Assembly: GCF_024448955.1 (NCBI RefSeq)
Contig: NZ_JAMOIH010000009.1
Coordinates: forward strand, 62,001 to 126,000
Length of the DNA stretch: 64,000 nt
Reading direction: 5' to 3'
Source: Stutzerimonas stutzeri
GTDB taxonomy: Bacteria; Pseudomonadota; Gammaproteobacteria; Pseudomonadales; Pseudomonadaceae
In this document: positions 1 through 64,000 of the stretch, piece by piece
Position numbering within the stretch: the stretch's first letter is position 1
Layout: each line of letters begins with the position of its first letter
Notes under the pieces: generated by a model
Told to the model about the DNA's origin: nothing
The model's input: the letters and a program-made list of their open reading frames with translations, nothing else
The model's database searches: none
Position numbers and translations under genes: made by a program

Positions 1-1526
1 GCTGGAAGTGGTATCAGCAAGCGCTGCTGACACCGAGCGAGGTCTACATTTCCACACCCAGCGTGGCGGCGGCGACCGGCCAGTTCGTGCTTTCGCTGGG
101 GCGTACCCTGCAGCACAACGGGCAGGCGCTCGGTGTCCTGGGTGCCGACGTCGGCATGGGCGAGATTCTCGATCAGTTGAAACAGATCGAACTTCCGGGC
201 GATGGCCTGGCGTTCTTCATCGACAAGCAGGGCACCGTGCTCGGCCACCCGGATAGCGCTTACCTGGACAAAAAGGTGACGGCGCTTTATCCGGCGCTGG
301 ATCAGGCGACGCTCGCCGGCCTGGTTGCCCACAGTGGCACGCGGCACCTGCTCGATGGTGACGGCAAGCGCCTTTACGCCGCGCCGATCGGCCATGCCGA
401 TCAGGTGCTGGTCATGGTGTTGGACGACGCCGTACTGGCGGCGCCGCTGTATCGCCAGCTGTGGACGGGCCTCGCCGCCTTCGGCGTGATTCTGATCATC
501 TCGCTGACCGCCATCGGCCTGCTGTGCACCTGGCTGCTGCGGCCGCTCGGCGTGGTCTCCGCGGGCCTGCGGGTAATCGCCGACGGCAACGGCGATCTGA
601 CCCAGCGCATCCCCGAAGCGAGCAACGATGAGTTGGGCAGCCTTGCTCGGCATTTCAACCAGTTCGTCGGCAGCCTGCATACGCTGGTCGGTCACATTCG
701 CCGCCACGCCGAAGATATCGGTGGCGAGTCCGGTGACGTGCTGCAGCGCAGCAGCCTGTCGGTCGCCGAGCTCGGGCGCCTGCAGCAGGAGCTGGCGCTG
801 GTCGCCACGGCGGTGACCGAGATGGCCTCGGCCACCCAGGAAATCGCCGGCAATGCCGAGCGCACCGCGCAGTCGGCGCAGCAATCGACGCACAACAGCC
901 AACAGGGGCTGGAACTGGTGCGCAATACCCAGCGTTCAATCACCGGCCTGGCCGACGAGGTCGCGCAGGCTACCGGTGTGATTGCCGAGCTGAGCCAGCA
1001 CTCGCAGTCGATCTCCGGCGTGCTGGCCAGCATTCAAGGCATCGCCGAGCAGACCAACCTGCTGGCACTGAACGCCGCGATCGAAGCCGCGCGCGCCGGC
1101 GAGCAGGGCCGTGGATTCGCCGTGGTGGCCGACGAGGTGCGGGTACTGTCGCAGCGCACGCATGCATCGACGCAGGAAATCCAGGCGACCATCGCCACGT
1201 TCCAGCGCATCACCCAGAACGCCGTGGACAAGATGGACAGCAGCCGCGCACTGGCCGAGCGCAGCGTGAACGACGCTCAGCAGGCGTCCGCCGCGCTGGA
1301 GGAAATCACCCAGGCGGCGCAGCAGATTTCCGATATGTCCATGCAGATCGCCGCCGCGGCCGAAGAGCAGTCCGCCGTCACCGAGGAGATCACCCGCAAC
1401 GTGGTGACCATCAAGTCGCTGGGCGACACGCTGGCGACCAACTCGGTGGAAGGCGAGCGGCAGGCGCACCTGCTGCAAGGGCATGCCAGCGAGCTGAACG
1501 ATAAGGTCGGTCGCTTCATTCTCTGA
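1..1526 (+). CDS. Methyl-accepting chemotaxis protein, 5'-truncated by the window edge
   Basis: Transmembrane chemoreceptor passing a ligand signal to CheA/CheW. The frame is open from the left edge, and the residues before the first internal GTG (position 63) continue the sensory domain (WYQQALL, then YISTP), so the true start lies outside. Visible order, counting from 63: end of a periplasmic dCache-type sensor, a membrane segment near residues 135-160, a HAMP domain, then a long cytoplasmic coiled coil. The signalling hairpin carries the hallmark [21 protein letters not shown]. The ligand cannot be told. The next gene is 370 bases away and unrelated. Confidence 0.93.
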
Positions 1527-1893
1527 GACGTTCCTCTTATGAGCGGGCCCGAAACGGCGTCAGACTCCGTCTTCGGGCCGCCTCGGCGAACGGCTCGCCC
1601 GGAGCCGGGCGTGCCTTTTGCCATTCATGCCGCCGGCCTTCCTCTGCATCGCCACGCGCGTTGAACGAGCCAGGCGCGCACTTGCGCAGATAAAGGCATC
1701 CCCCGCCGCCAACTTGGTCGCTCCGCCGCGTAACGTGCCGACATCGTTGCCTGCCGAAGACGCCGGCCTCAGACTTACATCACCGCCTCACATCTCCAGA
1801 CCACGGCTGGGAATTTTTGTATTTTCAGCAGGTCTATCCTGCCGACATGCCAAGAGCCTGTTGCTCTGTAGCGCGCCAAGGAAGCCAATCATC
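1527..1893. other. Intergenic region between chemoreceptor and rfbB
   Basis: Gene-free stretch of 367 bases. It holds a strong hairpin just after the chemoreceptor and a second small one at 1597-1610 (GCCCGG, AG, CCGGGC) followed by a short T run ending near 1619. The rfbB frame stays open upstream to 1618, but that extension has no rhamnose-family sequence; the family start is at 1894. A promoter for the rhamnose operon must lie here, but I see no convincing -35/-10 pair. Confidence 0.5.
1546..1579 (+). terminator. Hairpin downstream of the chemoreceptor gene
   Basis: Arms GGCCCGAA (1546-1553) and TTCGGGCC (1572-1579) pair, extended inward by ACGG/CCGT with a one-base bulge. It lies 20 bases after the chemoreceptor stop. 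No clear T tract follows, so it may be a weak terminator or an mRNA-stabilising structure. Confidence 0.4.
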
Positions 1894-2964
1894 ATGCGCA
1901 TTCTCGTAACCGGCGGAGCCGGATTCATCGGCTCTGCACTGATCCGTCACCTCATCCAAGACACCCCGCACAGCGTCCTTAACCTGGACAAGCTGACCTA
2001 TGCCGGCAATCTGGAGTCGCTGGCAGAAGTGCAGAGCAGCGACCGTTATCAGTTCCTGCAAGCCGACATCGCCGATCGCGAGCGCGTGGCCGAAGCGCTG
2101 CTGGAATTCCAGCCAGACGCCATCATGCATCTGGCCGCCGAATCCCACGTCGATCGCTCCATCGACGGCCCGGCCGAATTCATCCAGACCAACATCGTCG
2201 GTACCTATCAACTGCTGGAAGCCGCCCGTGCCTACTGGCAGACGCTGCCCGAAGGCCGTCGCCAGGCGTTCCGCTTCCATCACATTTCCACCGATGAGGT
2301 ATACGGCGACCTGCACGGCGTCGACGATCTGTTCACCGAAACCACGCCCTACGCGCCCAGCTCGCCCTATTCGGCGAGCAAGGCCTCGTCGGATCACCTG
2401 GTCCGCGCCTGGCAGCGCACCTACGGCTTGCCGGTGCTGATCACCAATTGCTCGAACAACTACGGGCCGTATCACTTCCCAGAGAAGCTGATCCCGCTGG
2501 TAATTCTCAACGCGCTGGATGGCAAGCCGCTGCCGGTCTACGGCGATGGCGCCCAGGTGCGTGACTGGCTGTTCGTGGAAGATCACGCTCGCGCGCTGTT
2601 CAAGGTGGTCAGCGAAGGCCAGGTCGGCGAGACCTACAACATTGGCGGCCACAACGAGCAGAAAAACATCGACGTGGTGCGTGGCATCTGCGCCCTGCTC
2701 GAAGAACTGGCGCCGCAGAAGCCGGAAGGTTTGGCGCGTTATGAGGACCTGATCACCTTCGTCAAGGACCGTCCCGGCCACGATCTGCGCTACGCCATCG
2801 ACGCCAGCAAGATCGAGCGCGAGCTGGGCTGGGTCCCGCGGGAAACCTTTGAGACCGGTCTGCGCAAGACGGTGGAGTGGTACCTGAACAATCTGGAATG
2901 GTGCCGTCGCGTTCAGGACGGCAGCTATCAACGTGAGCGCCTTGGCGCGCTGGAGAACGCATGA
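1894..2964 (+). CDS. rfbB: dTDP-glucose 4,6-dehydratase
   Basis: Second step of dTDP-L-rhamnose synthesis: NAD-dependent conversion of dTDP-glucose to dTDP-4-keto-6-deoxyglucose in the cytoplasm. The ATG at 1894 gives [13 protein letters not shown], the Rossmann motif at the very N-terminus as usual, and 356 residues, normal for RmlB. Further signatures are [11 protein letters not shown], the active-site STDEVYGD and the catalytic YxxxK in SPYSASKAS. The frame is open back to 1618, but that extension looks non-coding. The stop overlaps the rfbA start by four bases, so the genes are translationally coupled. Equivalent to rmlB. Confidence 0.97.
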
Positions 2965-3833
2965 AAGGAATCATCCTCGCCGGAGGCTCCGGCACCCGTC
3001 TGCACCCCATCACCCTGGGCGTATCCAAGCAGCTGCTGCCGATCTACGACAAACCGATGGCCTACTACCCGATCTCGGTGCTGATGCTGGCTGGGATCCG
3101 CGACATCCTGCTGATCTCCACCCCCCAGGACCTGCCGCAGTACAAGAACCTGCTGGGCGACGGCAGCCAGTTCGGCGTCAATTTCAGCTACGCCGAACAG
3201 CCTTCGCCGGACGGCCTGGCCCAGGCCTTCCTGATCGGTGAAGAATTCATCGGCGACGACTCGGTGTGCCTGATCCTCGGCGACAACATCTTCCACGGCC
3301 AGCACTTCACCGAGAAGCTGCAGCGCGCCTCGGCACAGCAGAAAGGCGCTACGGTGTTCGGCTACTGGGTCAAGGACCCTGAGCGTTTCGGCGTGATCGA
3401 TTTCGACGAGAACGGCAAGGCGCTGTCCATCGAAGAGAAGCCGGCGAAACCGAAGTCGAGCTACGCGGTGACCGGCCTGTATTTCTACGACAACGACGTG
3501 ATCGAGATCGCCAAGTCGATCAAGCCCTCGCCGCGCGGCGAGCTGGAAATCACCGACGTCAACAATGCCTACCTCAAGCGCGGCGACCTAAATGTCGAGC
3601 GCTTCGGTCGCGGCTTCGCCTGGCTCGACACCGGCACCCACGACAGCCTGCTGGAAGCCTCGCAGTACGTGCAGACCATCGAGCACCGCCAAGGCCTGAA
3701 GGTCGCCTGCCTGGAAGAGATCGCCTACCAGCACAAGTGGATCGACCGCGAGCAGCTGCTGCAGCGCGCCGATGCACTGGGCAAGACCGGCTATGGCCAG
3801 TACCTGTTCAAGCTGGCGGGTGAAACCGCATGA
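2961..3833 (+). CDS. rfbA: Glucose-1-phosphate thymidylyltransferase
   Basis: Makes dTDP-glucose from dTTP and glucose-1-phosphate, the committed step toward dTDP-L-rhamnose. The 290-residue length is normal for RmlA. The N-terminal nucleotide-binding signature [20 protein letters not shown] and the following YDKPMAYYP are intact. [13 protein letters not shown] near residue 225 is typical of the family. It overlaps rfbB upstream and rfbC downstream by four bases each (ATGA), so it is the second gene of one operon. In P. aeruginosa rmlA follows rmlD; here it follows rmlB directly. Confidence 0.97.
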
Positions 3834-4375
3834 AGATCATCGAAACCGAAATTCCCGACGTGCTGATCATCGAGCCCAAGGTCTTCGGTGACGAACGCGG
3901 GTTCTTCTACGAAAGCTTCAACGCCGCCGCATTCGAAGCCGCGACGGGACTCAAGCGCACCTTCGTCCAGGACAACCATTCCAAGTCCCAGCGCGGCGTG
4001 CTGCGGGGCCTGCACTATCAAATCCAGCAGCCCCAGGGGAAGCTGGTGCGGGTCGTGGCTGGCGAAGTGTTCGACGTGGCGGTGGACCTGCGGCGCAGCT
4101 CGCCCAGTTTCGGCCGCTGGGTCGGTACCCACCTGAGCGCACAGAATCAGCGTCAGCTGTGGATTCCGGAAGGTTTCGCGCACGGCTTCGTGGTACTCAG
4201 CGAGAGCGCCGAATTCCTCTACAAGACCACCGACTACTACGCGCCGGCCCATGAGCGCTCGTTGCTCTGGAACGATCCGCAGATCGGCATCGATTGGCCA
4301 TTCAGCGAGCCGCCTCAGCTGTCGCAGAAGGATATTGACGGCAAGGTACTCAGCGAGGCGGAGCTGTTCGCATGA
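3830..4375 (+). CDS. rfbC: dTDP-4-dehydrorhamnose 3,5-epimerase
   Basis: Epimerises C3 and C5 of dTDP-4-keto-6-deoxyglucose, third step of the rhamnose pathway. It has 181 residues, the usual RmlC cupin size. Family motifs are visible: RGFFYESFN, the catalytic-His region [18 protein letters not shown], and [10 protein letters not shown], followed by [12 protein letters not shown]. Four-base overlaps on both sides (rfbA stop, rfbD start) show a tightly coupled operon. The product feeds lipopolysaccharide core/O-antigen or rhamnolipid precursors; the window does not show which. Confidence 0.97.
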
Positions 4376-5283
4376 AAATTCTCATCACCGGTAGCAGGGG
4401 GCAACTGTCTCGGGAGCTGCAACTGGCGCTCGCCGGTGAGGGAAAGGTACTCGCCCTGGGACACAACGTACTGGACCTGGCCAAACCGGCGGAGATTCGC
4501 CGGCAGGTTCGCCTGCTGCGTCCCGACCTGATCATCAACGCGGCTGCCTATACCGCCGTCGACTCGGCGCAGGCTGATCACGAACAGGCCTTCGCGGTGA
4601 ACGCCGTCGGCCCCGGCGTACTGGCCGAGGAAGCGACCGCTCTTGGCGTGCCGCTGATTCATTACTCCACCGATTACGTCTTCGACGGTCGCAAATCCGA
4701 GCCGTATCGGGAGGAGGATCAGCCAGCCCCTTTGAGCGTGTACGGCGAAAGCAAGCTGGCCGGTGAGCAGGCGGTTCAGGCGGTCGGCGGCAAGCATCTG
4801 ATTCTGCGTACCAGCTGGGTCTACTCATCGCACGGTCACAACTTCTTGCTGACCATGCAGCGCCTGCTGCAGGAGCGCGATTCGCTGTCGGTCGTCGACG
4901 ATGAAATCGGTGCGCCGACCTGGGCTGGTACCCTCGCCACGGTCACCGCCGAGCTGGTGCGCAAATGGCGCAACGGCAGCGGCGGCCCCAGCGGGCTCTA
5001 TCATCTGACCGCCAACGGCGAGACTTCCTGGTACGGCTTCGCCTGCAGCATCGCCGAACACCTGAGCCAGCAGGGTCGCCTGCGCGCCAGCCTCGAACCC
5101 ATCCTGTCCAGCGACTACCCCACCGCCGCTCAGCGCCCGCTCAATTCGCGCCTCAACTGCTCACGCTTGCAGCGCGACTGGAACATCGAATTGCCAGACT
5201 GGGAAGACGCCTTGCATCAGTGCCTGAACAGCCCGCGCAACGTGCAGACCGGGCAAGACGCCGTCGCTGCGCAGAACGCTTGA
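4372..5283 (+). CDS. rfbD: dTDP-4-dehydrorhamnose reductase
   Basis: NAD(P)H-dependent reduction giving dTDP-L-rhamnose, the last pathway step. It has 303 residues, normal for Rml[17 protein letters not shown] is the nucleotide-binding N-terminus; STDYVFDG and the YGESKLAGE stretch carry the catalytic Tyr-Lys pair. It overlaps rfbC by four bases and closes the operon. The order B-A-C-D differs from the B-D-A-C order known in PAO1 although the dctBD neighbours are the same. No clear terminator precedes dctB, 131 bases downstream. Confidence 0.96.
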   Translation: MKILITGSRGQLSRELQLALAGEGKVLALGHNVLDLAKPAEIRRQVRLLRPDLIINAAAYTAVDSAQADHEQAFAVNAVGPGVLAEEATALGVPLIHYSTDYVFDGRKSEPYREEDQPAPLSVYGESKLAGEQAVQAVGGKHLILRTSWVYSSHGHNFLLTMQRLLQERDSLSVVDDEIGAPTWAGTLATVTAELVRKWRNGSGGPSGLYHLTANGETSWYGFACSIAEHLSQQGRLRASLEPILSSDYPTAAQRPLNSRLNCSRLQRDWNIELPDWEDALHQCLNSPRNVQTGQDAVAAQNA

Positions 5284-5414
5284 TTCCGGATCGAAACCAA
5301 GCGACGGCCCTGCGGCGCTGTTCGAGTCCCGAACGCGCATGTCCCAAACGGGCACGGCCCTAACGCGCAAGTTCTGAACGTGCATAATGTCGCCCGGACA
5401 ACAGGCACGCACGC

Positions 5415-7214
5415 ATGACCGCATCCCTTTCTACTCGCCGCCCACGCTGGCGCAACCTGGCGTTGCTGGCGCTGCTGCTCGCGCCATTGCTCTGGCCATT
5501 GCAGCAGCTGACCGAGCGCTACTACCGCAACGAGCTGATCGAACAGAACCGCCAGACGCTGGATCTCTACGTCGCCAACCTGCTTGGCACTTTACGTCGC
5601 TACGAAGTCCTGCCGCGCATTCTGGGCGACCTGCCGGACCTGCGCAGCCTGCTGCGTGACAGCCAGAGCCCATCCCTGATCGACCGGGCCAATCGACTGC
5701 TGAACCGGCTGCGCCAGCAGACCGGCGCTGATGTCATCTACCTGATGGACACCAACGGCCAGACCCTGGCGACCTCGAATTGGAATGCCGAAGACAGCTT
5801 CATCGGCCGCAACTTCGCCTTCCGTCCGTATTTCCGACAGGCCATGGACGGCCAGCTCGGGCGCTTCTACGGCCTGGGCAACACCTCCGGCAAGCGCGGC
5901 TACTATTTCGGGGCGCCGGTGCGCGACAGCCAGGGGATTCTCGGTGTGCTGGTGGTCAAGGTCGATCTGGACCACACCGAAACGCTCTGGGGCAATACGC
6001 CCGAGCAATTGCTGGTCACCGACAATTTCGGCGTGGTCATCCTTACCTCTCGCCCTGACTGGCGGTTTCGCGCCAGCCGCGCCCTGGATGCCGAAGAGCG
6101 CGAGCAGATCGCCTTTGACCAGCCCTACCCCACGATCACGCCACAAAACCTGACGCTGGACATCGAGCGCTGGCTGATCCAGAGCCGCGAGCTGAAGGAA
6201 ACCGGCTGGACAGTCCGCATCCTGGCACCCATCAACCTGGTCGAGCGCCCAGTGCGCACCGTGGTCGCCATCGGTGGCGCGACCCTCGCCGCACTGCTGC
6301 TGCTGCTCGGCCTGTGGATGCAGCGGCGGCGCCACTTGCTGGAACGCATCGCCCTGGATGCCAAGGCTCGGCAGCAGCTCGAACAGCGCGTGCAGGAGCG
6401 GACGCGGGATCTGGAAGCGCTCAACAGCCGGCTCAAGCAGGAAGTGCTCGAACGCGAGCAGGCCCAGCAGGAACTGGTCCGCGCTCAGGACGAGCTACTG
6501 CAGGCCGGCAAACTGTCGGCGCTGGGCACCATGTCGGCCAGCATCAGCCATGAGCTCAACCAGCCGCTGGGCGCCATCCGCAGCTATGCCGACAACGCCG
6601 GTGTGCTGCTCGATCATCAGCGCAACGAGGAGGCTCGCGACAATCTCAGGCTGATCAGCGAGCTCACCGCGCGGATGGCCTCGATCATCGCTCACCTGCG
6701 TGCCTTCGCCCGGCGCGACCGCCATGCGCCGGAACGGGTTGCACTGCAACCGGCACTGGACGATGCCCTGGCACTACTGGCCAAACGTCGCCAGGCGATG
6801 GGGGTCGAACTGATCCGCGACATGCCCGACGCAACCCTCTGGGTTCAGGCGGGCGAAACACGGCTGCGGCAGATTCTGTCCAATCTGCTGGCCAACGCGC
6901 TCGACGCGCTCAACGAGCGACCGCCGGTGCGGCGCATCTGGCTGCGCGCCGAACGCATGGACGATGGCGTGCTGCTGACCCTGCGCGACAACGGCCCGGG
7001 GTTTACCGCCGCGGCGCTGGAACGCGCCCGAGAACCCTTTTTCACCACCAAGACAAGCGCCCAGGGCCTGGGGCTGGGGCTGGCCATCTGCGATACCCTA
7101 ACCCGCGCCCTGGATGGCGAGCTGAAGATGGCCAACCATCCCGAAGGCGGCGCCCAGCTCAGTCTCTATCTGCGATCCGCCGATCCCGGCATCGCCTTCC
7201 CCAGCGAGGACTAG
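5415..7214 (+). CDS. dctB: C4-dicarboxylate sensor histidine kinase DctB
   Basis: Membrane kinase sensing succinate, fumarate or malate and phosphorylating DctD. Of its 599 residues, one membrane segment lies at about 14-32 and a second near 275-298. Between them is a double-Cache periplasmic sensor (TGADVIYLMDTNGQTLATSNW; GRNFAFRPYF). A coiled coil (about 315-365) leads to the HisKA box ISHELNQPLGAIRSYADNA and a HATPase domain with RDNGPGF and GLGLGLAICD. The next gene, dctD, starts one base after the stop. Gene order with the TRAP transporter downstream matches PA5165-PA5169 of P. aeruginosa. Confidence 0.95.
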   Translation: MTASLSTRRPRWRNLALLALLLAPLLWPLQQLTERYYRNELIEQNRQTLDLYVANLLGTLRRYEVLPRILGDLPDLRSLLRDSQSPSLIDRANRLLNRLRQQTGADVIYLMDTNGQTLATSNWNAEDSFIGRNFAFRPYFRQAMDGQLGRFYGLGNTSGKRGYYFGAPVRDSQGILGVLVVKVDLDHTETLWGNTPEQLLVTDNFGVVILTSRPDWRFRASRALDAEEREQIAFDQPYPTITPQNLTLDIERWLIQSRELKETGWTVRILAPINLVERPVRTVVAIGGATLAALLLLLGLWMQRRRHLLERIALDAKARQQLEQRVQERTRDLEALNSRLKQEVLEREQAQQELVRAQDELLQAGKLSALGTMSASISHELNQPLGAIRSYADNAGVLLDHQRNEEARDNLRLISELTARMASIIAHLRAFARRDRHAPERVALQPALDDALALLAKRRQAMGVELIRDMPDATLWVQAGETRLRQILSNLLANALDALNERPPVRRIWLRAERMDDGVLLTLRDNGPGFTAAALERAREPFFTTKTSAQGLGLGLAICDTLTRALDGELKMANHPEGGAQLSLYLRSADPGIAFPSED

Positions 7215-7215
7215 C

Positions 7216-8607
7216 ATGACCAGCCAGATCGACCCGCAGTTTCAGGTAGTCCTGGTCGATGACGATCCCCATCTGCGCAAGGCACTGAGCCAAACGCTCG
7301 ACCTCGCCGGGCTCAAGGTCCTCAGCCTGGGCGATGCGCGCGGCCTGTCGACTCTGTTGCCGGTTAACTGGCCCGGCGTGGTGGTTACCGACATTCGCAT
7401 GCCCGGTCTCGATGGCCTCGAACTGCAACAGCAGTTGCATGCGCTCGACAGCGAGCTACCGGTTCTGCTGATCACTGGCCATGGCGACGTTCAGCTAGCC
7501 GTGCAGGCGATGCGTGCCGGTGCCTACGACTTTCTCGAGAAACCCTTCCCCAGCGAGGCGCTGCTCGACAGCGTGCGTCGCGCCCTGGCGCTGCGTCAGC
7601 TGGTACTCGACAACCGCAGCCTGCGTCTGGCGCTGGCCGACCGGCAGCAGCTTTCGATGCGCCTGCTCGGTCAATCGCCGGCCATGCAGCGTCTGAGAGA
7701 ACAGATCGGTGCGCTCGCCGGCACCCAGGCCGATGTACTGATCCTTGGCGAAACCGGTGCTGGCAAGGAGGTGGTGGCACGCGCGCTACACGACTTATCT
7801 AGTCGCCGCGGTGGTCCCTTCGTCGCAATCAACGCCGGCGCACTGGCCGAGTCGGTTGTCGAAAGCGAGCTGTTCGGTCACGAGGCGGGGGCTTTCACCG
7901 GCGCGCAGAAGCGCCGCATCGGCAAATTCGAGTTCGCCAATGGCGGCACCCTGTTCCTCGACGAGATCGAAAGCATGAGCCTGGACGTGCAGGTCAAACT
8001 GCTGCGCATGCTGCAGGAGCGGGTCGTCGAGCGACTGGGTGGCAACCAGATGATTCCGCTCGACATCCGTGTTATCGCCGCGACCAAGGAAGACCTGCGC
8101 CAGGCGTCCGATCAGGGCCGTTTTCGCGCCGACCTCTATTACCGGCTGAACGTCGCGCCGCTGCGCATCCCGCCGTTGCGCGAGCGTAGCGAGGACCTGC
8201 TGTTCCTGTTCCAGCATTTTGCCGAGACCGCCGCCAACCGCCACGGACTACCGATCCGCGAACTGCGCCCGGAGCAGCGCGCGCAGTTGCTCAGACATCC
8301 ATGGCCGGGCAACGTCCGCGAGCTGCAGAACACTGCGGAGCGCTTCGCCCTGGGGTTGGAACTGGGCCTCGATGATCGAGCCCGGCATGCCGACGGCACG
8401 GCGGACGCGGCGGGAAATGCGCTCAACGAGCAGGTCGATGCCTTCGAACGAGCGCTGATCGCCGCCGAGCTGGCGCGACCGCACGGCTCATTGCGCAGCG
8501 TCGCCGAAGCCCTCGGTCTGCCGCGCAAGACGCTGCACGACAAGCTGCGCAAGCATGGGCTGGTCTTCAGTGATACTGGCGGAACCTCGCCGGACGACGG
8601 CGAATAG
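7216..8607 (+). CDS. dctD: Sigma-54-dependent response regulator DctD
   Basis: Enhancer-binding activator of dicarboxylate transport genes. It has 463 residues: receiver (acidic VDDDPH, phospho-acceptor in VVTDIRMPGLDG, lysine in EKPFP), AAA+ domain (Walker A GETGAGKE, sigma-54 contact loop GAFTGA, Walker B FLDEIE), and a C-terminal Fis-type helix-turn-helix (SLRSVAEALGLPRKTLHDKLRKHGL). The intact GAFTGA motif means it can act on sigma-54 holoenzyme. This fits the -24/-12 promoter found before dctP. It is co-transcribed with dctB, one base apart. Confidence 0.96.
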   Translation: MTSQIDPQFQVVLVDDDPHLRKALSQTLDLAGLKVLSLGDARGLSTLLPVNWPGVVVTDIRMPGLDGLELQQQLHALDSELPVLLITGHGDVQLAVQAMRAGAYDFLEKPFPSEALLDSVRRALALRQLVLDNRSLRLALADRQQLSMRLLGQSPAMQRLREQIGALAGTQADVLILGETGAGKEVVARALHDLSSRRGGPFVAINAGALAESVVESELFGHEAGAFTGAQKRRIGKFEFANGGTLFLDEIESMSLDVQVKLLRMLQERVVERLGGNQMIPLDIRVIAATKEDLRQASDQGRFRADLYYRLNVAPLRIPPLRERSEDLLFLFQHFAETAANRHGLPIRELRPEQRAQLLRHPWPGNVRELQNTAERFALGLELGLDDRARHADGTADAAGNALNEQVDAFERALIAAELARPHGSLRSVAEALGLPRKTLHDKLRKHGLVFSDTGGTSPDDGE

Positions 8608-9975
<1,368 letters not shown>

Positions 9976-9982
9976 GCCTGAA

Positions 9983-10009
9983 GAGAGGGCGGGCACAACT
10001 CGCCCTCTC
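9983..10009 (+). terminator. Hairpin between dctP and dctQ
   Basis: Nine-base arms GAGAGGGCG (9983-9991) and CGCCCTCTC (10001-10009) form a stable stem seven bases after the dctP stop. There is no T tract, so it is probably a partial terminator or a 3' mRNA-stabilising structure that raises dctP over dctQM expression. Confidence 0.55.
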
Positions 10010-10210
10010 CGTTGCGACAGCTACAACACCGATAGATCAGTGAAAAAAGAACCCGACCAGGCAGTCATCGAGGCAAGGCGATCCCGAGCCTGAGGTCTGG
10101 ACGAAAACAAGCGTTTTTCATTGCTCTATAAACCGGTCACCACACCGGCTCATGGCGAACGTTCTGTACGCCCGTCAAAACAAAATGCATTCCATCGGGA
10201 GATGTCATCC

Positions 10211-10837
10211 ATGAACGCCCTCCGGCGCGTCTGGGACCACTTCGAGGAGGCTTTCATCGCCTTCCTGTTGGCCGCCATGACGCTGGTGACCTTTGTTTAT
10301 GTGGTCCTGAACAACCTCTACACCATTTTCTACAGCCTCGCGGACAGCTTTCCAGCGGCTGAAGACTTCTTCTTCGCAATCGGCGATTTCGTTATCGGCT
10401 TCGCCCAGGCGATGACGTGGAGCACCGCGTTGACCAAGGCGCTGTTCGCCTGGCTGATCTTTACCGGCCTCGCCTACGGCGTACGCACCGCCGGCCATAT
10501 CGGTGTCGATGCGCTGGTCAAGCTCGCGTCGCGCCCGGTACAGCGTTACATCAGCATCCTCGCCTGTCTGTTCTGCCTGGGTTACGCCGGCCTGATGACG
10601 GTGGCCAGTTTCGAATGGATCCAGGCGTTGTTCGTCGCCAACATCGGCGCCGAAGACCTCGGCCATATCGGCGTCAAGCAGTGGCATATCGGCATGATCG
10701 TGCCCATTGGTTTTGCCATGGTGTTCATCCGTTTCGTTGAAATCTTCGTGCGCATCCTGCGTAACGAACAAACCGGGCTGGGACTCGCCGATGAGGCCGC
10801 CGAGGCACTTAAGCTCGGTGAAGAGGAGCCGAAATAA
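10211..10837 (+). CDS. dctQ: TRAP transporter small permease DctQ
   Basis: Four-helix membrane subunit of the dicarboxylate TRAP transporter. I chose the ATG at 10211 because GGGAG ends nine bases before it; the in-frame ATG at 10202 abuts that ribosome-binding site. The result is 208 residues with hydrophobic helices near 15-37, 75-100, 115-135 and 155-180, typical of DctQ but with a longer first periplasmic loop (ADSFPAAEDFFF). The stop overlaps the dctM start by one base (TAATG), so the two permeases are coupled. Confidence 0.92.
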   Translation: MNALRRVWDHFEEAFIAFLLAAMTLVTFVYVVLNNLYTIFYSLADSFPAAEDFFFAIGDFVIGFAQAMTWSTALTKALFAWLIFTGLAYGVRTAGHIGVDALVKLASRPVQRYISILACLFCLGYAGLMTVASFEWIQALFVANIGAEDLGHIGVKQWHIGMIVPIGFAMVFIRFVEIFVRILRNEQTGLGLADEAAEALKLGEEEPK

Positions 10838-12117
10838 TGACTATCCTGTTCCTCTTCGTGGCGCTGTTCGCGCTGATGTTCATCGGTGTGCCGGTGGCCA
10901 TTTCTCTCGGCCTGGCCGGCTCGCTGACCATCCTGCTGTTCAGCCCGGACTCGGTCACCTCACTGGCGATCAAGCTGTTCGAGACCTCCGAGCACTACAC
11001 GCTGCTGGCCATTCCGTTCTTCCTGCTGGCCGGCGCCTTCATGACCACCGGTGGCGTGGCGCGTCGCCTGATCGATTTCGCCAACGCCACTGTCGGTCAC
11101 ATCCGCGGTGGTCTGGCCATCGGTGCGGTAATGGCATGCATGCTGTTCGCCGCGCTCTCGGGTTCGTCGCCTGCGACCGTAGCGGCCGTGGGTTCCATCG
11201 CCATCGCCGGCATGGTCCGCTCCGGCTATCCGCAGGCCTTCGGCGCCGGTATCGTCTGTAACGCCGGTACCCTGGGCATCCTGATCCCGCCGTCGATCGT
11301 CATGGTGGTCTACGCCGCCGCGACCGAAACCTCGGTAGGCAAGCTGTTCATGGCTGGTGTGGTCCCGGGCATTCTGCTTGGCGTCGCACTGATGGCGGCG
11401 ATCTACATCATCGCGGTGAAGAAGAACCTTCCGGCAATGCCGCGCGCGACCTTCCGCGAGTGGCTGTCTTCGGCACGCAAGGCACTCTGGGGCCTGCTGC
11501 TGATGGTGATCATCCTCGGCGGCATCTACAGCGGCATGTTCACGCCGACCGAAGCGGCGGCGGTGGCGGCGGTGTATTCGGCCTTCATCGCGATATTCGT
11601 CTACAAGGACATCACCATTCGCGATTGCCCGAAAGTGCTGCTGGAGTCGGGCAAGCTCACCATCATGCTGATGTTCATCATCGCCAACGCGATGCTGTTC
11701 GCCCACGTGCTGACCACTGAGCAGATTCCGCAACAGATCACCGCCATGGTGCTCGAGGCAGGTCTGCAGCCCTGGATGTTCCTGCTGGTGGTAAACATCG
11801 TGCTGCTGGTTGCCGGTGCCTTCATGGAGCCGTCGGCGATCATCCTGATCCTGGCGCCGATCCTGTTCCCGATCGCCGTGCAGCTGGGCATCGACCCGAT
11901 CCATCTGGGCATCATCATGGTGGTGAACATGGAAATCGGACTGATAACACCGCCAGTGGGGCTGAACCTGTTCGTCGCCTCGGCCGTGACCGGTATGCCG
12001 GTGACTCAGGTAATCCGTGCAGTCATGCCATGGCTCGCGATGATGCTGGCTTTCCTAGTTCTGATCACCTACGTGCCGTCCATCTCGCTCGGCCTGCCCA
12101 ATCTGCTGGGGATGTAA
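10837..12117 (+). CDS. dctM: TRAP transporter large permease DctM
   Basis: Transport-catalysing membrane subunit using the sodium or proton gradient. It has 426 residues with about a dozen helices, normal for DctM. Family motifs include FVALFALMFIGVPVAISLG at the N-terminus, ALSGSSPATVAAVGSIAI, GILIPPSIVMVVY near residue 150, and NMEIGLITPPVGLNLFV near the C-terminus. It is last in the dctPQM unit and followed by a canonical terminator. Confidence 0.96.
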   Translation: MTILFLFVALFALMFIGVPVAISLGLAGSLTILLFSPDSVTSLAIKLFETSEHYTLLAIPFFLLAGAFMTTGGVARRLIDFANATVGHIRGGLAIGAVMACMLFAALSGSSPATVAAVGSIAIAGMVRSGYPQAFGAGIVCNAGTLGILIPPSIVMVVYAAATETSVGKLFMAGVVPGILLGVALMAAIYIIAVKKNLPAMPRATFREWLSSARKALWGLLLMVIILGGIYSGMFTPTEAAAVAAVYSAFIAIFVYKDITIRDCPKVLLESGKLTIMLMFIIANAMLFAHVLTTEQIPQQITAMVLEAGLQPWMFLLVVNIVLLVAGAFMEPSAIILILAPILFPIAVQLGIDPIHLGIIMVVNMEIGLITPPVGLNLFVASAVTGMPVTQVIRAVMPWLAMMLAFLVLITYVPSISLGLPNLLGM

Positions 12118-12134
12118 CCGCTCCAGACGCATCC

Positions 12135-12160
12135 AGCCCGGCCTTGTGCCGGGCTTTTTT
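12135..12160 (+). terminator. Rho-independent terminator of dctPQM
   Basis: AGCCCGGC (12135-12142), loop CTTGT, GCCGGGCT (12148-12155) followed by a T run to 12160. It lies 18 bases past the dctM stop and just before the convergent oxygenase gene. Confidence 0.9.
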
Positions 12161-12169
12161 GTGCGCGCT

Positions 12170-12778
12170 TCAGAGCGCCAACACGTCCGCCGGGCGACGA
12201 CGGAACCAGCCGGTCAGCGACAGTCGGTCGGTCTGCGTGACCAGCACTTCATGCGGGAAACTCCCCGATAGAAAAACCACCAGATTGCCGGCCAGTGGTG
12301 GGATATCCAGGCTCGAACCATCGGCCAGGTACATGCGCAGCTCACCGCCATCGGCCGCTCGCCAATCCGGATTCAGATAGAGCACGGCGCTGACGCAACG
12401 GCTGTCGTCATCGCGGAAGCGGTCCAGATGCGTCTGATAGAAGGCGCCGGGCGGATAGAGCGCGAAGTGGCACTCGAACTCTTCCAGGCCGAGAAACAGC
12501 TCGCGGTTGAGCGCCTGTCGCAACTCGTCCATCAGCGTCAGGTAGGCATCGCAGACCGCCGCCTGCCCTTCTTCCAGCCAGTGAATGTGGTCGCCGCGAA
12601 TGCCTTCGCGCACCGCCTGCTCCTCACCGCGGCCAACCCCGGCCGGCGCCAGCGCACCTTCGGCATAGCGTCTGCGGCACTCATCGGCCAGCTGGCGGGT
12701 CACATCACTGGAAAGGAAAGCACTCTGCAACGACCAGCCGCGCGTGGCGAGGTCGTCGATGATGGTAGAGAACGGCAA
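12170..12778 (-). CDS. 2OG-Fe(II) oxygenase (prolyl 4-hydroxylase-like)
   Basis: Predicted iron- and 2-oxoglutarate-dependent dioxygenase of 202 residues. The metal triad is visible as HxD in YQTHLDRF (about residue 117) and the distal His in SFPHEV (about 175); the 2-oxoglutarate-binding Arg is in RLSLTGWFRRR. It resembles the SM-20/P4H-like group; the substrate is unknown. Translation appears to begin at TTG (12778) with GGAG eight bases upstream; no in-frame ATG or GTG precedes it. It is a single gene, convergent with dctM. Confidence 0.85.
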   Translation of the reverse strand: MPFSTIIDDLATRGWSLQSAFLSSDVTRQLADECRRRYAEGALAPAGVGRGEEQAVREGIRGDHIHWLEEGQAAVCDAYLTLMDELRQALNRELFLGLEEFECHFALYPPGAFYQTHLDRFRDDDSRCVSAVLYLNPDWRAADGGELRMYLADGSSLDIPPLAGNLVVFLSGSFPHEVLVTQTDRLSLTGWFRRRPADVLAL

Positions 12779-12927
12779 GGACGTGACTCCAATGGGCTGA
12801 TGGCGTTTCTCTACGGCCTTCGGCAGGCCGGAATAAAACAGCGGATGAGTCTAGCAGCAGCGCTTTCGCTGCTCGACAAGCCCGGGTTGCGACACCGAAA
12901 ATAAACCGCCGCCACAAAGGAGCTTCC

Positions 12928-13713
12928 ATGCGCGCCCTTATTGCTTGTGTATTGCTTGCCTTCAGTCTGAACGTTTGGGCCGATAGCTACGATGAACTTT
13001 ACGAGGCGGCGGGCTGGACCGACCAGCGCGCCAACTTTTCCGATGCGCTGACAGCCGCTCAACAACGCTACAAGAACAGCCTGCCGCCAGCGGTTTATCA
13101 AGCGCTGGTGACCAACAGCAACCAGCGCTTCGCCGTCGACGCCATCGATCAGCGCGCCAAGCAGGCGCTACGGCAGAATCTGTCCGACCCGCAGCCAGCG
13201 CTTGATTTCTTCCAGTCGCCCTTGGGCCGCAAGGTGGTTTCGGCGGAAACTCTGGCGGGCCGTCGCGAGCAGCTGACCCGCTATGAGAATGGCCTGCCGC
13301 GCATGGAAGCCGGCAGCAATCGGCAGCTGCTGATCCGCCATCTGGCCCAGGCGTTGCCGGCGGCCGAAGCGGGCGCCGAAGTCAGCCTGGCGTTGGCGGG
13401 GGTCGCAGCCGACAGCCTCAGCCAGATGATTCCCGGCCTGCTCGGCGGCGGACAGGCGCAGGGACTGCTGGACAGCCAGCGCGAGCGCTTGCAGCAGCAG
13501 GTCGAGAGCGATTTGGACAATACCTTGCTGTACATCTATCGCGACCTCGAGGACGCCGAGCTCGAGCAATTCGTCGAATTCGCTCAGTCGCAAGCGGGCC
13601 AGGCCTATTACAAGGCCGCGCTCCAGGCGCTACGTGCCGGTCTGGCGGCCGATACCGGTGGTGCCAAGGTCCAGGCGCAAGCAGCCCGGGACGCTACTTC
13701 AGCCGTTCACTGA
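12928..13713 (+). CDS. Secreted DUF2059-like protein
   Basis: A 261-residue protein of unknown function. AAGGAG five bases before ATG supports this start; residues 1-18 (MRALIACVLLAFSLNVWA) form a signal peptide, so it is periplasmic or exported. The rest is helical and Gln/Ala/Leu-rich. The C-terminal part (DLEDAELEQFVEFAQSQAGQAYYKAALQAL) resembles the DUF2059 pattern, in which residues of the form FxxSxxGxxxY recur (also FFQSPLGRKV near residue 95). Its last 20 bases overlap the convergent hydrolase gene. Confidence 0.8.
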   Translation: MRALIACVLLAFSLNVWADSYDELYEAAGWTDQRANFSDALTAAQQRYKNSLPPAVYQALVTNSNQRFAVDAIDQRAKQALRQNLSDPQPALDFFQSPLGRKVVSAETLAGRREQLTRYENGLPRMEAGSNRQLLIRHLAQALPAAEAGAEVSLALAGVAADSLSQMIPGLLGGGQAQGLLDSQRERLQQQVESDLDNTLLYIYRDLEDAELEQFVEFAQSQAGQAYYKAALQALRAGLAADTGGAKVQAQAARDATSAVH

Positions 13714-14626
13714 GGAAATCGAAATACTCGCGGCGCAGCAATTCGCGTTCATTGACCAGATGATGCCGTGCGTCAGGCAGACGCAAAATCTCCGGCGCGG
13801 CAAATTTGCTTTCGAGAATCGGCAGGTTGTGCCGCCAGTCGACGGTCATGTCCGCCTCGCCCTGGACGATGATCGGGCTATGGGGGCTCGGCGGCGCACC
13901 CTCGATGCGCGGAATCCAGCGTGACAGCGCGCCGACCCAGGCGGTCGGCAGAATGTTCGGCTGCAGCGGATCGCTCGACTGGATGAACTTGAGGAAGGCC
14001 GGATCGCCCGAGTTTTCGCTGTAACGTCGGGGGATCTGATTGACGAAGCGGCGCACCACCTCGTAACTGAAGCGGGACCAACCCCAGGCGCGCGGTCGCA
14101 CCAGCGGCGCCAACAGAATGCCGCGGCCCCGATGCTCCGGCTCGCCGAGCAGATAATCCAGCACGATCGCAGCGCCGGTGCTCTGCCCCAGCAAATGCCA
14201 GGGCTGTGGCAACTCTAGCTCGGCGGCTTCGTGCAGCAGGCCCTGCAGCACCGCCTGGTATTCGTCGAACTCGTTGATGCTGGCGCGCGGCCCGCTGGAC
14301 AATCCATGTCCCGGCAGGTCGCAGGCCAGTACGGCGAAGCCCATTCGCAGCCCCCAATCCACCACGTGCCGATAAAGTCCCATGTGGTCGTAATAGCCGT
14401 GCAGGATCAGCAGCGTCGCCACCGGCTGCTCAGGGCTCCAGGCCTGCACGGCTACTTCGTAACCATGTACCGCAAAGCAGCCAAGGCGCCGCCGGACGTT
14501 GCGGTGATGAGGCAGATCTAGGCCGTAGTAAGCCTGGTACGCATGTGCATCGGCGGTCAGCTCGGCACCGTGGCTGATAGGGCGCAGCTGAGCGCGCAGT
14601 GCATCGGGATCGATTAGCGAAGGCAT
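13694..14626 (-). CDS. Alpha/beta hydrolase, monoacylglycerol lipase-like
   Basis: Serine hydrolase of 310 residues. An oxyanion-region ILHGYYDHMG, DLPGHGLSSG, nucleophile elbow GQSTG (Ser near residue 150) and late Asp/His (GEADMTVD; DARHHLVNE) complete a lipase-type triad. DLPGHGLSSGPR resembles monoglyceride lipases and the Hydrolase_4 family. There is no signal peptide, so it is cytoplasmic or peripherally attached. The substrate is unknown. The 3' ends of this gene and the DUF2059-like gene overlap by 20 bases; the next gene upstream is divergent. Confidence 0.85.
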   Translation of the reverse strand: MPSLIDPDALRAQLRPISHGAELTADAHAYQAYYGLDLPHHRNVRRRLGCFAVHGYEVAVQAWSPEQPVATLLILHGYYDHMGLYRHVVDWGLRMGFAVLACDLPGHGLSSGPRASINEFDEYQAVLQGLLHEAAELELPQPWHLLGQSTGAAIVLDYLLGEPEHRGRGILLAPLVRPRAWGWSRFSYEVVRRFVNQIPRRYSENSGDPAFLKFIQSSDPLQPNILPTAWVGALSRWIPRIEGAPPSPHSPIIVQGEADMTVDWRHNLPILESKFAAPEILRLPDARHHLVNERELLRREYFDFLSERLK

Positions 14627-14712
14627 GACGGGTTTTCTGGCTCGAATTGACGGCGATATTCAGCTCTGCTGCGTGACGTGGCAAGCTGACGCCCCCACCG
14701 AAGAGCGCCGCC

Positions 14713-15285
14713 ATGTCCGTACGCCACAAATATCTGATCGCAGCACTCATCGCCCTGCTCTGGGGTGGCGCCATGCTGGCAGCCTTCTGGTGGTTCGAAG
14801 CGCGCTATCTGCGCACCTTCGAAGGCGAGCGCGCCGAGCTGTTCTCCGGAGACGCGCTGCAGCTGCCAGCCGAGTTGCAGGGGCCCGGCCCGGTGCGCTT
14901 CGTGCATTTCTGGGATCCGGGCTGCCCCTGCAACGTCGGTAACCAGCAGCATCTGCAGGAGCTGCTGAAGCGCTTCGATGGCGCGGGAGCCGAGTTCTAT
15001 GCGGTGCAAAAACCTGGCAGCACCGGAAGCCTGCCGCAGCAACTGGCGGCGCTGAAACCGCTCGACAATCTCGCGGGTGCCGACCAGCTGCCTGCCAGCC
15101 CGGCGGTGGCCATCTGGGACACCCAAGGCCGGCTCGCCTATATCGGCCCCTACAGTGAAGGCGCCGTATGCAGCTCGGACAACAGCTTCGTCGAGCCCAT
15201 TCTCGAGGCCGTGCTGGCTGGCCGAGAAGTGCGCGCGACGCACTCCCTGGCGGTGGCGTGCTTCTGTGACTGGAAAAAGACATAA
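14713..15285 (+). CDS. Membrane-anchored thioredoxin-fold protein (DUF6436-like)
   Basis: A 190-residue protein with one N-terminal membrane segment (about 7-27) and a periplasmic thioredoxin-like domain. VRFVHFWDPGCPCN carries a CxC arrangement where thioredoxins have CxxC, and SPAVAIWDTQGRLAYIGPY resembles the cis-Pro and following strand. Two further cysteines occur in VACFCDW at the C-terminus and one in AVCSSD. I believe this corresponds to the DUF6436 family. A redox role is plausible but unproven. GAAGAG seven bases before ATG supports the start. Confidence 0.75.
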   Translation: MSVRHKYLIAALIALLWGGAMLAAFWWFEARYLRTFEGERAELFSGDALQLPAELQGPGPVRFVHFWDPGCPCNVGNQQHLQELLKRFDGAGAEFYAVQKPGSTGSLPQQLAALKPLDNLAGADQLPASPAVAIWDTQGRLAYIGPYSEGAVCSSDNSFVEPILEAVLAGREVRATHSLAVACFCDWKKT

Positions 15286-15416
15286 CCGCCGAATGAGTGA
15301 GGATATATCGTCTATTCGTAGACATTTGCAGTGAACTGGATAAAACTGATGGCCATTGGACATAACAACACGGACGCTACCATGGCCAACAATTCCATCT
15401 GCAAGCCGACCGCATC

Positions 15417-16982
15417 ATGCTCGGCGTACTCTGGACGATGGCGGTCTATGCCATCGGCCTGTCTTTCTGGAAGGATACGCTCGCCCTTTCCCTGATCGTC
15501 GCCGGTGGCACGGCCATCACCATGAGCGTGCTCCGAACGCTGATCGGCGGCACTCGCGCTTATCGTTGCCTGATCGGCGCCGGATTCATGGTGCTTTCCG
15601 CGCTGCACATCCAGCAGAGTCACGGCATGGTCGAAATGCACTTCGGCATCTTCGTACTGTTGGCGATTCTGGTGTATTACCGCGACTGGCTGCCGATTGT
15701 GGTGGCTGCCTCGGTGATCGCCCTGCATCACGTCGGCTTTTTCCTGTTACAGCAGAGCGGTGAAACCATACGCCTGGTTCACGCGGATGCCGGCTGGCCG
15801 GCGATTCTGGTGCACGCAGGTTATGTGGTGGTCGAAAGCATGATTCTGGTGGTGCTGGCCCGTCATGGCGCTCGTGACGCGGCAATCGGCGAGCACCTGC
15901 AGCAGACCTCGGCACACCTGCTGCGCGAAGGTCGCCCGATCGACCTCGGTTACCGCAGCCAGGCGACCGATGATTCGGCGCAGCGTTTCAATCAGCTTCT
16001 CGGCGAACTTGACGGGCTGGTCAGCCGCGTCGTCGATGCCGGCGCCGAGCTGCACGACACCAGCGGCCATCTGGCGCAAACCACCCGCCGCCTGAACCTG
16101 GTCGCCGAAGCCTTGCGGAACAGTACCGATCAGATAGGCCATGCCGTCGGGCAGCTCAGCACTGCGGTGACGCAGGTGTCCGAGGAGACCGAACGGGCGG
16201 CGCAAAGCGCGCGGAAGGCCGACAGCGACGTCGCGGCCGGCATTACCGCAGTCGGCGCCGCACAGGCCGGAATCGGTGAGCTGGCCAATGAAATCGGCCT
16301 CTGCAGCGACGTCGTACACGCTCTGGCGGCTGATACACAGCAAATCAGCCGGGTGCTCGATGTCATCCATGCCGTCGCGGCGCAGACCAATTTGCTGGCC
16401 CTCAACGCTGCCATCGAAGCCGCCCGGGCCGGCGCCCATGGCCGTGGTTTCGCCGTCGTCGCCAATGAGGTACGCCAGCTTGCCCATCGCACCCAGCATG
16501 CCACGGAAGAAATCCAGAGCATGACCGGCCAGTTGCAGGAACGTTCGGTCAACGCGGTTCGGGCCATGACCCAAAGCAAGGAAGGCGTCGAGCGCTGTGT
16601 CGGCCACACCGAGCAGATTGCCCAGCTGTTGCGAGAGATTGATCGATCCATGGAAGCCGTGCAGTACATCGGCGTCTCAACCCGCGAGCAGCTAGCCAGC
16701 GCAAACGAACTGAGTCGGCTCGTCGAGCAGATTCGTGGCATTGCCGCGCAATCCACTGGCGATGCGGCCGAGGTGTCGGCGGACAGTCAACGCCTAGGGC
16801 GGCTGGCCGGGCATCTGCTCGACCTTTGCCGACAATTCGAGGTAAGCGGCACGAATCAGCCCGAGCACTCGGCGGTGCCCATCGCCGTCGAGCAACCCGC
16901 CTCGATGCCGAGAAACACCGTGCTACGAGTCGATTCGGCGATTCGCGCCAGTCGGTCGATTCAAGCATTGGCGTTGCCCTGA
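15417..16982 (+). CDS. Methyl-accepting chemotaxis protein with integral-membrane sensor
   Basis: A 521-residue chemoreceptor. Instead of a periplasmic sensor it has about six membrane helices in residues 1-155, rich in histidine and aromatic residues ([29 protein letters not shown]), a type also found fused to kinases and cyclases. A HAMP-like linker leads to the signalling hairpin ([21 protein letters not shown]). The histidines suggest haem, metal or energy-state sensing, which is inference. The N-terminus looks odd: in-frame codons before 15417 read as protein-like (LQADRI) but lack a normal start. It is convergent with spuH. Confidence 0.9.
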
Positions 16983-17048
16983 GCGCACCCCACCTGAACC
17001 AGGCCGGCGCGCCAGGCTATTGCCCGAGCGCGCCGGATATCCTGTGCA

Positions 17049-17945
17049 TCAGCTATGCGCCGATGGCGGCGCCGCCACCGTGTTGGTGGCCGCCGGACGC
17101 CAGTTTTGCGTACTGGTTTCATCCATGGCCTGACGCATGGAGCGTACGCGGCGCTTCTCGGTACGACGGCTGACGTACCAGGCGATGAAGGTCGCGAACG
17201 ACACCACCAGCAGGATCAGACTGGCTACCGCGTTGATTTCCGGCTTCACGCCCAGGCGCACGGCGGAGAAGATTTCCATCGGCAGCGTGGTCGAGCCGGG
17301 TCCGGAGACGAAGCTGGCGAGCACCAGGTCGTCCAGCGACAGGGCGAACGAGAGCATGCCGCCAGCAGCCAGCGACGGCGCGATCATCGGCATGGTGATC
17401 AGGAAAAACACCTTCCAGGGCCGCGCGCCGAGGTCCATCGCCGCTTCCTCGATGGATTGATCGAGTTCGCGCAGACGCGCCATCACCACCACCGCGACAT
17501 ACGCAGAGCAGAACGTGGTGTGCGCAATCCAGATGGTCACGATGCCCCGTTGCGCCGGCCAGCCCACAAGCTGCGCCATGGCGACGAATAGCAACAGTAG
17601 CGACAAACCGGTGATCACTTCGGGCATCACCAGCGGCGCCGTCACCAGGCCGCCGAACAGCGTGCGACCGCGGAACACCGGAATGCGCGTGAGCACGAAG
17701 GCCGCCATGGTGCCCAGCGCCACCGCGGCGATGGCGGTGTACAGGGCAATCTCCAGCGAGCGCATCACCGCACCCATCAGCTGACTGTTATCCAGCAGCC
17801 CGACGTACCACTTCACCGACCAGCCGCCCCACACCGTTACCAGCCGCGAGTCGTTGAACGAATAGATGACCAGGATGACCATCGGCAGGTAGATGAACAG
17901 CAGCCCAAGCACCAGGATCAGGTTGGAAAAGCTCCAGCGCTTCAT
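17049..17945 (-). CDS. spuH: Polyamine ABC transporter permease SpuH (PotI type)
   Basis: Inner-membrane permease of the putrescine/spermidine importer. It has 298 residues with six helices and the ABC coupling motif EEAAMDLGARPWKVFFLITMP near residue 170. FVSGPGSTTLPMEIFSAVRLGVKPEINA is typical of PotI. The C-terminal tail (about 265-298) is hydrophilic and longer than in E. coli PotI. The start overlaps the spuG stop by four bases. It is the last gene of the spu operon. Confidence 0.95.
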   Translation of the reverse strand: MKRWSFSNLILVLGLLFIYLPMVILVIYSFNDSRLVTVWGGWSVKWYVGLLDNSQLMGAVMRSLEIALYTAIAAVALGTMAAFVLTRIPVFRGRTLFGGLVTAPLVMPEVITGLSLLLLFVAMAQLVGWPAQRGIVTIWIAHTTFCSAYVAVVVMARLRELDQSIEEAAMDLGARPWKVFFLITMPMIAPSLAAGGMLSFALSLDDLVLASFVSGPGSTTLPMEIFSAVRLGVKPEINAVASLILLVVSFATFIAWYVSRRTEKRRVRSMRQAMDETSTQNWRPAATNTVAAPPSAHS

Positions 17946-18838
17946 AGCTTGCCCTCCAGTTCCTTGGCTTGGTTTCTGTTGAACAGAATGATCGGCACCA
18001 GCAGGATCGCCAGCATCACCACCGCCAGAGCGGAAGCCACCGGCCAGTCGCGGTTGTTGAAGAATTCTTGCCAGAGCACCTTGCCGATCATCAGCGTCTC
18101 GGGGCCACCGAGCAGTTCGGGAATGACGAACTCGCCCACCACCGGGATGAACACCAGCATGCAGCCGGCAATGATGCCGTTCTTCGACAGCGGCACGGTG
18201 ATCTTCCAGAAACTCGTGAGGCTGCGCGCGCCCAGATCCGAAGCGGCTTCGAGCAGGCTGAGGTCGTGCTTCACCAGGTTGGCGTAGAGCGGCAGGATCA
18301 TGAACGGCAGGTAGGAATAAACCACGCCGATGTAGACGGCGACGTCGGTGTTGAGAATGCGCAGGGGTTCGTCGATCAGCCCCAGTCCCATCAGCAGGCC
18401 ATTGAGGATGCCGTTGCTACTGAGAATGCCCATCCAGGCGTAGACGCGAATCAGGATTGCCGTCCAGGTCGGCATCATGATCAGCAGCAGCAGCACGGTT
18501 TGCAGATCCTTGCGCGCCCGGGCGATGGCATAGGCCATCGGGTAGCCGATCAGCAGACACAGCAGCGTGCTGAAGAACGCGATCTTCAGCGAGCCCGCAT
18601 AGGCCGCCCAGTACAGGTCGTCCTCGCTGAGGAAGATGTAATTGCCGAGGTTGATCACTACCTGCAACTGTTGCTCGGCATAGGCGAAGACCTCCGTGTA
18701 GGGCGGGATCGCCACGTCCGCCTCGGAGAAGCTGATCTTCAGCACAATGGCGAACGGCAGCAGGAAGAACAGGAACAGCCACAGGAAGGGTACGCCGATG
18801 ACCAGTCGGCGCCCGGTATTCAAGCGTGAGCGGCTCAT
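17942..18838 (-). CDS. spuG: Polyamine ABC transporter permease SpuG (PotH type)
   Basis: Partner permease to SpuH. It has 298 residues with six membrane helices and coupling loop LEAASDLGARSLTSFWKITVPLS near residue 205. IPVVGEFVIPELLGG, then TLMIGKVLWQEFFNNRDWP, is characteristic of PotH. It overlaps spuF upstream and spuH downstream by four bases each. Long periplasmic loop 1 (about residues 35-80, YTEVFAYAEQQLQ) is usual for this family. Confidence 0.95.
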   Translation of the reverse strand: MSRSRLNTGRRLVIGVPFLWLFLFFLLPFAIVLKISFSEADVAIPPYTEVFAYAEQQLQVVINLGNYIFLSEDDLYWAAYAGSLKIAFFSTLLCLLIGYPMAYAIARARKDLQTVLLLLIMMPTWTAILIRVYAWMGILSSNGILNGLLMGLGLIDEPLRILNTDVAVYIGVVYSYLPFMILPLYANLVKHDLSLLEAASDLGARSLTSFWKITVPLSKNGIIAGCMLVFIPVVGEFVIPELLGGPETLMIGKVLWQEFFNNRDWPVASALAVVMLAILLVPIILFNRNQAKELEGKL

Positions 18839-19986
18839 GCCTGCAGCACCACGCCGCTGTCATCCCACCAGTACACGTAAATATCCTCTTCCCAGGTCGG
18901 CCATTTCACGTGGCGCTCGGAATTGGCGAGGAACGCCTGAACCAGATGCCCCGACGGCAGTTTGATGTAGTACACCGAGTGCCCGCCGAGATAAGCGATG
19001 TCATGCACGATCCCTTTCGCCCAGTTGTAGCCGGGCCGCTGCAATTCCGGTAGCTCGGTACCGATCAGCATTTTTTCGGGGCGCAGCGCGTAGGTAATCT
19101 GTTTGTCCTGAGCGCGGGTGCTGATTCCGTGACCCACGTAGATCGGGGTTTCAAGCCCGGGGCAGGCAATGACGGCATGGTCTTCGACGTCTTCGATCAA
19201 CTCACCGTCGAACAGGTTGACGTTGCCGATGAACTCGCAGACCAGCCGGCTCGCCGGCGTCTCGTAGATATCCATCGGACTGCCGACCTGAGCGATCCAA
19301 CCCAGATGCATGATGGCGATGCGCTCGGCCATGGTCATGGCCTCTTCCTGGTCGTGAGTCACCATCACGCAGGTCACACCGACGCGCTCGATGATCTGCA
19401 CCAGTTCCAGCTGCATCCGCGAGCGCAGCTTCTTGTCCAGCGCGCCCATGGGCTCGTCGAGCAGCAGCAGTTTGGGTCGTTTGGCCAGCGAACGGGCCAG
19501 CGCCACCCGTTGACGCTGGCCGCCTGACAGTTGATGCGGCTTGCGCTTGGCGTACTGGGTCATCTGCACCAGTGCGAGCATCTCGTTGACGCGCTCCTCG
19601 ACCTCGGCCTTGGCCAGGCCATCCTGCTTGAGGCCGAAGGCGATGTTCTGCGCCACCGTCATGTGCGGGAACAACGCATAGGATTGGAACATCATGTTGA
19701 TGGGCCGCTCATAGGGCGGCATATCGGTGATGTCCTGACCGTCAAGGAAGATCCGCCCTTCGGTGGGCCGCTCGAAGCCCGCCAGCATGCGCAGCAAGGT
19801 CGACTTTCCCGAGCCCGAACCACCGAGCAGAGCGAAGATTTCGCCCTGGTGAATGCTCAGCGAGACATCATCGACCGCCACCGTTTCGTCGAACTTCTTG
19901 GTGACACGGTCGATCTTCAGCAGCACCTGCTTGTTCTGGCTCTCTCCGGTGAGGGCCTTTTTGTAGGCGCTGGAGGCAACGGCCAT
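18835..19986 (-). CDS. spuF: Polyamine ABC transporter ATPase SpuF (PotG type)
   Basis: ATP-binding subunit powering polyamine import. It has 383 residues: Walker A GGSGSGKST (about residue 55), Q-loop MMFQSYALFPHM, signature LSGGQRQRVALARSL, Walker B KLLLLDEPMGALD and switch His in VMVTHDQEEA. The C-terminal third is a TOBE-type regulatory domain (RPEKMLIG). The four-base overlap with spuG implies coupling. About 96 bases separate it from spuE upstream. Confidence 0.96.
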   Translation of the reverse strand: MAVASSAYKKALTGESQNKQVLLKIDRVTKKFDETVAVDDVSLSIHQGEIFALLGGSGSGKSTLLRMLAGFERPTEGRIFLDGQDITDMPPYERPINMMFQSYALFPHMTVAQNIAFGLKQDGLAKAEVEERVNEMLALVQMTQYAKRKPHQLSGGQRQRVALARSLAKRPKLLLLDEPMGALDKKLRSRMQLELVQIIERVGVTCVMVTHDQEEAMTMAERIAIMHLGWIAQVGSPMDIYETPASRLVCEFIGNVNLFDGELIEDVEDHAVIACPGLETPIYVGHGISTRAQDKQITYALRPEKMLIGTELPELQRPGYNWAKGIVHDIAYLGGHSVYYIKLPSGHLVQAFLANSERHVKWPTWEEDIYVYWWDDSGVVLQA

Positions 19987-20082
19987 GCGCGAACTCCCGA
20001 TTGAAAGAAAAGGGCCCGGACAACGCCGGGGGGTATCGATTCGAGTGAGCGCGGCGCTAGTGAGCCGCCGCGCCCGTGGCCC

Positions 20083-21183
<1,101 letters not shown>

Positions 21184-21239
21184 TTACAGACCGCGCCTGC
21201 CACAGCGGGCGAAAGGCGGGCTGTTTATTGGAAAAACCT

Positions 21240-21338
21240 CTAAAAATCAACTGACAGAACGCAACTGGCGTGCGTGACCGCCTCAGGATAAGAACGACGC
21301 ATGAGGCGTGCCGGGCAGAAATATGCGGTTGTATGCAT
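21240..21338 (-). CDS. Candidate 32-residue small ORF between spuD and spuE
   Basis: Reading leftward from 21338, an ATG preceded five bases away by GGGAGG opens a 32-codon frame (MHTTAYFCPARLMRR..., ending in SVDF and TAG). The ribosome-binding site is better than those of many annotated genes here, and the frame sits inside the spu operon upstream of spuE. It could be a leader peptide regulating spuE or a chance frame. I recognise no family. Confidence 0.25.
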   Translation of the reverse strand: MHTTAYFCPARLMRRSYPEAVTHASCVLSVDF

Positions 21339-21420
21339 GGCATCCTCCCAAATAAAGCACCGGCACAGCACCCAGGCCGCTCGCGAGAGCCAGCCTGAGC
21401 GCCCCAACATCAACGACCCA

Positions 21421-22560
<1,140 letters not shown>

Positions 22561-22668
22561 TCACGCTGAGGCCACCCTCATTGCACCTGGACAGCTAATG
22601 GCTGTGCCGGCATCGACACACCCCTCGGTAAGTCAGGCCTGAGCACGCGCGCAGTCTGGCAAGGTCGA

Positions 22669-22688
22669 GGGCTGTTTTTCAACAGCCC
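22669..22688 (-). terminator. Hairpin downstream of spuC
   Basis: Arms GGGCTGTT and AACAGCCC (22669-22676, 22681-22688) with a four-base loop, in the spuC-spuD gap. No T tract follows on the minus strand, so it is more likely an mRNA processing or attenuation structure that sets spuD expression apart from spuABC. Confidence 0.45.
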
Positions 22689-22739
22689 GAACGTTAGTTC
22701 ACAGCGCTCAGACAAGACCGTCGCCTGCGCGCCCATGGG

Positions 22740-24098
22740 TCAGCCCAACGCGTCTTTGGCGGTTGCGTCCAGGCACTGCCGAACTTTGCCGATCAGCTCG
22801 TCGATCTGCTCTTCGTTTATCACCAGTGGCGGCGAAATGATCATGGTGTCGCCCACCGCGCGCATCACCAGACCGTTGCGGAAGCAGTGCTCGCGGCAGA
22901 GCATGCCCACGCCCGGATCGGCGAAACGCTCACGGGTTTTCTTGTTCTTCACCAATTCCAGCGCGCCGAGCATGCCGACGCCACGCGCCTCGCCGACCAA
23001 GGGGTGTTCGATCAGCTCACGCCAGCGCGACTGCAAATAAGGTGCCGTCTTCGCCTTGACCCGTTCGACGATTTTCTCTTCACGCATGATGCGGATGTTT
23101 TCCAGCGCCACTGCGGCGGCCACCGGGTGCCCCGAGTAGGTGAAGCCGTGATAGAACTCACCGCCCTCGTTGAGCGTGTGCACCACTTCGTCGCGCACGA
23201 CTACGCCGCCCATGGGCAGGTAACCGGAGGTCAGGCCCTTGGCGATGGGCATCAGGTCCGGCGCGTTGCCGTAATGATCGCTGCCGAACCATTCGCCGGT
23301 GCGGCCGAAGCCGCAAATCACTTCATCGGCAACCAGCAGGATGTCGTAGCGGTCGAGAATTTCGCGGATCTTCGGCCAGTAGCTGTCCGGCGGGATGATC
23401 ACACCGCCAGCGCCCTGGATCGGCTCGGCGATGAAGGCGGCGACCTTGTCTTCGCCCACTTCACGGATTTTGTCCTCCAGCTGCTGCGCGACGCGCACAC
23501 CGAACTCTTCCGGATCGAGATCACCGCCCTCACCGAACCAGTACGGTTGGTCGATGTGCTCAATGCCTGGAATCGGGCCGTCGCCCTGTTCGTGCATGGC
23601 CTTCATGCCGCCGAGGCTGGCACCGGCGATGGTCGAGCCGTGATAGCCGTTCCAGCGGCCAATGACCACCTTCTTCTGCGGCTGCCCCTTGATCGCCCAG
23701 TAATGGCGCACCATGCGCAGCACGGTGTCGTTGGCCTCGGAGCCTGAGCCGGTGAAGAACACGTGGTTCATCCCCTCGGGTGCGATGTCGGCAATGGCCT
23801 TGGCCAGGGCGAGCGCCGGTGGATGCGCTGTCTGGAAGAACAGGTTGTAATACGGCAGCTCGCGCATCTGCCGGGTCGCGGCCTCGACCAGTTCCTCACG
23901 GCCATAACCCAGGTTGACGCACCAGAGCCCGGCCATGGCATCGAGGATCTTGTGGCCTTCGCTGTCCCACAGATAAACGCCCTCGCCACGGGTAATGATG
24001 CGCGTGCCCTTGGCGTTAAGCGCCTTGAAGTCGGTGAACGGCGGCAGATGGTGGTCGCGGCTCAGGGCTTGCCATTGCAGGGTTTGCGAATCGCTCAT
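22740..24098 (-). CDS. spuC: Putrescine-pyruvate aminotransferase SpuC
   Basis: PLP enzyme transferring the putrescine amino group to pyruvate, giving 4-aminobutyraldehyde and alanine. It has 452 residues, class III aminotransferase fold. PLP contacts are visible: GSGSEANDT, WNGYHGSTIAGASLGG, LLVADEVICGFGRTGEWFG and the Schiff-base lysine in LMPIAKGLTSGYLPMGG (about residue 285). It lies 73 bases after spuB in the same direction. It probably works with the glutamate-ligase route encoded by SpuB, SpuI and SpuA. Confidence 0.95.
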   Translation of the reverse strand: MSDSQTLQWQALSRDHHLPPFTDFKALNAKGTRIITRGEGVYLWDSEGHKILDAMAGLWCVNLGYGREELVEAATRQMRELPYYNLFFQTAHPPALALAKAIADIAPEGMNHVFFTGSGSEANDTVLRMVRHYWAIKGQPQKKVVIGRWNGYHGSTIAGASLGGMKAMHEQGDGPIPGIEHIDQPYWFGEGGDLDPEEFGVRVAQQLEDKIREVGEDKVAAFIAEPIQGAGGVIIPPDSYWPKIREILDRYDILLVADEVICGFGRTGEWFGSDHYGNAPDLMPIAKGLTSGYLPMGGVVVRDEVVHTLNEGGEFYHGFTYSGHPVAAAVALENIRIMREEKIVERVKAKTAPYLQSRWRELIEHPLVGEARGVGMLGALELVKNKKTRERFADPGVGMLCREHCFRNGLVMRAVGDTMIISPPLVINEEQIDELIGKVRQCLDATAKDALG

Positions 24099-24171
24099 CA
24101 GTCACCTCGTTTTGAATGGTTTTATGGTGCCTGCCGTTGCAAACACCTCCAGCGCTCTTATCGGCTTCCGC

Positions 24172-25530
24172 TTACACCGACAACATCAGGAATTCCCGCT
24201 CCCAGGAGCTGATCACCCGGTGATAATTCTCCTGCTCGGCGCGCTTGACCGCGACATAGCCGGTGATGAATTTCGGGCTAAGGTATTTGACCAGCTCGCG
24301 GCAGTTCTCCATGCGTTCCAGCGCGGCTTCGAGGGTCAGCGGCAGGCGCAGGTTGCGGCGCTCGTAACCGCGGCCCTTGACTGGCGGACTCGGGTTCAGC
24401 CCTTCGACCATGCCGATGTAGCCGCACAACAGGCTGGCGGCAATGGCCAGATACGGATTGGCATCGGCGCCCGGCAGACGATTCTCGACGCGGCGGTTCT
24501 GCGGGTCGGAATCCGGGACGCGCAGGCCTACGGTGCGGTTTTCCTCGCCCCATTCGACGTTCACCGGTGCCGAGGTATCGGGCAGGAAGCGGCGGAACGA
24601 ATTGACGTTGGGCGCGAACATCGGCAGCAGCTCCGGAATGTATTTCTGCAAACCGCCGACGTGGTGCAGGAACAGCTGGCTCATGGAGCCGTCGGCGTTG
24701 GAAAACACGTTACGCCCGGTTTCGATGTCCACCACGCTCTGGTGCAGGTGCATGGCGCTGCCCGGCTCGCCGGTCATCGGCTTGGCCATGAAAGTGGCGG
24801 CCACATTGTGCTTGAGCGCCGCCTCGCGCATGGTGCGCTTGAACACCAGAATCTGATCGGCCAGGTGCAGCGCTTCGCCGTGACGGAAGTTGATTTCCAT
24901 CTGCGCGGTACCTTCCTCGTGGATCAGCGTGTCCAGGTCTAGGCCTTGGGCCTCGCACCAGTCGTACATGTCTTCAAACAGCGGATCGAACTCGTTGGCT
25001 GCGTCGATGGAGAACGACTGGCGGCCGGTCTCCTGACGCCCCGAACGGCCAATCGGCGGCTGGAACGGCAGGTCCGGGTCCTCGCAGCGCTTGGTCAGAT
25101 AGAACTCCATCTCCGGCGCGACGATGGGCTGCCAGCCGCGCTCGGCGTACATCTTCAGCACACGCTTGAGGATGTTGCGCGGCGAGATCTCGATGGGGTT
25201 GCCCATCTTGTCGTAGGTATCGTGGATCACCTGCGCGGTCGGCTCAATGGCCCAGGGCACCAGGAACACCGCGTCGGCGTCGGGCCGGCAGAACATGTCG
25301 ATGTCCGCCGGATCGAGCAGCTCGTAGTAGATGTCATCCTCGACGTAGTCGCCCGTCACCGTCTGCAGCAGGACGCTTTCCGGCAGACGCATGCCGCGCT
25401 CGTCGAGGAACTTGTTGGTCGGTGAAATCTTGCCGCGGGCAATGCCGGTCAGGTCGCTGATCAGGCACTCCACTTCCGTAATCTTGCGTTCTTTGAGCCA
25501 GCCGGTGAGCTGGTCGAGCGTGCTAGTCAT
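24172..25530 (-). CDS. spuB: Glutamate-polyamine ligase SpuB (glutamine synthetase family)
   Basis: ATP-dependent ligase predicted to make gamma-glutamylputrescine or a related adduct. The start at 25530 follows GAGGT and gives MTSTLDQLTGWLKERKITEVECL; 452 residues, like PuuA. Glutamine-synthetase motifs are intact: metal-binding EMEFYL, EGTAQMEINF, HLHQSV after PGSAMH, NSFRRFLPDTSAP and ENRLPGADANPYLAIAASL. It is a paralogue of SpuI encoded divergently 1 kb away. It lies 44 bases after spuA. Confidence 0.93.
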   Translation of the reverse strand: MTSTLDQLTGWLKERKITEVECLISDLTGIARGKISPTNKFLDERGMRLPESVLLQTVTGDYVEDDIYYELLDPADIDMFCRPDADAVFLVPWAIEPTAQVIHDTYDKMGNPIEISPRNILKRVLKMYAERGWQPIVAPEMEFYLTKRCEDPDLPFQPPIGRSGRQETGRQSFSIDAANEFDPLFEDMYDWCEAQGLDLDTLIHEEGTAQMEINFRHGEALHLADQILVFKRTMREAALKHNVAATFMAKPMTGEPGSAMHLHQSVVDIETGRNVFSNADGSMSQLFLHHVGGLQKYIPELLPMFAPNVNSFRRFLPDTSAPVNVEWGEENRTVGLRVPDSDPQNRRVENRLPGADANPYLAIAASLLCGYIGMVEGLNPSPPVKGRGYERRNLRLPLTLEAALERMENCRELVKYLSPKFITGYVAVKRAEQENYHRVISSWEREFLMLSV

Positions 25531-25574
25531 GATGACCTCAGAGTTGATGAAACGAGCGCCGGACCGGCCTGCGC

Positions 25575-26321
25575 TCAGCGCCGTCCCGCGCGTTCCTGGC
25601 AAGCGCGGGCAAAGCCCTGGAACAACGCCAGGTAATAAGGGTGCTCATGCACCTTCCATTCAGGATGCCATTGGACGCCGAGCGCGAAGGTCTGCGCCGC
25701 CTCGACGGAAAACGCCTCGATCAGTCCATCCGGCGCCAGTGCCTCGATGCGCAGCCCCTCGCCAAGGCGCTCGACACCCTGGCCGTGCACCGAATTGACT
25801 TCCATATGCGGCGGCAACCCGAGACGCTCCAGCAAGCCACCGGGTTGCACATGCAGCGGATGACTAAGCCCGTACTGGATGTCGACCGGGTCTTCGGCCC
25901 GCTCGCGATGGTCGGCATAGGGGCCGGCCTCGTGCACTTTCTGATGCAGACTGCCACCGAACGCCACGTTCATTTCCTGAAAACCGCGGCAGACACCGAA
26001 CACCGGAATACCGGCCTCTACCGCCGCGCGAATCAGCGGCAGGGTCAGCTGGTCGCGGGAAGGGTCGTGTGGCATGCCTTCGGCGCTGGCTGCCCCACCA
26101 TAATGATGAGGCTCGACGTTCGATGGCGAGCCAGTGAAGAACAGGCCGTCTACGCTATCGAGTAGTGCTGCAGGATCGATGAGGTCACCCAACGCCGGGA
26201 TGACCAGGGGCAAGCCGGCGACCGCTGCGGCACGCAGGTATTTGTCACCGGCGATATGGAAGCTGTGGTGGCCGATCTGCCTGGTACAGGCGGATACGCC
26301 GATCAATGGCACGCGAGGCAT
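25575..26321 (-). CDS. spuA: Gamma-glutamyl-GABA hydrolase family protein SpuA
   Basis: Class I glutamine-amidotransferase-like hydrolase (PuuD type) predicted to release GABA from gamma-glutamyl-GABA. The nucleophile is in VFGVCRGFQEMNVAFGG and the His partner in GVQWHPEW. I chose 26321 (MPRVPLIGVSACTRQIG; 248 residues, close to PAO1 SpuA); an ATG at 26351 is possible but has no visible ribosome-binding site. It is the first gene of the spu operon, divergent from spuI. Confidence 0.9.
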   Translation of the reverse strand: MPRVPLIGVSACTRQIGHHSFHIAGDKYLRAAAVAGLPLVIPALGDLIDPAALLDSVDGLFFTGSPSNVEPHHYGGAASAEGMPHDPSRDQLTLPLIRAAVEAGIPVFGVCRGFQEMNVAFGGSLHQKVHEAGPYADHRERAEDPVDIQYGLSHPLHVQPGGLLERLGLPPHMEVNSVHGQGVERLGEGLRIEALAPDGLIEAFSVEAAQTFALGVQWHPEWKVHEHPYYLALFQGFARACQERAGRR

Positions 26322-26573
26322 GTGATACTCGTCTTTCAGAAGGGTGCTCATCGGAGAGTAGTCTTGTTCATTTTTATAGACAATAGCCGACCCGTTGTCC
26401 TTCCGAAAGCAACCGCAGCGCCGTGAATTTTTTTCCGGCTGTGCCCTAAAACCGCCACTAATGGGCATTCATGGGGCGTTTTGAGGCGCTATTGACAGCG
26501 ACTTGGCTTTCCGATTGACTCCAAGTCATGTTGTTTGATGATTGAAATTTTTAACAATTAAGGTGTTTTCATC
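26322..26573. promoter_or_regulatory. Divergent spuA/spuI promoter region with inverted repeat
   Basis: A 252-base control region shared by both polyamine operons. It is locally AT-rich near spuI. An inverted repeat GACTTGG (26500-26506) and CCAAGTC (26521-26527), centre spacing 14 bases, overlaps TTGACA (26492-26497) and TTGACT (26515-26520), either of which could be a -35 box. It may be an operator for a polyamine-responsive regulator not encoded in this window. Confidence 0.5.
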
Positions 26574-27950
26574 ATGCTTCCGCCGCCGCGTGCCGTTCAG
26601 CTCAATGAAGCGAACGCGTTTCTGAAAGAACACCCGGAGGTCCAGTACGTCGACCTGCTGATCGCAGACATGAACGGTGTCGTTCGAGGCAAGCGCATCG
26701 AGCGCGCCAGTCTGCATAAGGTGTATGAAAAAGGGATCAACCTGCCCGCCTCGCTATTCGCGCTCGACATCAATGGCATCACAGTAGAAAGCTCCGGGCT
26801 CGGGATGGACATCGGCGACTCGGACCGGACCTGCTTCCCCATTCCCAACACCCTTAGCAACGAACCCTGGCAGAAGCGTCCCACTGCGCAACTGTTGATG
26901 ACCATGCACGAGCGCGACGGCTCGCCATTTTTTGCAGACCCACGTGAAGTGCTACGCCAGGTCGTCAGCAAGTTCGACGAGCTGGGACTGACCATCTGCG
27001 CGGCCTTCGAACTGGAGTTCTATCTGATCGATCAGGAGAACGTGAATGGCCGTCCGCAACCGCCGCGCTCACCGATTTCCGGCAAGCGCCCGCAGTCGAC
27101 CCAGGTCTACCTGATCGACGATCTGGACGAATACGTCGACTGCCTGCAGGACATTCTCGAGGGGGCCAAGGAACAGGGCATTCCCGCCGACGCCATCGTC
27201 AAGGAAAGCGCCCCAGCGCAGTTTGAGGTCAACCTTCATCACGTCGCCGATCCGATCAAGGCCTGCGACTACGCCGTGCTGCTCAAGCGACTGATCAAGA
27301 ACATCGCCTACGACCATGAGATGGATACCACCTTCATGGCCAAGCCCTACCCGGGCCAGGCCGGGAACGGGCTGCACGTGCACATCTCGCTGCTCGACAA
27401 GAACGGCAACAATATTTTCGCCACCGACAATCCGTTGGAGAGCGAAACCCTGCGTCATGCCATCGGCGGTATCCAGCAGACCATGGCGGCGTCGATGGCC
27501 TTCCTCTGCCCCAACGTCAACTCGTACCGCCGCTTCGGCGCTCAGTTCTACGTACCGAATGCGCCGTGCTGGGGCTTGGACAACCGCACCGTAGCGCTAC
27601 GCGTGCCGACTGACAGCGCGGATTCAGTACGCATCGAGCATCGCGTCGCCGGGGCGGATGCCAACCCTTACCTACTGCTGGCCAGCGTGCTCGCTGGCGT
27701 CCATCACGGCCTCACCAACAAGATCGCACCCGACCAGCCGATCGAAGGCAACTCCTACGAGCAGGTCGAACCGAGCCTGCCCTCCAACCTGCGCGACGCC
27801 CTCCGCGAGCTGGATGACAACGAAATCATGGCCCGCTACATCAGCCCGGAGTACATCGATATCTTCGTGGCCTGCAAGGAAAGCGAACTGGCCGAATTCG
27901 AGCATTCGATCTCCGATCTCGAATACAACTGGTATCTGCATACGGTTTAA
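26574..27950 (+). CDS. spuI: Glutamate-putrescine ligase SpuI (glutamine synthetase family)
   Basis: Second glutamine-synthetase-like gamma-glutamylpolyamine ligase, 458 residues. Motifs: ELEFYLI, APAQFEVNLHH, NGLHVHISL, NSYRRFGAQFYVPNAP, EHRVAGADANPYLLLASVLAG. Glutamate-side and ATP-side residues appear complete, so it should be active. It is transcribed away from spuA; in P. aeruginosa spuI has the same divergent position. AAGGTG about nine bases before ATG is the likely ribosome-binding site. The next gene is 356 bases downstream across a repeat-rich gap. Confidence 0.93.
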   Translation: MLPPPRAVQLNEANAFLKEHPEVQYVDLLIADMNGVVRGKRIERASLHKVYEKGINLPASLFALDINGITVESSGLGMDIGDSDRTCFPIPNTLSNEPWQKRPTAQLLMTMHERDGSPFFADPREVLRQVVSKFDELGLTICAAFELEFYLIDQENVNGRPQPPRSPISGKRPQSTQVYLIDDLDEYVDCLQDILEGAKEQGIPADAIVKESAPAQFEVNLHHVADPIKACDYAVLLKRLIKNIAYDHEMDTTFMAKPYPGQAGNGLHVHISLLDKNGNNIFATDNPLESETLRHAIGGIQQTMAASMAFLCPNVNSYRRFGAQFYVPNAPCWGLDNRTVALRVPTDSADSVRIEHRVAGADANPYLLLASVLAGVHHGLTNKIAPDQPIEGNSYEQVEPSLPSNLRDALRELDDNEIMARYISPEYIDIFVACKESELAEFEHSISDLEYNWYLHTV

Positions 27951-28007
27951 CGGCTGAAAGCCGACAGGAGCGCTGGCGGCTGAACGAAATGCACCGGTGT
28001 AGGGGTC

Positions 28008-28075
28008 GTAGGGTGGGCTTCAGCCCACCGCTGTTACATTCGGCGGGCTCATTGGTGGGCTGAAGCCCACCCTAC
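28008..28075. repeat. Long imperfect palindrome, GTAGGGTGG family
   Basis: Two arms of 22 bases (28008-28029 and 28054-28075) are inverted copies beginning GTAGGGTGGGCT and ending AGCCCACCCTAC; each arm is itself partly palindromic (GGGCTTCAGCCC). The REPIN-like architecture suggests a mobile non-autonomous repeat. A related element lies at 49527-49615. Confidence 0.8.
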
Positions 28076-28077
28076 AT

Positions 28078-28107
28078 GCTGGAAGCTGGAAGCTGGAAGC
28101 TGGAAGC
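28078..28107. repeat. Tandem repeat of GCTGGAA
   Basis: Four and a third copies of the 7-base unit GCTGGAA, directly after the palindrome. Copy number is likely to vary between strains by slippage. It is non-coding. Confidence 0.9.
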
Positions 28108-28260
28108 AAACGTAGGGCGATGTCGTGTTTCCACCGTGACTCCGCTCGTCGGATCAATAAAGCGTGACTCGACCTACGATTGCGCCAGCGGCCAGGCGGA
28201 CGGGCTTTTTCTTCCGGCTTCGAGCTTCAGGCTTCCAGCTGCTTCCCCGAACCTCATCGC

Positions 28261-28282
28261 TTAGAATTACTCCATTTTCTAA
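28261..28282. promoter_or_regulatory. Operator-like inverted repeat upstream of aguBA
   Basis: TTAGAA (28261-28266) and TTCTAA (28277-28282) separated by ten bases, ending 24 bases before the aguB start. The spacing fits a dimeric regulator on adjacent helix turns. No aguR gene is present here to bind it. Confidence 0.35.
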
Positions 28283-28306
28283 ACGCCCCAATTCAGCGAG
28301 GCCGCC

Positions 28307-29185
28307 ATGTCCCGTACCGTTACCGTTGCCGCCACCCAAATGGCCTGTTCCTGGGATCGCCAAGCGAACATCACCAACGCCGAGAAGTTGGTTCGTGAAG
28401 CCGCCGCCAAGGGCGCGCAGGTGATCCTGATCCAGGAGCTGTTCGAAACCCCTTACTTCTGCCAGAAGCCCAATCCTGAGTATTTGCAGCTGGCTACCAG
28501 TGTGGAAGAAAACCCGGCGATTCAGCATTTCCAGAAGATTGCCGCCGAACTACAGGTAGTGCTGCCGATCAGCTTTTTCGAAGTCGCCGGCCGCGCACGC
28601 TTCAACTCCATCGCCATCATCGATGCCGACGGCAAGGTGCTGGGCGTCTACCGCAAGAGCCACATTCCGGACGGCCCCGGCTATCACGAGAAGTATTATT
28701 TCAACCCCGGCGACACTGGTTTCAAGGTCTGGAACACCCGCTACGCGAAGATCGGCGTGGCCATTTGCTGGGATCAGTGGTTCCCCGAAACCGCGCGCAG
28801 CATGGCACTGATGGGCGCCGAGCTGCTGTTCTACCCCACCGCCATCGGCAGCGAGCCACATGACCCGAATATCACCTCGAGCGACCATTGGCAGCGCGTC
28901 CAGCAGGGCCACGCCGGCGCCAACCTGATGCCGCTGATCGCCAGCAACCGCGTCGGCACCGAAGAGCAGGACGGCTACGACATCACCTTCTATGGCTCGT
29001 CGTTCATCGCCGACCAGTTTGGTGCCAAAGTCGAGGAAATGGACCAGACCAGCGAAGGCGTACTGGTACATGAATTCGACCTGGACCAGCTGGAGCACAT
29101 CCGCAGCGCCTGGGGTGTATTCCGTGATCGTCGGCCAAACCTCTACAGCCCGATCAAGACCCTGGACGGCTCGCTCGAGTCCTGA
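28307..29185 (+). CDS. aguB: N-carbamoylputrescine amidase
   Basis: Nitrilase-superfamily enzyme hydrolysing N-carbamoylputrescine to putrescine, carbon dioxide and ammonia. It has 292 residues, family length. The Glu-Lys-Cys triad is visible in IQELFETPYF, YRKSHIPDGPG and GVAICWDQWFPE (Cys near residue 158). GAGG five bases before ATG supports the start. It is followed after 107 bases, including a REPIN, by aguA, which makes its substrate. Confidence 0.96.
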   Translation: MSRTVTVAATQMACSWDRQANITNAEKLVREAAAKGAQVILIQELFETPYFCQKPNPEYLQLATSVEENPAIQHFQKIAAELQVVLPISFFEVAGRARFNSIAIIDADGKVLGVYRKSHIPDGPGYHEKYYFNPGDTGFKVWNTRYAKIGVAICWDQWFPETARSMALMGAELLFYPTAIGSEPHDPNITSSDHWQRVQQGHAGANLMPLIASNRVGTEEQDGYDITFYGSSFIADQFGAKVEEMDQTSEGVLVHEFDLDQLEHIRSAWGVFRDRRPNLYSPIKTLDGSLES

Positions 29186-29203
29186 CCGAAGATTGACCCA
29201 TCG

Positions 29204-29270
29204 TTGTAGGAGCGAGCTTGCTCGCGAATTCGGCTATGCAAACTGTTCGCGAGCAAGCTCGCTCCTACAA
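29204..29270. repeat. REPIN between aguB and aguA
   Basis: Two inverted 25-base arms (29204-29228 and 29246-29270), starting TTGTAGGAGCGAGC and ending GCTCGCTCCTACAA, with a 17-base loop. This matches the REP doublets common in Pseudomonas intergenic spaces. The right arm ends 22 bases before the aguA start, so the folded RNA could affect aguA expression. Confidence 0.9.
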
Positions 29271-29292
29271 AGCGCTCTCACGGAAAACACCG

Positions 29293-30408
29293 ATGACGAC
29301 CCTCAGCACCAAGCCTCGCGCCGACGACTTCCATATGCCCGCCGAGTGGGCGCCGCACAGCCAGACCTGGATGGTCTGGCCGCAGCGTCCGGATAACTGG
29401 CGCGACCAGGGCACCCCGGCGCAGGCGGCTTTCACCGCCGTGGCCAAGGCCATTGCTCGCTTCGAGCCGGTCACCGTCTGCGCCACTGCCGAGCAATACA
29501 TGGCCGCGCGGGAGAAACTCGATGACCCGCGTATTCGGCTGGTGGAAATCAGCAGCGATGACGCCTGGGTCCGCGATACGGGGCCAACCTTCCTGGTCAA
29601 CGGCAAGGGTGGGCTGCGTGGTGTCGACTGGATGTTCAACGCCTGGGGCGGCCTCGAGGGCGGGCTGTACGACAACTGGCAGCGCGACGACGAAGTGGCG
29701 CGCAAGATTCTCGAAATCGAGCGCTGCGACCGCTACCGCACCGAGGGTTTCGTACTGGAAGGCGGTTCGATTCACGTCGACGGCGAAGGTACTCTGATTA
29801 CTACCGAGGAGTGCCTGCTCAACCGCAATCGCAACCCGCACCTGTCCCGTGAGCAAATCGAAGCGGTCCTGGCCGATTATCTGGCGATCGATAAGGTCAT
29901 CTGGCTACCGCACGGGTTGTACAACGACGAAACTGACGGTCACGTGGACAACTTCTGCTGCTTCGTGCGTCCCGGTGAGGTCCTACTGGCCTGGACCGAT
30001 GATCGCGACGACCCCAACTACGAGCGCTGCCAAGCTGCCATGCGCGTGCTGGAGCAGGCGCGCGATGCCTGGGACCGCGAGCTCGTGGTGCACAAGATGC
30101 CGATCCCCGGCCCGCTGCATGCCACCGAGCAGGAATGCGCCGGTGTGGTGCCGCTGATCGGCAGCCAGCCGCGCGACCCGTCGATTCGCCTGGCTGGCAG
30201 CTACGTCAACTTCCTGATCGTCAATGGCGGCATCATCGCTCCGTCTTTCGACGACCCGATGGACGCCGAAGCAGAAGCCATCCTCAGCCGGATCTTCCCT
30301 AACCATCAGGTGGTGATGGTGCCGGGCCGCGAGATTCTTCTTGGCGGTGGCAATATCCATTGCATCACCCAGCAGCAACCGGCGGCATCGAGCCAAACGC
30401 CGGTGTAA
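29293..30408 (+). CDS. aguA: Agmatine deiminase
   Basis: Converts agmatine to N-carbamoylputrescine and ammonia, upstream step to AguB. The start at 29293 gives 371 residues, close to the P. aeruginosa enzyme. The catalytic Cys is in [13 protein letters not shown] near the C-terminus; substrate and catalytic motifs [27 protein letters not shown] and [12 protein letters not shown] are intact. The frame opens earlier (29218) inside the REPIN, which cannot be the real start. The catalytic Cys lies close to a Gln-rich tail. Confidence 0.95.
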
Positions 30409-30415
30409 CGCACCC

Positions 30416-30446
30416 GCGCTGTCCGTACCGCCGACACGGGCAGCGC
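30416..30446 (+). terminator. Hairpin downstream of aguA
   Basis: Arms GCGCTGTCCGT and ACGGGCAGCGC pair with one mismatch around a short loop, eight bases after the aguA stop. There is no T tract. It may end or stabilise the aguBA message before the following gene. Confidence 0.4.
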
Positions 30447-30465
30447 CTGAAGGAGTGTGCAGGCC

Positions 30466-31143
30466 GTGCAATACAAAGCCTTTCTGCTGTGCCTGCTGCT
30501 AGCGCCAACTGTGCAGGCCATCGAAGCCTATTCCTGCCGCAACGGCTTCTTTCCGGCGTTCGCCGGTCAGGTACAACCTGCAGAGGTGGTTGCCGGTGCC
30601 GACTCGCGAGTGCATTTCAGGGATGACGCCGTTGGCTGCCCCAAAGATGAATCTTGCATACGCAAGGCCTATCTCGTGGACGGCGACAAACTCTTGGTCG
30701 GCAATCAGTCCGATGGCTGGGCCTGCGTATGGTACTTCGGCGAAAAGCGCGAATTCGTAGGCTGGCTGTCGGCACGCAATCTTGAAATCGACACCGTATC
30801 GACGCCTCCCGCAGCGCAGGACTGGATCGGTCTCTGGCTACCCATTGCCGGCGGCAACAGCATCGTCATTTCTCGCGCCTCGCCCACCGGATCGCTTGCG
30901 CTCGTAGGCGAGGCGATCTGGCAGGGCGGTGTGAATAGTTATGGCGAGCCGGTTGTCCACGTCGGCGCCTTCGAAGGTCAAGCACAACCCTCTGGTGATC
31001 TGCTGAGAATCGTCGAGGGTGCGGAAGAATATGCCTGTCGCGTCACCCTGCAGTACGTCGCAGCGAACCTCGTGGTGACCGACAACAGCCGCTGCGGCGG
31101 TCTCAACGTTCGCTTCGATGACGTCTACCGCAAAGCACCCTGA
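30466..31143 (+). CDS. Secreted protein with SH3-like segment, unknown function
   Basis: A 225-residue protein I cannot name. The GTG at 30466 has AAGGAG ten bases upstream; the in-frame GTG at 30457 would leave only one base. Residues 1-16 (MQYKAFLLCLLLAPTVQ) form a signal peptide. Residues about 62-100 (DGDKLLVGNQSDGWACVWYFG...FVGWLSARNLE) look like a bacterial SH3-like fold. Six to eight cysteines suggest disulfides in the periplasm. It follows aguA in the same direction but has no evident link to polyamines. Confidence 0.75.
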   Translation: MQYKAFLLCLLLAPTVQAIEAYSCRNGFFPAFAGQVQPAEVVAGADSRVHFRDDAVGCPKDESCIRKAYLVDGDKLLVGNQSDGWACVWYFGEKREFVGWLSARNLEIDTVSTPPAAQDWIGLWLPIAGGNSIVISRASPTGSLALVGEAIWQGGVNSYGEPVVHVGAFEGQAQPSGDLLRIVEGAEEYACRVTLQYVAANLVVTDNSRCGGLNVRFDDVYRKAP

Positions 31144-31474
31144 CGCACTATTCGCCGTCTGCCTTCGCTAATTTGAAAGCCGAACGAACTGGTCTAGAGT
31201 TGGGTTTTCTTGGCATGTGGCGCAAGCATCAGCGGTAGTCATGCCGTCCACAGCGCTCCAAGCGGAATATTGGTGCTCGCTGCAGAAAGTGCCAATCATG
31301 CTGGGCATTACCAACGACCAGGCCATTCAGTGTGCGGTCGCGCTGCAAAAATCCCTTCGAGTACAGATAGCAGCTTAGTCGGAACATATGGCCCGATTGG
31401 CAACCCACGACCGCAAGGTCAGCCTTGGCCGAACCGCAGATTTTCGAGTAGCAAAACAACAATCAGGAACAAAC
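31144..31474. other. Intergenic region, nothing recognised
   Basis: A 331-base stretch. Open frames across it (for example from 31210 or 31388) lack ribosome-binding sites and family resemblance; base composition is slightly more AT-rich than the neighbours. It presumably holds the promoter of the small secreted protein that follows. I see no RNA gene or repeat. Confidence 0.4.
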
Positions 31475-31855
31475 ATGTCCTTACCAACCAAGTTGCAATA
31501 CCTGTCCCTCATCAGCGCAGCCATGCTGATCAGCCTTCCGAGCATGGCTCAGCAGCCGACTAATCCAATGATGGCGAACATGAACGCACAGCTGGCGAAG
31601 CTGGGCGGGACGATGCAGGTCACGGCAGAGGTCTGTGGCGGCTATACCGACGAACAGCTGGTCGAACATAAACAGCAGCAGAAAGATCACTTGGCGCGCA
31701 ACGGCATGGATGCGGCCAGCTTCGACAAGGACTTCGATGCCGGTGTCGAACAGGGCAAAGCGAAATGGGACAGCATCCCGGCATCCGAACGGCAGGCCAA
31801 GTGTGACGAGTTCAAACAGCAGATGGAGGAACTGGCGCAGCAGTTCACCCGTTGA
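31475..31855 (+). CDS. Small secreted protein, unknown function
   Basis: A 126-residue protein. The start at 31475 follows CAGGAA and gives a signal peptide ending near SMAQQ. The mature part is helical and charged with exactly two cysteines (EVCGGYTDEQ and QAKCDEFK), which may form a disulfide. The pattern of short amphipathic helices recalls small periplasmic helical-bundle proteins; I recognise no family. An upstream extension to 31388 looks non-coding. It is convergent with the cyclase gene. Confidence 0.7.
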   Translation: MSLPTKLQYLSLISAAMLISLPSMAQQPTNPMMANMNAQLAKLGGTMQVTAEVCGGYTDEQLVEHKQQQKDHLARNGMDAASFDKDFDAGVEQGKAKWDSIPASERQAKCDEFKQQMEELAQQFTR

Positions 31856-31901
31856 TGGCTGATAGGTGATCGGTCCGATGGCGCCGCCCCGCGCCATCGA
31901 C

Positions 31902-32900
31902 TCAGGCCATGATCACCTGGTTCTTGCCCAGACGTTTGGCGGTGTACATAGCCGCATCGGCACGGGCGAACAGCGCCCCGAGATCTGGATCGCCTGCCCT
32001 GAGACAGGTCACCCCGAGGCTGATGGTGACGCCGAAGCGCTGACCATCGGAGGTGGTGAATACCAGCCGCTGCACCTCCCGCTGCAGGCGCTCGGCGATC
32101 TGCTCGGCAAGGTCTGGCTTGCAGCCGGGCAGCAACAAGGCGAATTCCTCGCCGCCGATGCGGCCGAACAAATCGCCGCGACGCAGCACGGACGAGCCGC
32201 ACTCGGCGACGCGCTGCAGCACCTGATCGCCCATCTGATGGCCATGGGTATCGTTGATCCGCTTGAAGTCGTCGATGTCCAGCAGCTGAAACGCCAGCGG
32301 GGTGGCGTATTGCCGGGCCAGGTCGAACTCGCGCTTGGCGCACTCGAAGAAGTAACGGCGGTTGCTGCTCTGGGTCAGGACGTCGACGGTGGCCAGGCGC
32401 TGCAGTTCGCCTTCGAGCTGCTTCTTATCGGTGATGTCCTCGGCGATCCCGACGATGATGGGCCCATGCGCGCTGTCGACGTTACGTGCGATGAAGCATT
32501 TGTCGCTCAGCCAGCGCAACTGACCGTCGCCACGAATGATGCGGTACTCACGCTCTTCGATGGCGCCCTTTTCGAGCACGTCGGTCAGGCTCTGCTGTGC
32601 ATATTCCAGATCGTCCGGGTAGACGCTGTTGCGCCACTCGCCGAAGTCGGCCAGCAACAGCGCAGCCGAGCGCCCGAAGATCTGCTCGTAGGCCGGGCTG
32701 ACATAGACCATCCGCTGAGCCTGCGAGTCGTACGCCCAGAGCACCGCATTGACTGCGCTCATCAACGTACTGAATAGCTGTTCGCGCTCGCTCAAGCGCT
32801 CGACTTCGGCCCGGGCATGCATCAACGCCAAAAGTGTCTGCCCTTCGGTCGGGGGAAGGATGCCAACCCCTTTTTCACTTCGCTGCTTCACCAGAGTCAT
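31902..32900 (-). CDS. PAS-GGDEF diguanylate cyclase
   Basis: Cytoplasmic enzyme predicted to make c-di-GMP from two GTP. A start at 32900 gives 332 residues: N-terminal coiled segment, PAS/PAC domain (about 42-160, YEQIFGRSAALLLADFGEW; EDITDKKQLE), then GGDEF domain with catalytic RIGGEEFALL. The inhibitory site RxxD (RRGD) lies exactly five residues before GGEEF, so product inhibition is expected. No membrane segment is seen in this version; the frame extends upstream to 33014 with weak coding character. A GGDEF gene near desA also exists in P. aeruginosa (PA0290). Confidence 0.9.
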   Translation of the reverse strand: MTLVKQRSEKGVGILPPTEGQTLLALMHARAEVERLSEREQLFSTLMSAVNAVLWAYDSQAQRMVYVSPAYEQIFGRSAALLLADFGEWRNSVYPDDLEYAQQSLTDVLEKGAIEEREYRIIRGDGQLRWLSDKCFIARNVDSAHGPIIVGIAEDITDKKQLEGELQRLATVDVLTQSSNRRYFFECAKREFDLARQYATPLAFQLLDIDDFKRINDTHGHQMGDQVLQRVAECGSSVLRRGDLFGRIGGEEFALLLPGCKPDLAEQIAERLQREVQRLVFTTSDGQRFGVTISLGVTCLRAGDPDLGALFARADAAMYTAKRLGKNQVIMA

Positions 32901-33040
32901 ACCTGCGTTCCCAAACGAGCGCCAGGTACCGGCGGGAGCCCGCTGAGCAGCTGTCGCTATACACCAGAATGCTGTTGAGAGAACGCCGGTAGAACAAAGT
33001 TCCAGTTGGCGCAATTACCACTAATTGCGCCGATCAATGG

Positions 33041-34231
33041 TCATCCGTGGGCGACCGCAGGCCTGAGCGAATAGGTTCGCAGATGCTCGGCGAATTCACG
33101 CAGCGACTGGATGCCGCTGGCTTCGGCGTCCTGCACCCACTGCTTGATCGCAGCGAGCATCTCGTGACCGTTGGCACTGGTGCGAGTCCAGATCTGCTGC
33201 AGGGCCAGGCGCTGTTCGTAAATAACCCGCAGTGACTGACTCTGCTCGAGGATCACCTCGATGCGCGCCTGTTGCTCATGCTGCAGCAGGCTCGGTTCGC
33301 GCGACAGCAGCCGCTTGGCACGGCGGAACTGATGGCGCACCGATGCATCGGCGCATTGCAGTTCCAGACGCACCAGCGGTTTGATCACCAGCTTGCGGTA
33401 CTGCGCCATGATTTGGAAACGGTTGTTGAGGATCGCCATGGCGCTGTCCATGTCCAGCTGATGCTTGGGCGTGACGCGGTGCGCGATGGGCGCGGTGCGG
33501 TTGACCTTCGCCAGACCGAGCAGGCTGAACAGCTTGATCCAGGCCCAGCCCATGTCGAACTCCCACTTGCGCACTGACAGCTTGGCCGAGTTCGGGTAGG
33601 TATGGTGATTGTTGTGCAGCTCCTCGCCTCCGATGAGGATGCCCCACGGCACGAGGTTGGTCGCCGCGTCGCGGCATTCGAAGTTGCGATAGCCCACGGC
33701 ATGCCCCAGCCCATTGACCACCCCGGCGGCCCAGAGCGGAATCCAGATCATCTGCACCGCCCAGACGGTCAGGCCGATGACACCGAACAGCGCCAGATCA
33801 AGGGTGAGCATCAGCACGATGCCCAGGTTGGGGAAGCGTGAATAGAGGTTGCGCTCGATCCAGTCGTCCGGGCAGTTCTTGCCGTAGATGCGCAGAGTTT
33901 CCTCGTTCTTCGCCTCTTCCATGTACAGCTCGGCACCGCGCCGCAGCACCGTGCTCAGCCCTTTCTGTACCGGGCTGTGCGGATCGTCGGGCGTTTCGCA
34001 TTTAGCGTGGTGCTTACGGTGGATGGCGGTCCACTCGCGGGTATTCATCGCCGTGGTCAGCCACAGCCAGAAGCGGAAGAAGTGCTTGAGACCCGCGTTC
34101 AGCTCAAGCGAGCGGTGTGCCGAATAACGGTGCAGGTAAACCGTGACGGCGACGATGGTCACGTGAGTCAGAAGCAGCGTGGCCGCAACCACCTGCCAAG
34201 CCGAGAGGTCGAGAAACCCGGTGTACCACAT
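33041..34231 (-). CDS. desA: Membrane fatty acid delta-9 desaturase, DesA-like
   Basis: Di-iron membrane enzyme introducing double bonds into acyl chains, in Pseudomonas acting on phospholipid. It has 396 residues. The three histidine boxes are complete: HRYSAHR (about 34-40), HRKHHAK (about 72-78) and HNNHHTYP (about 205-212). Four hydrophobic stretches flank them. The C-terminal 120 residues are soluble and helical. The assignment to desA rather than desB rests on being beside the agu/spu genes and a GGDEF gene, as in PAO1. Confidence 0.88.
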   Translation of the reverse strand: MWYTGFLDLSAWQVVAATLLLTHVTIVAVTVYLHRYSAHRSLELNAGLKHFFRFWLWLTTAMNTREWTAIHRKHHAKCETPDDPHSPVQKGLSTVLRRGAELYMEEAKNEETLRIYGKNCPDDWIERNLYSRFPNLGIVLMLTLDLALFGVIGLTVWAVQMIWIPLWAAGVVNGLGHAVGYRNFECRDAATNLVPWGILIGGEELHNNHHTYPNSAKLSVRKWEFDMGWAWIKLFSLLGLAKVNRTAPIAHRVTPKHQLDMDSAMAILNNRFQIMAQYRKLVIKPLVRLELQCADASVRHQFRRAKRLLSREPSLLQHEQQARIEVILEQSQSLRVIYEQRLALQQIWTRTSANGHEMLAAIKQWVQDAEASGIQSLREFAEHLRTYSLRPAVAHG

Positions 34232-34521
34232 AGTGTTGAAGCCTCGCGGTGTAAAAGTTCAGATCCGCAGCTGCGAATCTGTTTGCATTATCTACTCTGC
34301 CTAACTGGATAAGCGTCCGCCTGTCGTCCGGTGTTTATTTTTCGTTTCGGCATCTGACAGAAATAGGCCACACAGCCGATACATCGGATGGATCCCATCT
34401 GCCCGATAACAGATGTAGCATAAGGCCACTATTTGTTTCGCCGCCCTATCCAGCACTGTCTCAGTGCCGGAAAAGTAGCGCGTCGCAGCACGCCCACGCA
34501 GTACGGTGCTCAAGAATCATC

Positions 34522-37470
34522 ATGAAAACCATCCCCCACCCCACCGACCCGCGTTGGATACTCGGCCTCGGCAGCCTGCTTCTCGCGTTGCTGTTCGGTG
34601 GTCTTGCCATCAATGATCACCAGGCACGCGATGCCGTCTGGACGCTGCAGACGGCGCAGCAAGGCGAACTCCAGGCACTGGCGTTGCGCAGCGCTCAGCA
34701 GGGACTGGAAGAGCAGGCCCGGTTGATCGCCAGTGCATTGAGCGCCAGCCCGGAGACGCTTCGGCTGGTTCGCCAGGCTGACCGCGCCGTGAAGGCCGGG
34801 GCTCAGTGGGACGGCCCTCGACTGGCCCGGATCCGCGAGCAGCTGTTCAGTTCGCTCACCCCGACCTGGACGGCCATGCAAGCCCACGGCGCGCTCCAGC
34901 TACAACTGTATCTGGGCAAAACAGGCATGGCGCTGCTGCGCATGCAGGATCCCGACGCGTTCGGTGATGCGGTCGCCGACCGCCGCCCTATGCTCTATCA
35001 GGCATTGATCCATGACCGGATCGTTTCCGGGTTGGATATCGGTCGGCGCAGCGCGGGCAACCGAGCCATCGTGCCAATCCGCGCCAGCAGCAGCTTTGAA
35101 AGCGAAGTGATCGGTGCCTTGGAGGTGGGGTTCGGCATCCTTCCCGATCTGACCGAACTGGGTCACCAGCTGAACGCCGGCCTGGGGCTGCTGGTGAACC
35201 GTGACGAGCTCAAGAATGTGTTCTGGACGCCTCCAGTCGGGATTCAGCTGCAAGGCCTTCCCGGCTGGCTGCTCGACACCCATTCGGCGCCGCAGATCCT
35301 GCAGTGGGCGCAACAGCGTTCGCTACCGGTGCCCGGGTCTGGACAAGCGCTGCGCCTGCTGGAGTCCGGCGGTCGCAGTTTCGTGCTCAATCAGGTGCCG
35401 CTGCACGACGTCAGGGCGGAACACAATCCAGGGCGTCTGCCTTTCGCCGTTGCGCTGGTCTGGCGAGACATCACCTTGGCACTGCGGGAGCAGCAGCAAG
35501 CCGAACGCCGCATTCTCATCAAATGGGGCCTGGCCTGGCTGATTGCCGAAGTACTGCTGCTGATCCTGGCCTTCATGCTCCACCGCCGTGGTGTCGTTCA
35601 GCGCATCCATCTGATCCGCTCGACGCGGCAGGAGCGCAACCGCAAGCGCCTGTTCGAGCGCGGACAGAAAATTGCCAGCCTGCTGCCCGGCATGGTCTTT
35701 CAGCTCAAACGCTCGCCTGAGGGCGCCTACAGCATTCTCTACGCCAGCGAGGGCTCGCGTGACCTCTATGGAATAGACCCCGAGCAGTTGGTCCAGAATG
35801 CAAACCACGCCTTCGCCGTGGTGTATGACCCTGACCGTCCCGCGTTGCGGGCCGCGATAGAGCGCTCGGCGGCCACCTTGGGCGGCGGCTCCACGCGCTA
35901 CCGGATCAACCACCGCGAAAAAGGGCTGATCTGGGTCGAAGTCAGGGCGACCGCCGAGCGCCTGCGTGATGGTTCGGTGCTCTGGCATGGCTTCATCGCC
36001 GATATCACGCCGTTCATGAATACCGCGATCGCGCTCAGTGAAAGCGAGAGCCGCTTCCGCAGCATGGTCAGCAATCTGCCGGGCGTGGTCTACCGGCGTG
36101 ACGGCGACGCCAATCGTACGATTCGTTATCTCAGCGACGGTATAGAGCGGCTGACGGGTTACCCGGTCAGCGATTTCCTTGCCCCCGGCACGCGCCGGTT
36201 CAGCAGCCTGATCCACCCGGAAGATCGTGCCGACCTGCAAGGCAGTGAAGCGGATCAGTTCGAACGCACCTACCGGCTGATCAACGCCCGCGGCGAAACG
36301 CTCTGGGTGCAGGAGAACAGCCGCGCACTGCGCGACGCCGAAGGCCGCCTGCTGTGGTACGACGGCTTCATCTCGGATGTCAGCGCCCGTGCCCTCGCCG
36401 AGCGCGAGGCCAACGAGCGTGAACGCTACGTGCGCCTGCTGATCGCCAACGTCGTCGACGCCATCATCATCATCAACCAGCGCGGCCTGATCGAAACCTT
36501 CAACCACGCCGCCGAGCGCACCTTCGGCTATAGCGAGGAAGAAATGCTGGGGCGAAACCTGTCGATGCTGATGCCCGAGCCGCACCGCGCCGCCCACGAT
36601 GGTCATCTCGAAGACTACGAGCGCCGCGGCGAAGGCCGCAGCCTGGAGCAGAACCGTGAATTGCAGGGGATGCGCCGCAATGGCGAGCTGTTCACCATCG
36701 AACTGCGCGTCTCGGAAATCAGCCACCGAGGCGAACGCAAGTTCATCGGCCTGGTGCGCGACATCACCGAGCGCAAGCGCATCGAGCAGATGAAGAGCGA
36801 GTTCGTCTCCATCGTCAGCCACGAGCTACGCACGCCGCTGACGTCGATTTCCGGCGCCCTGGGGCTGATCAACGGCGGTGCCGTCGGCGAGGTCCCGCCA
36901 GCGATCGGACAGTTGCTCAACATCGCGCAACAGAACAGCCAGCGCCTCGGCCTGTTGATCGATGACTTGCTGGACATGGAGAAGCTGATCGCCGGCCAGA
37001 TGAGCTTCCAGCTGCAGACCCAGCCTCTGGCGCCGTTGCTCGAAGATTCGCTTCGCTCGAATCAGGGCTACGCTGAACAGCACCGGGTGCGCCTGGAAAT
37101 GGGCGGGCAGGTGGACGTGCAGGTGTCGGTGGATGAGCATCGCCTGCAGCAGGTGCTGGCGAACTTGCTTTCCAACGCGGCGAAATTCTCGCCGGCTGGC
37201 GAAGTCGTAGTCTTGAGTAGCAGCCGTCGGGGCGATCAGGTCCGCGTGAGCGTCCGTGACGTTGGCCCGGGTATTCCGCAGACGTTTCGGCAGCGGATTT
37301 TCCAGAAGTTTTCCCAAGCCGATTCCTCCGATACCCGCCAGAAAGGCGGCACCGGCCTCGGCCTGGCGATCAGCAAGGAGCTGATCGAGCACATGCATGG
37401 ACGCATCGGTTTCGATTCCGAATTGGGCCAGGGTGCCTGTTTCTGGTTCGAACTGCCTGTTCAGGATTAG
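34522..37470 (+). CDS. Multi-PAS sensor histidine kinase
   Basis: Membrane kinase of 982 residues. Order: membrane helix (about 12-30), periplasmic Cache-like sensor (about 60-320), second helix (335-353), three PAS/PAC units (about 385-500, 505-625, 632-757), HisKA with H-box VSHELRTPLTSISGALGL (His near 767) and HATPase with DVGPGIP and GGTGLGLAISKEL. There is no receiver of its own. It is followed by a single-domain response regulator and a second kinase whose core is nearly the same. The ligand is unknown. It is divergent from desA across 290 bases. Confidence 0.92.
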   Translation: MKTIPHPTDPRWILGLGSLLLALLFGGLAINDHQARDAVWTLQTAQQGELQALALRSAQQGLEEQARLIASALSASPETLRLVRQADRAVKAGAQWDGPRLARIREQLFSSLTPTWTAMQAHGALQLQLYLGKTGMALLRMQDPDAFGDAVADRRPMLYQALIHDRIVSGLDIGRRSAGNRAIVPIRASSSFESEVIGALEVGFGILPDLTELGHQLNAGLGLLVNRDELKNVFWTPPVGIQLQGLPGWLLDTHSAPQILQWAQQRSLPVPGSGQALRLLESGGRSFVLNQVPLHDVRAEHNPGRLPFAVALVWRDITLALREQQQAERRILIKWGLAWLIAEVLLLILAFMLHRRGVVQRIHLIRSTRQERNRKRLFERGQKIASLLPGMVFQLKRSPEGAYSILYASEGSRDLYGIDPEQLVQNANHAFAVVYDPDRPALRAAIERSAATLGGGSTRYRINHREKGLIWVEVRATAERLRDGSVLWHGFIADITPFMNTAIALSESESRFRSMVSNLPGVVYRRDGDANRTIRYLSDGIERLTGYPVSDFLAPGTRRFSSLIHPEDRADLQGSEADQFERTYRLINARGETLWVQENSRALRDAEGRLLWYDGFISDVSARALAEREANERERYVRLLIANVVDAIIIINQRGLIETFNHAAERTFGYSEEEMLGRNLSMLMPEPHRAAHDGHLEDYERRGEGRSLEQNRELQGMRRNGELFTIELRVSEISHRGERKFIGLVRDITERKRIEQMKSEFVSIVSHELRTPLTSISGALGLINGGAVGEVPPAIGQLLNIAQQNSQRLGLLIDDLLDMEKLIAGQMSFQLQTQPLAPLLEDSLRSNQGYAEQHRVRLEMGGQVDVQVSVDEHRLQQVLANLLSNAAKFSPAGEVVVLSSSRRGDQVRVSVRDVGPGIPQTFRQRIFQKFSQADSSDTRQKGGTGLGLAISKELIEHMHGRIGFDSELGQGACFWFELPVQD

Positions 37471-37621
37471 TCTGCTGACGTTTCGTTCGCGACCGTGACG
37501 AACGTCCGCAGAACCTGGTGATGACAGGCTATTTTTTCATTGTGCCGCGTCAGTCGGCGGGCAAGCTGGCACACTGCTCGCCTGATCGTTCGCAAGGCGC
37601 ACTGGCCGACGGAGGCACCGC

Positions 37622-38008
37622 ATGACCGAGCTGAAACGGATACTCCACGTCGAGGACGATCCTTCCATACAGGCGGTGACGAAAGTCGCACTGGAAGCCA
37701 TCGGCGGCTATCAGGTACGGTCCTGCTCGTCCGGCCTGCAGGCGCTGGAGGAGGTCGAAGAGTTCGATCCGCACTTCATTCTGCTCGATGTGATGATGCC
37801 CGGTATGGGCGGCGCCGAAACCCTGACCCGGCTCAGCGAGCGGATCGACCTGACTCAGGTACCGGTCGCCTTCATGACCGCCAAGGTCCAGCCGGGGGAA
37901 ATAGAACATTTGCGCAAGCTCGGCGCGCGCGACGTGATTATCAAACCCTTCGATCCGATGCGCTTGGCCAGCCAGATTCGCGCGATCTGGGATTCCGGTC
38001 GCGCGTGA
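37622..38008 (+). CDS. Single-domain response regulator
   Basis: A 128-residue CheY-like receiver without output domain. Acidic pair in HVEDDPS, phospho-acceptor in ILLDVMMPGMGG (about residue 58), Thr in AFMTAK and Lys in IIKPFDP are all present, so it should be phosphorylatable. GGAGG six bases before ATG marks the start. It is closely similar to the receiver at 40452. It likely shuttles phosphate between one of the flanking kinases and the Hpt domain at 40825. Confidence 0.92.
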   Translation: MTELKRILHVEDDPSIQAVTKVALEAIGGYQVRSCSSGLQALEEVEEFDPHFILLDVMMPGMGGAETLTRLSERIDLTQVPVAFMTAKVQPGEIEHLRKLGARDVIIKPFDPMRLASQIRAIWDSGRA

Positions 38009-38052
38009 GTCGACGGCGTTCAGCCCTCAAACCAGTGAGACAGGTCAGCCAG

Positions 38053-40455
38053 ATGGAGCCACCGAAAGCGATGCCGGCACCCTCGCCACCGCGCGAGCTG
38101 TCTCGACTCGCCGCGCTGTTGCGTTACGAGATTCTCGACACGCCGGATGAGTCCGCGTTCGACGATTTCACCCAGCTGGCCTCGCATATATGCGACACCC
38201 CTATCGCGCTGATCTCGCTGGTCGACGACCATCGTCAGTGGTTCAAGAGCCGTCTCGGTCTGGACGTCAGCGAAACCCCACGCGGCATTTCCTTCTGCAC
38301 CCACACCATCGAAGGTGATGGTCTTTTCGAAGTCCATGATGCCCAACGGGACCAGCGTTTTCGCCACAACCCACTGGTGACCGGCGAGCCGCACATCCGC
38401 TTCTATGCCGGCGCGCCGCTGACCACGCCGGATGGCTACAACCTCGGCACCCTATGCGTGATCGACCGGCAACCGCGCCGCCTGAGCGAAGGCCAGCGCG
38501 ACGCACTGATGCGCCTGAGCCGGCAGATCATGCGCTTGTTCGAAGAGCGTCTGCAGGGACACCGCTACGCCGAGCAGGCGGCGCTGCACCAGGCCCTGCT
38601 CAACAGCGCCGCCAGTGCGATGGTGCTGACCACCGCTGACGGCCGAATTTCGGGCGTCAACCCGACCGCCGAGCGCCTGTTCGGGTATTCCGAGCGGATG
38701 CTGATCGACCGTTCACTGACCACGGCACTGTTCCCGCTGGATGCCCTGGTCCGGCGCGCCGCCATTCTCAGCAACGAACTGGGTGAGACCGTCGAGCCGG
38801 GATTCGCCGTACTCATAGCGCCACTGCTCGAAGGGCGGCGTGAAATGCGTGAGTGGCGCCTGTTACACCGAAACGGCGACAGCGTGCCGGTGCTGCTGAA
38901 CGTCTCGGCGATCCATGACGAACACGAACAGCTGCACGGTTATATCGTTAGCGCCTATGACTTGGCCCACCAGGAGAACCTGCAGCTACGTCTGCAGCAG
39001 ATCGCCGCGCAGGTGCCGGGCCTGCTGTTCCAGTTCTGCTGGCGCCCCGACGGCAGCAGCTCGTTTCCCTATCTCAGCGAAGGACTCGAGGACATCTACG
39101 GATTGAGTGCCGCCGAAATGGCACCGAGCATCGCGCCGATCTATTCCCGGGTGCATCTGAATGATCGCGCGCGCGTGCTGGCGAGCATCCGGCATGCCGC
39201 CGCTACCCTGACGCCCTGGCATTTCGAGCACCGCATCGACCACCCGCGCAAAGGCGTCATCTGGGTCGAGGCGCGCGCCACGCCGATGCGCCAAGCGGAT
39301 GGATCGGTGCTCTGGCACGGTCTGGTGACCGACATCACCGAGCGTAAGGCCGAGCAGACCGAACTGGACAAACAGCAGGAAATGAACCGGCGCCTGCTTG
39401 AAGCGCTGTCCGAAGCCGTCGTGGCCTGCGATGCCGAAGGCAACCTGACGCTGTTCAACAATACCGCGCGGCTCTGGCATGGCCTGGACGCAGCGCAGCT
39501 CTCCCCGGAACAGTGGCCGCAGTATTACCGCCTCTTTCAGGCGGACGGCGTGACGCCGATGCCCTATGACCAGGTCCCGCTGCTGCGTGCGCTGCGTGGC
39601 GAACGCATCCGCAACCAGGAAATGACGATCGTAGTGCACGGCACGGCCCGGCACGTGCTGGCCAATGCCGATCCGATGTTCGCATCCGACGGCCATCAGA
39701 ATGGCGCGGTGGTGGTGCTGCACGACATCACCGAGCGCAAGCAGATCGAGATCCTGCAGCGCGACTTCGTCTCGACCGTCAGCCACGAGCTGCGCACGCC
39801 GCTGACCTCCATTACCGCCTCGCTGGGGCTGATCTGTGGCGAGATCGTCGGCGAGGTGCCCGAGCATTTGCAGGAGCTGCTGGACATCGCCCACCAGAAC
39901 AGCAAGCGCCTGAGTGCGCTGATCGACGACCTGCTGGATATCGACAAGCTCTATGCCGGCAAGATGCGTTTCGAGATGCAGCGGCAGCCCTTGCAACCGT
40001 TGCTGGAGCAGGCGCTGCGCAGCAATCAGGGCTACGCCGAGAGCTACACTGTCAGCATTGAGTTGGGGAGCTGCCCAGCCGTGTCGATCGAGGTCGACAC
40101 GATGCGTCTGGAGCAGGTATTGAGCAACCTGCTATCCAACGCCGCCAAGTATTCTCCGCCCGGCGAAACCATCGAGCTATGGGCCGAAACGGTCGATGAT
40201 GCCAAGGTGCGTGTCAGCGTGCGCGACAAGGGGCCGGGGATCGCCGATACCTTCCGCGAGCGCATATTTAGCAAGTTCGCTCAGGCGGATTCGTCGGACA
40301 CGCGCCAGCAAGGCGGCACCGGCCTTGGCCTGGCCATCAGCAAGGAGCTGATCGAGCATATGCACGGACAGATCGGTTTTGACTCGATACCCGGCGCAGG
40401 CGCCTGTTTCTGGTTCGAGTTGCCTTGCTATCCGCCGCAGGAGGCTCAGCCGTGA
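38053..40455 (+). CDS. GAF-PAS sensor histidine kinase, soluble
   Basis: An 800-residue kinase without membrane helices. Order: GAF domain (about 18-165; CDTPIALISLVDDHRQWFKSR, SFCTHTI), three PAS regions (about 175-300, 315-440, 445-565), HisKA (VSHELRTPLTSITASLGL, His near 578) and HATPase (DKGPGI; GGTGLGLAISKEL). The second PAS and the core closely match the kinase at 34522. An alternative GTG at 38005 would overlap the previous stop by four bases (GTGA). The downstream receiver uses the same GTGA arrangement. Confidence 0.9.
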   Translation: MEPPKAMPAPSPPRELSRLAALLRYEILDTPDESAFDDFTQLASHICDTPIALISLVDDHRQWFKSRLGLDVSETPRGISFCTHTIEGDGLFEVHDAQRDQRFRHNPLVTGEPHIRFYAGAPLTTPDGYNLGTLCVIDRQPRRLSEGQRDALMRLSRQIMRLFEERLQGHRYAEQAALHQALLNSAASAMVLTTADGRISGVNPTAERLFGYSERMLIDRSLTTALFPLDALVRRAAILSNELGETVEPGFAVLIAPLLEGRREMREWRLLHRNGDSVPVLLNVSAIHDEHEQLHGYIVSAYDLAHQENLQLRLQQIAAQVPGLLFQFCWRPDGSSSFPYLSEGLEDIYGLSAAEMAPSIAPIYSRVHLNDRARVLASIRHAAATLTPWHFEHRIDHPRKGVIWVEARATPMRQADGSVLWHGLVTDITERKAEQTELDKQQEMNRRLLEALSEAVVACDAEGNLTLFNNTARLWHGLDAAQLSPEQWPQYYRLFQADGVTPMPYDQVPLLRALRGERIRNQEMTIVVHGTARHVLANADPMFASDGHQNGAVVVLHDITERKQIEILQRDFVSTVSHELRTPLTSITASLGLICGEIVGEVPEHLQELLDIAHQNSKRLSALIDDLLDIDKLYAGKMRFEMQRQPLQPLLEQALRSNQGYAESYTVSIELGSCPAVSIEVDTMRLEQVLSNLLSNAAKYSPPGETIELWAETVDDAKVRVSVRDKGPGIADTFRERIFSKFAQADSSDTRQQGGTGLGLAISKELIEHMHGQIGFDSIPGAGACFWFELPCYPPQEAQP

Positions 40456-40841
40456 GGCCATTGCAGCGGATTCTCCACGTCGAGGATGTGCCATCCATTC
40501 AGGTGGTGACCCGCATCGCCCTGGAGAAGCTCGGCGGCTTCGAGGTGCTCAGCTGCGCGTCCGGGCAGGAGGCGCTGGCGCGAGCCCAACGGTTCGCCCC
40601 AGACATGATTCTGCTCGACGTGATGCTGCCGCAGATGGGCGGCCTGGAGCTGCTGCGCCAGCTCTCTTCATTGATCGATCTGCAGCACATACCGGTCGTG
40701 CTGCTGACCGGACAGCAGGAAGAGCCCGCCAGCCCTGCCGAGTTGCGCCAACTCGGCGTTCGCAAGCTGTTGAGAAAGCCCTTCGATCCCCTTCAACTGG
40801 CCACACAATTAAAAGAAGTATGGAATGCCGATTATGAGTGA
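40452..40841 (+). CDS. Single-domain response regulator, GTG start
   Basis: A 129-residue receiver beginning at GTG, which overlaps the kinase stop (GTGA). Acidic residues in HVEDVPS, phospho-acceptor in ILLDVMLPQMGG, and Lys in LLRKPFDP are present. It is a clear paralogue of the receiver at 37622 (shared RILHVED.PSIQ.VT.IALE.LGG pattern), suggesting duplication of a kinase-receiver pair. Its 3' end overlaps the next gene. Confidence 0.92.
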   Translation: MRPLQRILHVEDVPSIQVVTRIALEKLGGFEVLSCASGQEALARAQRFAPDMILLDVMLPQMGGLELLRQLSSLIDLQHIPVVLLTGQQEEPASPAELRQLGVRKLLRKPFDPLQLATQLKEVWNADYE

Positions 40842-42471
40842 CAGCGCCCGCGAAGCGCTGCAAAGCCAATTGCAGGCGCTGAACGAGAAATTCGCCGAAC
40901 GCCTGAGCGAAGAGCTGGCGGAGCTCGAGCACCTCGCCAAACAGCTGTCGCAAGCTGACGAGCCGGAGCAACACCGGCAGCGGATGCTCGACCTCCATGA
41001 ACGCTTGCATCGCCTTGCCGGCACCGCGGGCACCTTCGGTTTTACTGCGCTGGGCCAGCGGTCACGGTTGCTGGAGCAGAGCGCGGACAGCTGGCTGCAA
41101 ACCGCCAACCCCGATCCGCAGCTGCTTGTCGAGTTCGCCCAGGCAGTTCGCCAGCAGGCCACCGATGCACCGCTCAGCGACTCGGCCAGCACCCCGCTCG
41201 ACCAGCCCGAAGCGCACGAACCGCCGGCCGCTCATCGCATCTACCTGCTCGAAAGCGATTCCGCGGCGGGACAGGAGATGTGCCAGACCCTCGGCAACTT
41301 TGGCTACGAAGTGCTGCTGTTTCAGGAAATCGCCTTGTTGCGAACGGCCATGAGCGGACAGGCGCCGGATGCCCTCATCATCAGCCGGCACGATGGCGAA
41401 CTCGAGCAGGTGAGCGCACTGCAGCAGACCCTGGAAACGCCGCTGCCACTGCTGGTGATCGATCATCGCGAGGATTTCGCCAGCCAGTTGGCTGCCGTAC
41501 GGGCGGGCGCAAAGGGCTACTTCACGCGCCCAGTGGATGTCACGCGGCTGGAGAATCGCCTCGAAAATTGTCTCAATCTACAGCTGAACGAGCCCTATCG
41601 CGTGCTTATCATCGACGACGACGTCGATCTGGCCGCTCGTTACAGCCTCGTACTGCGTAACTCGCAAATGCTGGTACAGACCCTGACCGATCCCGGCGAG
41701 CTGTTCGAGGTCATGCGCACGTTCAACCCGGAAATCCTCTTGCTCGACGTCAACATGCCCGAGCTCTCCGGCCCGGAGCTGGCGCAGATCATCCGCCTGA
41801 ACGACGATTGGCTACGGGTGACCATCATCTATTTGTCGGCCGAAACCGACGTCAACCGGCAGATGGCGGCCTTGCTCAAGGCCGGCGACGATTTCATCAC
41901 CAAACCCATCAGCGACAACGCGCTGATCGCCGCCGTGTTCTCCCATGCCCAGCGCGCGCGATCACTGAGCACAGCGCTTTCACGCGACAGCCTGACCGGA
42001 CTGCTCAAGCACGCCGACATCAAGGAGCATGTGGCCCTGGAAGTGGAGCGCTCGCTGCGCAGCGGCAATCCCGCCAGCGTGGTGATGCTCGATCTCGATC
42101 ACTTCAAGCAGGTCAACGACCAGTACGGCCATGCCGCCGGTGACAACGTGATCCGCTCGCTGGCCAATCTGATGCACCAACGGTTGCGCCGGATCGACAG
42201 CCTGGGCCGCTACGGCGGTGAAGAGTTCGTAGCGGTACTGCCCAATTGCACCGCGGAGCAGGCATGGCAGATATTCGACGAGATCCGCCAGCGCTTCGCG
42301 GAGCTGCGCTTCCACGCGGGCGAGCAGACATTCAACGTCACACTCAGCGCCGGCATCAGCGCCACCGATGGGCACGCCAGCGCCAGCACCTTGCTGGAGC
42401 ACGCCGACCAGGCGCTCTACGCTGCCAAGCACAAGGGTCGCAACCGGATCGAAATCGCTCAGCCGAAGTGA
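40825..42471 (+). CDS. Hpt-REC-REC-GGDEF diguanylate cyclase
   Basis: A 548-residue protein joining phosphorelay and c-di-GMP synthesis. Hpt domain (about 1-105, with HRLAGTAGTFGF), a degenerate receiver (about 135-255) in which the phospho-acceptor is Ser187 (PDALIIS) and the lysine is Arg (FTRP), an intact receiver (about 260-380, Asp308 in LLLDVNMPELSG, TKP), then GGDEF (YGGEEF) with an inhibitory RxxD (RRID) five residues upstream. Start 40825 overlaps the previous gene by 17 bases; ATG 40834 (MSDSAREAL) is an equally good alternative. Confidence 0.92.
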   Translation: MPIMSDSAREALQSQLQALNEKFAERLSEELAELEHLAKQLSQADEPEQHRQRMLDLHERLHRLAGTAGTFGFTALGQRSRLLEQSADSWLQTANPDPQLLVEFAQAVRQQATDAPLSDSASTPLDQPEAHEPPAAHRIYLLESDSAAGQEMCQTLGNFGYEVLLFQEIALLRTAMSGQAPDALIISRHDGELEQVSALQQTLETPLPLLVIDHREDFASQLAAVRAGAKGYFTRPVDVTRLENRLENCLNLQLNEPYRVLIIDDDVDLAARYSLVLRNSQMLVQTLTDPGELFEVMRTFNPEILLLDVNMPELSGPELAQIIRLNDDWLRVTIIYLSAETDVNRQMAALLKAGDDFITKPISDNALIAAVFSHAQRARSLSTALSRDSLTGLLKHADIKEHVALEVERSLRSGNPASVVMLDLDHFKQVNDQYGHAAGDNVIRSLANLMHQRLRRIDSLGRYGGEEFVAVLPNCTAEQAWQIFDEIRQRFAELRFHAGEQTFNVTLSAGISATDGHASASTLLEHADQALYAAKHKGRNRIEIAQPK

Positions 42472-42607
42472 GCGCTTCGCTGACAGGCCAAGCGAACGGC
42501 TGCATCGCGGTCGACTCTAACTACACTGGGTTGGGTATGTTCACGCCCAATGCGGCGAACCAATCGCCTCGACACCAACAACCGTTACCGGCGAAAGGAG
42601 CCCCGCT

Positions 42608-45478
42608 TTGCCTGCAAAGCCCGCGACAAGTTGGCACTCATTCGCTTTCCTGGTCGCTTTCGTTCTGCTCGCCGCGCTCGGCTGGCAAGGCAAGCGCAGT
42701 CAGGAAGCACTGCTGGAAGCCAACCAGTCGGTCAACCACAGCCTGGAAGTCATCACGGCTACCCAGGCGATACTGTCGTCGCTGCAGGATATCGAGACCG
42801 GCGTACGTGGCTTCGTTCTAACCGGCGAGCCCGACTATCTGGAACCCTACGAGCGCGGCCTGATGCAACTGGAGCAGCATCGCCGCAGGTTACAAATACT
42901 CTCCCGCGATCACATATACCCCGCCCCGCAATGGTTCGACCGGCTCGACGAAAGAATGGCCGATCGACTGACGATCGCCGCCGATAATATCCAGACGCGT
43001 CGTGATACCGATCTGCAAACCGCCGCCGCCTACCTCGCGCAAGCCGGGGGCAAAGAGGTCATGGACCAGCTCCGCGTCTTGCTCGCTGCGGTGGAACAAC
43101 ACGAGCGGCGTCGCCTCACCGAGGGCAGCCGCGCCGTAGCCGAAACCATCGAGCGTAACCGACAATTCGCACTGATCGGCAGCCTCCTGGTGGCCATCCT
43201 GTTCCTCGCTGCCATGTGGTCGGTCCAGCGCAATCTACGGCTGCGTCAAGCGCTGGCAGTCAAGGCGCAAGCCGGCGAGGCGCGCCTGGGCGCGCTGTTG
43301 CAAGCGATTCCGGACAACCTCTATGCCATCGACGACGAGCGCCGGGTGTCTGCCCTGTCCCAGCCGAGCGAAGGTCGTGGTCCATCGCCCGGTGCAATCG
43401 AGCCGCTGCTGGCAGGGTTACTGCCGCAGGCGGACGACATTTGCAAGCTGCGCCAGACGACTTGGTGCGAACACGAACAACAACGGACATTCGAGGTACG
43501 GCTGGCACCCACCGGACTTGGCGATCACCTGGCCATCGCCCGCGATATCACCGAACTGCAGCGCAGCCGAGACACACTCGAGGATCAGAAGGCCTACATG
43601 CGGCGGGTTGCCGATACCAATGAGAACCTGATTTTCGTACGCGACGAGCAGGGCCGTTTCGTGCTCTGCAACCGCGCGTTTTCCGCTCTGCTCGATCAAT
43701 CGCCTGAAACCGTCGAGCAACGCCGGGCCGACGAGATTGCTGGCGCGCAGCTGTTGTTGCCGCTATTGCAGGGTGAAACCGAGCTGTTGAGCGGCGGCGG
43801 TGAGTTGCGCATCACCGAAGTGAGCGTCACCGATGTGCATGGCCAGGAGCGCTGGCTGCAGGTGGTCAAGCGGCCCATGACGATGACCAGCGGCGCCTGC
43901 CACATCGTGACCGTCGCGGTCGATATTTCGCTGCGCCGACGCGTGGAACAGATGAAGGGCGAGTTCATCTCCACGGTCAGCCATGAATTGCGCACACCGC
44001 TGACCGCCATTCGCGGCGCGCTGGGCATGCTGGTCGGCGGCGTGGCCGGCGAGATCGGCGAGGGCGCGCGGCCGTTGCTGGATATCGCGCACAAGAACAG
44101 CGAGCGCCTGGTACGCCTGATCAACGACATTCTCGATATCGAAAAGCTCGAAGCCGGGCACCTATCGTTCCACTACAGTCGCTGCGATATACGAGCGCTG
44201 GTAGAACAGGCCCTGCTGGATCTCAAGCCATACGGCGATGACTATGACGTTGTCCTGACGTTCGTGGTCCCGGACGACATCGGGCCGATCGAAGCGACCG
44301 TCGACCCGGACAGATTCGCTCAGGTGATGGCCAATCTGCTGTCCAATGCGATCAAGCACTCGCCTCGCGGCGGCGTGGTCAGCGTCGACTTGCATCGCGA
44401 CGGCAGCGACCTGGAGATCGGTATCCAGGATCAGGGCCAGGGCATTCCGGAAAGCTTTCGCTCACGCATATTCGAACGCTTCGCCCAAGCCGATTCGTCC
44501 GATACGCGCAAGCGCGGCGGCACCGGGCTGGGGCTGGCGATCACCCGTTCGCTGGTGCAGCAGATGCACGGGCACATCGGCTTCGACTCGCAAGAGGGCC
44601 AGGGCACGCGGTTCTGGCTGCGACTGCCGTTGTCGGCGGAACCGCCCGCGAGCCCACCTACCGTACTGCAACCGCTACCGGCGACCGATATGCAGCGGTC
44701 CGCGGCGCGTATCCTGATACTCGAACCCGATGCGCCAGCTGCCGAACAGCTGGCCAATGCGCTGCAACAACACGGCTACTCGACCCTGATCGCCGAAACC
44801 GCCGCCCAGGCCCGCGACCTGCTGGCCGAATACAGCATCCAGGCACTGACCTTGAGCCCTGCGCTGAACGATGAGAACAGCATTGCCTTCCTGCACAATT
44901 TGCGCAGCCAGAGCGCCTATCGCCATCTGCCGGTGCTCATCGTCAGCCTGCAACCCCAGCGACGCGACAACGATGACGGCGCGCTGCGCGGCGGCGCGGT
45001 GGGCGTGATCGACTGGCTGCATAAGCCGATCGACCCGTCACGGGTAATGGATGTGGTGCGCGCCTGCCTCGACACCAACGGCACTCGCCCGCGGGTTCTG
45101 CACGTCGAAGACGACGAGGATCTGCGCGTGTTGCTGGCACGACAGATCGCACCCCTGGACATCGACCTGCTGGGTGCAGCGACCCTGGCCGAAGCCCGCG
45201 AGCGGATTGCCGCGCAACGCTACGACCTGGCGATCATCGACTTGATGCTGCCCGACGGTAACGGCAGCGAACTCTTCGATCAGCTGGCCCAAACCGTCCC
45301 ACCCCCGCCGGTCATCATTTTTTCCGCGCTGGACTCGCCCGTGCATGACAGTCGCCTAGCGATGCGCCAGCTGATCAAATCGCGCCACGACGGCCACGAG
45401 TTGGCCAACCTTATCCAGCACATGCTTCAACACTGGCCATCTGGCCAAACTTCGGATTCTGACGAGGCCCACGCATGA
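42608..45478 (+). CDS. CHASE3 hybrid histidine kinase with two receivers
   Basis: Membrane hybrid kinase of 956 residues. Start is TTG with AAAGGAG seven bases upstream. Order: helix (about 10-28), CHASE3 sensor (30-175; DIETGVRGFVLTGEPDYLEPY), helix (about 192-208), PAS (about 330-440), HisKA (VSHELRTPLTAIRGALG, His459), HATPase (GGTGLGLAITRSL), a degenerate receiver where the acceptor is Ser750 (LTLSPAL), and an intact receiver with Asp878 (IIDLMLPDGNG). The stop overlaps the next receiver gene by four bases. It probably feeds that receiver. Confidence 0.92.
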   Translation: MPAKPATSWHSFAFLVAFVLLAALGWQGKRSQEALLEANQSVNHSLEVITATQAILSSLQDIETGVRGFVLTGEPDYLEPYERGLMQLEQHRRRLQILSRDHIYPAPQWFDRLDERMADRLTIAADNIQTRRDTDLQTAAAYLAQAGGKEVMDQLRVLLAAVEQHERRRLTEGSRAVAETIERNRQFALIGSLLVAILFLAAMWSVQRNLRLRQALAVKAQAGEARLGALLQAIPDNLYAIDDERRVSALSQPSEGRGPSPGAIEPLLAGLLPQADDICKLRQTTWCEHEQQRTFEVRLAPTGLGDHLAIARDITELQRSRDTLEDQKAYMRRVADTNENLIFVRDEQGRFVLCNRAFSALLDQSPETVEQRRADEIAGAQLLLPLLQGETELLSGGGELRITEVSVTDVHGQERWLQVVKRPMTMTSGACHIVTVAVDISLRRRVEQMKGEFISTVSHELRTPLTAIRGALGMLVGGVAGEIGEGARPLLDIAHKNSERLVRLINDILDIEKLEAGHLSFHYSRCDIRALVEQALLDLKPYGDDYDVVLTFVVPDDIGPIEATVDPDRFAQVMANLLSNAIKHSPRGGVVSVDLHRDGSDLEIGIQDQGQGIPESFRSRIFERFAQADSSDTRKRGGTGLGLAITRSLVQQMHGHIGFDSQEGQGTRFWLRLPLSAEPPASPPTVLQPLPATDMQRSAARILILEPDAPAAEQLANALQQHGYSTLIAETAAQARDLLAEYSIQALTLSPALNDENSIAFLHNLRSQSAYRHLPVLIVSLQPQRRDNDDGALRGGAVGVIDWLHKPIDPSRVMDVVRACLDTNGTRPRVLHVEDDEDLRVLLARQIAPLDIDLLGAATLAEARERIAAQRYDLAIIDLMLPDGNGSELFDQLAQTVPPPPVIIFSALDSPVHDSRLAMRQLIKSRHDGHELANLIQHMLQHWPSGQTSDSDEAHA

Positions 45479-45864
45479 GTGATTCCGGCACCCAGCGCAT
45501 TCTGATGGTGGAGGACGAGGAGGACATCGCCTTCCTCATCCGTTTCATGCTCGAGCGGCACGGGTTCACCGTCGAACATGCTGCAGATGGTCGCCAGGCC
45601 ATCGAGAAGATCACTGCCTCCGCGCCACCCGACCTGACCCTGATGGACATCATGCTGCCGTATCACGACGGCCTCGAACTGATCGAACGGCTGCGCGCTC
45701 AGCCTGGCTGGGAACGCGTGCCGGTGCTGATGCTGACCGCTAAGGCACGCGAAGTAGACATCGTCCGGGCGCTGGAACTCGGTGCCGATGACTATGTAAC
45801 CAAGCCCTTCCAGCCGGAGGAACTGCTGGCGCGCATCCGCCGCCTGCTGAGGAGACCGCGATGA
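45475..45864 (+). CDS. Single-domain response regulator
   Basis: A 129-residue receiver with MVEDEED, acceptor in LTLMDIMLPYHDG, Thr in LMLTAK and Lys in VTKPFQP. Overlaps of four bases on both sides (hybrid kinase before, outer-membrane protein after) place it in one operon with the export genes. It resembles OmpR-family receivers in sequence but has no DNA-binding domain, so it likely acts through protein contact, perhaps on the synthase complex. Confidence 0.92.
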   Translation: MSDSGTQRILMVEDEEDIAFLIRFMLERHGFTVEHAADGRQAIEKITASAPPDLTLMDIMLPYHDGLELIERLRAQPGWERVPVLMLTAKAREVDIVRALELGADDYVTKPFQPEELLARIRRLLRRPR

Positions 45865-46991
45865 ACCGATTGGCTCTGGCCTTCGCCGTCTCCCTGCTGC
45901 CATCGCTGGCGATCGCCGATCTCGCCACCGCCCAGCGCCAGGTCGAGGCGCAGCAGTTCGACGCCGCCGAGGCATCCCTGCAGGCTCATCTGGCAAGCGA
46001 GCCCGATGACAGCGAAGCGCAATTTCTGCTGGCGCGCGTGCACGCCTGGCGGGGCGCGCCCGAGCAGGCACTGCCGCTGTATGAGGGGCTGCTGCAGCGG
46101 GAACCAGACAACGCCGATTACCTGCTCGGTCAGGGCCAGGCGCTGCTTTGGGCCGGACGACCGCAGGCGGCATTGATCTCGCTGGAGCGGGCGGCGGAGA
46201 CAGCGCCAGATTACGTCGAAGTCCAACAGGTGATGCAGCAGGCACGCGCCGCGCTGACCTCACCGGTTACCGCCACTGCGCCAGCTGCTACTGCGCCGAC
46301 CCAGCGACGCCACGAACTCGAATTGTCGGCCCGCCAGGACTGGCTAGACAGCGGCTTCGACAACTGGCGCAGCCAGCGTCTGGACTACGCATCGACGCAG
46401 CCGGAAGGTTTGGGCTGGTACGGCGCGCTGCTGCGCGAACAACGTTTCGGCGAATGGGACCAGGGCGCAGAAGCCGGCGCGGTGATCCCCCTGGACGAAA
46501 ACTGGACGCTGCAACCGGAGATCGGCTATCAGCCATCGCCTTACTTCCTGCCTGACTGGCACGCCGATGTCCGCCTGCAACGGCGCCTACCAGACGGCTT
46601 TCTCGGTGCCGCCAGCGTTCGGCGTACCGAGTACGAAACGACCCGAGTCGATCGTCTGGCTCTTAGCGCCGAGCGTTACTGGAATTCCTGGCGCGCCGGT
46701 TACACCCTGAACGTCACCGACGTGGCCAACGCAGGAACGCCGATCGGTCACGATCTGGCACTGGATTTCTACTACGCTGGGCTCAGCTATGCCGGCCTTC
46801 GCCTGACGGTCGGCGAGGAAGAAGCTGTCGAGGAACAGCAGCTGATTACCAGCGATGTGCGTGCCATCAGCCTGCAGGGCCGCCATTGGCTGGACCGCCA
46901 CTGGGCGCTGACCTGGGAGCTCGGCCACCACCGCCAAGGTGACTACTACACGCGCCGTTGGCTGCAATTCGGCCTGCGTCATGCTTTCTGA
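45861..46991 (+). CDS. TPR/beta-barrel outer-membrane protein, YaiO-like
   Basis: A 376-residue exported protein. Signal peptide (1-19, ends SLAIA), then TPR-type helices (about 22-125; FDAAEASLQAHLASEPDD..., LPLYEGLLQREPDNADYLLGQGQALLWAGR), an Ala/Thr/Pro linker (about 134-148), and a C-terminal domain of alternating aromatic strands ending in LRHAF, a typical barrel-closing Phe. The layout matches YaiO and, in miniature, PgaA-type exporters. It is translationally coupled to the receiver before it and sits before a glycosyltransferase, suggesting a polysaccharide secretion pore. Confidence 0.85.
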   Translation: MNRLALAFAVSLLPSLAIADLATAQRQVEAQQFDAAEASLQAHLASEPDDSEAQFLLARVHAWRGAPEQALPLYEGLLQREPDNADYLLGQGQALLWAGRPQAALISLERAAETAPDYVEVQQVMQQARAALTSPVTATAPAATAPTQRRHELELSARQDWLDSGFDNWRSQRLDYASTQPEGLGWYGALLREQRFGEWDQGAEAGAVIPLDENWTLQPEIGYQPSPYFLPDWHADVRLQRRLPDGFLGAASVRRTEYETTRVDRLALSAERYWNSWRAGYTLNVTDVANAGTPIGHDLALDFYYAGLSYAGLRLTVGEEEAVEEQQLITSDVRAISLQGRHWLDRHWALTWELGHHRQGDYYTRRWLQFGLRHAF

Positions 46992-47067
46992 GTTGGCGGC
47001 GAACTGCCCGACCTGGCTCTGCGAATCGCCGCGCCAGGCGTGGCGGGCGGTCTGGCCGGAAGATGCC

Positions 47068-48105
47068 ATGCTGCAATTGGCGCTTTACTGTGCGCTAGGC
47101 TTGGCCGGGCTCACCTTGCTAGTGATGGTGCAGGTGCTGCTGCTGGGCGAGGTGGCCCGCCGGCGCTCAGCGCGACGGCACCAGTTCAACGACCAATGGC
47201 GCCCTTTCTTCGCCCTTTGCAGCCTCGGCGATACGCTGCCCGAGCCTTTGCCTGTGCTGCCACGCGGTCGCCAGCTGTGGTTTTTGCTGCAATGGAATCG
47301 CACCCAGCTGCAACTGCGCGGCGCGGCGCGGGAACGGATGAATCGTGCGCTGGTCGCGCTGGAGATGGACCGTAGGGCGCTGGCGCTGCTACGCGGGCGG
47401 GTGCGAAGCAAGCTGATCGGGCTGACCTGCCTGCGCCACCTGGCCGATCCGGGCCATTGGGAGGCGGTGCAGCCATTGCTCATGAGCCGCAACATGATCG
47501 TCTCGCTGACCGCGGCGCAGGCGCTGATCGCCATAGACGCCGTTCGGGCGATGCATCTGATCCTGCCCGCTGCCGCGACACGCCCGGACTGGGCACTGCC
47601 GCGTCTTGCCAGTCTCTGCCAGCAGGCCGGCGAACAGGCGGTCACCGCGCCATTGTTGATAACTCTGTCCAACTCTGACGGGCCGCGACGCGAGCGGCTA
47701 ATCCCGCTGCTGGTTCATGGCGATCCACGCCATGCCGCACCCTGGGCACGTGCACGACTCGAAGAGGGCGCCGCGCCGGAGCAGCTGCAGATCGCATTGC
47801 GCTGCCTTTGCGAACTGGGCGATCCGCGTGACCGCTCCCTTCTGCTACACGCTCTCAGGCACAGCCACGCCGATGTTCGGCTGGGAGCACTGCAAGCGCT
47901 GCACAAGCAGGCGCGCGATGACGACAGCGAGCTGTTCCTGCCCCTGCTTGGCGATCGCAGCTGGTGGGTCCGTCAAACCGCTGCGGACTGTCTGGCAACG
48001 CTGCCACGCAACACGCCCGAACGGCTCCAGGCGCTGCTCGCGCAGGTGGGAGATCGCTACGGACAGGACGCACTGCGCCGTGCTATCGCCGAGGTGCGCC
48101 GATGA
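47068..48105 (+). CDS. Membrane-anchored HEAT-repeat protein
   Basis: A 345-residue protein: one N-terminal membrane helix (about 2-24, LALYCALGLAGLTLLVMVQVLLLG), then cytoplasmic alpha-helical repeats. HEAT-like units are clear around LIGLTCLRHLADPGHWEAVQPLL, ADVRLGALQALHKQARDDDSELFLPLLGD and WVRQTAADCLATL. Start 47068 has GGAAG five bases upstream; ATG 46981 would overlap the previous stop. The stop overlaps the glycosyltransferase start (ATGA). It is probably a scaffold for the synthase or a docking site for a receiver; that is inference. Confidence 0.82.
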   Translation: MLQLALYCALGLAGLTLLVMVQVLLLGEVARRRSARRHQFNDQWRPFFALCSLGDTLPEPLPVLPRGRQLWFLLQWNRTQLQLRGAARERMNRALVALEMDRRALALLRGRVRSKLIGLTCLRHLADPGHWEAVQPLLMSRNMIVSLTAAQALIAIDAVRAMHLILPAAATRPDWALPRLASLCQQAGEQAVTAPLLITLSNSDGPRRERLIPLLVHGDPRHAAPWARARLEEGAAPEQLQIALRCLCELGDPRDRSLLLHALRHSHADVRLGALQALHKQARDDDSELFLPLLGDRSWWVRQTAADCLATLPRNTPERLQALLAQVGDRYGQDALRRAIAEVRR

Positions 48106-49502
48106 GCATCGACTGGCTGTGGTGGTTGCAGTTGGGCTTCATCCTCTACTTCCTGCTGCTCAACGGCATGTATCTGCTGCTCAACCTGCTGTCGATGGTC
48201 AGCCTGATGAGCTACATCCGTCAGCGCGCCGAAACCGGCGAGGCCGCGCCTTATCTCGGCGTTGAGCCTCCGGTTTCGGTGCTGATGCCCGCCTTCAACG
48301 AGGAAGCGACCATTCGCACTTCGGTTCGCTCGATGTTGCAGCTGCAGTACCCTGAGTTCGAAGTCGTGGTCATCAACGACGGTTCGAAGGACAACACGCT
48401 AGCCGTGCTTATCGAGGAATTCGAACTGGTCCCGCATCCCGAGCCGCTGCGCCAGGCCGTGGCCCATCAGCCGGTGCAGGCTATCTATCGCTCGCGGCGC
48501 TACGCCAATCTACGGGTAATCGACAAAGCCAACGGCGGCAAAGCCGACGCGCTGAATGCCGGCATCAATGCCGCGCGGCATGGCTTGTTCTGCGGCGTCG
48601 ATGCCGATTCCATTCTCCAGCGCGACAGCCTGCTGCGCGTGGTCCAGCCCTTTCTCGAAGATGAGCGCACTGTCGCCGCCGGGGGCACCGTGCGCATCGC
48701 CAACGGCTCCGAAGTCCGCGGCGGCTTCCTGATCCGTGCCGGGTTGCCGAGCAACTGGCTGGCGCGCTTTCAGATCGTCGAGTATTTGCGCGCCTTTCTC
48801 TTCGGTCGCCTCGGCTGGTCACCCATGAACGCGGTGCTGATCATCTCCGGCGCCTTCGGCCTGTTTGACCGCGAACGGGTCATGGCTGTCGGCGGCTATC
48901 GCACCGACACCGTCGGCGAAGACATGGAATTGGTGGTGCGGCTGCATCGTTACCATCGCGAGCGACGCATTCCCTACCGCATCCGTTATTTGCCCGACCC
49001 GATCTGCTGGACTGAATGCCCGGAAGACATCGGCACCCTTGGCCGTCAGCGCAGCCGCTGGCAACGCGGGTTGGCAGAGAGTCTTGGCCGTCACGCGCGC
49101 CTCGCTTTCAGCTGGCGCGGGGGTACACCGGGATGGCTGGCCTGGCCGTTCATGGCACTGTTCGAATGGCTGGGACCGCTGATCGAGCTGGTCGGTTACG
49201 GCTTCATGATCGGCGGGTTCGTGTTTGGGGTCGTGTCTTATGCGGCACTGACAGCCTTCCTGCTGGTAGCGATCGGTATGGGCATTTTGTTGTCGGTGAA
49301 CGGCCTGTTGCTGGAAACCATGTCGTTCCGCGTTTATGAGCGTCGACGCGACATGCTGCGGCTGTTCCTAATGGCCGTGCTGGAGAACTTCGGTTACCGC
49401 CAGCTCAACACCTTCTGGCGTTGCCGCGGGCTCTGGCAATGGTTCTCACGACGCAAGCATCAGTGGGGCGCGATGCGCCGCAGCGGTAGTTGGGGGCAGT
49501 AG
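48102..49502 (+). CDS. Processive family-2 glycosyltransferase
   Basis: A 466-residue inner-membrane polysaccharide synthase. N-terminal helices (about 8-38), GT2 domain with VVINDGSKDNT, GVDADS, the acceptor-base motif GEDMELV and processivity motif QRSRWQRG (about residue 320), then at least three C-terminal helices. This architecture is that of PgaC, NodC and hyaluronan synthases. There is no PilZ domain. The ATG at 48102 overlaps the HEAT gene. The sugar polymerised cannot be read from the sequence. It is the last gene of the operon. Confidence 0.9.
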   Translation: MSIDWLWWLQLGFILYFLLLNGMYLLLNLLSMVSLMSYIRQRAETGEAAPYLGVEPPVSVLMPAFNEEATIRTSVRSMLQLQYPEFEVVVINDGSKDNTLAVLIEEFELVPHPEPLRQAVAHQPVQAIYRSRRYANLRVIDKANGGKADALNAGINAARHGLFCGVDADSILQRDSLLRVVQPFLEDERTVAAGGTVRIANGSEVRGGFLIRAGLPSNWLARFQIVEYLRAFLFGRLGWSPMNAVLIISGAFGLFDRERVMAVGGYRTDTVGEDMELVVRLHRYHRERRIPYRIRYLPDPICWTECPEDIGTLGRQRSRWQRGLAESLGRHARLAFSWRGGTPGWLAWPFMALFEWLGPLIELVGYGFMIGGFVFGVVSYAALTAFLLVAIGMGILLSVNGLLLETMSFRVYERRRDMLRLFLMAVLENFGYRQLNTFWRCRGLWQWFSRRKHQWGAMRRSGSWGQ

Positions 49503-49526
49503 AAAAACCAAAAAGGCGATGCGATC

Positions 49527-49615
49527 GTAGGGTGGATCACGCTTCACCGATCCACCAGGGCGGTGAATCAAGGCGGCGCGCAGAAAGTGGATGTGAAAAG
49601 CGACATCCACCCTAC
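49527..49615. repeat. GTAGGGTGG-family inverted repeat
   Basis: Outer arms GTAGGGTGGAT (49527-49537) and ATCCACCCTAC (49605-49615) enclose diverged internal sequence (GCTTCACCGATCCACC; GGCGGTGAATC). It lies between the convergent glycosyltransferase and aldehyde dehydrogenase genes and may also act as a transcription barrier. It is related to 28008-28075 by the outer arms. Confidence 0.75.
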
Positions 49616-49623
49616 CTGTATCG

Positions 49624-51117
49624 TCAGAGTTTGATCCAGGTCGCCTTCAATTCGGTGTACTTGTCGAACGCATGCAGCGACTTGTCACGACCGTTGCCCG
49701 ACTGCTTGAAGCCACCAAAGGGTGCGGTCATGTCGCCGCCATCGTACTGGTTGACCCAGACGCTGCCGGCCCGCAGTGCCTTGGCGGTCAGGTGCGCCTT
49801 GGACAAGTCCGAAGTCCACACCGCAGCGGCGAGACCGTACGGAGTGTCGTTGGCAATGGTCACAGCTTCGGCTGCCGTATCGAAGGTGATCACCGACAGC
49901 ACCGGACCGAAGATTTCCTCCTGGGCGATCTTCATCGCGTTGCTCACGCCATCGAAGATGGTCGGCTCGACATACAACCCGCCGGTGTCTTCCAAAGTTC
50001 GTTGACCGCCGATCAGCACCTGCGCGCCGTCGTTGCGGCCGGCTTCGATGTAGCCGAGCACGGTATCGAGTTGCTGGGTATCGACCAGCGCGCCGACATT
50101 GGTCGCGGGGTCCAGCGGGTTGCCCGGCTGCCAGCCCTTGAGCGCCTCGACCACCATCGGCAGGAAGCGCTCCTTGACTGAACTTTCCACCAGTAGCCGC
50201 GAGCCGGCGGTGCAGACCTCGCCCTGGTTGAAGGCGATGGCGCTCGCTGCCGAGCGCGCCGCCGCTGCCAGGTCCGGTGCGTCGGCAAAGACGATGTTCG
50301 GGCTCTTGCCGCCGGCCTCCAGCCAGACGCGCTTCATGTTCGATTCGCCAGCGTAGATCATCAATTGCTTGGCGACCCGCGTGGAGCCGGTGAACACCAG
50401 CGTATCGACATCCATGTGCAGCGCCAGCGCCTTGCCCACGGTATGGCCGTAGCCCGGCAACACGTTGAGCACGCCGGCCGGAATGCCAGCCTCGATCGCC
50501 AGTTGCGCCACGCGGATCGCACTGAGCGGCGATTTTTCGGACGGCTTGAGCACCACCGAGTTACCGGTAGACAGCGCCGGGCCGAGCTTCCAGCAGGCCA
50601 TCATCAGCGGGAAATTCCACGGCACGATGGCTGCTACCACGCCAACTGGCTCGCGAGTGACCAGGCCTAGCTGGTCGTGCGGAGTCGCCGCCACTTCATC
50701 GTAGATTTTGTCGATCGCCTCGCCGCTCCAGCGCAGCGCCCGCGCCGCGCCCGGAATATCCACACCCAGCGCATCGCTGATCGGCTTGCCCATGTCGAGG
50801 GTTTCCAGCAATGCCAGCTCCTCGGCATTAGCTTCAAGCAAGTCGGCGAAGCGGATCATCACCGCCTTGCGCTTGGCCGGCGCCAGGCGCGACCAGACAC
50901 CCGATTCAAAAGCCATCCGCGCACTGAGCACGGCGCGGTCGGCATCGGCCTCGTCGCAGCTCGCCACTTGCGTCAGCACGCGCCCATCGACCGGGCTGAT
51001 GCAATCGAAACTGGCGGCAGCACTGGATGCGGTGTATTCGCCCTGAATGAAGGCGCGGCCTTCGATGCGCAGGTCGCGGGCACGCTGTTGCCAATCGGCG
51101 AGTGTCAGGGTGGTCAT
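49624..51117 (-). CDS. kauB: Aldehyde dehydrogenase, polyamine-derived aldehydes (KauB/PuuC type)
   Basis: NAD(P)-dependent dehydrogenase of 497 residues, expected to oxidise aminobutyraldehyde-type products of polyamine transamination. Motifs: PWNFPLMMACWKLGPAL, SEKSP, the catalytic Glu in LEAGGKSPNIVF and catalytic Cys in NQGEVCTAGSRLLVE, and EEIFGPVLSV. In P. aeruginosa the homologous PA5312 lies beside PA5313 and rpmG-rpmB, the same arrangement as here, which is why I use kauB. It is divergent from the transaminase across 200 bases. Confidence 0.88.
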   Translation of the reverse strand: MTTLTLADWQQRARDLRIEGRAFIQGEYTASSAAASFDCISPVDGRVLTQVASCDEADADRAVLSARMAFESGVWSRLAPAKRKAVMIRFADLLEANAEELALLETLDMGKPISDALGVDIPGAARALRWSGEAIDKIYDEVAATPHDQLGLVTREPVGVVAAIVPWNFPLMMACWKLGPALSTGNSVVLKPSEKSPLSAIRVAQLAIEAGIPAGVLNVLPGYGHTVGKALALHMDVDTLVFTGSTRVAKQLMIYAGESNMKRVWLEAGGKSPNIVFADAPDLAAAARSAASAIAFNQGEVCTAGSRLLVESSVKERFLPMVVEALKGWQPGNPLDPATNVGALVDTQQLDTVLGYIEAGRNDGAQVLIGGQRTLEDTGGLYVEPTIFDGVSNAMKIAQEEIFGPVLSVITFDTAAEAVTIANDTPYGLAAAVWTSDLSKAHLTAKALRAGSVWVNQYDGGDMTAPFGGFKQSGNGRDKSLHAFDKYTELKATWIKL

Positions 51118-51317
51118 GGGGCGTCCTCGGTAACAGTCGAATAATCAGAAAGGCACCCTAAACCAGCGGCGCCAGCCCTATCAATATTTTTTACGCAGGC
51201 GCGGATTTTGCCTTGTTTTGTTCGATTTATTAAACATAGACTCGCCGAAGCCGCTGTGCGTCTGCAATGACGTCGCGTTACAGCATAGTCGTCAAAACTG
51301 CCCTTCCGGAGCTAGTC

Positions 51318-52646
51318 ATGGCTAACGATCTGCACCCCACCGCCTCTGCCGAACATTTCTGGATGCCTTTCACCGCCAACCGCCAGTTCAAGGGCAGCCC
51401 GCGCCTGCTGGAGCGCGCCGAAGGCATGTACTACACCGACAGCGACGGTCGGCAGGTGATCGATGGGACGGCTGGGCTTTGGTGCTGTAATGCCGGTCAT
51501 GGGCGCCGGGAAATCACCGAGGCGGTGAGCCAGCAGATCGCTCAGATGGATTTCGCGCCGACTTTTCAGATGGGCCATCCGCTGCCCTTCGAGTTGGCCG
51601 AACGGCTGACACAAATCAGTCCGACGGGCCTGAACCGTGTGTTCTTCACCAACTCCGGGTCCGAGTCGGCCGACACCGCATTGAAAGTCGCCCTAGCCTA
51701 TCAACGTGCTATCGGCCAGGGCAGCCGCACCCGGTTGATCGGCCGTGAGCTGGCCTATCACGGCGTCGGCTTCGGCGGCATTTCGGTCGGCGGCATGGGC
51801 AACAACCGCAAGGCGTTCGGCAATTCGCTGCTACCGGGCGTCGATCATCTGCCGCATACACTGGATCTGCAGCGCAACGCGTTCAGCCGTGGCCTGCCGC
51901 AACATGGCGCGGAGAAAGCCGATGAGCTGGAGCGGCTGGTCGCCCTGCATGGCGCAGAAAACATCGCCGCCGTAATCGTTGAACCCATGTCAGGCTCGGC
52001 GGGCGTGATATTGCCGCCGGTGGGCTATCTGCAGCGCCTGCGCGAAATCACCGCCAGGCACGGCATCCTGCTGATCTTCGACGAGGTGATCACCGGTTTC
52101 GGCCGCGTCGGCGAGGCCTTCGCCGCCCAGCGCTGGGGCGTCACGCCGGACATCATTACCTGCGCCAAGGGCCTGACCAACGGCGCGATTCCGATGGGCG
52201 CGGTGCTGGTTTCCGAACAGATCCACGATGCTTTCATGCAGGGCCCGGAAAGCGTCATCGAGTTCTTCCACGGCTACACCTATTCGGGCCACCCGGTCGC
52301 CTGCGCTGCGGCCCTGGCGACTCTGGAGATCTATCAGCGGGAAAATCTGTTTCAGAAGTCCATCGAGATAGAAGGCTACTGGCAGGACGCGCTGTTCAGC
52401 CTACAAGGCCTGCCGAACGTGACCGATATTCGCACCGTGGGCCTGGTTGGCGGCATCCAGTTCGCCACCCATGCCGACGGCGTTGGCAAGCGCGGCTACG
52501 AGGTGTTCCGCCAGTGCTTTGAAGACGGCCTGCTGGCCCGCGCCAGCGGCGATACCATCGCCTTGTCACCCGCGCTGATCGTCGAGCGCGAACACATCGA
52601 CGCGATGATCGAACGCCTCGCCGATGCGATCCGCAAAGCCAGCTGA
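51318..52646 (+). CDS. Omega-amino acid-pyruvate aminotransferase
   Basis: Class III PLP aminotransferase of 442 residues, of the PA5313 (GabT2)/BauA type, moving amino groups from GABA, beta-alanine or diamines to pyruvate. Start 51318 has CGGAG seven bases upstream. N-terminal HFWMPFTANRQFK is characteristic; PLP contacts are NSGSESADT, YHGVGFGGISVGG, LIFDEVITGFGRVGEAF and the Schiff-base Lys in ITCAKGLTNGAIPMGA. It is divergent from the aldehyde dehydrogenase, with which it likely works. The exact substrate is uncertain. Confidence 0.9.
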   Translation: MANDLHPTASAEHFWMPFTANRQFKGSPRLLERAEGMYYTDSDGRQVIDGTAGLWCCNAGHGRREITEAVSQQIAQMDFAPTFQMGHPLPFELAERLTQISPTGLNRVFFTNSGSESADTALKVALAYQRAIGQGSRTRLIGRELAYHGVGFGGISVGGMGNNRKAFGNSLLPGVDHLPHTLDLQRNAFSRGLPQHGAEKADELERLVALHGAENIAAVIVEPMSGSAGVILPPVGYLQRLREITARHGILLIFDEVITGFGRVGEAFAAQRWGVTPDIITCAKGLTNGAIPMGAVLVSEQIHDAFMQGPESVIEFFHGYTYSGHPVACAAALATLEIYQRENLFQKSIEIEGYWQDALFSLQGLPNVTDIRTVGLVGGIQFATHADGVGKRGYEVFRQCFEDGLLARASGDTIALSPALIVEREHIDAMIERLADAIRKAS

Positions 52647-52667
52647 AAAAGCGGCACGCCAGAAACG

Positions 52668-52694
52668 AAAAAACCCGCCGAGTGGCGGGTTTTT
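52668..52694. terminator. Bidirectional terminator between transaminase and rpmG
   Basis: Stem AAAAACCCGCC and GGCGGGTTTTT around a GAGT loop, with A and T runs on both sides. It serves the plus-strand transaminase and the minus-strand rpmBG operon. Confidence 0.92.
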
Positions 52695-52712
52695 CCTTCA
52701 AGGGCCGATCAA

Positions 52713-52868
52713 TTACTTGATCTTGGCTTCCTTGTAGATCACGTGCTTACGCACGACAGGATCGTACTTCTTGATTTCGATCTTGTCGGGAGTAGTGCGC
52801 TTGTTCTTGTCGGTGGTGTAGAAGTGGCCGGTACCGGCGCTGGACACCAAACGGATCAGGTCACGCAT
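52713..52868 (-). CDS. rpmG: 50S ribosomal protein L33
   Basis: A 51-residue ribosomal protein. Translation reads [20 protein letters not shown] and continues [17 protein letters not shown], ending EAKIK, matching the cysteine-free L33 form (no zinc-binding CxxC). AGGAGAA precedes the ATG by five to six bases. It lies 11 bases after rpmB, forming the conserved rpmB-rpmG operon. Confidence 0.97.
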
Positions 52869-52879
52869 GATAGTTCTCC

Positions 52880-53116
52880 TTAAACCTTTTCGCCGCGAGC
52901 GCGGAGTTCAGCCAGAACGGCGTCAATGCCGCGCTTGTCGATGACGCGCATGCCCTTGGCGGTCAGGCGCAGACGTACGAAGCGGTTCTCGGACTCGACC
53001 CAGAAGCGGTGATGCTGCAGGTTCGGAAGAAAACGACGACGGGTTTTGTTGTTCGCGTGGGAAATATTGTTCCCGGTTACCGGACCCTTACCGGTAACTT
53101 GACAGACTCTCGACAT
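52880..53116 (-). CDS. rpmB: 50S ribosomal protein L28
   Basis: A 78-residue large-subunit protein. [20 protein letters not shown], the following [14 protein letters not shown] and the C-terminal [15 protein letters not shown] are the standard L28 sequence. It is first in the rpmB-rpmG operon. A good sigma-70 promoter lies about 150 bases upstream. Confidence 0.98.
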
Positions 53117-53636
53117 GCCTCAGCCCTCTAAAACCACATGCCCAACCCGGCATGGGTTGGCCGCTTGAATTCACTTGTCTTTCGGCGCTCAGCGCCACGT
53201 TTCATTGGGGTCTTACCGGCTACGCGGCAAGCGAAGAAACCGGGCCCCTAGAAAAGAGCGCTGCTTTATATCAGAAAGCCCCCGGAGCAACAAGCGCGGA
53301 GTGACTTTTCCGTACCGGCTCATGCAGCCTTCAAGCGCTCACAGGCCGGCATCTCACGACATGCAGCGATGCACCGTTCGTCGCCTGTTATCCGGTGCCG
53401 GCGCAGTAAATGGAGTTCCAGCACGCTACGCGCCTGCTTGCACAAAGCCTCACGGCAGCAACTTGAGCAAGCAAAACAGCGAACCATTGTTTTACTGTGC
53501 AGAACACAAGCTCGTTTTATTCGACTACTATGAAACAACGCCATCCACAGCAAGGCGGACTGAGCGCACTGCCAGCCATCAGGGCGATCTGCTATCGTTC
53601 GCGCCCGCTGCCACCAACAGACAGACCGACATCACC
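53117..53636. other. Divergent rpmB/iclR-family intergenic region
   Basis: A 520-base stretch holding the rpmBG promoter near its middle-left. The IclR frame is open back to 53175, but that sequence (many Arg/Ser/His, no domain) looks non-coding, and the family start is at 53637. I see no RNA gene. The right half is more AT-rich and probably carries the promoter of the IclR-family gene. Confidence 0.5.
53265..53293 (-). promoter_or_regulatory. Sigma-70 promoter of rpmB-rpmG
   Basis: On the minus strand, TTGTTG (53293-53288), 17 bases, TATAAA (53270-53265). The spacing is ideal and both hexamers are near consensus, as expected for a ribosomal protein operon. The leader to rpmB would be about 140 bases. 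Confidence 0.7.
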
Positions 53637-54419
53637 ATGAGCGACGCTGAAGACATCGAGAACCCCAAGGACCGTAAGTTCGTCGAGGCCCTGTCTCGCG
53701 GGTTGGACGTACTGCGCGCCTTCACCCACGGCTCGGTGGTGATGGGCAACCAGGACATCGCACGCATCACCGGGCTGCCCAAGCCTACGGTGTCGCGCAT
53801 GACCTATACCCTGACCAAGCTCGGCTACCTCAGCTACTCGCAGCAACTGGAGAAGTATCAACTCGACTCCGGCGTGCTGGCCTTGGGTTATGCCTACGTG
53901 TCCAATCTGCGTGTGCGCCAGCTGGCCAAGCCGTACATGGACGAGTTCTCCCGACGCACCAATACATCCGTAGGGCTGACCTGCCGCGACCGACTGTCGA
54001 TGATCTACATCGAGAACTGCCGCCCCGCCGAGGTTTCGACGCTGCGCATGGATGCCGGTGTTCGCCTGCCGCTGGCCACCACCGCAGCGGGCCGGGCCTT
54101 TCTCGCCGCCACGCCGGAAAAGGAGCGTGAGCACCTGATGGCAGCGCTGGAAACCAAGTACGGCGAAGGCTGGCCAGCGATGAAGCAGTCGCTGGAAGTG
54201 TCCTTCGAGGAATTCCGCCAGCATGGGTTCTGCCTGTCTCTGGGCGACTGGGACCGCAACGTTAAAGCCGCTGGCGTGCCGCTGCACCTGGCCGATGGCA
54301 GCGTCATGGCGCTGACCTGCGGCGCCCCGTCGTTCCAACTCAGCGAAGAAACCCTCAGAGGCTCGCTGGCTCATCAGCTGGAAATGCTGGCTCGCGATAT
54401 CGAGAGCCTCGGCGTCTGA
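53637..54419 (+). CDS. IclR-family transcriptional regulator
   Basis: A 260-residue regulator. N-terminal winged helix (about 15-75; SRGLDVLRAFTHGSVVMGNQDIARITGLPKPTVSRMTYTLTKLGYL) and C-terminal effector domain (about 90-255; TNTSVGLTCRDRLSMIYIE; LPLATTAAGRAFLAA). The short acidic N-terminus is common in IclR proteins. It has no adjacent same-strand metabolic gene; candidates for control are the transaminase or the MFS gene, but nothing shows which. It is convergent with the TetR gene, 18 bases apart. Confidence 0.93.
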   Translation: MSDAEDIENPKDRKFVEALSRGLDVLRAFTHGSVVMGNQDIARITGLPKPTVSRMTYTLTKLGYLSYSQQLEKYQLDSGVLALGYAYVSNLRVRQLAKPYMDEFSRRTNTSVGLTCRDRLSMIYIENCRPAEVSTLRMDAGVRLPLATTAAGRAFLAATPEKEREHLMAALETKYGEGWPAMKQSLEVSFEEFRQHGFCLSLGDWDRNVKAAGVPLHLADGSVMALTCGAPSFQLSEETLRGSLAHQLEMLARDIESLGV

Positions 54420-54437
54420 CCTGGGCCGACGCGCTTT

Positions 54438-55016
54438 TTAGGCCTTGACGCTCGCCCAGGCAATCTCGGCGAGCAGTTCGCGACAATCGGCCAGGGCGGT
54501 GCGTGAACGCCCGGCCAGCCAATTGCGCGCCATGTCGTGACAGGGTCCGATCACCACCGCCAGAAAGCAGTCGCCCGGCATTCGGCGAAAGGCGCCGCTT
54601 TCACGGTGGCGACGCAGGATCGCACCGACCCGCTCGCCATGGCCGCGATTGACCTCTCGCAACCGCTCACCCATCTCCCCCGCCTCGACCCTGCCACGGT
54701 TGTGTAGAACGAAGCGCGCCCAGTTCGGGTTCTCCACCACCCAGTCGATGTAGCTGGTGACGAACAGCTTGATGCAGGCTTCGGCATCCAGCGTCTCGAT
54801 CAGCCCTGCTTCCAGCAACGCGGCGTACTCACCGATGCCTTCGAGATAAAGCGCGGCGATGATCCGCTCGCGGTTGCCGAAATGGTGATAAAGGCTGCCG
54901 ATGCTGGCGCCGGAGCGATCGCGGATCATCTCGATGGTCGTGGCTTCCACGCCGTGTTCGGTGAAGCAAGCCAGCGCGGCCTGAAGGATTTCCTGTTTGC
55001 GGCTGCTACGGGCCAT
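54438..55016 (-). CDS. TetR-family transcriptional regulator
   Basis: A 192-residue repressor. N-terminal helix-turn-helix: RKQEILQAALACFTEHGVEATTIEMIRDRSGASIGSLYHHFGNRERIIAALY. The C-terminal ligand domain is diverse as usual (DWVVENPNWARFVLHN). It is divergent from the alpha/beta hydrolase gene across 91 bases that contain a palindrome, so it probably represses that gene and itself. The ligand is unknown, perhaps a lipid or xenobiotic ester. Confidence 0.93.
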   Translation of the reverse strand: MARSSRKQEILQAALACFTEHGVEATTIEMIRDRSGASIGSLYHHFGNRERIIAALYLEGIGEYAALLEAGLIETLDAEACIKLFVTSYIDWVVENPNWARFVLHNRGRVEAGEMGERLREVNRGHGERVGAILRRHRESGAFRRMPGDCFLAVVIGPCHDMARNWLAGRSRTALADCRELLAEIAWASVKA

Positions 55017-55037
55017 TCGGACTCCATTTAGAATATT

Positions 55038-55047
55038 TTTCTAGAAA
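55038..55047. promoter_or_regulatory. Palindrome in the tetR/hydrolase divergent promoter
   Basis: TTTCTAGAAA is perfectly symmetrical, flanked by GAATATT on the left and TACTTTC on the right, giving a broader imperfect dyad. It lies 22 bases from the TetR start codon and is AT-rich against a GC-rich background, as expected of an operator overlapping a promoter. Confidence 0.4.
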
Positions 55048-55107
55048 TACTTTCTGCCGCTCGTATACTGCGCCGATCCAGGCCATACGAAAAGACGGAG
55101 AACAAAC

Positions 55108-55992
55108 ATGGCGACGATACAGGCTGAGGCACGCACCCTCGACAACGGCAACGGTCATCAGATTTCCAGCTACTGGTACCACCCAGCCGGCACGCCACGT
55201 GGTGCCGTACTGATCGCACCGGCAATGGGCGTTAAGCAGCGCTTCTATGCCGACTTCGCCGGCTGGCTCGCCGAGCAAGGGTTTCTGGCGGTCACCTTCG
55301 ACTACCTCGGCATGGGCCTGTCCCGCCAGGTTCCACTGCGCCAGCTCGACGTGGACGTGCTCGACTGGGCTCGCCATGACGGTAGCGCGGTACTGGCGAA
55401 GGTCACCGAAGCGGCTGGAAGCCTGCCGCTGTACTGGATCGGCCATAGCGTCGGTGCGCAGATCCTCCCCTTAGTGAAGGGGCATGAGCGGCTCACCCGC
55501 ATCGTTACCATCGCCGCCGGTAGCGGTTACTGGCGAGAGAACAGCCCACAGATTCGTCGCAAGGCCTGGTTCCTCTGGCATGGCCTGGCGCCGGTGCTCA
55601 CCGCGCTGGCCGGATATTTCCCCGGTGGTCGCATTGGCGCGGTCGGCGACCTGCCCGCCGGGGTGATCCGTCAGTGGCGCCGCTGGTGCCTGCATCCCCA
55701 ATATCTGGTCGGCGTCGAGGGCGAGCCCGTGCGCCGCGCCTTCGACGCCGTGCGAACACCGCTGACGTCGCTGTCGTTCACCGACGACGAGATGATGTCG
55801 GCACGCAACACTGAGTCGTTGCACGGTTTCTATACATCCGCGCCGAAAAACCTTTACCGAATCGCTCCAAGCGAAATCGGCGTGGCTCGCATCGGTCACT
55901 TCGGCTTTTTCCGTAAGTCCTTCGAACCAACTCTGTGGCTACGCTGGTTGTTGCCGGAGCTGGCGTCTGAGGAAAGCCGAACGGTGGCCTAA
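55108..55992 (+). CDS. Alpha/beta fold hydrolase
   Basis: A 294-residue serine-hydrolase-like protein. GAVLIAPAMGVKQRFYADFAGWLAEQG, then FDYLGMGLS and nucleophile elbow GHSVGAQ (Ser near residue 113). Late RIGHFGFFRKS supplies a His candidate; the Asp may be in SFTDDEMM. It resembles predicted alpha/beta hydrolases (YdeN-like/serine aminopeptidase type) with no assigned substrate. It has no signal peptide. It is divergent from TetR, and an MFS transporter gene follows 145 bases on. Confidence 0.85.
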   Translation: MATIQAEARTLDNGNGHQISSYWYHPAGTPRGAVLIAPAMGVKQRFYADFAGWLAEQGFLAVTFDYLGMGLSRQVPLRQLDVDVLDWARHDGSAVLAKVTEAAGSLPLYWIGHSVGAQILPLVKGHERLTRIVTIAAGSGYWRENSPQIRRKAWFLWHGLAPVLTALAGYFPGGRIGAVGDLPAGVIRQWRRWCLHPQYLVGVEGEPVRRAFDAVRTPLTSLSFTDDEMMSARNTESLHGFYTSAPKNLYRIAPSEIGVARIGHFGFFRKSFEPTLWLRWLLPELASEESRTVA

Positions 55993-56137
55993 CGCAGCAA
56001 AACAGATGTTTTGCACTGCGGAACTACACGACCATATTTCGAAACATATATAGGGCTTATCGAACTTGCCGGATGGCTGAACTCCGACGACATTGAGGTG
56101 GGCTGATTACAGCGATCCCATCAATTCGGAGCCTGCC

Positions 56138-57487
56138 ATGGACAACAACAATAATGGCTACCCCTCGAGCACCCGCGCCTGGGTAACGGTCGCGATTCTG
56201 ATGCTCGCCTACGTCCTGTCCTTCGTCGACCGGCAGATTCTCAACCTGCTGGTCGAGCCGATCCGCCGCGATCTGGACATCACCGACACCCACATGAGCC
56301 TGCTGATGGGCTTCTCCTTCGCGGTGTTCTACACCATCTGCGGCGTGCCGATCGGGCGCCTGGCCGATCGCAAGAGCCGCCGCGGCATCATCGCCGTTGG
56401 CGTGCTGGTCTGGAGCCTGATGACCGCGCTGTGCGGCACCGCCCGGACGTTCTGGCAGTTCCTCGTGTTCCGTATCGGCGTGGGCGTCGGCGAGGCCGCG
56501 TTGTCGCCCTCGGCCTACTCACTGATCGCTGACAGCTTCCCGCCCAAGCTGCGCGGCACGGCGATGAGTGTTTACTCGATGGGTATCTACATTGGCTCGG
56601 GCCTGGCCTTCCTGCTCGGCGGTCTGGTGGTCAAATTCGCCTCGGCCCAGGGCGATGTGCTCCTGCCGGTCCTCGGCATGGTTCGCCCGTGGCAGCTGAT
56701 CTTCCTCGTGCTCGGCGCTGCCGGGGTGTTGTTCACCGCCGTCCTGCTGCTGATCCGCGAACCGTCGCGTAAGGGCGTCGGCGCCGGCGTCGAGGTGCCG
56801 CTAAGCGAAGTGGCCGGCTATATCCGCCAGAACCGACGCACCGTGCTTTGCCACAACTTCGGCTTCGCCTGCCTGGCCTTTGCGGCCTATGGCAGCTCGG
56901 CGTGGATCCCGACCTTCTTCATCCGCACCTACGGTTGGTCCGCCAGCGACGTGGGCGTGCTCTACGGCTCGGTGGTGGCGGTAGCCGGCTCGCTGGGCAT
57001 CATCGCCGGCGGGCGGCTGTCCGATCTGCTGCACCGCCGCGGTTATCGGGACGCGCCGCTGCGCGTGGGAATCATCTCCGCCGCGCTGACGCTGCCGCTC
57101 AACCTCGCCTACCTGGCTGGCACTGGCGAACTGGCGCTGGCCTTGATTGCCCTGCATGTTTTCACCATCGCCATGCCCTTTGGGGTCGGCCCGGCGGCGA
57201 TCCAGGAAATCATGCCCAACTCCATGCGCGGCCAGGCCTCGGCGGTGTACCTGTTCGTCATCACCATGGTCGGCCTCGGCATCGGCCCGACGGCAGTGGC
57301 GCTGGGCACCGACTTCGTCTTCGGCGACGACAACGCCCTGCGCTACTCGCTGCTGATCGTCACCGGCATCGCTCTGGTCGGCGCGATCATCCTGCTCGGC
57401 ATGGGATTGAAGCACTATCGCGGCAGCCTGGACCGGCTGCAGGAGTGGAAGCCGCAAGGATCGGGAGGGGCAGTACAGCCCGCCTGA
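56138..57487 (+). CDS. MFS transporter, spinster-like
   Basis: A 449-residue membrane transporter with 12 predicted helices. Start 56138 has CGGAG seven bases upstream; the frame opens earlier without a site. SFVDRQILNLLVEPIRRDL at helix 1 and GRLADRKSRRGIIAVGVLVWSLMT at loop 2-3 are typical of the spinster-type branch; GVGEAALSPSAYSLIADSFP and the RGTAMSVYSMGIYIGSG that follows support it. The substrate is unknown; lipid or organic acid export is possible given the hydrolase before it. It is convergent with hsdM. Confidence 0.9.
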   Translation: MDNNNNGYPSSTRAWVTVAILMLAYVLSFVDRQILNLLVEPIRRDLDITDTHMSLLMGFSFAVFYTICGVPIGRLADRKSRRGIIAVGVLVWSLMTALCGTARTFWQFLVFRIGVGVGEAALSPSAYSLIADSFPPKLRGTAMSVYSMGIYIGSGLAFLLGGLVVKFASAQGDVLLPVLGMVRPWQLIFLVLGAAGVLFTAVLLLIREPSRKGVGAGVEVPLSEVAGYIRQNRRTVLCHNFGFACLAFAAYGSSAWIPTFFIRTYGWSASDVGVLYGSVVAVAGSLGIIAGGRLSDLLHRRGYRDAPLRVGIISAALTLPLNLAYLAGTGELALALIALHVFTIAMPFGVGPAAIQEIMPNSMRGQASAVYLFVITMVGLGIGPTAVALGTDFVFGDDNALRYSLLIVTGIALVGAIILLGMGLKHYRGSLDRLQEWKPQGSGGAVQPA

Positions 57488-57506
57488 GCAAGCCTCCAGT
57501 AGACAA

Positions 57507-57527
57507 TCCGGCCAGTCGCTGGCCGGA
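57507..57527. terminator. Hairpin between the convergent MFS and hsdM genes
   Basis: TCCGGCCA (57507-57514) and TGGCCGGA (57520-57527) around GTCGC. It is symmetric and could act in both directions; there are no T runs. Confidence 0.5.
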
Positions 57528-57535
57528 CGTCCCCT

Positions 57536-59023
57536 CTATCGGCCACCCAGCCCCGCCAGCACTTCGCGGAAGCTGGCCAAGCCGGCCTCGATGTTCTCGA
57601 TAATCTCCTCGGCCAGATCATCCGGCTCGGGCAGGTTATCCAGATCGGCCAGCGTCTTGTCCTTCAGCCAGAAGATATCCAGGCTGGTCTTGTCGCGGGC
57701 GAGAATCTGATCGATACCGTACTTGCGCCAGCGGCCGTCGGGGTTGTCCGATTCGTGCCAAGTTTCTTGCCGGTTCTGGCGATTCGCCGAGTTGTAGCAG
57801 CTGATGAAGTCCTGAAGATCCTCGAAGCGCAGCGGCTTCTTCTTCAACGTGTGGTGAACGTTGGTGCGGTAGTCATAGAACCAGACCTCCCGCGTCCAGG
57901 GCGTCTTGCTCGCCGGATGGTTATCGAAGAACAGCACGTTCGCCTTGACGCCCTGCGCGTAAAAAATCCCGGTCGGTAACCGCAGGATGGTGTGCAGCTC
58001 GGTGGTTTCCAGCAAGCGCTTGCGCACGGTCTCACCCGCGCCGCCCTCGAACAACACGTTATCCGGCACCACCACGGCCGCGCGCCCCGTGCTCTTGAGC
58101 ATGCTGCGAATGTGCTGTACGAAGTTGAGCTGCTTGTTCGAGGTGGTGGTCCAGAAGTCCTGACGGTTGTAGGTCAGGTCATCCTTCTCCTGCTCACCTT
58201 CGGCATTGGTGAAGCTCATCGAGCTCTTCTTGCCGAACGGCGGGTTGGCCAGCACGTAGTCGAAATGCTGGTCGCTCTCTGCGATTAGCGAGTCGTTGGG
58301 GGAAATACTGCTTTCACCGTCGATCTCGCCGATGTTGTGCAGCAGCATGTTCATCAGGCAAAGCCGCCGCGTGCTGGCGACGATCTCGTTACCGAAGAAG
58401 GTGTGATTCTTCAGGAAATCCTTCTGCGCCTTGTCCAGGTTCGGGTTGGCCGCGAGAAAATCGTACGCCGCGAGGAAGAAACCGCCGGTGCCGCAGGAAG
58501 GATCGGCAATGGTCCGGTTCGGCTCTGGGCGCATACACTCGACCATGGTGCGAATCAGCGCGCGCGGGGTGAAGTACTGGCCGGCACCGGACTTGGTGTC
58601 CTCGGCATTCTTTTCCAGCAGGCCTTCATAGATATCGCCTTTGACGTCAGCGCCCAACGTGACCCACTTTTCATCGTCGATCATCGCTACCAAGCGGCTG
58701 AGCTTGGCTGGATCCTGAATCTTGTTCTGCGCCTTGGTGAAGATCTGCCCGAGGATGCCCGGCATGCCGCCCAACACCAGCAGCGTCTTGACGTAATGCA
58801 CCTCCAGCTCAGCGCCGCGCTTTTCCTTCAATTTTTTCCAGGCGCAGCCCTCGGGAATGCCGATGTCGCGGTTGTAGGGCGCCTGGCTGTACTCATCGGC
58901 CATCTTGAGGAAGATCAGGTAGGTCAGCTGCTCCAGGTAATCGCCATAGCTGACGCCATCGTCGCGCAGCGTTGTGCAGAAGCTCCAGACCTTGGAGATG
59001 ATTGCGTGGGTGTTGCTACTCAT
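57536..59023 (-). CDS. hsdM: Type I restriction-modification DNA methyltransferase subunit
   Basis: N6-adenine methyltransferase subunit of 495 residues. HsdM_N helical domain (about 8-130; ITKVWSF-type opening, SYGDYLEQLTYLIFLKMADE), SAM motif I ADPSCGTGGFFLAAYD (about 172) and catalytic motif IV ANPPFGKK (N near 260). ARDKTSLDIFWLKDK near the C-terminus is typical. It overlaps the AlbA_2 gene upstream by eight bases, so translation is coupled to that gene and not to hsdS, which is unusual. All key residues look intact. Confidence 0.96.
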   Translation of the reverse strand: MSSNTHAIISKVWSFCTTLRDDGVSYGDYLEQLTYLIFLKMADEYSQAPYNRDIGIPEGCAWKKLKEKRGAELEVHYVKTLLVLGGMPGILGQIFTKAQNKIQDPAKLSRLVAMIDDEKWVTLGADVKGDIYEGLLEKNAEDTKSGAGQYFTPRALIRTMVECMRPEPNRTIADPSCGTGGFFLAAYDFLAANPNLDKAQKDFLKNHTFFGNEIVASTRRLCLMNMLLHNIGEIDGESSISPNDSLIAESDQHFDYVLANPPFGKKSSMSFTNAEGEQEKDDLTYNRQDFWTTTSNKQLNFVQHIRSMLKSTGRAAVVVPDNVLFEGGAGETVRKRLLETTELHTILRLPTGIFYAQGVKANVLFFDNHPASKTPWTREVWFYDYRTNVHHTLKKKPLRFEDLQDFISCYNSANRQNRQETWHESDNPDGRWRKYGIDQILARDKTSLDIFWLKDKTLADLDNLPEPDDLAEEIIENIEAGLASFREVLAGLGGR

Positions 59024-60524
59024 GGTGACTGTCCTGCTGAGCGAGATGCGCCTGCCCGGCGGGCGTGAGGCGATATGTTTGCAGCCGGCTATTGGGTTTT
59101 TCCGGCAAGGTGTATTCGATGAGGTTTTCCGTCAGGAGCTGGCGCACCGCCTGGTTGAGCGGTCCGGAGACGCTGCGCTGGCCGAGCGCGCGTGACAACG
59201 CCGCCTTGCTCAGAGCGCCGCTCTGCAGACAACGCAGGACCCGCAGTTGCAGCGACTCTGGCTGTGACTCTGGCTGTGACTCTGGCTGTGACTCTGGCTC
59301 TGCCCAAGGGCTGGGCTCCCGGATGATCATGCCTTTGTCCGACAAATCTGGCCTGTAGGGCAGCATCAGCGTCACGCGAAAGATCGATTCCTCACTGAGG
59401 ATCGGGTCCTGCCCGCCAAAGGCGCGGGCGTATTTGAACAGGTTGCGCACGCCGGAACCCAGTTCCTCGGCCCACTGCATCTCGCGGAACACCCGGGCGA
59501 TGGCCGGGTTCTTCGGCGAAGGCGCGAAATCATCCGGGCGCAGCAGGCCCAGGCCGTGAGGGTTGTTGCTGTTTTCCGTGGTCACCCGATCACGCTGGAT
59601 GATCAGCTTGGCTGGAAACGGGTTGAGGTATTCACGGTGAATCAGCAGGTTGGCCACCACTTCGCGAAAGATCCGCTCACGCAGGCTGACACGCTGGTTG
59701 CCCTCCAGATAAAAGGGATCGGCGACGTGCTTGTTCACGAAGGCCATCAGCCGGTCGTAGCTTTCCAGCAGGTTGGTGCGGATATCGTCGCGGTCGTCGT
59801 AACGGTCGAGGTCCTTCACCCGCAGAATGGCATCGGTGCGGTGATGCGGCACCACGCCCAGCGCCACCTCGTCGCGACCGAACAGCAGCGCGCCGGCCAT
59901 GGAAATGCCCTCCTCCCCGGTCTGGTAATCGCGCTGATACAGGCGGGCGCTTTTCAGCAGCTCCAGATCATCCAACTCGGCCCAGGGGTGACCGCTGCGC
60001 TGCAGCCGCACGTTATGCCGCACCCGCTCGATCAGGTCGTTGCGCAGGTCATCCAGGCGGAGGAACGGAAAGATGCGGTTCTCGCTGTAGCTGACCTGTT
60101 TGCGCAGGTACAGCTCGGCAATCAGCTGCGACCGGCCGGTGATATCGAAGTCGCCGTCCTCGTTGCGGCTGAAGATTCGGCCATTGCAGCTGTGAACCTG
60201 GGAGCTTTCCGGCACGCTCAATACCAGCAACACCTGCCCGTCCAGCTCAACCTGCTCGGGCACCAACGGCATCGGCGGGTTGATCTTCTGCGGGTTGTGC
60301 AGCGTATTGGCGAGGTCCTTGCGCATTTGCGCCAAGGCCTCGGGCGCGATGCCAGTCACCTGACCATCATCCGCCGCGCCCAGTATCAGCGTGCCGCCGC
60401 GCTGGTTGAGAAAGGCGCAGATGGTTTCGTAGATATCGCGATTCAGTGCCTCGCGGGCACGCTTGAACTCGACCGTCAGGCCTTCACCGTCACGTAGTAG
60501 GCGCGCCAGATGTTCAGGCGTCAC
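59016..60524 (-). CDS. AlbA_2/Schlafen-type ATP-binding protein in the hsd locus
   Basis: A 502-residue protein. AlbA_2 (divergent AAA-4) domain at about 12-135 (EGLTVEFKRAREALNRDIYETICAFLNQRGGTLILG), a GHKL-type ATPase-like part (about 290-400; REVVANLLIHREY), a Pro-Glu-Ser-Gln tandem linker (about 408-424) and a C-terminal winged helix (about 428-495). Family members are transcription regulators or RNA-binding/nuclease-like proteins. Placement between hsdS and hsdM, overlapping hsdM, suggests it controls or joins this restriction system. Confidence 0.88.
   Translation of the reverse strand: MTPEHLARLLRDGEGLTVEFKRAREALNRDIYETICAFLNQRGGTLILGAADDGQVTGIAPEALAQMRKDLANTLHNPQKINPPMPLVPEQVELDGQVLLVLSVPESSQVHSCNGRIFSRNEDGDFDITGRSQLIAELYLRKQVSYSENRIFPFLRLDDLRNDLIERVRHNVRLQRSGHPWAELDDLELLKSARLYQRDYQTGEEGISMAGALLFGRDEVALGVVPHHRTDAILRVKDLDRYDDRDDIRTNLLESYDRLMAFVNKHVADPFYLEGNQRVSLRERIFREVVANLLIHREYLNPFPAKLIIQRDRVTTENSNNPHGLGLLRPDDFAPSPKNPAIARVFREMQWAEELGSGVRNLFKYARAFGGQDPILSEESIFRVTLMLPYRPDLSDKGMIIREPSPWAEPESQPESQPESQPESLQLRVLRCLQSGALSKAALSRALGQRSVSGPLNQAVRQLLTENLIEYTLPEKPNSRLQTYRLTPAGQAHLAQQDSHHE
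59254..59301. repeat. In-frame 12-base tandem repeat in the AlbA_2 gene
   Basis: Four copies of GACTCTGGCTGT (last copy one base different), coding on the minus strand for a repeated four-residue Pro-Glu-Ser-Gln linker. The unit length is a multiple of three, so copy changes alter linker length without a frameshift. Confidence 0.95.
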
Positions 60525-60560
60525 GGCAAAACCTCCGCGGCGGGGTACGCACGCAAACCC

Positions 60561-60693
60561 TGTAGGAGCGAGGGGGACGCCTAGTCCTTGCTCGCGATGC
60601 TTTTGCGCTGTGGCGAATCGCGAGGCCGCAGCAGTTCCCTACCACTGCCGGCACTTCCCACATCCCTGTGGGGCGCAAGCTCGCCCCTACAAA
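60561..60693. repeat. Degenerate REP pair between hsdS and the AlbA_2 gene
   Basis: TGTAGGAGCGAG near 60561 and the inverted GCAAGCTCGCCCCTACAA ending at 60692 resemble the arms of the REPIN at 29204, but the intervening DNA is longer and diverged. It lies in the 201-base gap that splits the hsd locus and may separate two transcripts. Confidence 0.65.
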
Positions 60694-60725
60694 AGCGCTT
60701 TGCGGCGTGCGTCCTGTCAGCAGAC

Positions 60726-62321
60726 TCATACCGATGCCTTCGCCTTGCGCCCACGCGCCTTGGGCTGAGCGGCGCGCTCAGCTCGAATACGCTCGAGCAG
60801 CACGCTGGCCGGTTCGTCATTCGGGTCTTGCGGCACCAGCTGGCCGGAGAAGGCTTTTTTAAGGATGGATTGGCGCAGGGCGTCGGCTTGTTGCAGGGAG
60901 TGGGTGATGGTTTGTTGGAGCTGGTCAACTTCAGAGAGTTTGGATTCGATTTCTTTAATGATCAGGCACTGCTCGAAAGGCGAGCAGACAGGTACTGGAG
61001 TGCTCTTGATGTCGTCGCCCGAGACTCCCGACTGCCCTGCTGTTGTCCGAATTTTTGATTCAATAAACTGGCGTGAAGCCCCCGAATTTAATGTTTTTTC
61101 CAAGTAGGAAGTGGATATTTTTTTGGAAAAAACTCTCGTTTGTACCAGCTTGTCCGGGAAAAGATATTTTCCGTCTGACCGATACTCGGCACAGACACCT
61201 ACATAGTGTCGCGACCCGTTATAGCGTGTGAAAACTAGGTCGCCGCGCTGAAGGTAATAACTATCAAACCCTCCGGTTGAATTGTCGATGTACCTAATGT
61301 CTGTCATATCGAAGAAGAGTGGGCGAACGGCACTGATTCTGAAAATTGGCGTTCCAGAATCTCCATCGGGCTTAGCTGAAATTCCGTTCCTTACCAGCGA
61401 GCACAAATCTCCGTACTTCACCCACGCCCACCCCATCGGCAGTTTCGGCAACTCGACCAACTCCTCGACAGTCAACGGTGGCAATGCTTTCTGCACTTTG
61501 GGCTTACTAGGCTTGCTACCGACTTTGCCATTTTCTTCCCATTCTTTCTGCGCGGCCTGCCAGTCCTGCAACAACTGCTGGTCGCGGCCCTCGCGCTCCT
61601 GCTGGATATGCGCCAGCAGGGCCTCAGCGGATTCCAGTTTGTCTGGATTCTGCGCGCGCCAGCCGGCGGTCAGCTTGCCCTCGAATGCATGCTTGAGCAG
61701 GACCTGGCGGTAGACCTTGAGTTGTTGCTGGGCGGTGCGCAGGTTTTCCACGCCCTTGTCCAGCTCAGAAAACAGTTCTTCGATTTTGGCGACGATGCGC
61801 TGCTGTTCGGAGGCTGGTGGGAGCGGTATTTTGCTTTCATTGATATAGCTGGTCGGAACGCGGCGCTGACCAACTGCGCCTGTCATGTTGCGTTCCGCAA
61901 TCATTCGGAACTGTTTGGATGACACGAAGTAGTAGAGATATTGCGGGCTGATATCACCGTAAACACGTAACACATGGAATTCGGTGGAGCCAAAGCCAAT
62001 GTCATTTTGCAACGCAGGAACAACGGCCATCTTGCCGTTTTCCATGCATGGCGTGATCTTGGCGAATAGCACGTCACCTTCACGAAAACCGGTATAGCCT
62101 TTCTTTACTTCGGAAAATTCGCGCTGCGCGCTTACGTCGATATGTCCTGTTTCGGCTTCCACAGCGGGCATAGGGACAAATGATACCAACAGGTTGTCGT
62201 CGATATCCCGCTTGTCCAGTGTTGGGTTTATTTCTGCTATTTCAGGTAGCTGAACCAGTGACCAACTTGTAGGCAGCTCACTTTGTTCTTGCCCATTGTC
62301 CACTACTTCATTCCCCATCAC
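60726..62321 (-). CDS. hsdS: Type I restriction-modification specificity subunit
   Basis: DNA-recognition subunit of 531 residues with two target-recognition domains (about 15-190 and 285-470). Each is followed by a coiled-coil spacer: PLPPASEQQRIVAKIEELFSELDKGVENL and, at the end, SPFEQCLIIKEIESKLSEVDQLQQTI. The ~90-residue middle segment (LLQDWQAAQKEWEENG...) is charged. Both recognition halves, especially 61060-61340 and 61800-62300, are visibly more AT-rich than the spacers, a sign of exchange by recombination. The ATG overlaps the hsdR stop by four bases. Confidence 0.95.
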   Translation of the reverse strand: MMGNEVVDNGQEQSELPTSWSLVQLPEIAEINPTLDKRDIDDNLLVSFVPMPAVEAETGHIDVSAQREFSEVKKGYTGFREGDVLFAKITPCMENGKMAVVPALQNDIGFGSTEFHVLRVYGDISPQYLYYFVSSKQFRMIAERNMTGAVGQRRVPTSYINESKIPLPPASEQQRIVAKIEELFSELDKGVENLRTAQQQLKVYRQVLLKHAFEGKLTAGWRAQNPDKLESAEALLAHIQQEREGRDQQLLQDWQAAQKEWEENGKVGSKPSKPKVQKALPPLTVEELVELPKLPMGWAWVKYGDLCSLVRNGISAKPDGDSGTPIFRISAVRPLFFDMTDIRYIDNSTGGFDSYYLQRGDLVFTRYNGSRHYVGVCAEYRSDGKYLFPDKLVQTRVFSKKISTSYLEKTLNSGASRQFIESKIRTTAGQSGVSGDDIKSTPVPVCSPFEQCLIIKEIESKLSEVDQLQQTITHSLQQADALRQSILKKAFSGQLVPQDPNDEPASVLLERIRAERAAQPKARGRKAKASV

Positions 62322-64000
62322 GCCACTAACGCCTCATTAATCTCATCCATTACCGCCTCGTACTGCGCGCCAAACTGCTCATAGAAACCACCCAACCCGC
62401 CATGGCGGTTGAAAGGCGCGAAGTCTAAAGCATCGCGGTCGATATGGATCGAGGTGGCGATATGGTCGCGGATCATCTGTAGCCACTGCATCTGCGCTTC
62501 GTTGAATTTCTCGCCGCCGCCAGCGTGGCGCTTGAATATCCACTGCTTGAAGTTGCGATTGACCGTGTCTTCGAAGGGGGTGACTTTCGCGTCCAGCCCG
62601 CAGACGCGCCGGATCAGCGCGACCAGGGCAGTCAGTTCATTGAGGGGGTTCTGGCCGCTGACCTCGTCCAGCCGGGCGTAGGCCTGCCACACGTGCAGCG
62701 GCGCCAGATGCGGCTTATCCGTCGTGAGCCGGTCGAACAGGGCGCGAATCTGCTCGTAGGTGACTTCGCGGCGACGCTGTGGCTGAGTGAAGTAGATGCT
62801 CAGGGCGTCGATTTCATCGCGGTGTTCCTGCAGGTAGGCGGCAAAGTCCTCGCTGAGGCTTTGTGCCTGTTCGGCGCTGTCGCGCTGCCAGCCGGCATTG
62901 AGCACTTCGTCCAGGGTGTCGTGGTCGATCTTCTGTTCCTTGTCGCGGCGAATGCGGTCGATCACCTCGATCAGTTCGCCGTTGAACACCTTGGCCGCGT
63001 CCTTGACCAGCTCGGCCTGGGCCTGATCACGCAGAGCCTCGCCGGGGTCCGTGCCGGCGGGCTGGCCGGCCAGCTGCAATGCACGGGCTTCGACCAAGTC
63101 AGCATCGATGGCATTGAACAGCCGGCTGACGATCTGCTGCAGGCTGACACCGCCGCTAAGCGCTTCAAGCTTCTTGTGCTCGGCCGGCTCCAGCTGCTTG
63201 TTCAACCGCGCCAGGCGTCCGGCCAGGGAGCTGACGCTGTCACTGTCGCTGGCGCCCATCATCACGCCCATGGCTAGGTCCTTGAGCGGCACGCTGGGCT
63301 TGGTGATCAGCGGCTGGCTGGCGGTTTTCAGGGATTTGCTGACACCGATGGCATCGACGATGACGTAGTGGGTCTTGCCGGTGATGGCCGCCGAGGAGAC
63401 CTTCTGCAGGTCGTCTTTTTCCAGCGTGCGGGTGCCGCGGCCCTTCATCTGTTCGAAGTAGTTGCGGCTCTTCACGTCGCGCATGAACAGCAGGCATTCC
63501 AGCGGTTTGACGTCGGTGCCGGTGGCGATCATGTCGACGGTCACGGCGATGCGTGGGTAGTAGGCGTTGCGGAACTGGGCGAGCAGGTCCTTCGGGTCTT
63601 CGCCGGCTTCGATGATGTTGCCGTCGGCATCCTTGCGGTCCTGGCCGACGCGGTAGGTGATCTTCTTGCAGAAGGCGTTGCCTTCACCGAACTCCTCGCG
63701 CACGCAGTGGATGATGTCGTCGGCGTGGCTGTCGGTCTTGGCGAAGATCAGCGTCTTGGGCACCTGATATTTGCCGTCGGCTTCGTAACGGTTCGGGAAA
63801 ATCTCCGGCAGCTGGTCGCGGAAGGTGCGGATCACCGTGCGGATCTGGTCCGGGTTGACGATGTTGCGGTCGAGCTGTTTGCCGCTGTAGGCCTCGTCTT
63901 CGTCCTGTAGCTCCCAGCGCTTGCGACGGGTCAGGCGTTCACGGCGTTCGATCTGCTGTTCGGCGCTCAACGCCCCGCCGCGCTGGGTCACCGCGGTTTC
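62318..64000 (-). CDS. hsdR: Type I restriction endonuclease subunit, C-terminal part
   Basis: The frame is open to the right edge, so the N-terminal nuclease and first helicase lobe lie outside. Seen here: second helicase lobe (KTLIFAKTDSHADDIIHCVREEFG; TVDMIATGTDVKPLECLLFMRDVKSRNYFEQMKGRGTRTL, with motif VI GRGTR) and a C-terminal assembly domain of the EcoEI type (FKQWIFKRHAGGGEKFNEAQMQWLQ). Low-identity DNA is not evident. It translocates DNA and cuts unmethylated sites in complex with HsdM and HsdS. It is first in the hsd transcript. Confidence 0.94.
   Translation of the reverse strand, partial: ETAVTQRGGALSAEQQIERRERLTRRKRWELQDEDEAYSGKQLDRNIVNPDQIRTVIRTFRDQLPEIFPNRYEADGKYQVPKTLIFAKTDSHADDIIHCVREEFGEGNAFCKKITYRVGQDRKDADGNIIEAGEDPKDLLAQFRNAYYPRIAVTVDMIATGTDVKPLECLLFMRDVKSRNYFEQMKGRGTRTLEKDDLQKVSSAAITGKTHYVIVDAIGVSKSLKTASQPLITKPSVPLKDLAMGVMMGASDSDSVSSLAGRLARLNKQLEPAEHKKLEALSGGVSLQQIVSRLFNAIDADLVEARALQLAGQPAGTDPGEALRDQAQAELVKDAAKVFNGELIEVIDRIRRDKEQKIDHDTLDEVLNAGWQRDSAEQAQSLSEDFAAYLQEHRDEIDALSIYFTQPQRRREVTYEQIRALFDRLTTDKPHLAPLHVWQAYARLDEVSGQNPLNELTALVALIRRVCGLDAKVTPFEDTVNRNFKQWIFKRHAGGGEKFNEAQMQWLQMIRDHIATSIHIDRDALDFAPFNRHGGLGGFYEQFGAQYEAVMDEINEALVA

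Follow-up and report, generated by a model that had tools for sequence, protein, structure and literature searches.

An operon of ten genes, all on the plus strand, occupies positions 34522-49502 of the window, that is, the whole stretch of 64,000 nucleotides of Stutzerimonas stutzeri DNA that was analysed. It encodes three histidine kinases, three lone receivers, an Hpt-REC-REC-GGDEF protein, a TPR-YaiO protein, a membrane-anchored HEAT protein and a GT2 of the processive type. Every reading frame is open, and the genes match the families given in the original prediction. The first gene encodes HK1 (34522-37470), a PAS-PAS-PAS-HisKA-HATPase histidine kinase with an intact H-box (SHELRTPLTS), and is followed by the lone receiver R1 (37622-38008), in which Asp, Thr and Lys are intact. 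HK2 (38053-40455) is a GAF-PAS-HisKA-HATPase histidine kinase that may start at GTG 38005 or at ATG 38053; the ATG option gives 800 residues, as in loci L033, L034, L037 and L040. The lone receiver R2 (40452-40841), whose nearest neighbour in the receiver tree is R1, precedes the Hpt-REC-REC-GGDEF protein (40825-42471; Hpt motif HRLAGTAGTFG) and the hybrid kinase HK3 (42608-45478; CHASE3-PAS-HisKA-HATPase-REC-REC). The third lone receiver, R3 (45475-45864), contains Asp58, Thr88 and Lys110. The last three genes encode the TPR protein with a YaiO outer-membrane beta-barrel (45861-46991), a predicted export port; the HEAT protein (46981-48105), a helical solenoid and partner of the GT2, with an N-terminal helix (29-82) predicted to be a membrane anchor into the cytoplasm; and the GT2 synthase (48102-49502). 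The overlaps of 4-17 bases originally described hold for most junctions and fail at 37471-37621 and 42472-42607, where there are gaps; a third gap, of 44 bases, arises if HK2 starts at 38053. The HEAT gene had been placed at 47068, which is probably an internal start, because the commonest length of its homologues is 374 amino acids and these align from the ATG at 46981; the gene thus starts near 46981.

The residues of a multistep phosphorelay are all present, from the histidine kinase through a receiver Asp and the Hpt His to the terminal receiver Asp. The phospho-Asp is absent from the first REC domain of both the GGDEF protein and HK3, and is kept in the second one of each. The best NCBIfam match of R3 is the receiver half of PhoB, at 136 bits, which lies below the whole-protein cut-off. 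In a tree of 157 receivers, R1 and R2 are part of a 12-row clade with receivers from alphaproteobacterial and Burkholderiales loci that carry the same module, the receivers of HK3 fall together with receivers of alphaproteobacterial HK-REC-REC proteins from such loci, and relatives of R3 adjoin HEAT in other phyla.

The YaiO protein matches its family above the curated cut-offs (TIGR04390, 147 bits against 32; PF19413, 93.2 bits against 23.9). The GT2 matches PF00535, PF13641 and PF13632, and is a membrane protein with the D, D, D, QxxRW set of processive GT2 synthases (DGS93, DADS167, GED272 and QRSRW316). Its identification as PgaC (143.9 bits against a cut-off of 422.3), as CelA (50.4 against 699.1) or as NodC was rejected on model score, and the original statement that the locus matches neither Pga nor cellulose is borne out for the synthase. 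According to Pfam, none of the ten genes encodes a PgaB-type deacetylase domain; for Pel, Psl and alginate, the judgement was made from the domain content of these genes. A search of PDB sequences with the GT profile returned nothing above 50.4 bits. The predicted structure of the HEAT protein (pLDDT 93) has the alphaRep, armadillo and importin binding solenoids as its nearest folds, with modest TM-scores. A natural HEAT-GT fusion was modelled with a pLDDT of 83 and a pTM of 0.78, and the nearest folds of this fusion, as distinct from the GT2 of the operon itself, include hyaluronan, cellulose and chitin synthases. The HEAT half of fusion L096 receives no HEAT call from Pfam, yet is a helical solenoid in the model; Pfam saw no HEAT in L108 either, and the fusion homologues P0110 and P0111 carry PF13646.

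Within the genus, nine of the eleven loci opened (L033 and L036-L043) have the ten genes in this order, followed by the same two genes downstream, and to judge from these sequences the order is therefore not due to chance. In this respect the original view of the phosphorelay genes and the polysaccharide-type synthase as a joint unit holds for Stutzerimonas. HK3 is split over two frames in L041, L034 has no match to HK1, and L035 retains HK3-R3-YaiO-HEAT-GT only, with the core present and no GGDEF gene. Over the order, the HEAT profile found matches in 6 of 390 genomes; two of these are the window's own, and a third belongs to its genus.

The close relatives of the GT in a collection of species genomes yielded 80 loci, of which L055, L063, L082, L085 and L088 were dropped for too little upstream sequence, leaving 75 with at least 1.5 kb upstream of the GT. 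HEAT lies directly upstream of the GT (68 loci) or is fused to it (4 loci) in 72 of the 75. Once L062 and L114 were also dropped, as they offer no room for a receiver, a receiver gene stands beside HEAT in 57 of 70 loci, with YaiO between the two in 16 of the 57. HEAT with the GT is thus the most conserved part, and the receiver beside HEAT comes next. The domains were called with profiles that were derived from the window plus a few loci and then refined by iteration over the same loci; a Pfam check of ten proteins found HEAT in five of the six tested and confirmed three receiver proteins and one YaiO protein. Among ten newly fetched close GTs of Pseudomonadota (324-693 bits) all have HEAT and nine show the order REC-YaiO-HEAT-GT, as against no HEAT with any of 23 distant GT2 matches at 91-174 bits. 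One of these low-scoring controls, L186, adjoins a divergent receiver. In plasmid records, which carry independent annotation, all three from haloarchaea list a response regulator, then HEAT, then GT, and REC-HEAT-GT was seen altogether in 12 bacterial phyla and in haloarchaea. The receiver was absent by script in 13 of the 70 loci, although inspection by eye places one in an overlapping frame in L074 and one downstream in three Paenibacillus loci. It stands beside HEAT in only 8 of 16 gammaproteobacterial loci and is lacking in 4 of 11 annotated plasmid loci, so the pair of HEAT and GT can occur in its absence; from these sequence samples, the receiver beside HEAT is commoner than chance, yet dispensable. 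A REC-HEAT fusion was not found in the fetched loci, the sole candidate, L074, looking by eye like two overlapping frames.

The survey also bears on the product. A GT that makes a short glycan, a glycolipid or a wall decoration, and not a long exported polymer, would agree with one scanned relative, L110, that is fused to a sulfatase domain, which we take to be the type that LTA synthases carry, and with an Emticicia plasmid that has a gene of the LTA synthase family near the GT. We regard such a product as very unlikely in view of the D, D, D, QxxRW motif set, the resemblance of the HEAT-GT fusion to hyaluronan, chitin and cellulose synthases, and the TPR-YaiO partner, which 30 of 75 loci have within 3.5 kb.

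The label "beside HEAT" needs 7 changes on the receiver tree, against a mean of about 45 when shuffled; loci L045-L047 and receiver fragments shorter than 85 amino acids were left out of this tree. The HEAT-adjacent receivers cluster, with 11 of 55 falling outside the main group, which is itself weakly supported (77). Among these outliers are the four receivers that adjoin HEAT-GT fusions, as well as a single one of the seven Bacilli receivers of the REC-GGDEF-REC type. For Marinimicrobia, the main group takes in the C-terminal receiver of the GGDEF protein next door and leaves out the lone receiver adjacent to HEAT. The phospho-Asp is kept in 49 of 57 HEAT-adjacent receivers and lost in 8; a kinase lies within 8.5 kb for none of the 8 Asp-less receivers, against 35 of the 49 Asp-bearing ones, counts that are uncorrected for kinship and include some loci short on one side. 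The clustering of most HEAT-adjacent receivers argues against a reading in which HEAT, YaiO and GT form the synthase while the lone receivers are co-regulated phosphate sinks or relay carriers and R3 never contacts HEAT. The same holds for receivers beside HEAT that have no nearby kinase or Hpt gene (for example L054, L064 and L083), for those in archaea, and for seven Bacillota loci in which the gene immediately preceding HEAT encodes a REC-GGDEF-REC protein that supplies the HEAT-adjacent receiver as its C-terminal domain. That reading draws on the loci without a receiver, a minority in one sample and half in another, and on R1, R2 and R3 as possible intermediate carriers between the three kinases; we hold it to be quite unlikely.

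The usual explanation for the post-translational control of exopolysaccharide synthases is c-di-GMP, which activates the synthase in cellulose and PNAG systems. If c-di-GMP were the real switch here, the relay would control the GGDEF protein, local c-di-GMP would activate the synthase, and R3 would only route phosphate. The GGDEF motif of the operon is intact (GGEEF) and is accompanied by an I-site-like motif (RRID), and GGDEF is common in Bacillota (10 of 18 loci), mostly inside the receiver protein itself. Against this, no more than 21 of 75 loci have GGDEF within 8.5 kb, and not one of the 17 from Bacteroidota does, cyclases elsewhere in these genomes being invisible to the count; within 7 kb it is seen in none of the ten newly fetched Pseudomonadota loci, as far as the stretches reach. 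Moreover, the GG(D/E)E core is missing in 11 of the 23 GGDEF domains found, the reduced locus L035 keeps the core without a GGDEF gene, and Pfam finds no PilZ in HEAT or the GT2. The Pfam matches of HEAT, GT2 and YaiO contain no known c-di-GMP receptor domain, an unrecognised site being possible. A c-di-GMP switch therefore appears unlikely. Local c-di-GMP had been originally proposed as the defining control, a view at odds with the 54 of 75 loci, including 17 of 17 from Bacteroidota, in which no GGDEF lies within 8.5 kb; its c-di-GMP part is further contradicted by 31 of the 75 loci that have neither a kinase nor a GGDEF gene near (hand count). The c-di-GMP half of the original proposal is not the conserved one, and on the best reading c-di-GMP would be a lineage-specific extra. 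In Stutzerimonas, where the active-looking GGDEF is joined to the Hpt domain, the relay could make c-di-GMP too.

We lean, by a narrow measure, towards the operon being a synthase-dependent exopolysaccharide system in which a receiver domain, acting through HEAT on the GT2, serves as the general switch. HK3, with inputs from HK1 and HK2, would phosphorylate its own C-terminal receiver, from which phosphate would probably pass to the Hpt of the GGDEF protein and on to R3. Phospho-R3 would then dock on the membrane-anchored HEAT solenoid, which is proposed to hold and gate the GT2. The synthase would polymerise and extrude the sugar chain, a polymer that may contain N-acetylglucosamine and would cross the outer membrane through the TPR-YaiO barrel. 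Of this scheme, sequence shows the gene content, the intact catalytic and phospho-acceptor residues, the conserved synteny, the natural HEAT-GT fusions and the clustering of HEAT-adjacent receivers; the route of the phosphate, the contact of R3 with HEAT, the gating of the GT2 and the nature of the polymer are inferred. More tentatively, and with rather less confidence, REC-HEAT-GT may be an undescribed class of polysaccharide synthase, spread over 12 bacterial phyla and haloarchaea, in which a phosphorylated receiver gates the enzyme by contact through the HEAT scaffold and so takes the part that c-di-GMP plays for cellulose, alginate, Pel and PNAG. The system may be locked where HEAT and GT are fused and the neighbouring receiver is Asp-less, as in some Clostridia, a spirochaete and an acholeplasma.

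The c-di-GMP account leaves out groups such as Bacteroidota or archaea, in which cyclases are, to our knowledge, rare; REC-HEAT-GT occurs there as well as in Stutzerimonas. A module of receiver and HEAT-scaffold synthase would connect two-component signalling with matrix production in a direct and testable way, would give lone receivers, whose output is often unknown, a concrete candidate target, and would bring under one label the HEAT and GT genes, which at present receive separate annotations.

No description of the REC-HEAT-GT module as a unit was found in the open-licence literature. In Clostridium perfringens NELoc-2, CP4_0467 (HEAT) is followed by CP4_0468 (a GT2 called chitin synthase); the pair adjoins VTC, CotH and tubulin-like genes and, in the part of the source consulted, is listed without demonstrated function (PMC2879425). 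The succession of HEAT and GT2 is shared with the operon by description, while that part names no receiver for NELoc-2 (PMC2879425). Within the same genus, S. stutzeri MJL19 has a species-specific exopolysaccharide cluster, sea, whose deletion is linked to biofilm on a biotic surface and which its authors equate with the A1501 cluster called pel (PMC12125118); this naming suggests a gene set other than the operon, though the two may be identical. The synthase of PgaABCD and IcaA is likewise a GT2 with related domains. Pga systems have a TPR-barrel export protein, as does the operon, and are controlled after translation; the operon differs in having HEAT and a receiver, in lacking a deacetylase domain and in a GT2 below the PgaC cut-off. 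BcsA and BcsC similarly combine a membrane GT2 synthase with a TPR-barrel exit, whereas the GT2 and HEAT of the operon have no PilZ and the GT2 falls below the CelA cut-off. The operon further resembles E. coli in its YaiO barrel near a GT2 gene, an arrangement that we take to hold there; we know of no HEAT or receiver in that neighbourhood. Hyaluronan and chitin synthases, which extrude their product as single subunits, are among the nearest solved folds of the natural HEAT-GT fusion; identity is about 15% in structural alignments, and the operon is set apart from them by its HEAT partner and its receiver.

The ten plus-strand genes of the operon (window 34522–49502) are real, as the original prediction claimed, and belong to a host genome of 4.35 Mb. 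They follow the order HK1, R1, HK2, R2, Hpt-REC-REC-GGDEF, HK3, R3, YaiO, HEAT and GT, where HK denotes a histidine kinase, R a lone receiver (REC), YaiO a TPR-YaiO outer-membrane barrel, HEAT a membrane-anchored HEAT-repeat protein and GT a processive-type GT2 synthase; aldehyde dehydrogenase and aminotransferase genes lie downstream. The start of the HEAT gene, formerly placed at 47068, is moved to near 46981, because homologues align from an ATG there and their commonest length is 374 amino acids. The H, N and G boxes of all three kinases, the His of the Hpt domain in the GGDEF protein, and the Asp, Thr and Lys of R1, R2 and R3 are intact, and the Asp is lost in the first receivers of the GGDEF protein and of HK3. 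The cyclase motif of the GGDEF protein is GGEEF, with an I-site-like RRID. The closest named relatives of HEAT and GT are Stutzerimonas or Pseudomonas records.

Within the genus, a GT of at least 86% identity occurs in 25 of 37 genomes, including that of the window. The full ten-gene order with both downstream genes is found in nine of the 11 same-genus loci opened (L033, L036–L043), with HK3 of L041 broken across two frames; an HK1 match is absent from L034, and L035 is reduced to HK3-R3-YaiO-HEAT-GT. Just upstream of the operon, on the other strand, the window carries a PAS-GGDEF diguanylate cyclase gene (31902–33014) and a fatty acid desaturase gene (PF00487; 33041–34231), also minus-strand, whose C-terminal residues 290–387 match the ISL3-type transposase model PF01610; the latter gene is kept beside the operon across the genus.

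A HEAT profile search of 390 genomes of the order revealed four genomes outside the genus that show the core. Two of these (L029 and L030) carry HK3-R3-YaiO-HEAT-GT. L031 has an HK1-like gene, R1, R3, YaiO, HEAT and GT, and a match to the GGDEF protein is absent. In L032 a kinase gene is joined by one for a protein that begins like an Hpt domain, contains two receivers and, as judged by eye, has no GGDEF domain; the locus also includes a HEAT gene to which the profile gave only a weak match, along with GT, YaiO and a kinase-R1 pair in divergent orientation.

A species-genome collection was then scanned with a GT alignment, and the best 80 of 488 relatives, which are top scorers and not a random draw, span 15 named phyla, with three genomes unassigned. 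Among them, 75 loci with at least 1.5 kb upstream were scored, 70 of which have room for a receiver. HEAT lies directly upstream of GT (68) or is fused to it (four: L096, L099, L105 and L106) in 72 of the 75; the other three are from Nitrospira and hold HEAT some kilobases off in the same locus. In these (L050, L052 and L053) the distance is several kilobases, and a receiver stands just before HEAT in L050 and L052. A receiver gene adjoins HEAT, directly or with YaiO between (16 loci), in 57 of the 70; these 57 come from 12 named phyla, apart from a single unassigned genome. Dereplication at 75% GT identity leaves 60 loci, with HEAT in 57, a receiver in 43 and GGDEF in 15.

The c-di-GMP control put forward in the original prediction is not part of this conserved core. 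Within 8.5 kb of GT, a kinase occurs in 36, Hpt in 16 and GGDEF in just 21 of the 75 loci from the best 80 of 488, counts that are lower bounds because some loci end inside 8.5 kb; by hand count, both kinase and GGDEF are absent from 31. The Bacteroidota in this set have HEAT in 17/17, a receiver in 16/17 and GGDEF within 8.5 kb in 0/17 loci. The GG(D/E)E core is missing from 11 of the 23 GGDEF domains in the loci.

Two further samples served as controls. Among 398 Pseudomonadota genomes, GT matches at 1e-25 or better were found in 36 (37 places) and are separated by a score gap between 324.6 and 173.7 bits, with 14 above and 23 below. The window and three others of the 14 were already in the set; the remaining 10 and all 23 low scorers were compared. 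HEAT adjoins GT in 10/10 high-scoring versus 0/23 low-scoring loci, and nine of the 10 have the REC-YaiO-HEAT-GT arrangement. A receiver gene lies within 7 kb in two of the 23 low-scoring loci, some kilobases from GT in L184 and, in L186, adjoining GT in divergent orientation within a kinase-regulator pair. At 1e-60, GT is present in 17 of 369 gammaproteobacterial genomes, including that of the window. HEAT adjoins GT in all 16 other loci (convergent in L144; a fragment in L152, whose GT is interrupted by an internal stop). Only 8/16 have a receiver; HEAT is therefore the stricter partner, and the receiver, though common, is dispensable.

A tblastn search of plasmids returned 14 records, of which 12 were compared, leaving aside H2 and H3 as coming from the same species as H1; 11 of the 12 are annotated. 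HEAT is annotated directly before GT in 10 of these 11, the Emticicia gene at that position being called hypothetical. In seven of 11, a response regulator stands before the HEAT-position gene, either immediately or separated from it by one gene; none appears in the 5–6 kb shown for the Deinococcus, Bacteroides, Planococcus and Legionella records. All three haloarchaeal records (Salinirubellus, Haloarcula and Halosolutus; loci L190, L193 and L195) have the order response regulator, HEAT, GT, with one small gene within the Halosolutus series. In the Planococcus plasmid, a 689-residue protein with no Pfam match occupies the position before HEAT.

A tree was built of 157 receivers, taken from these loci and the window. 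On it the state "beside HEAT" has to change seven times, whereas shuffled labels average about 45 changes (0/500 as low); kinship contributes to such clustering. Of the 55 HEAT-adjacent receivers, 44 belong to the largest group, which is weakly supported (77) and includes five others; the remaining 11, among which are the four beside HEAT-GT fusions, lie outside it. Seven Bacillota REC-GGDEF-REC proteins precede HEAT, and six of their C-terminal receivers, with one more receiver, form a clade (100) inside the main group; that of L089 lies outside the clade. In Marinimicrobia, it is the C-terminal receiver of an Hpt-REC-GGDEF-REC protein that lies inside the main group, and the lone HEAT-adjacent receiver lies outside. 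R1 and R2 share a 12-row clade (97) with receivers from Alphaproteobacteria and Burkholderiales. Receivers of alphaproteobacterial HK-REC-REC proteins form groups with the HK3 receivers (96 and 93). This points to a relay that is old and shared. Of the 57 HEAT-adjacent receivers, 49 retain the phospho-acceptor Asp; a kinase lies within 8.5 kb in 0/8 loci with an Asp-less receiver versus 35/49 with Asp (Fisher p 0.0002, kinship ignored).

The model of the window HEAT (pLDDT 93) displays a solenoid preceded by a long N-terminal helix; its closest solved folds, at modest TM-scores, are alphaRep, armadillo and importin binders. A natural HEAT-GT fusion was modeled with pLDDT 83 and pTM 0.78, and hyaluronan, cellulose and chitin synthases are among its closest folds. 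Ten of its 11 database matches (the query's own record counted) span 76–100% of its length. Such natural fusions argue for joint action of HEAT and GT; they do not address R3.

The best reading is a relay in which phosphate would pass from HK3 through its C-terminal receiver and Hpt to R3, which would act on GT through a putative contact with HEAT, with YaiO as the predicted exit for the polymer. In this scheme c-di-GMP would be an added branch in Stutzerimonas and some other lineages.

The polymer itself may differ by lineage. The sugar-phosphate nucleotidyltransferase and glmS genes downstream in Halosolutus hint at N-acetylglucosamine. In the Paenibacillus locus L104 and in Legionella adelaidensis there are UDP-glucose-type or nucleotide-sugar dehydrogenase genes. 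A sulfatase domain (PF00884) is fused to GT in Empedobacter (L110, 9962–13390), and YaiO is followed by an LTA synthase family gene in the Emticicia plasmid (L199); phosphoglycerol substitution of the polymer is possible. A protein without any Pfam match (L075, 5827–8877) has family members near HEAT-GT in 21 of the 80 loci (best 80 of 488), and a Pfam scan of four large unmatched neighbours (707–1089 residues) gave no match. DUF4956 and CotH kinase genes adjoin HEAT-GT in the Planococcus plasmid (L200, 1–6242).

Our search of open-licence papers returned no description of the module as one unit, and we class REC-HEAT-GT with the synthase-dependent systems, as a variant for which no earlier description was found. 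One HEAT and GT pair is in print, in NELoc-2 of C. perfringens, with no function demonstrated in the accessible portion of that paper, where a table groups VTC, CotH, HEAT and GT genes (PMC2879425).
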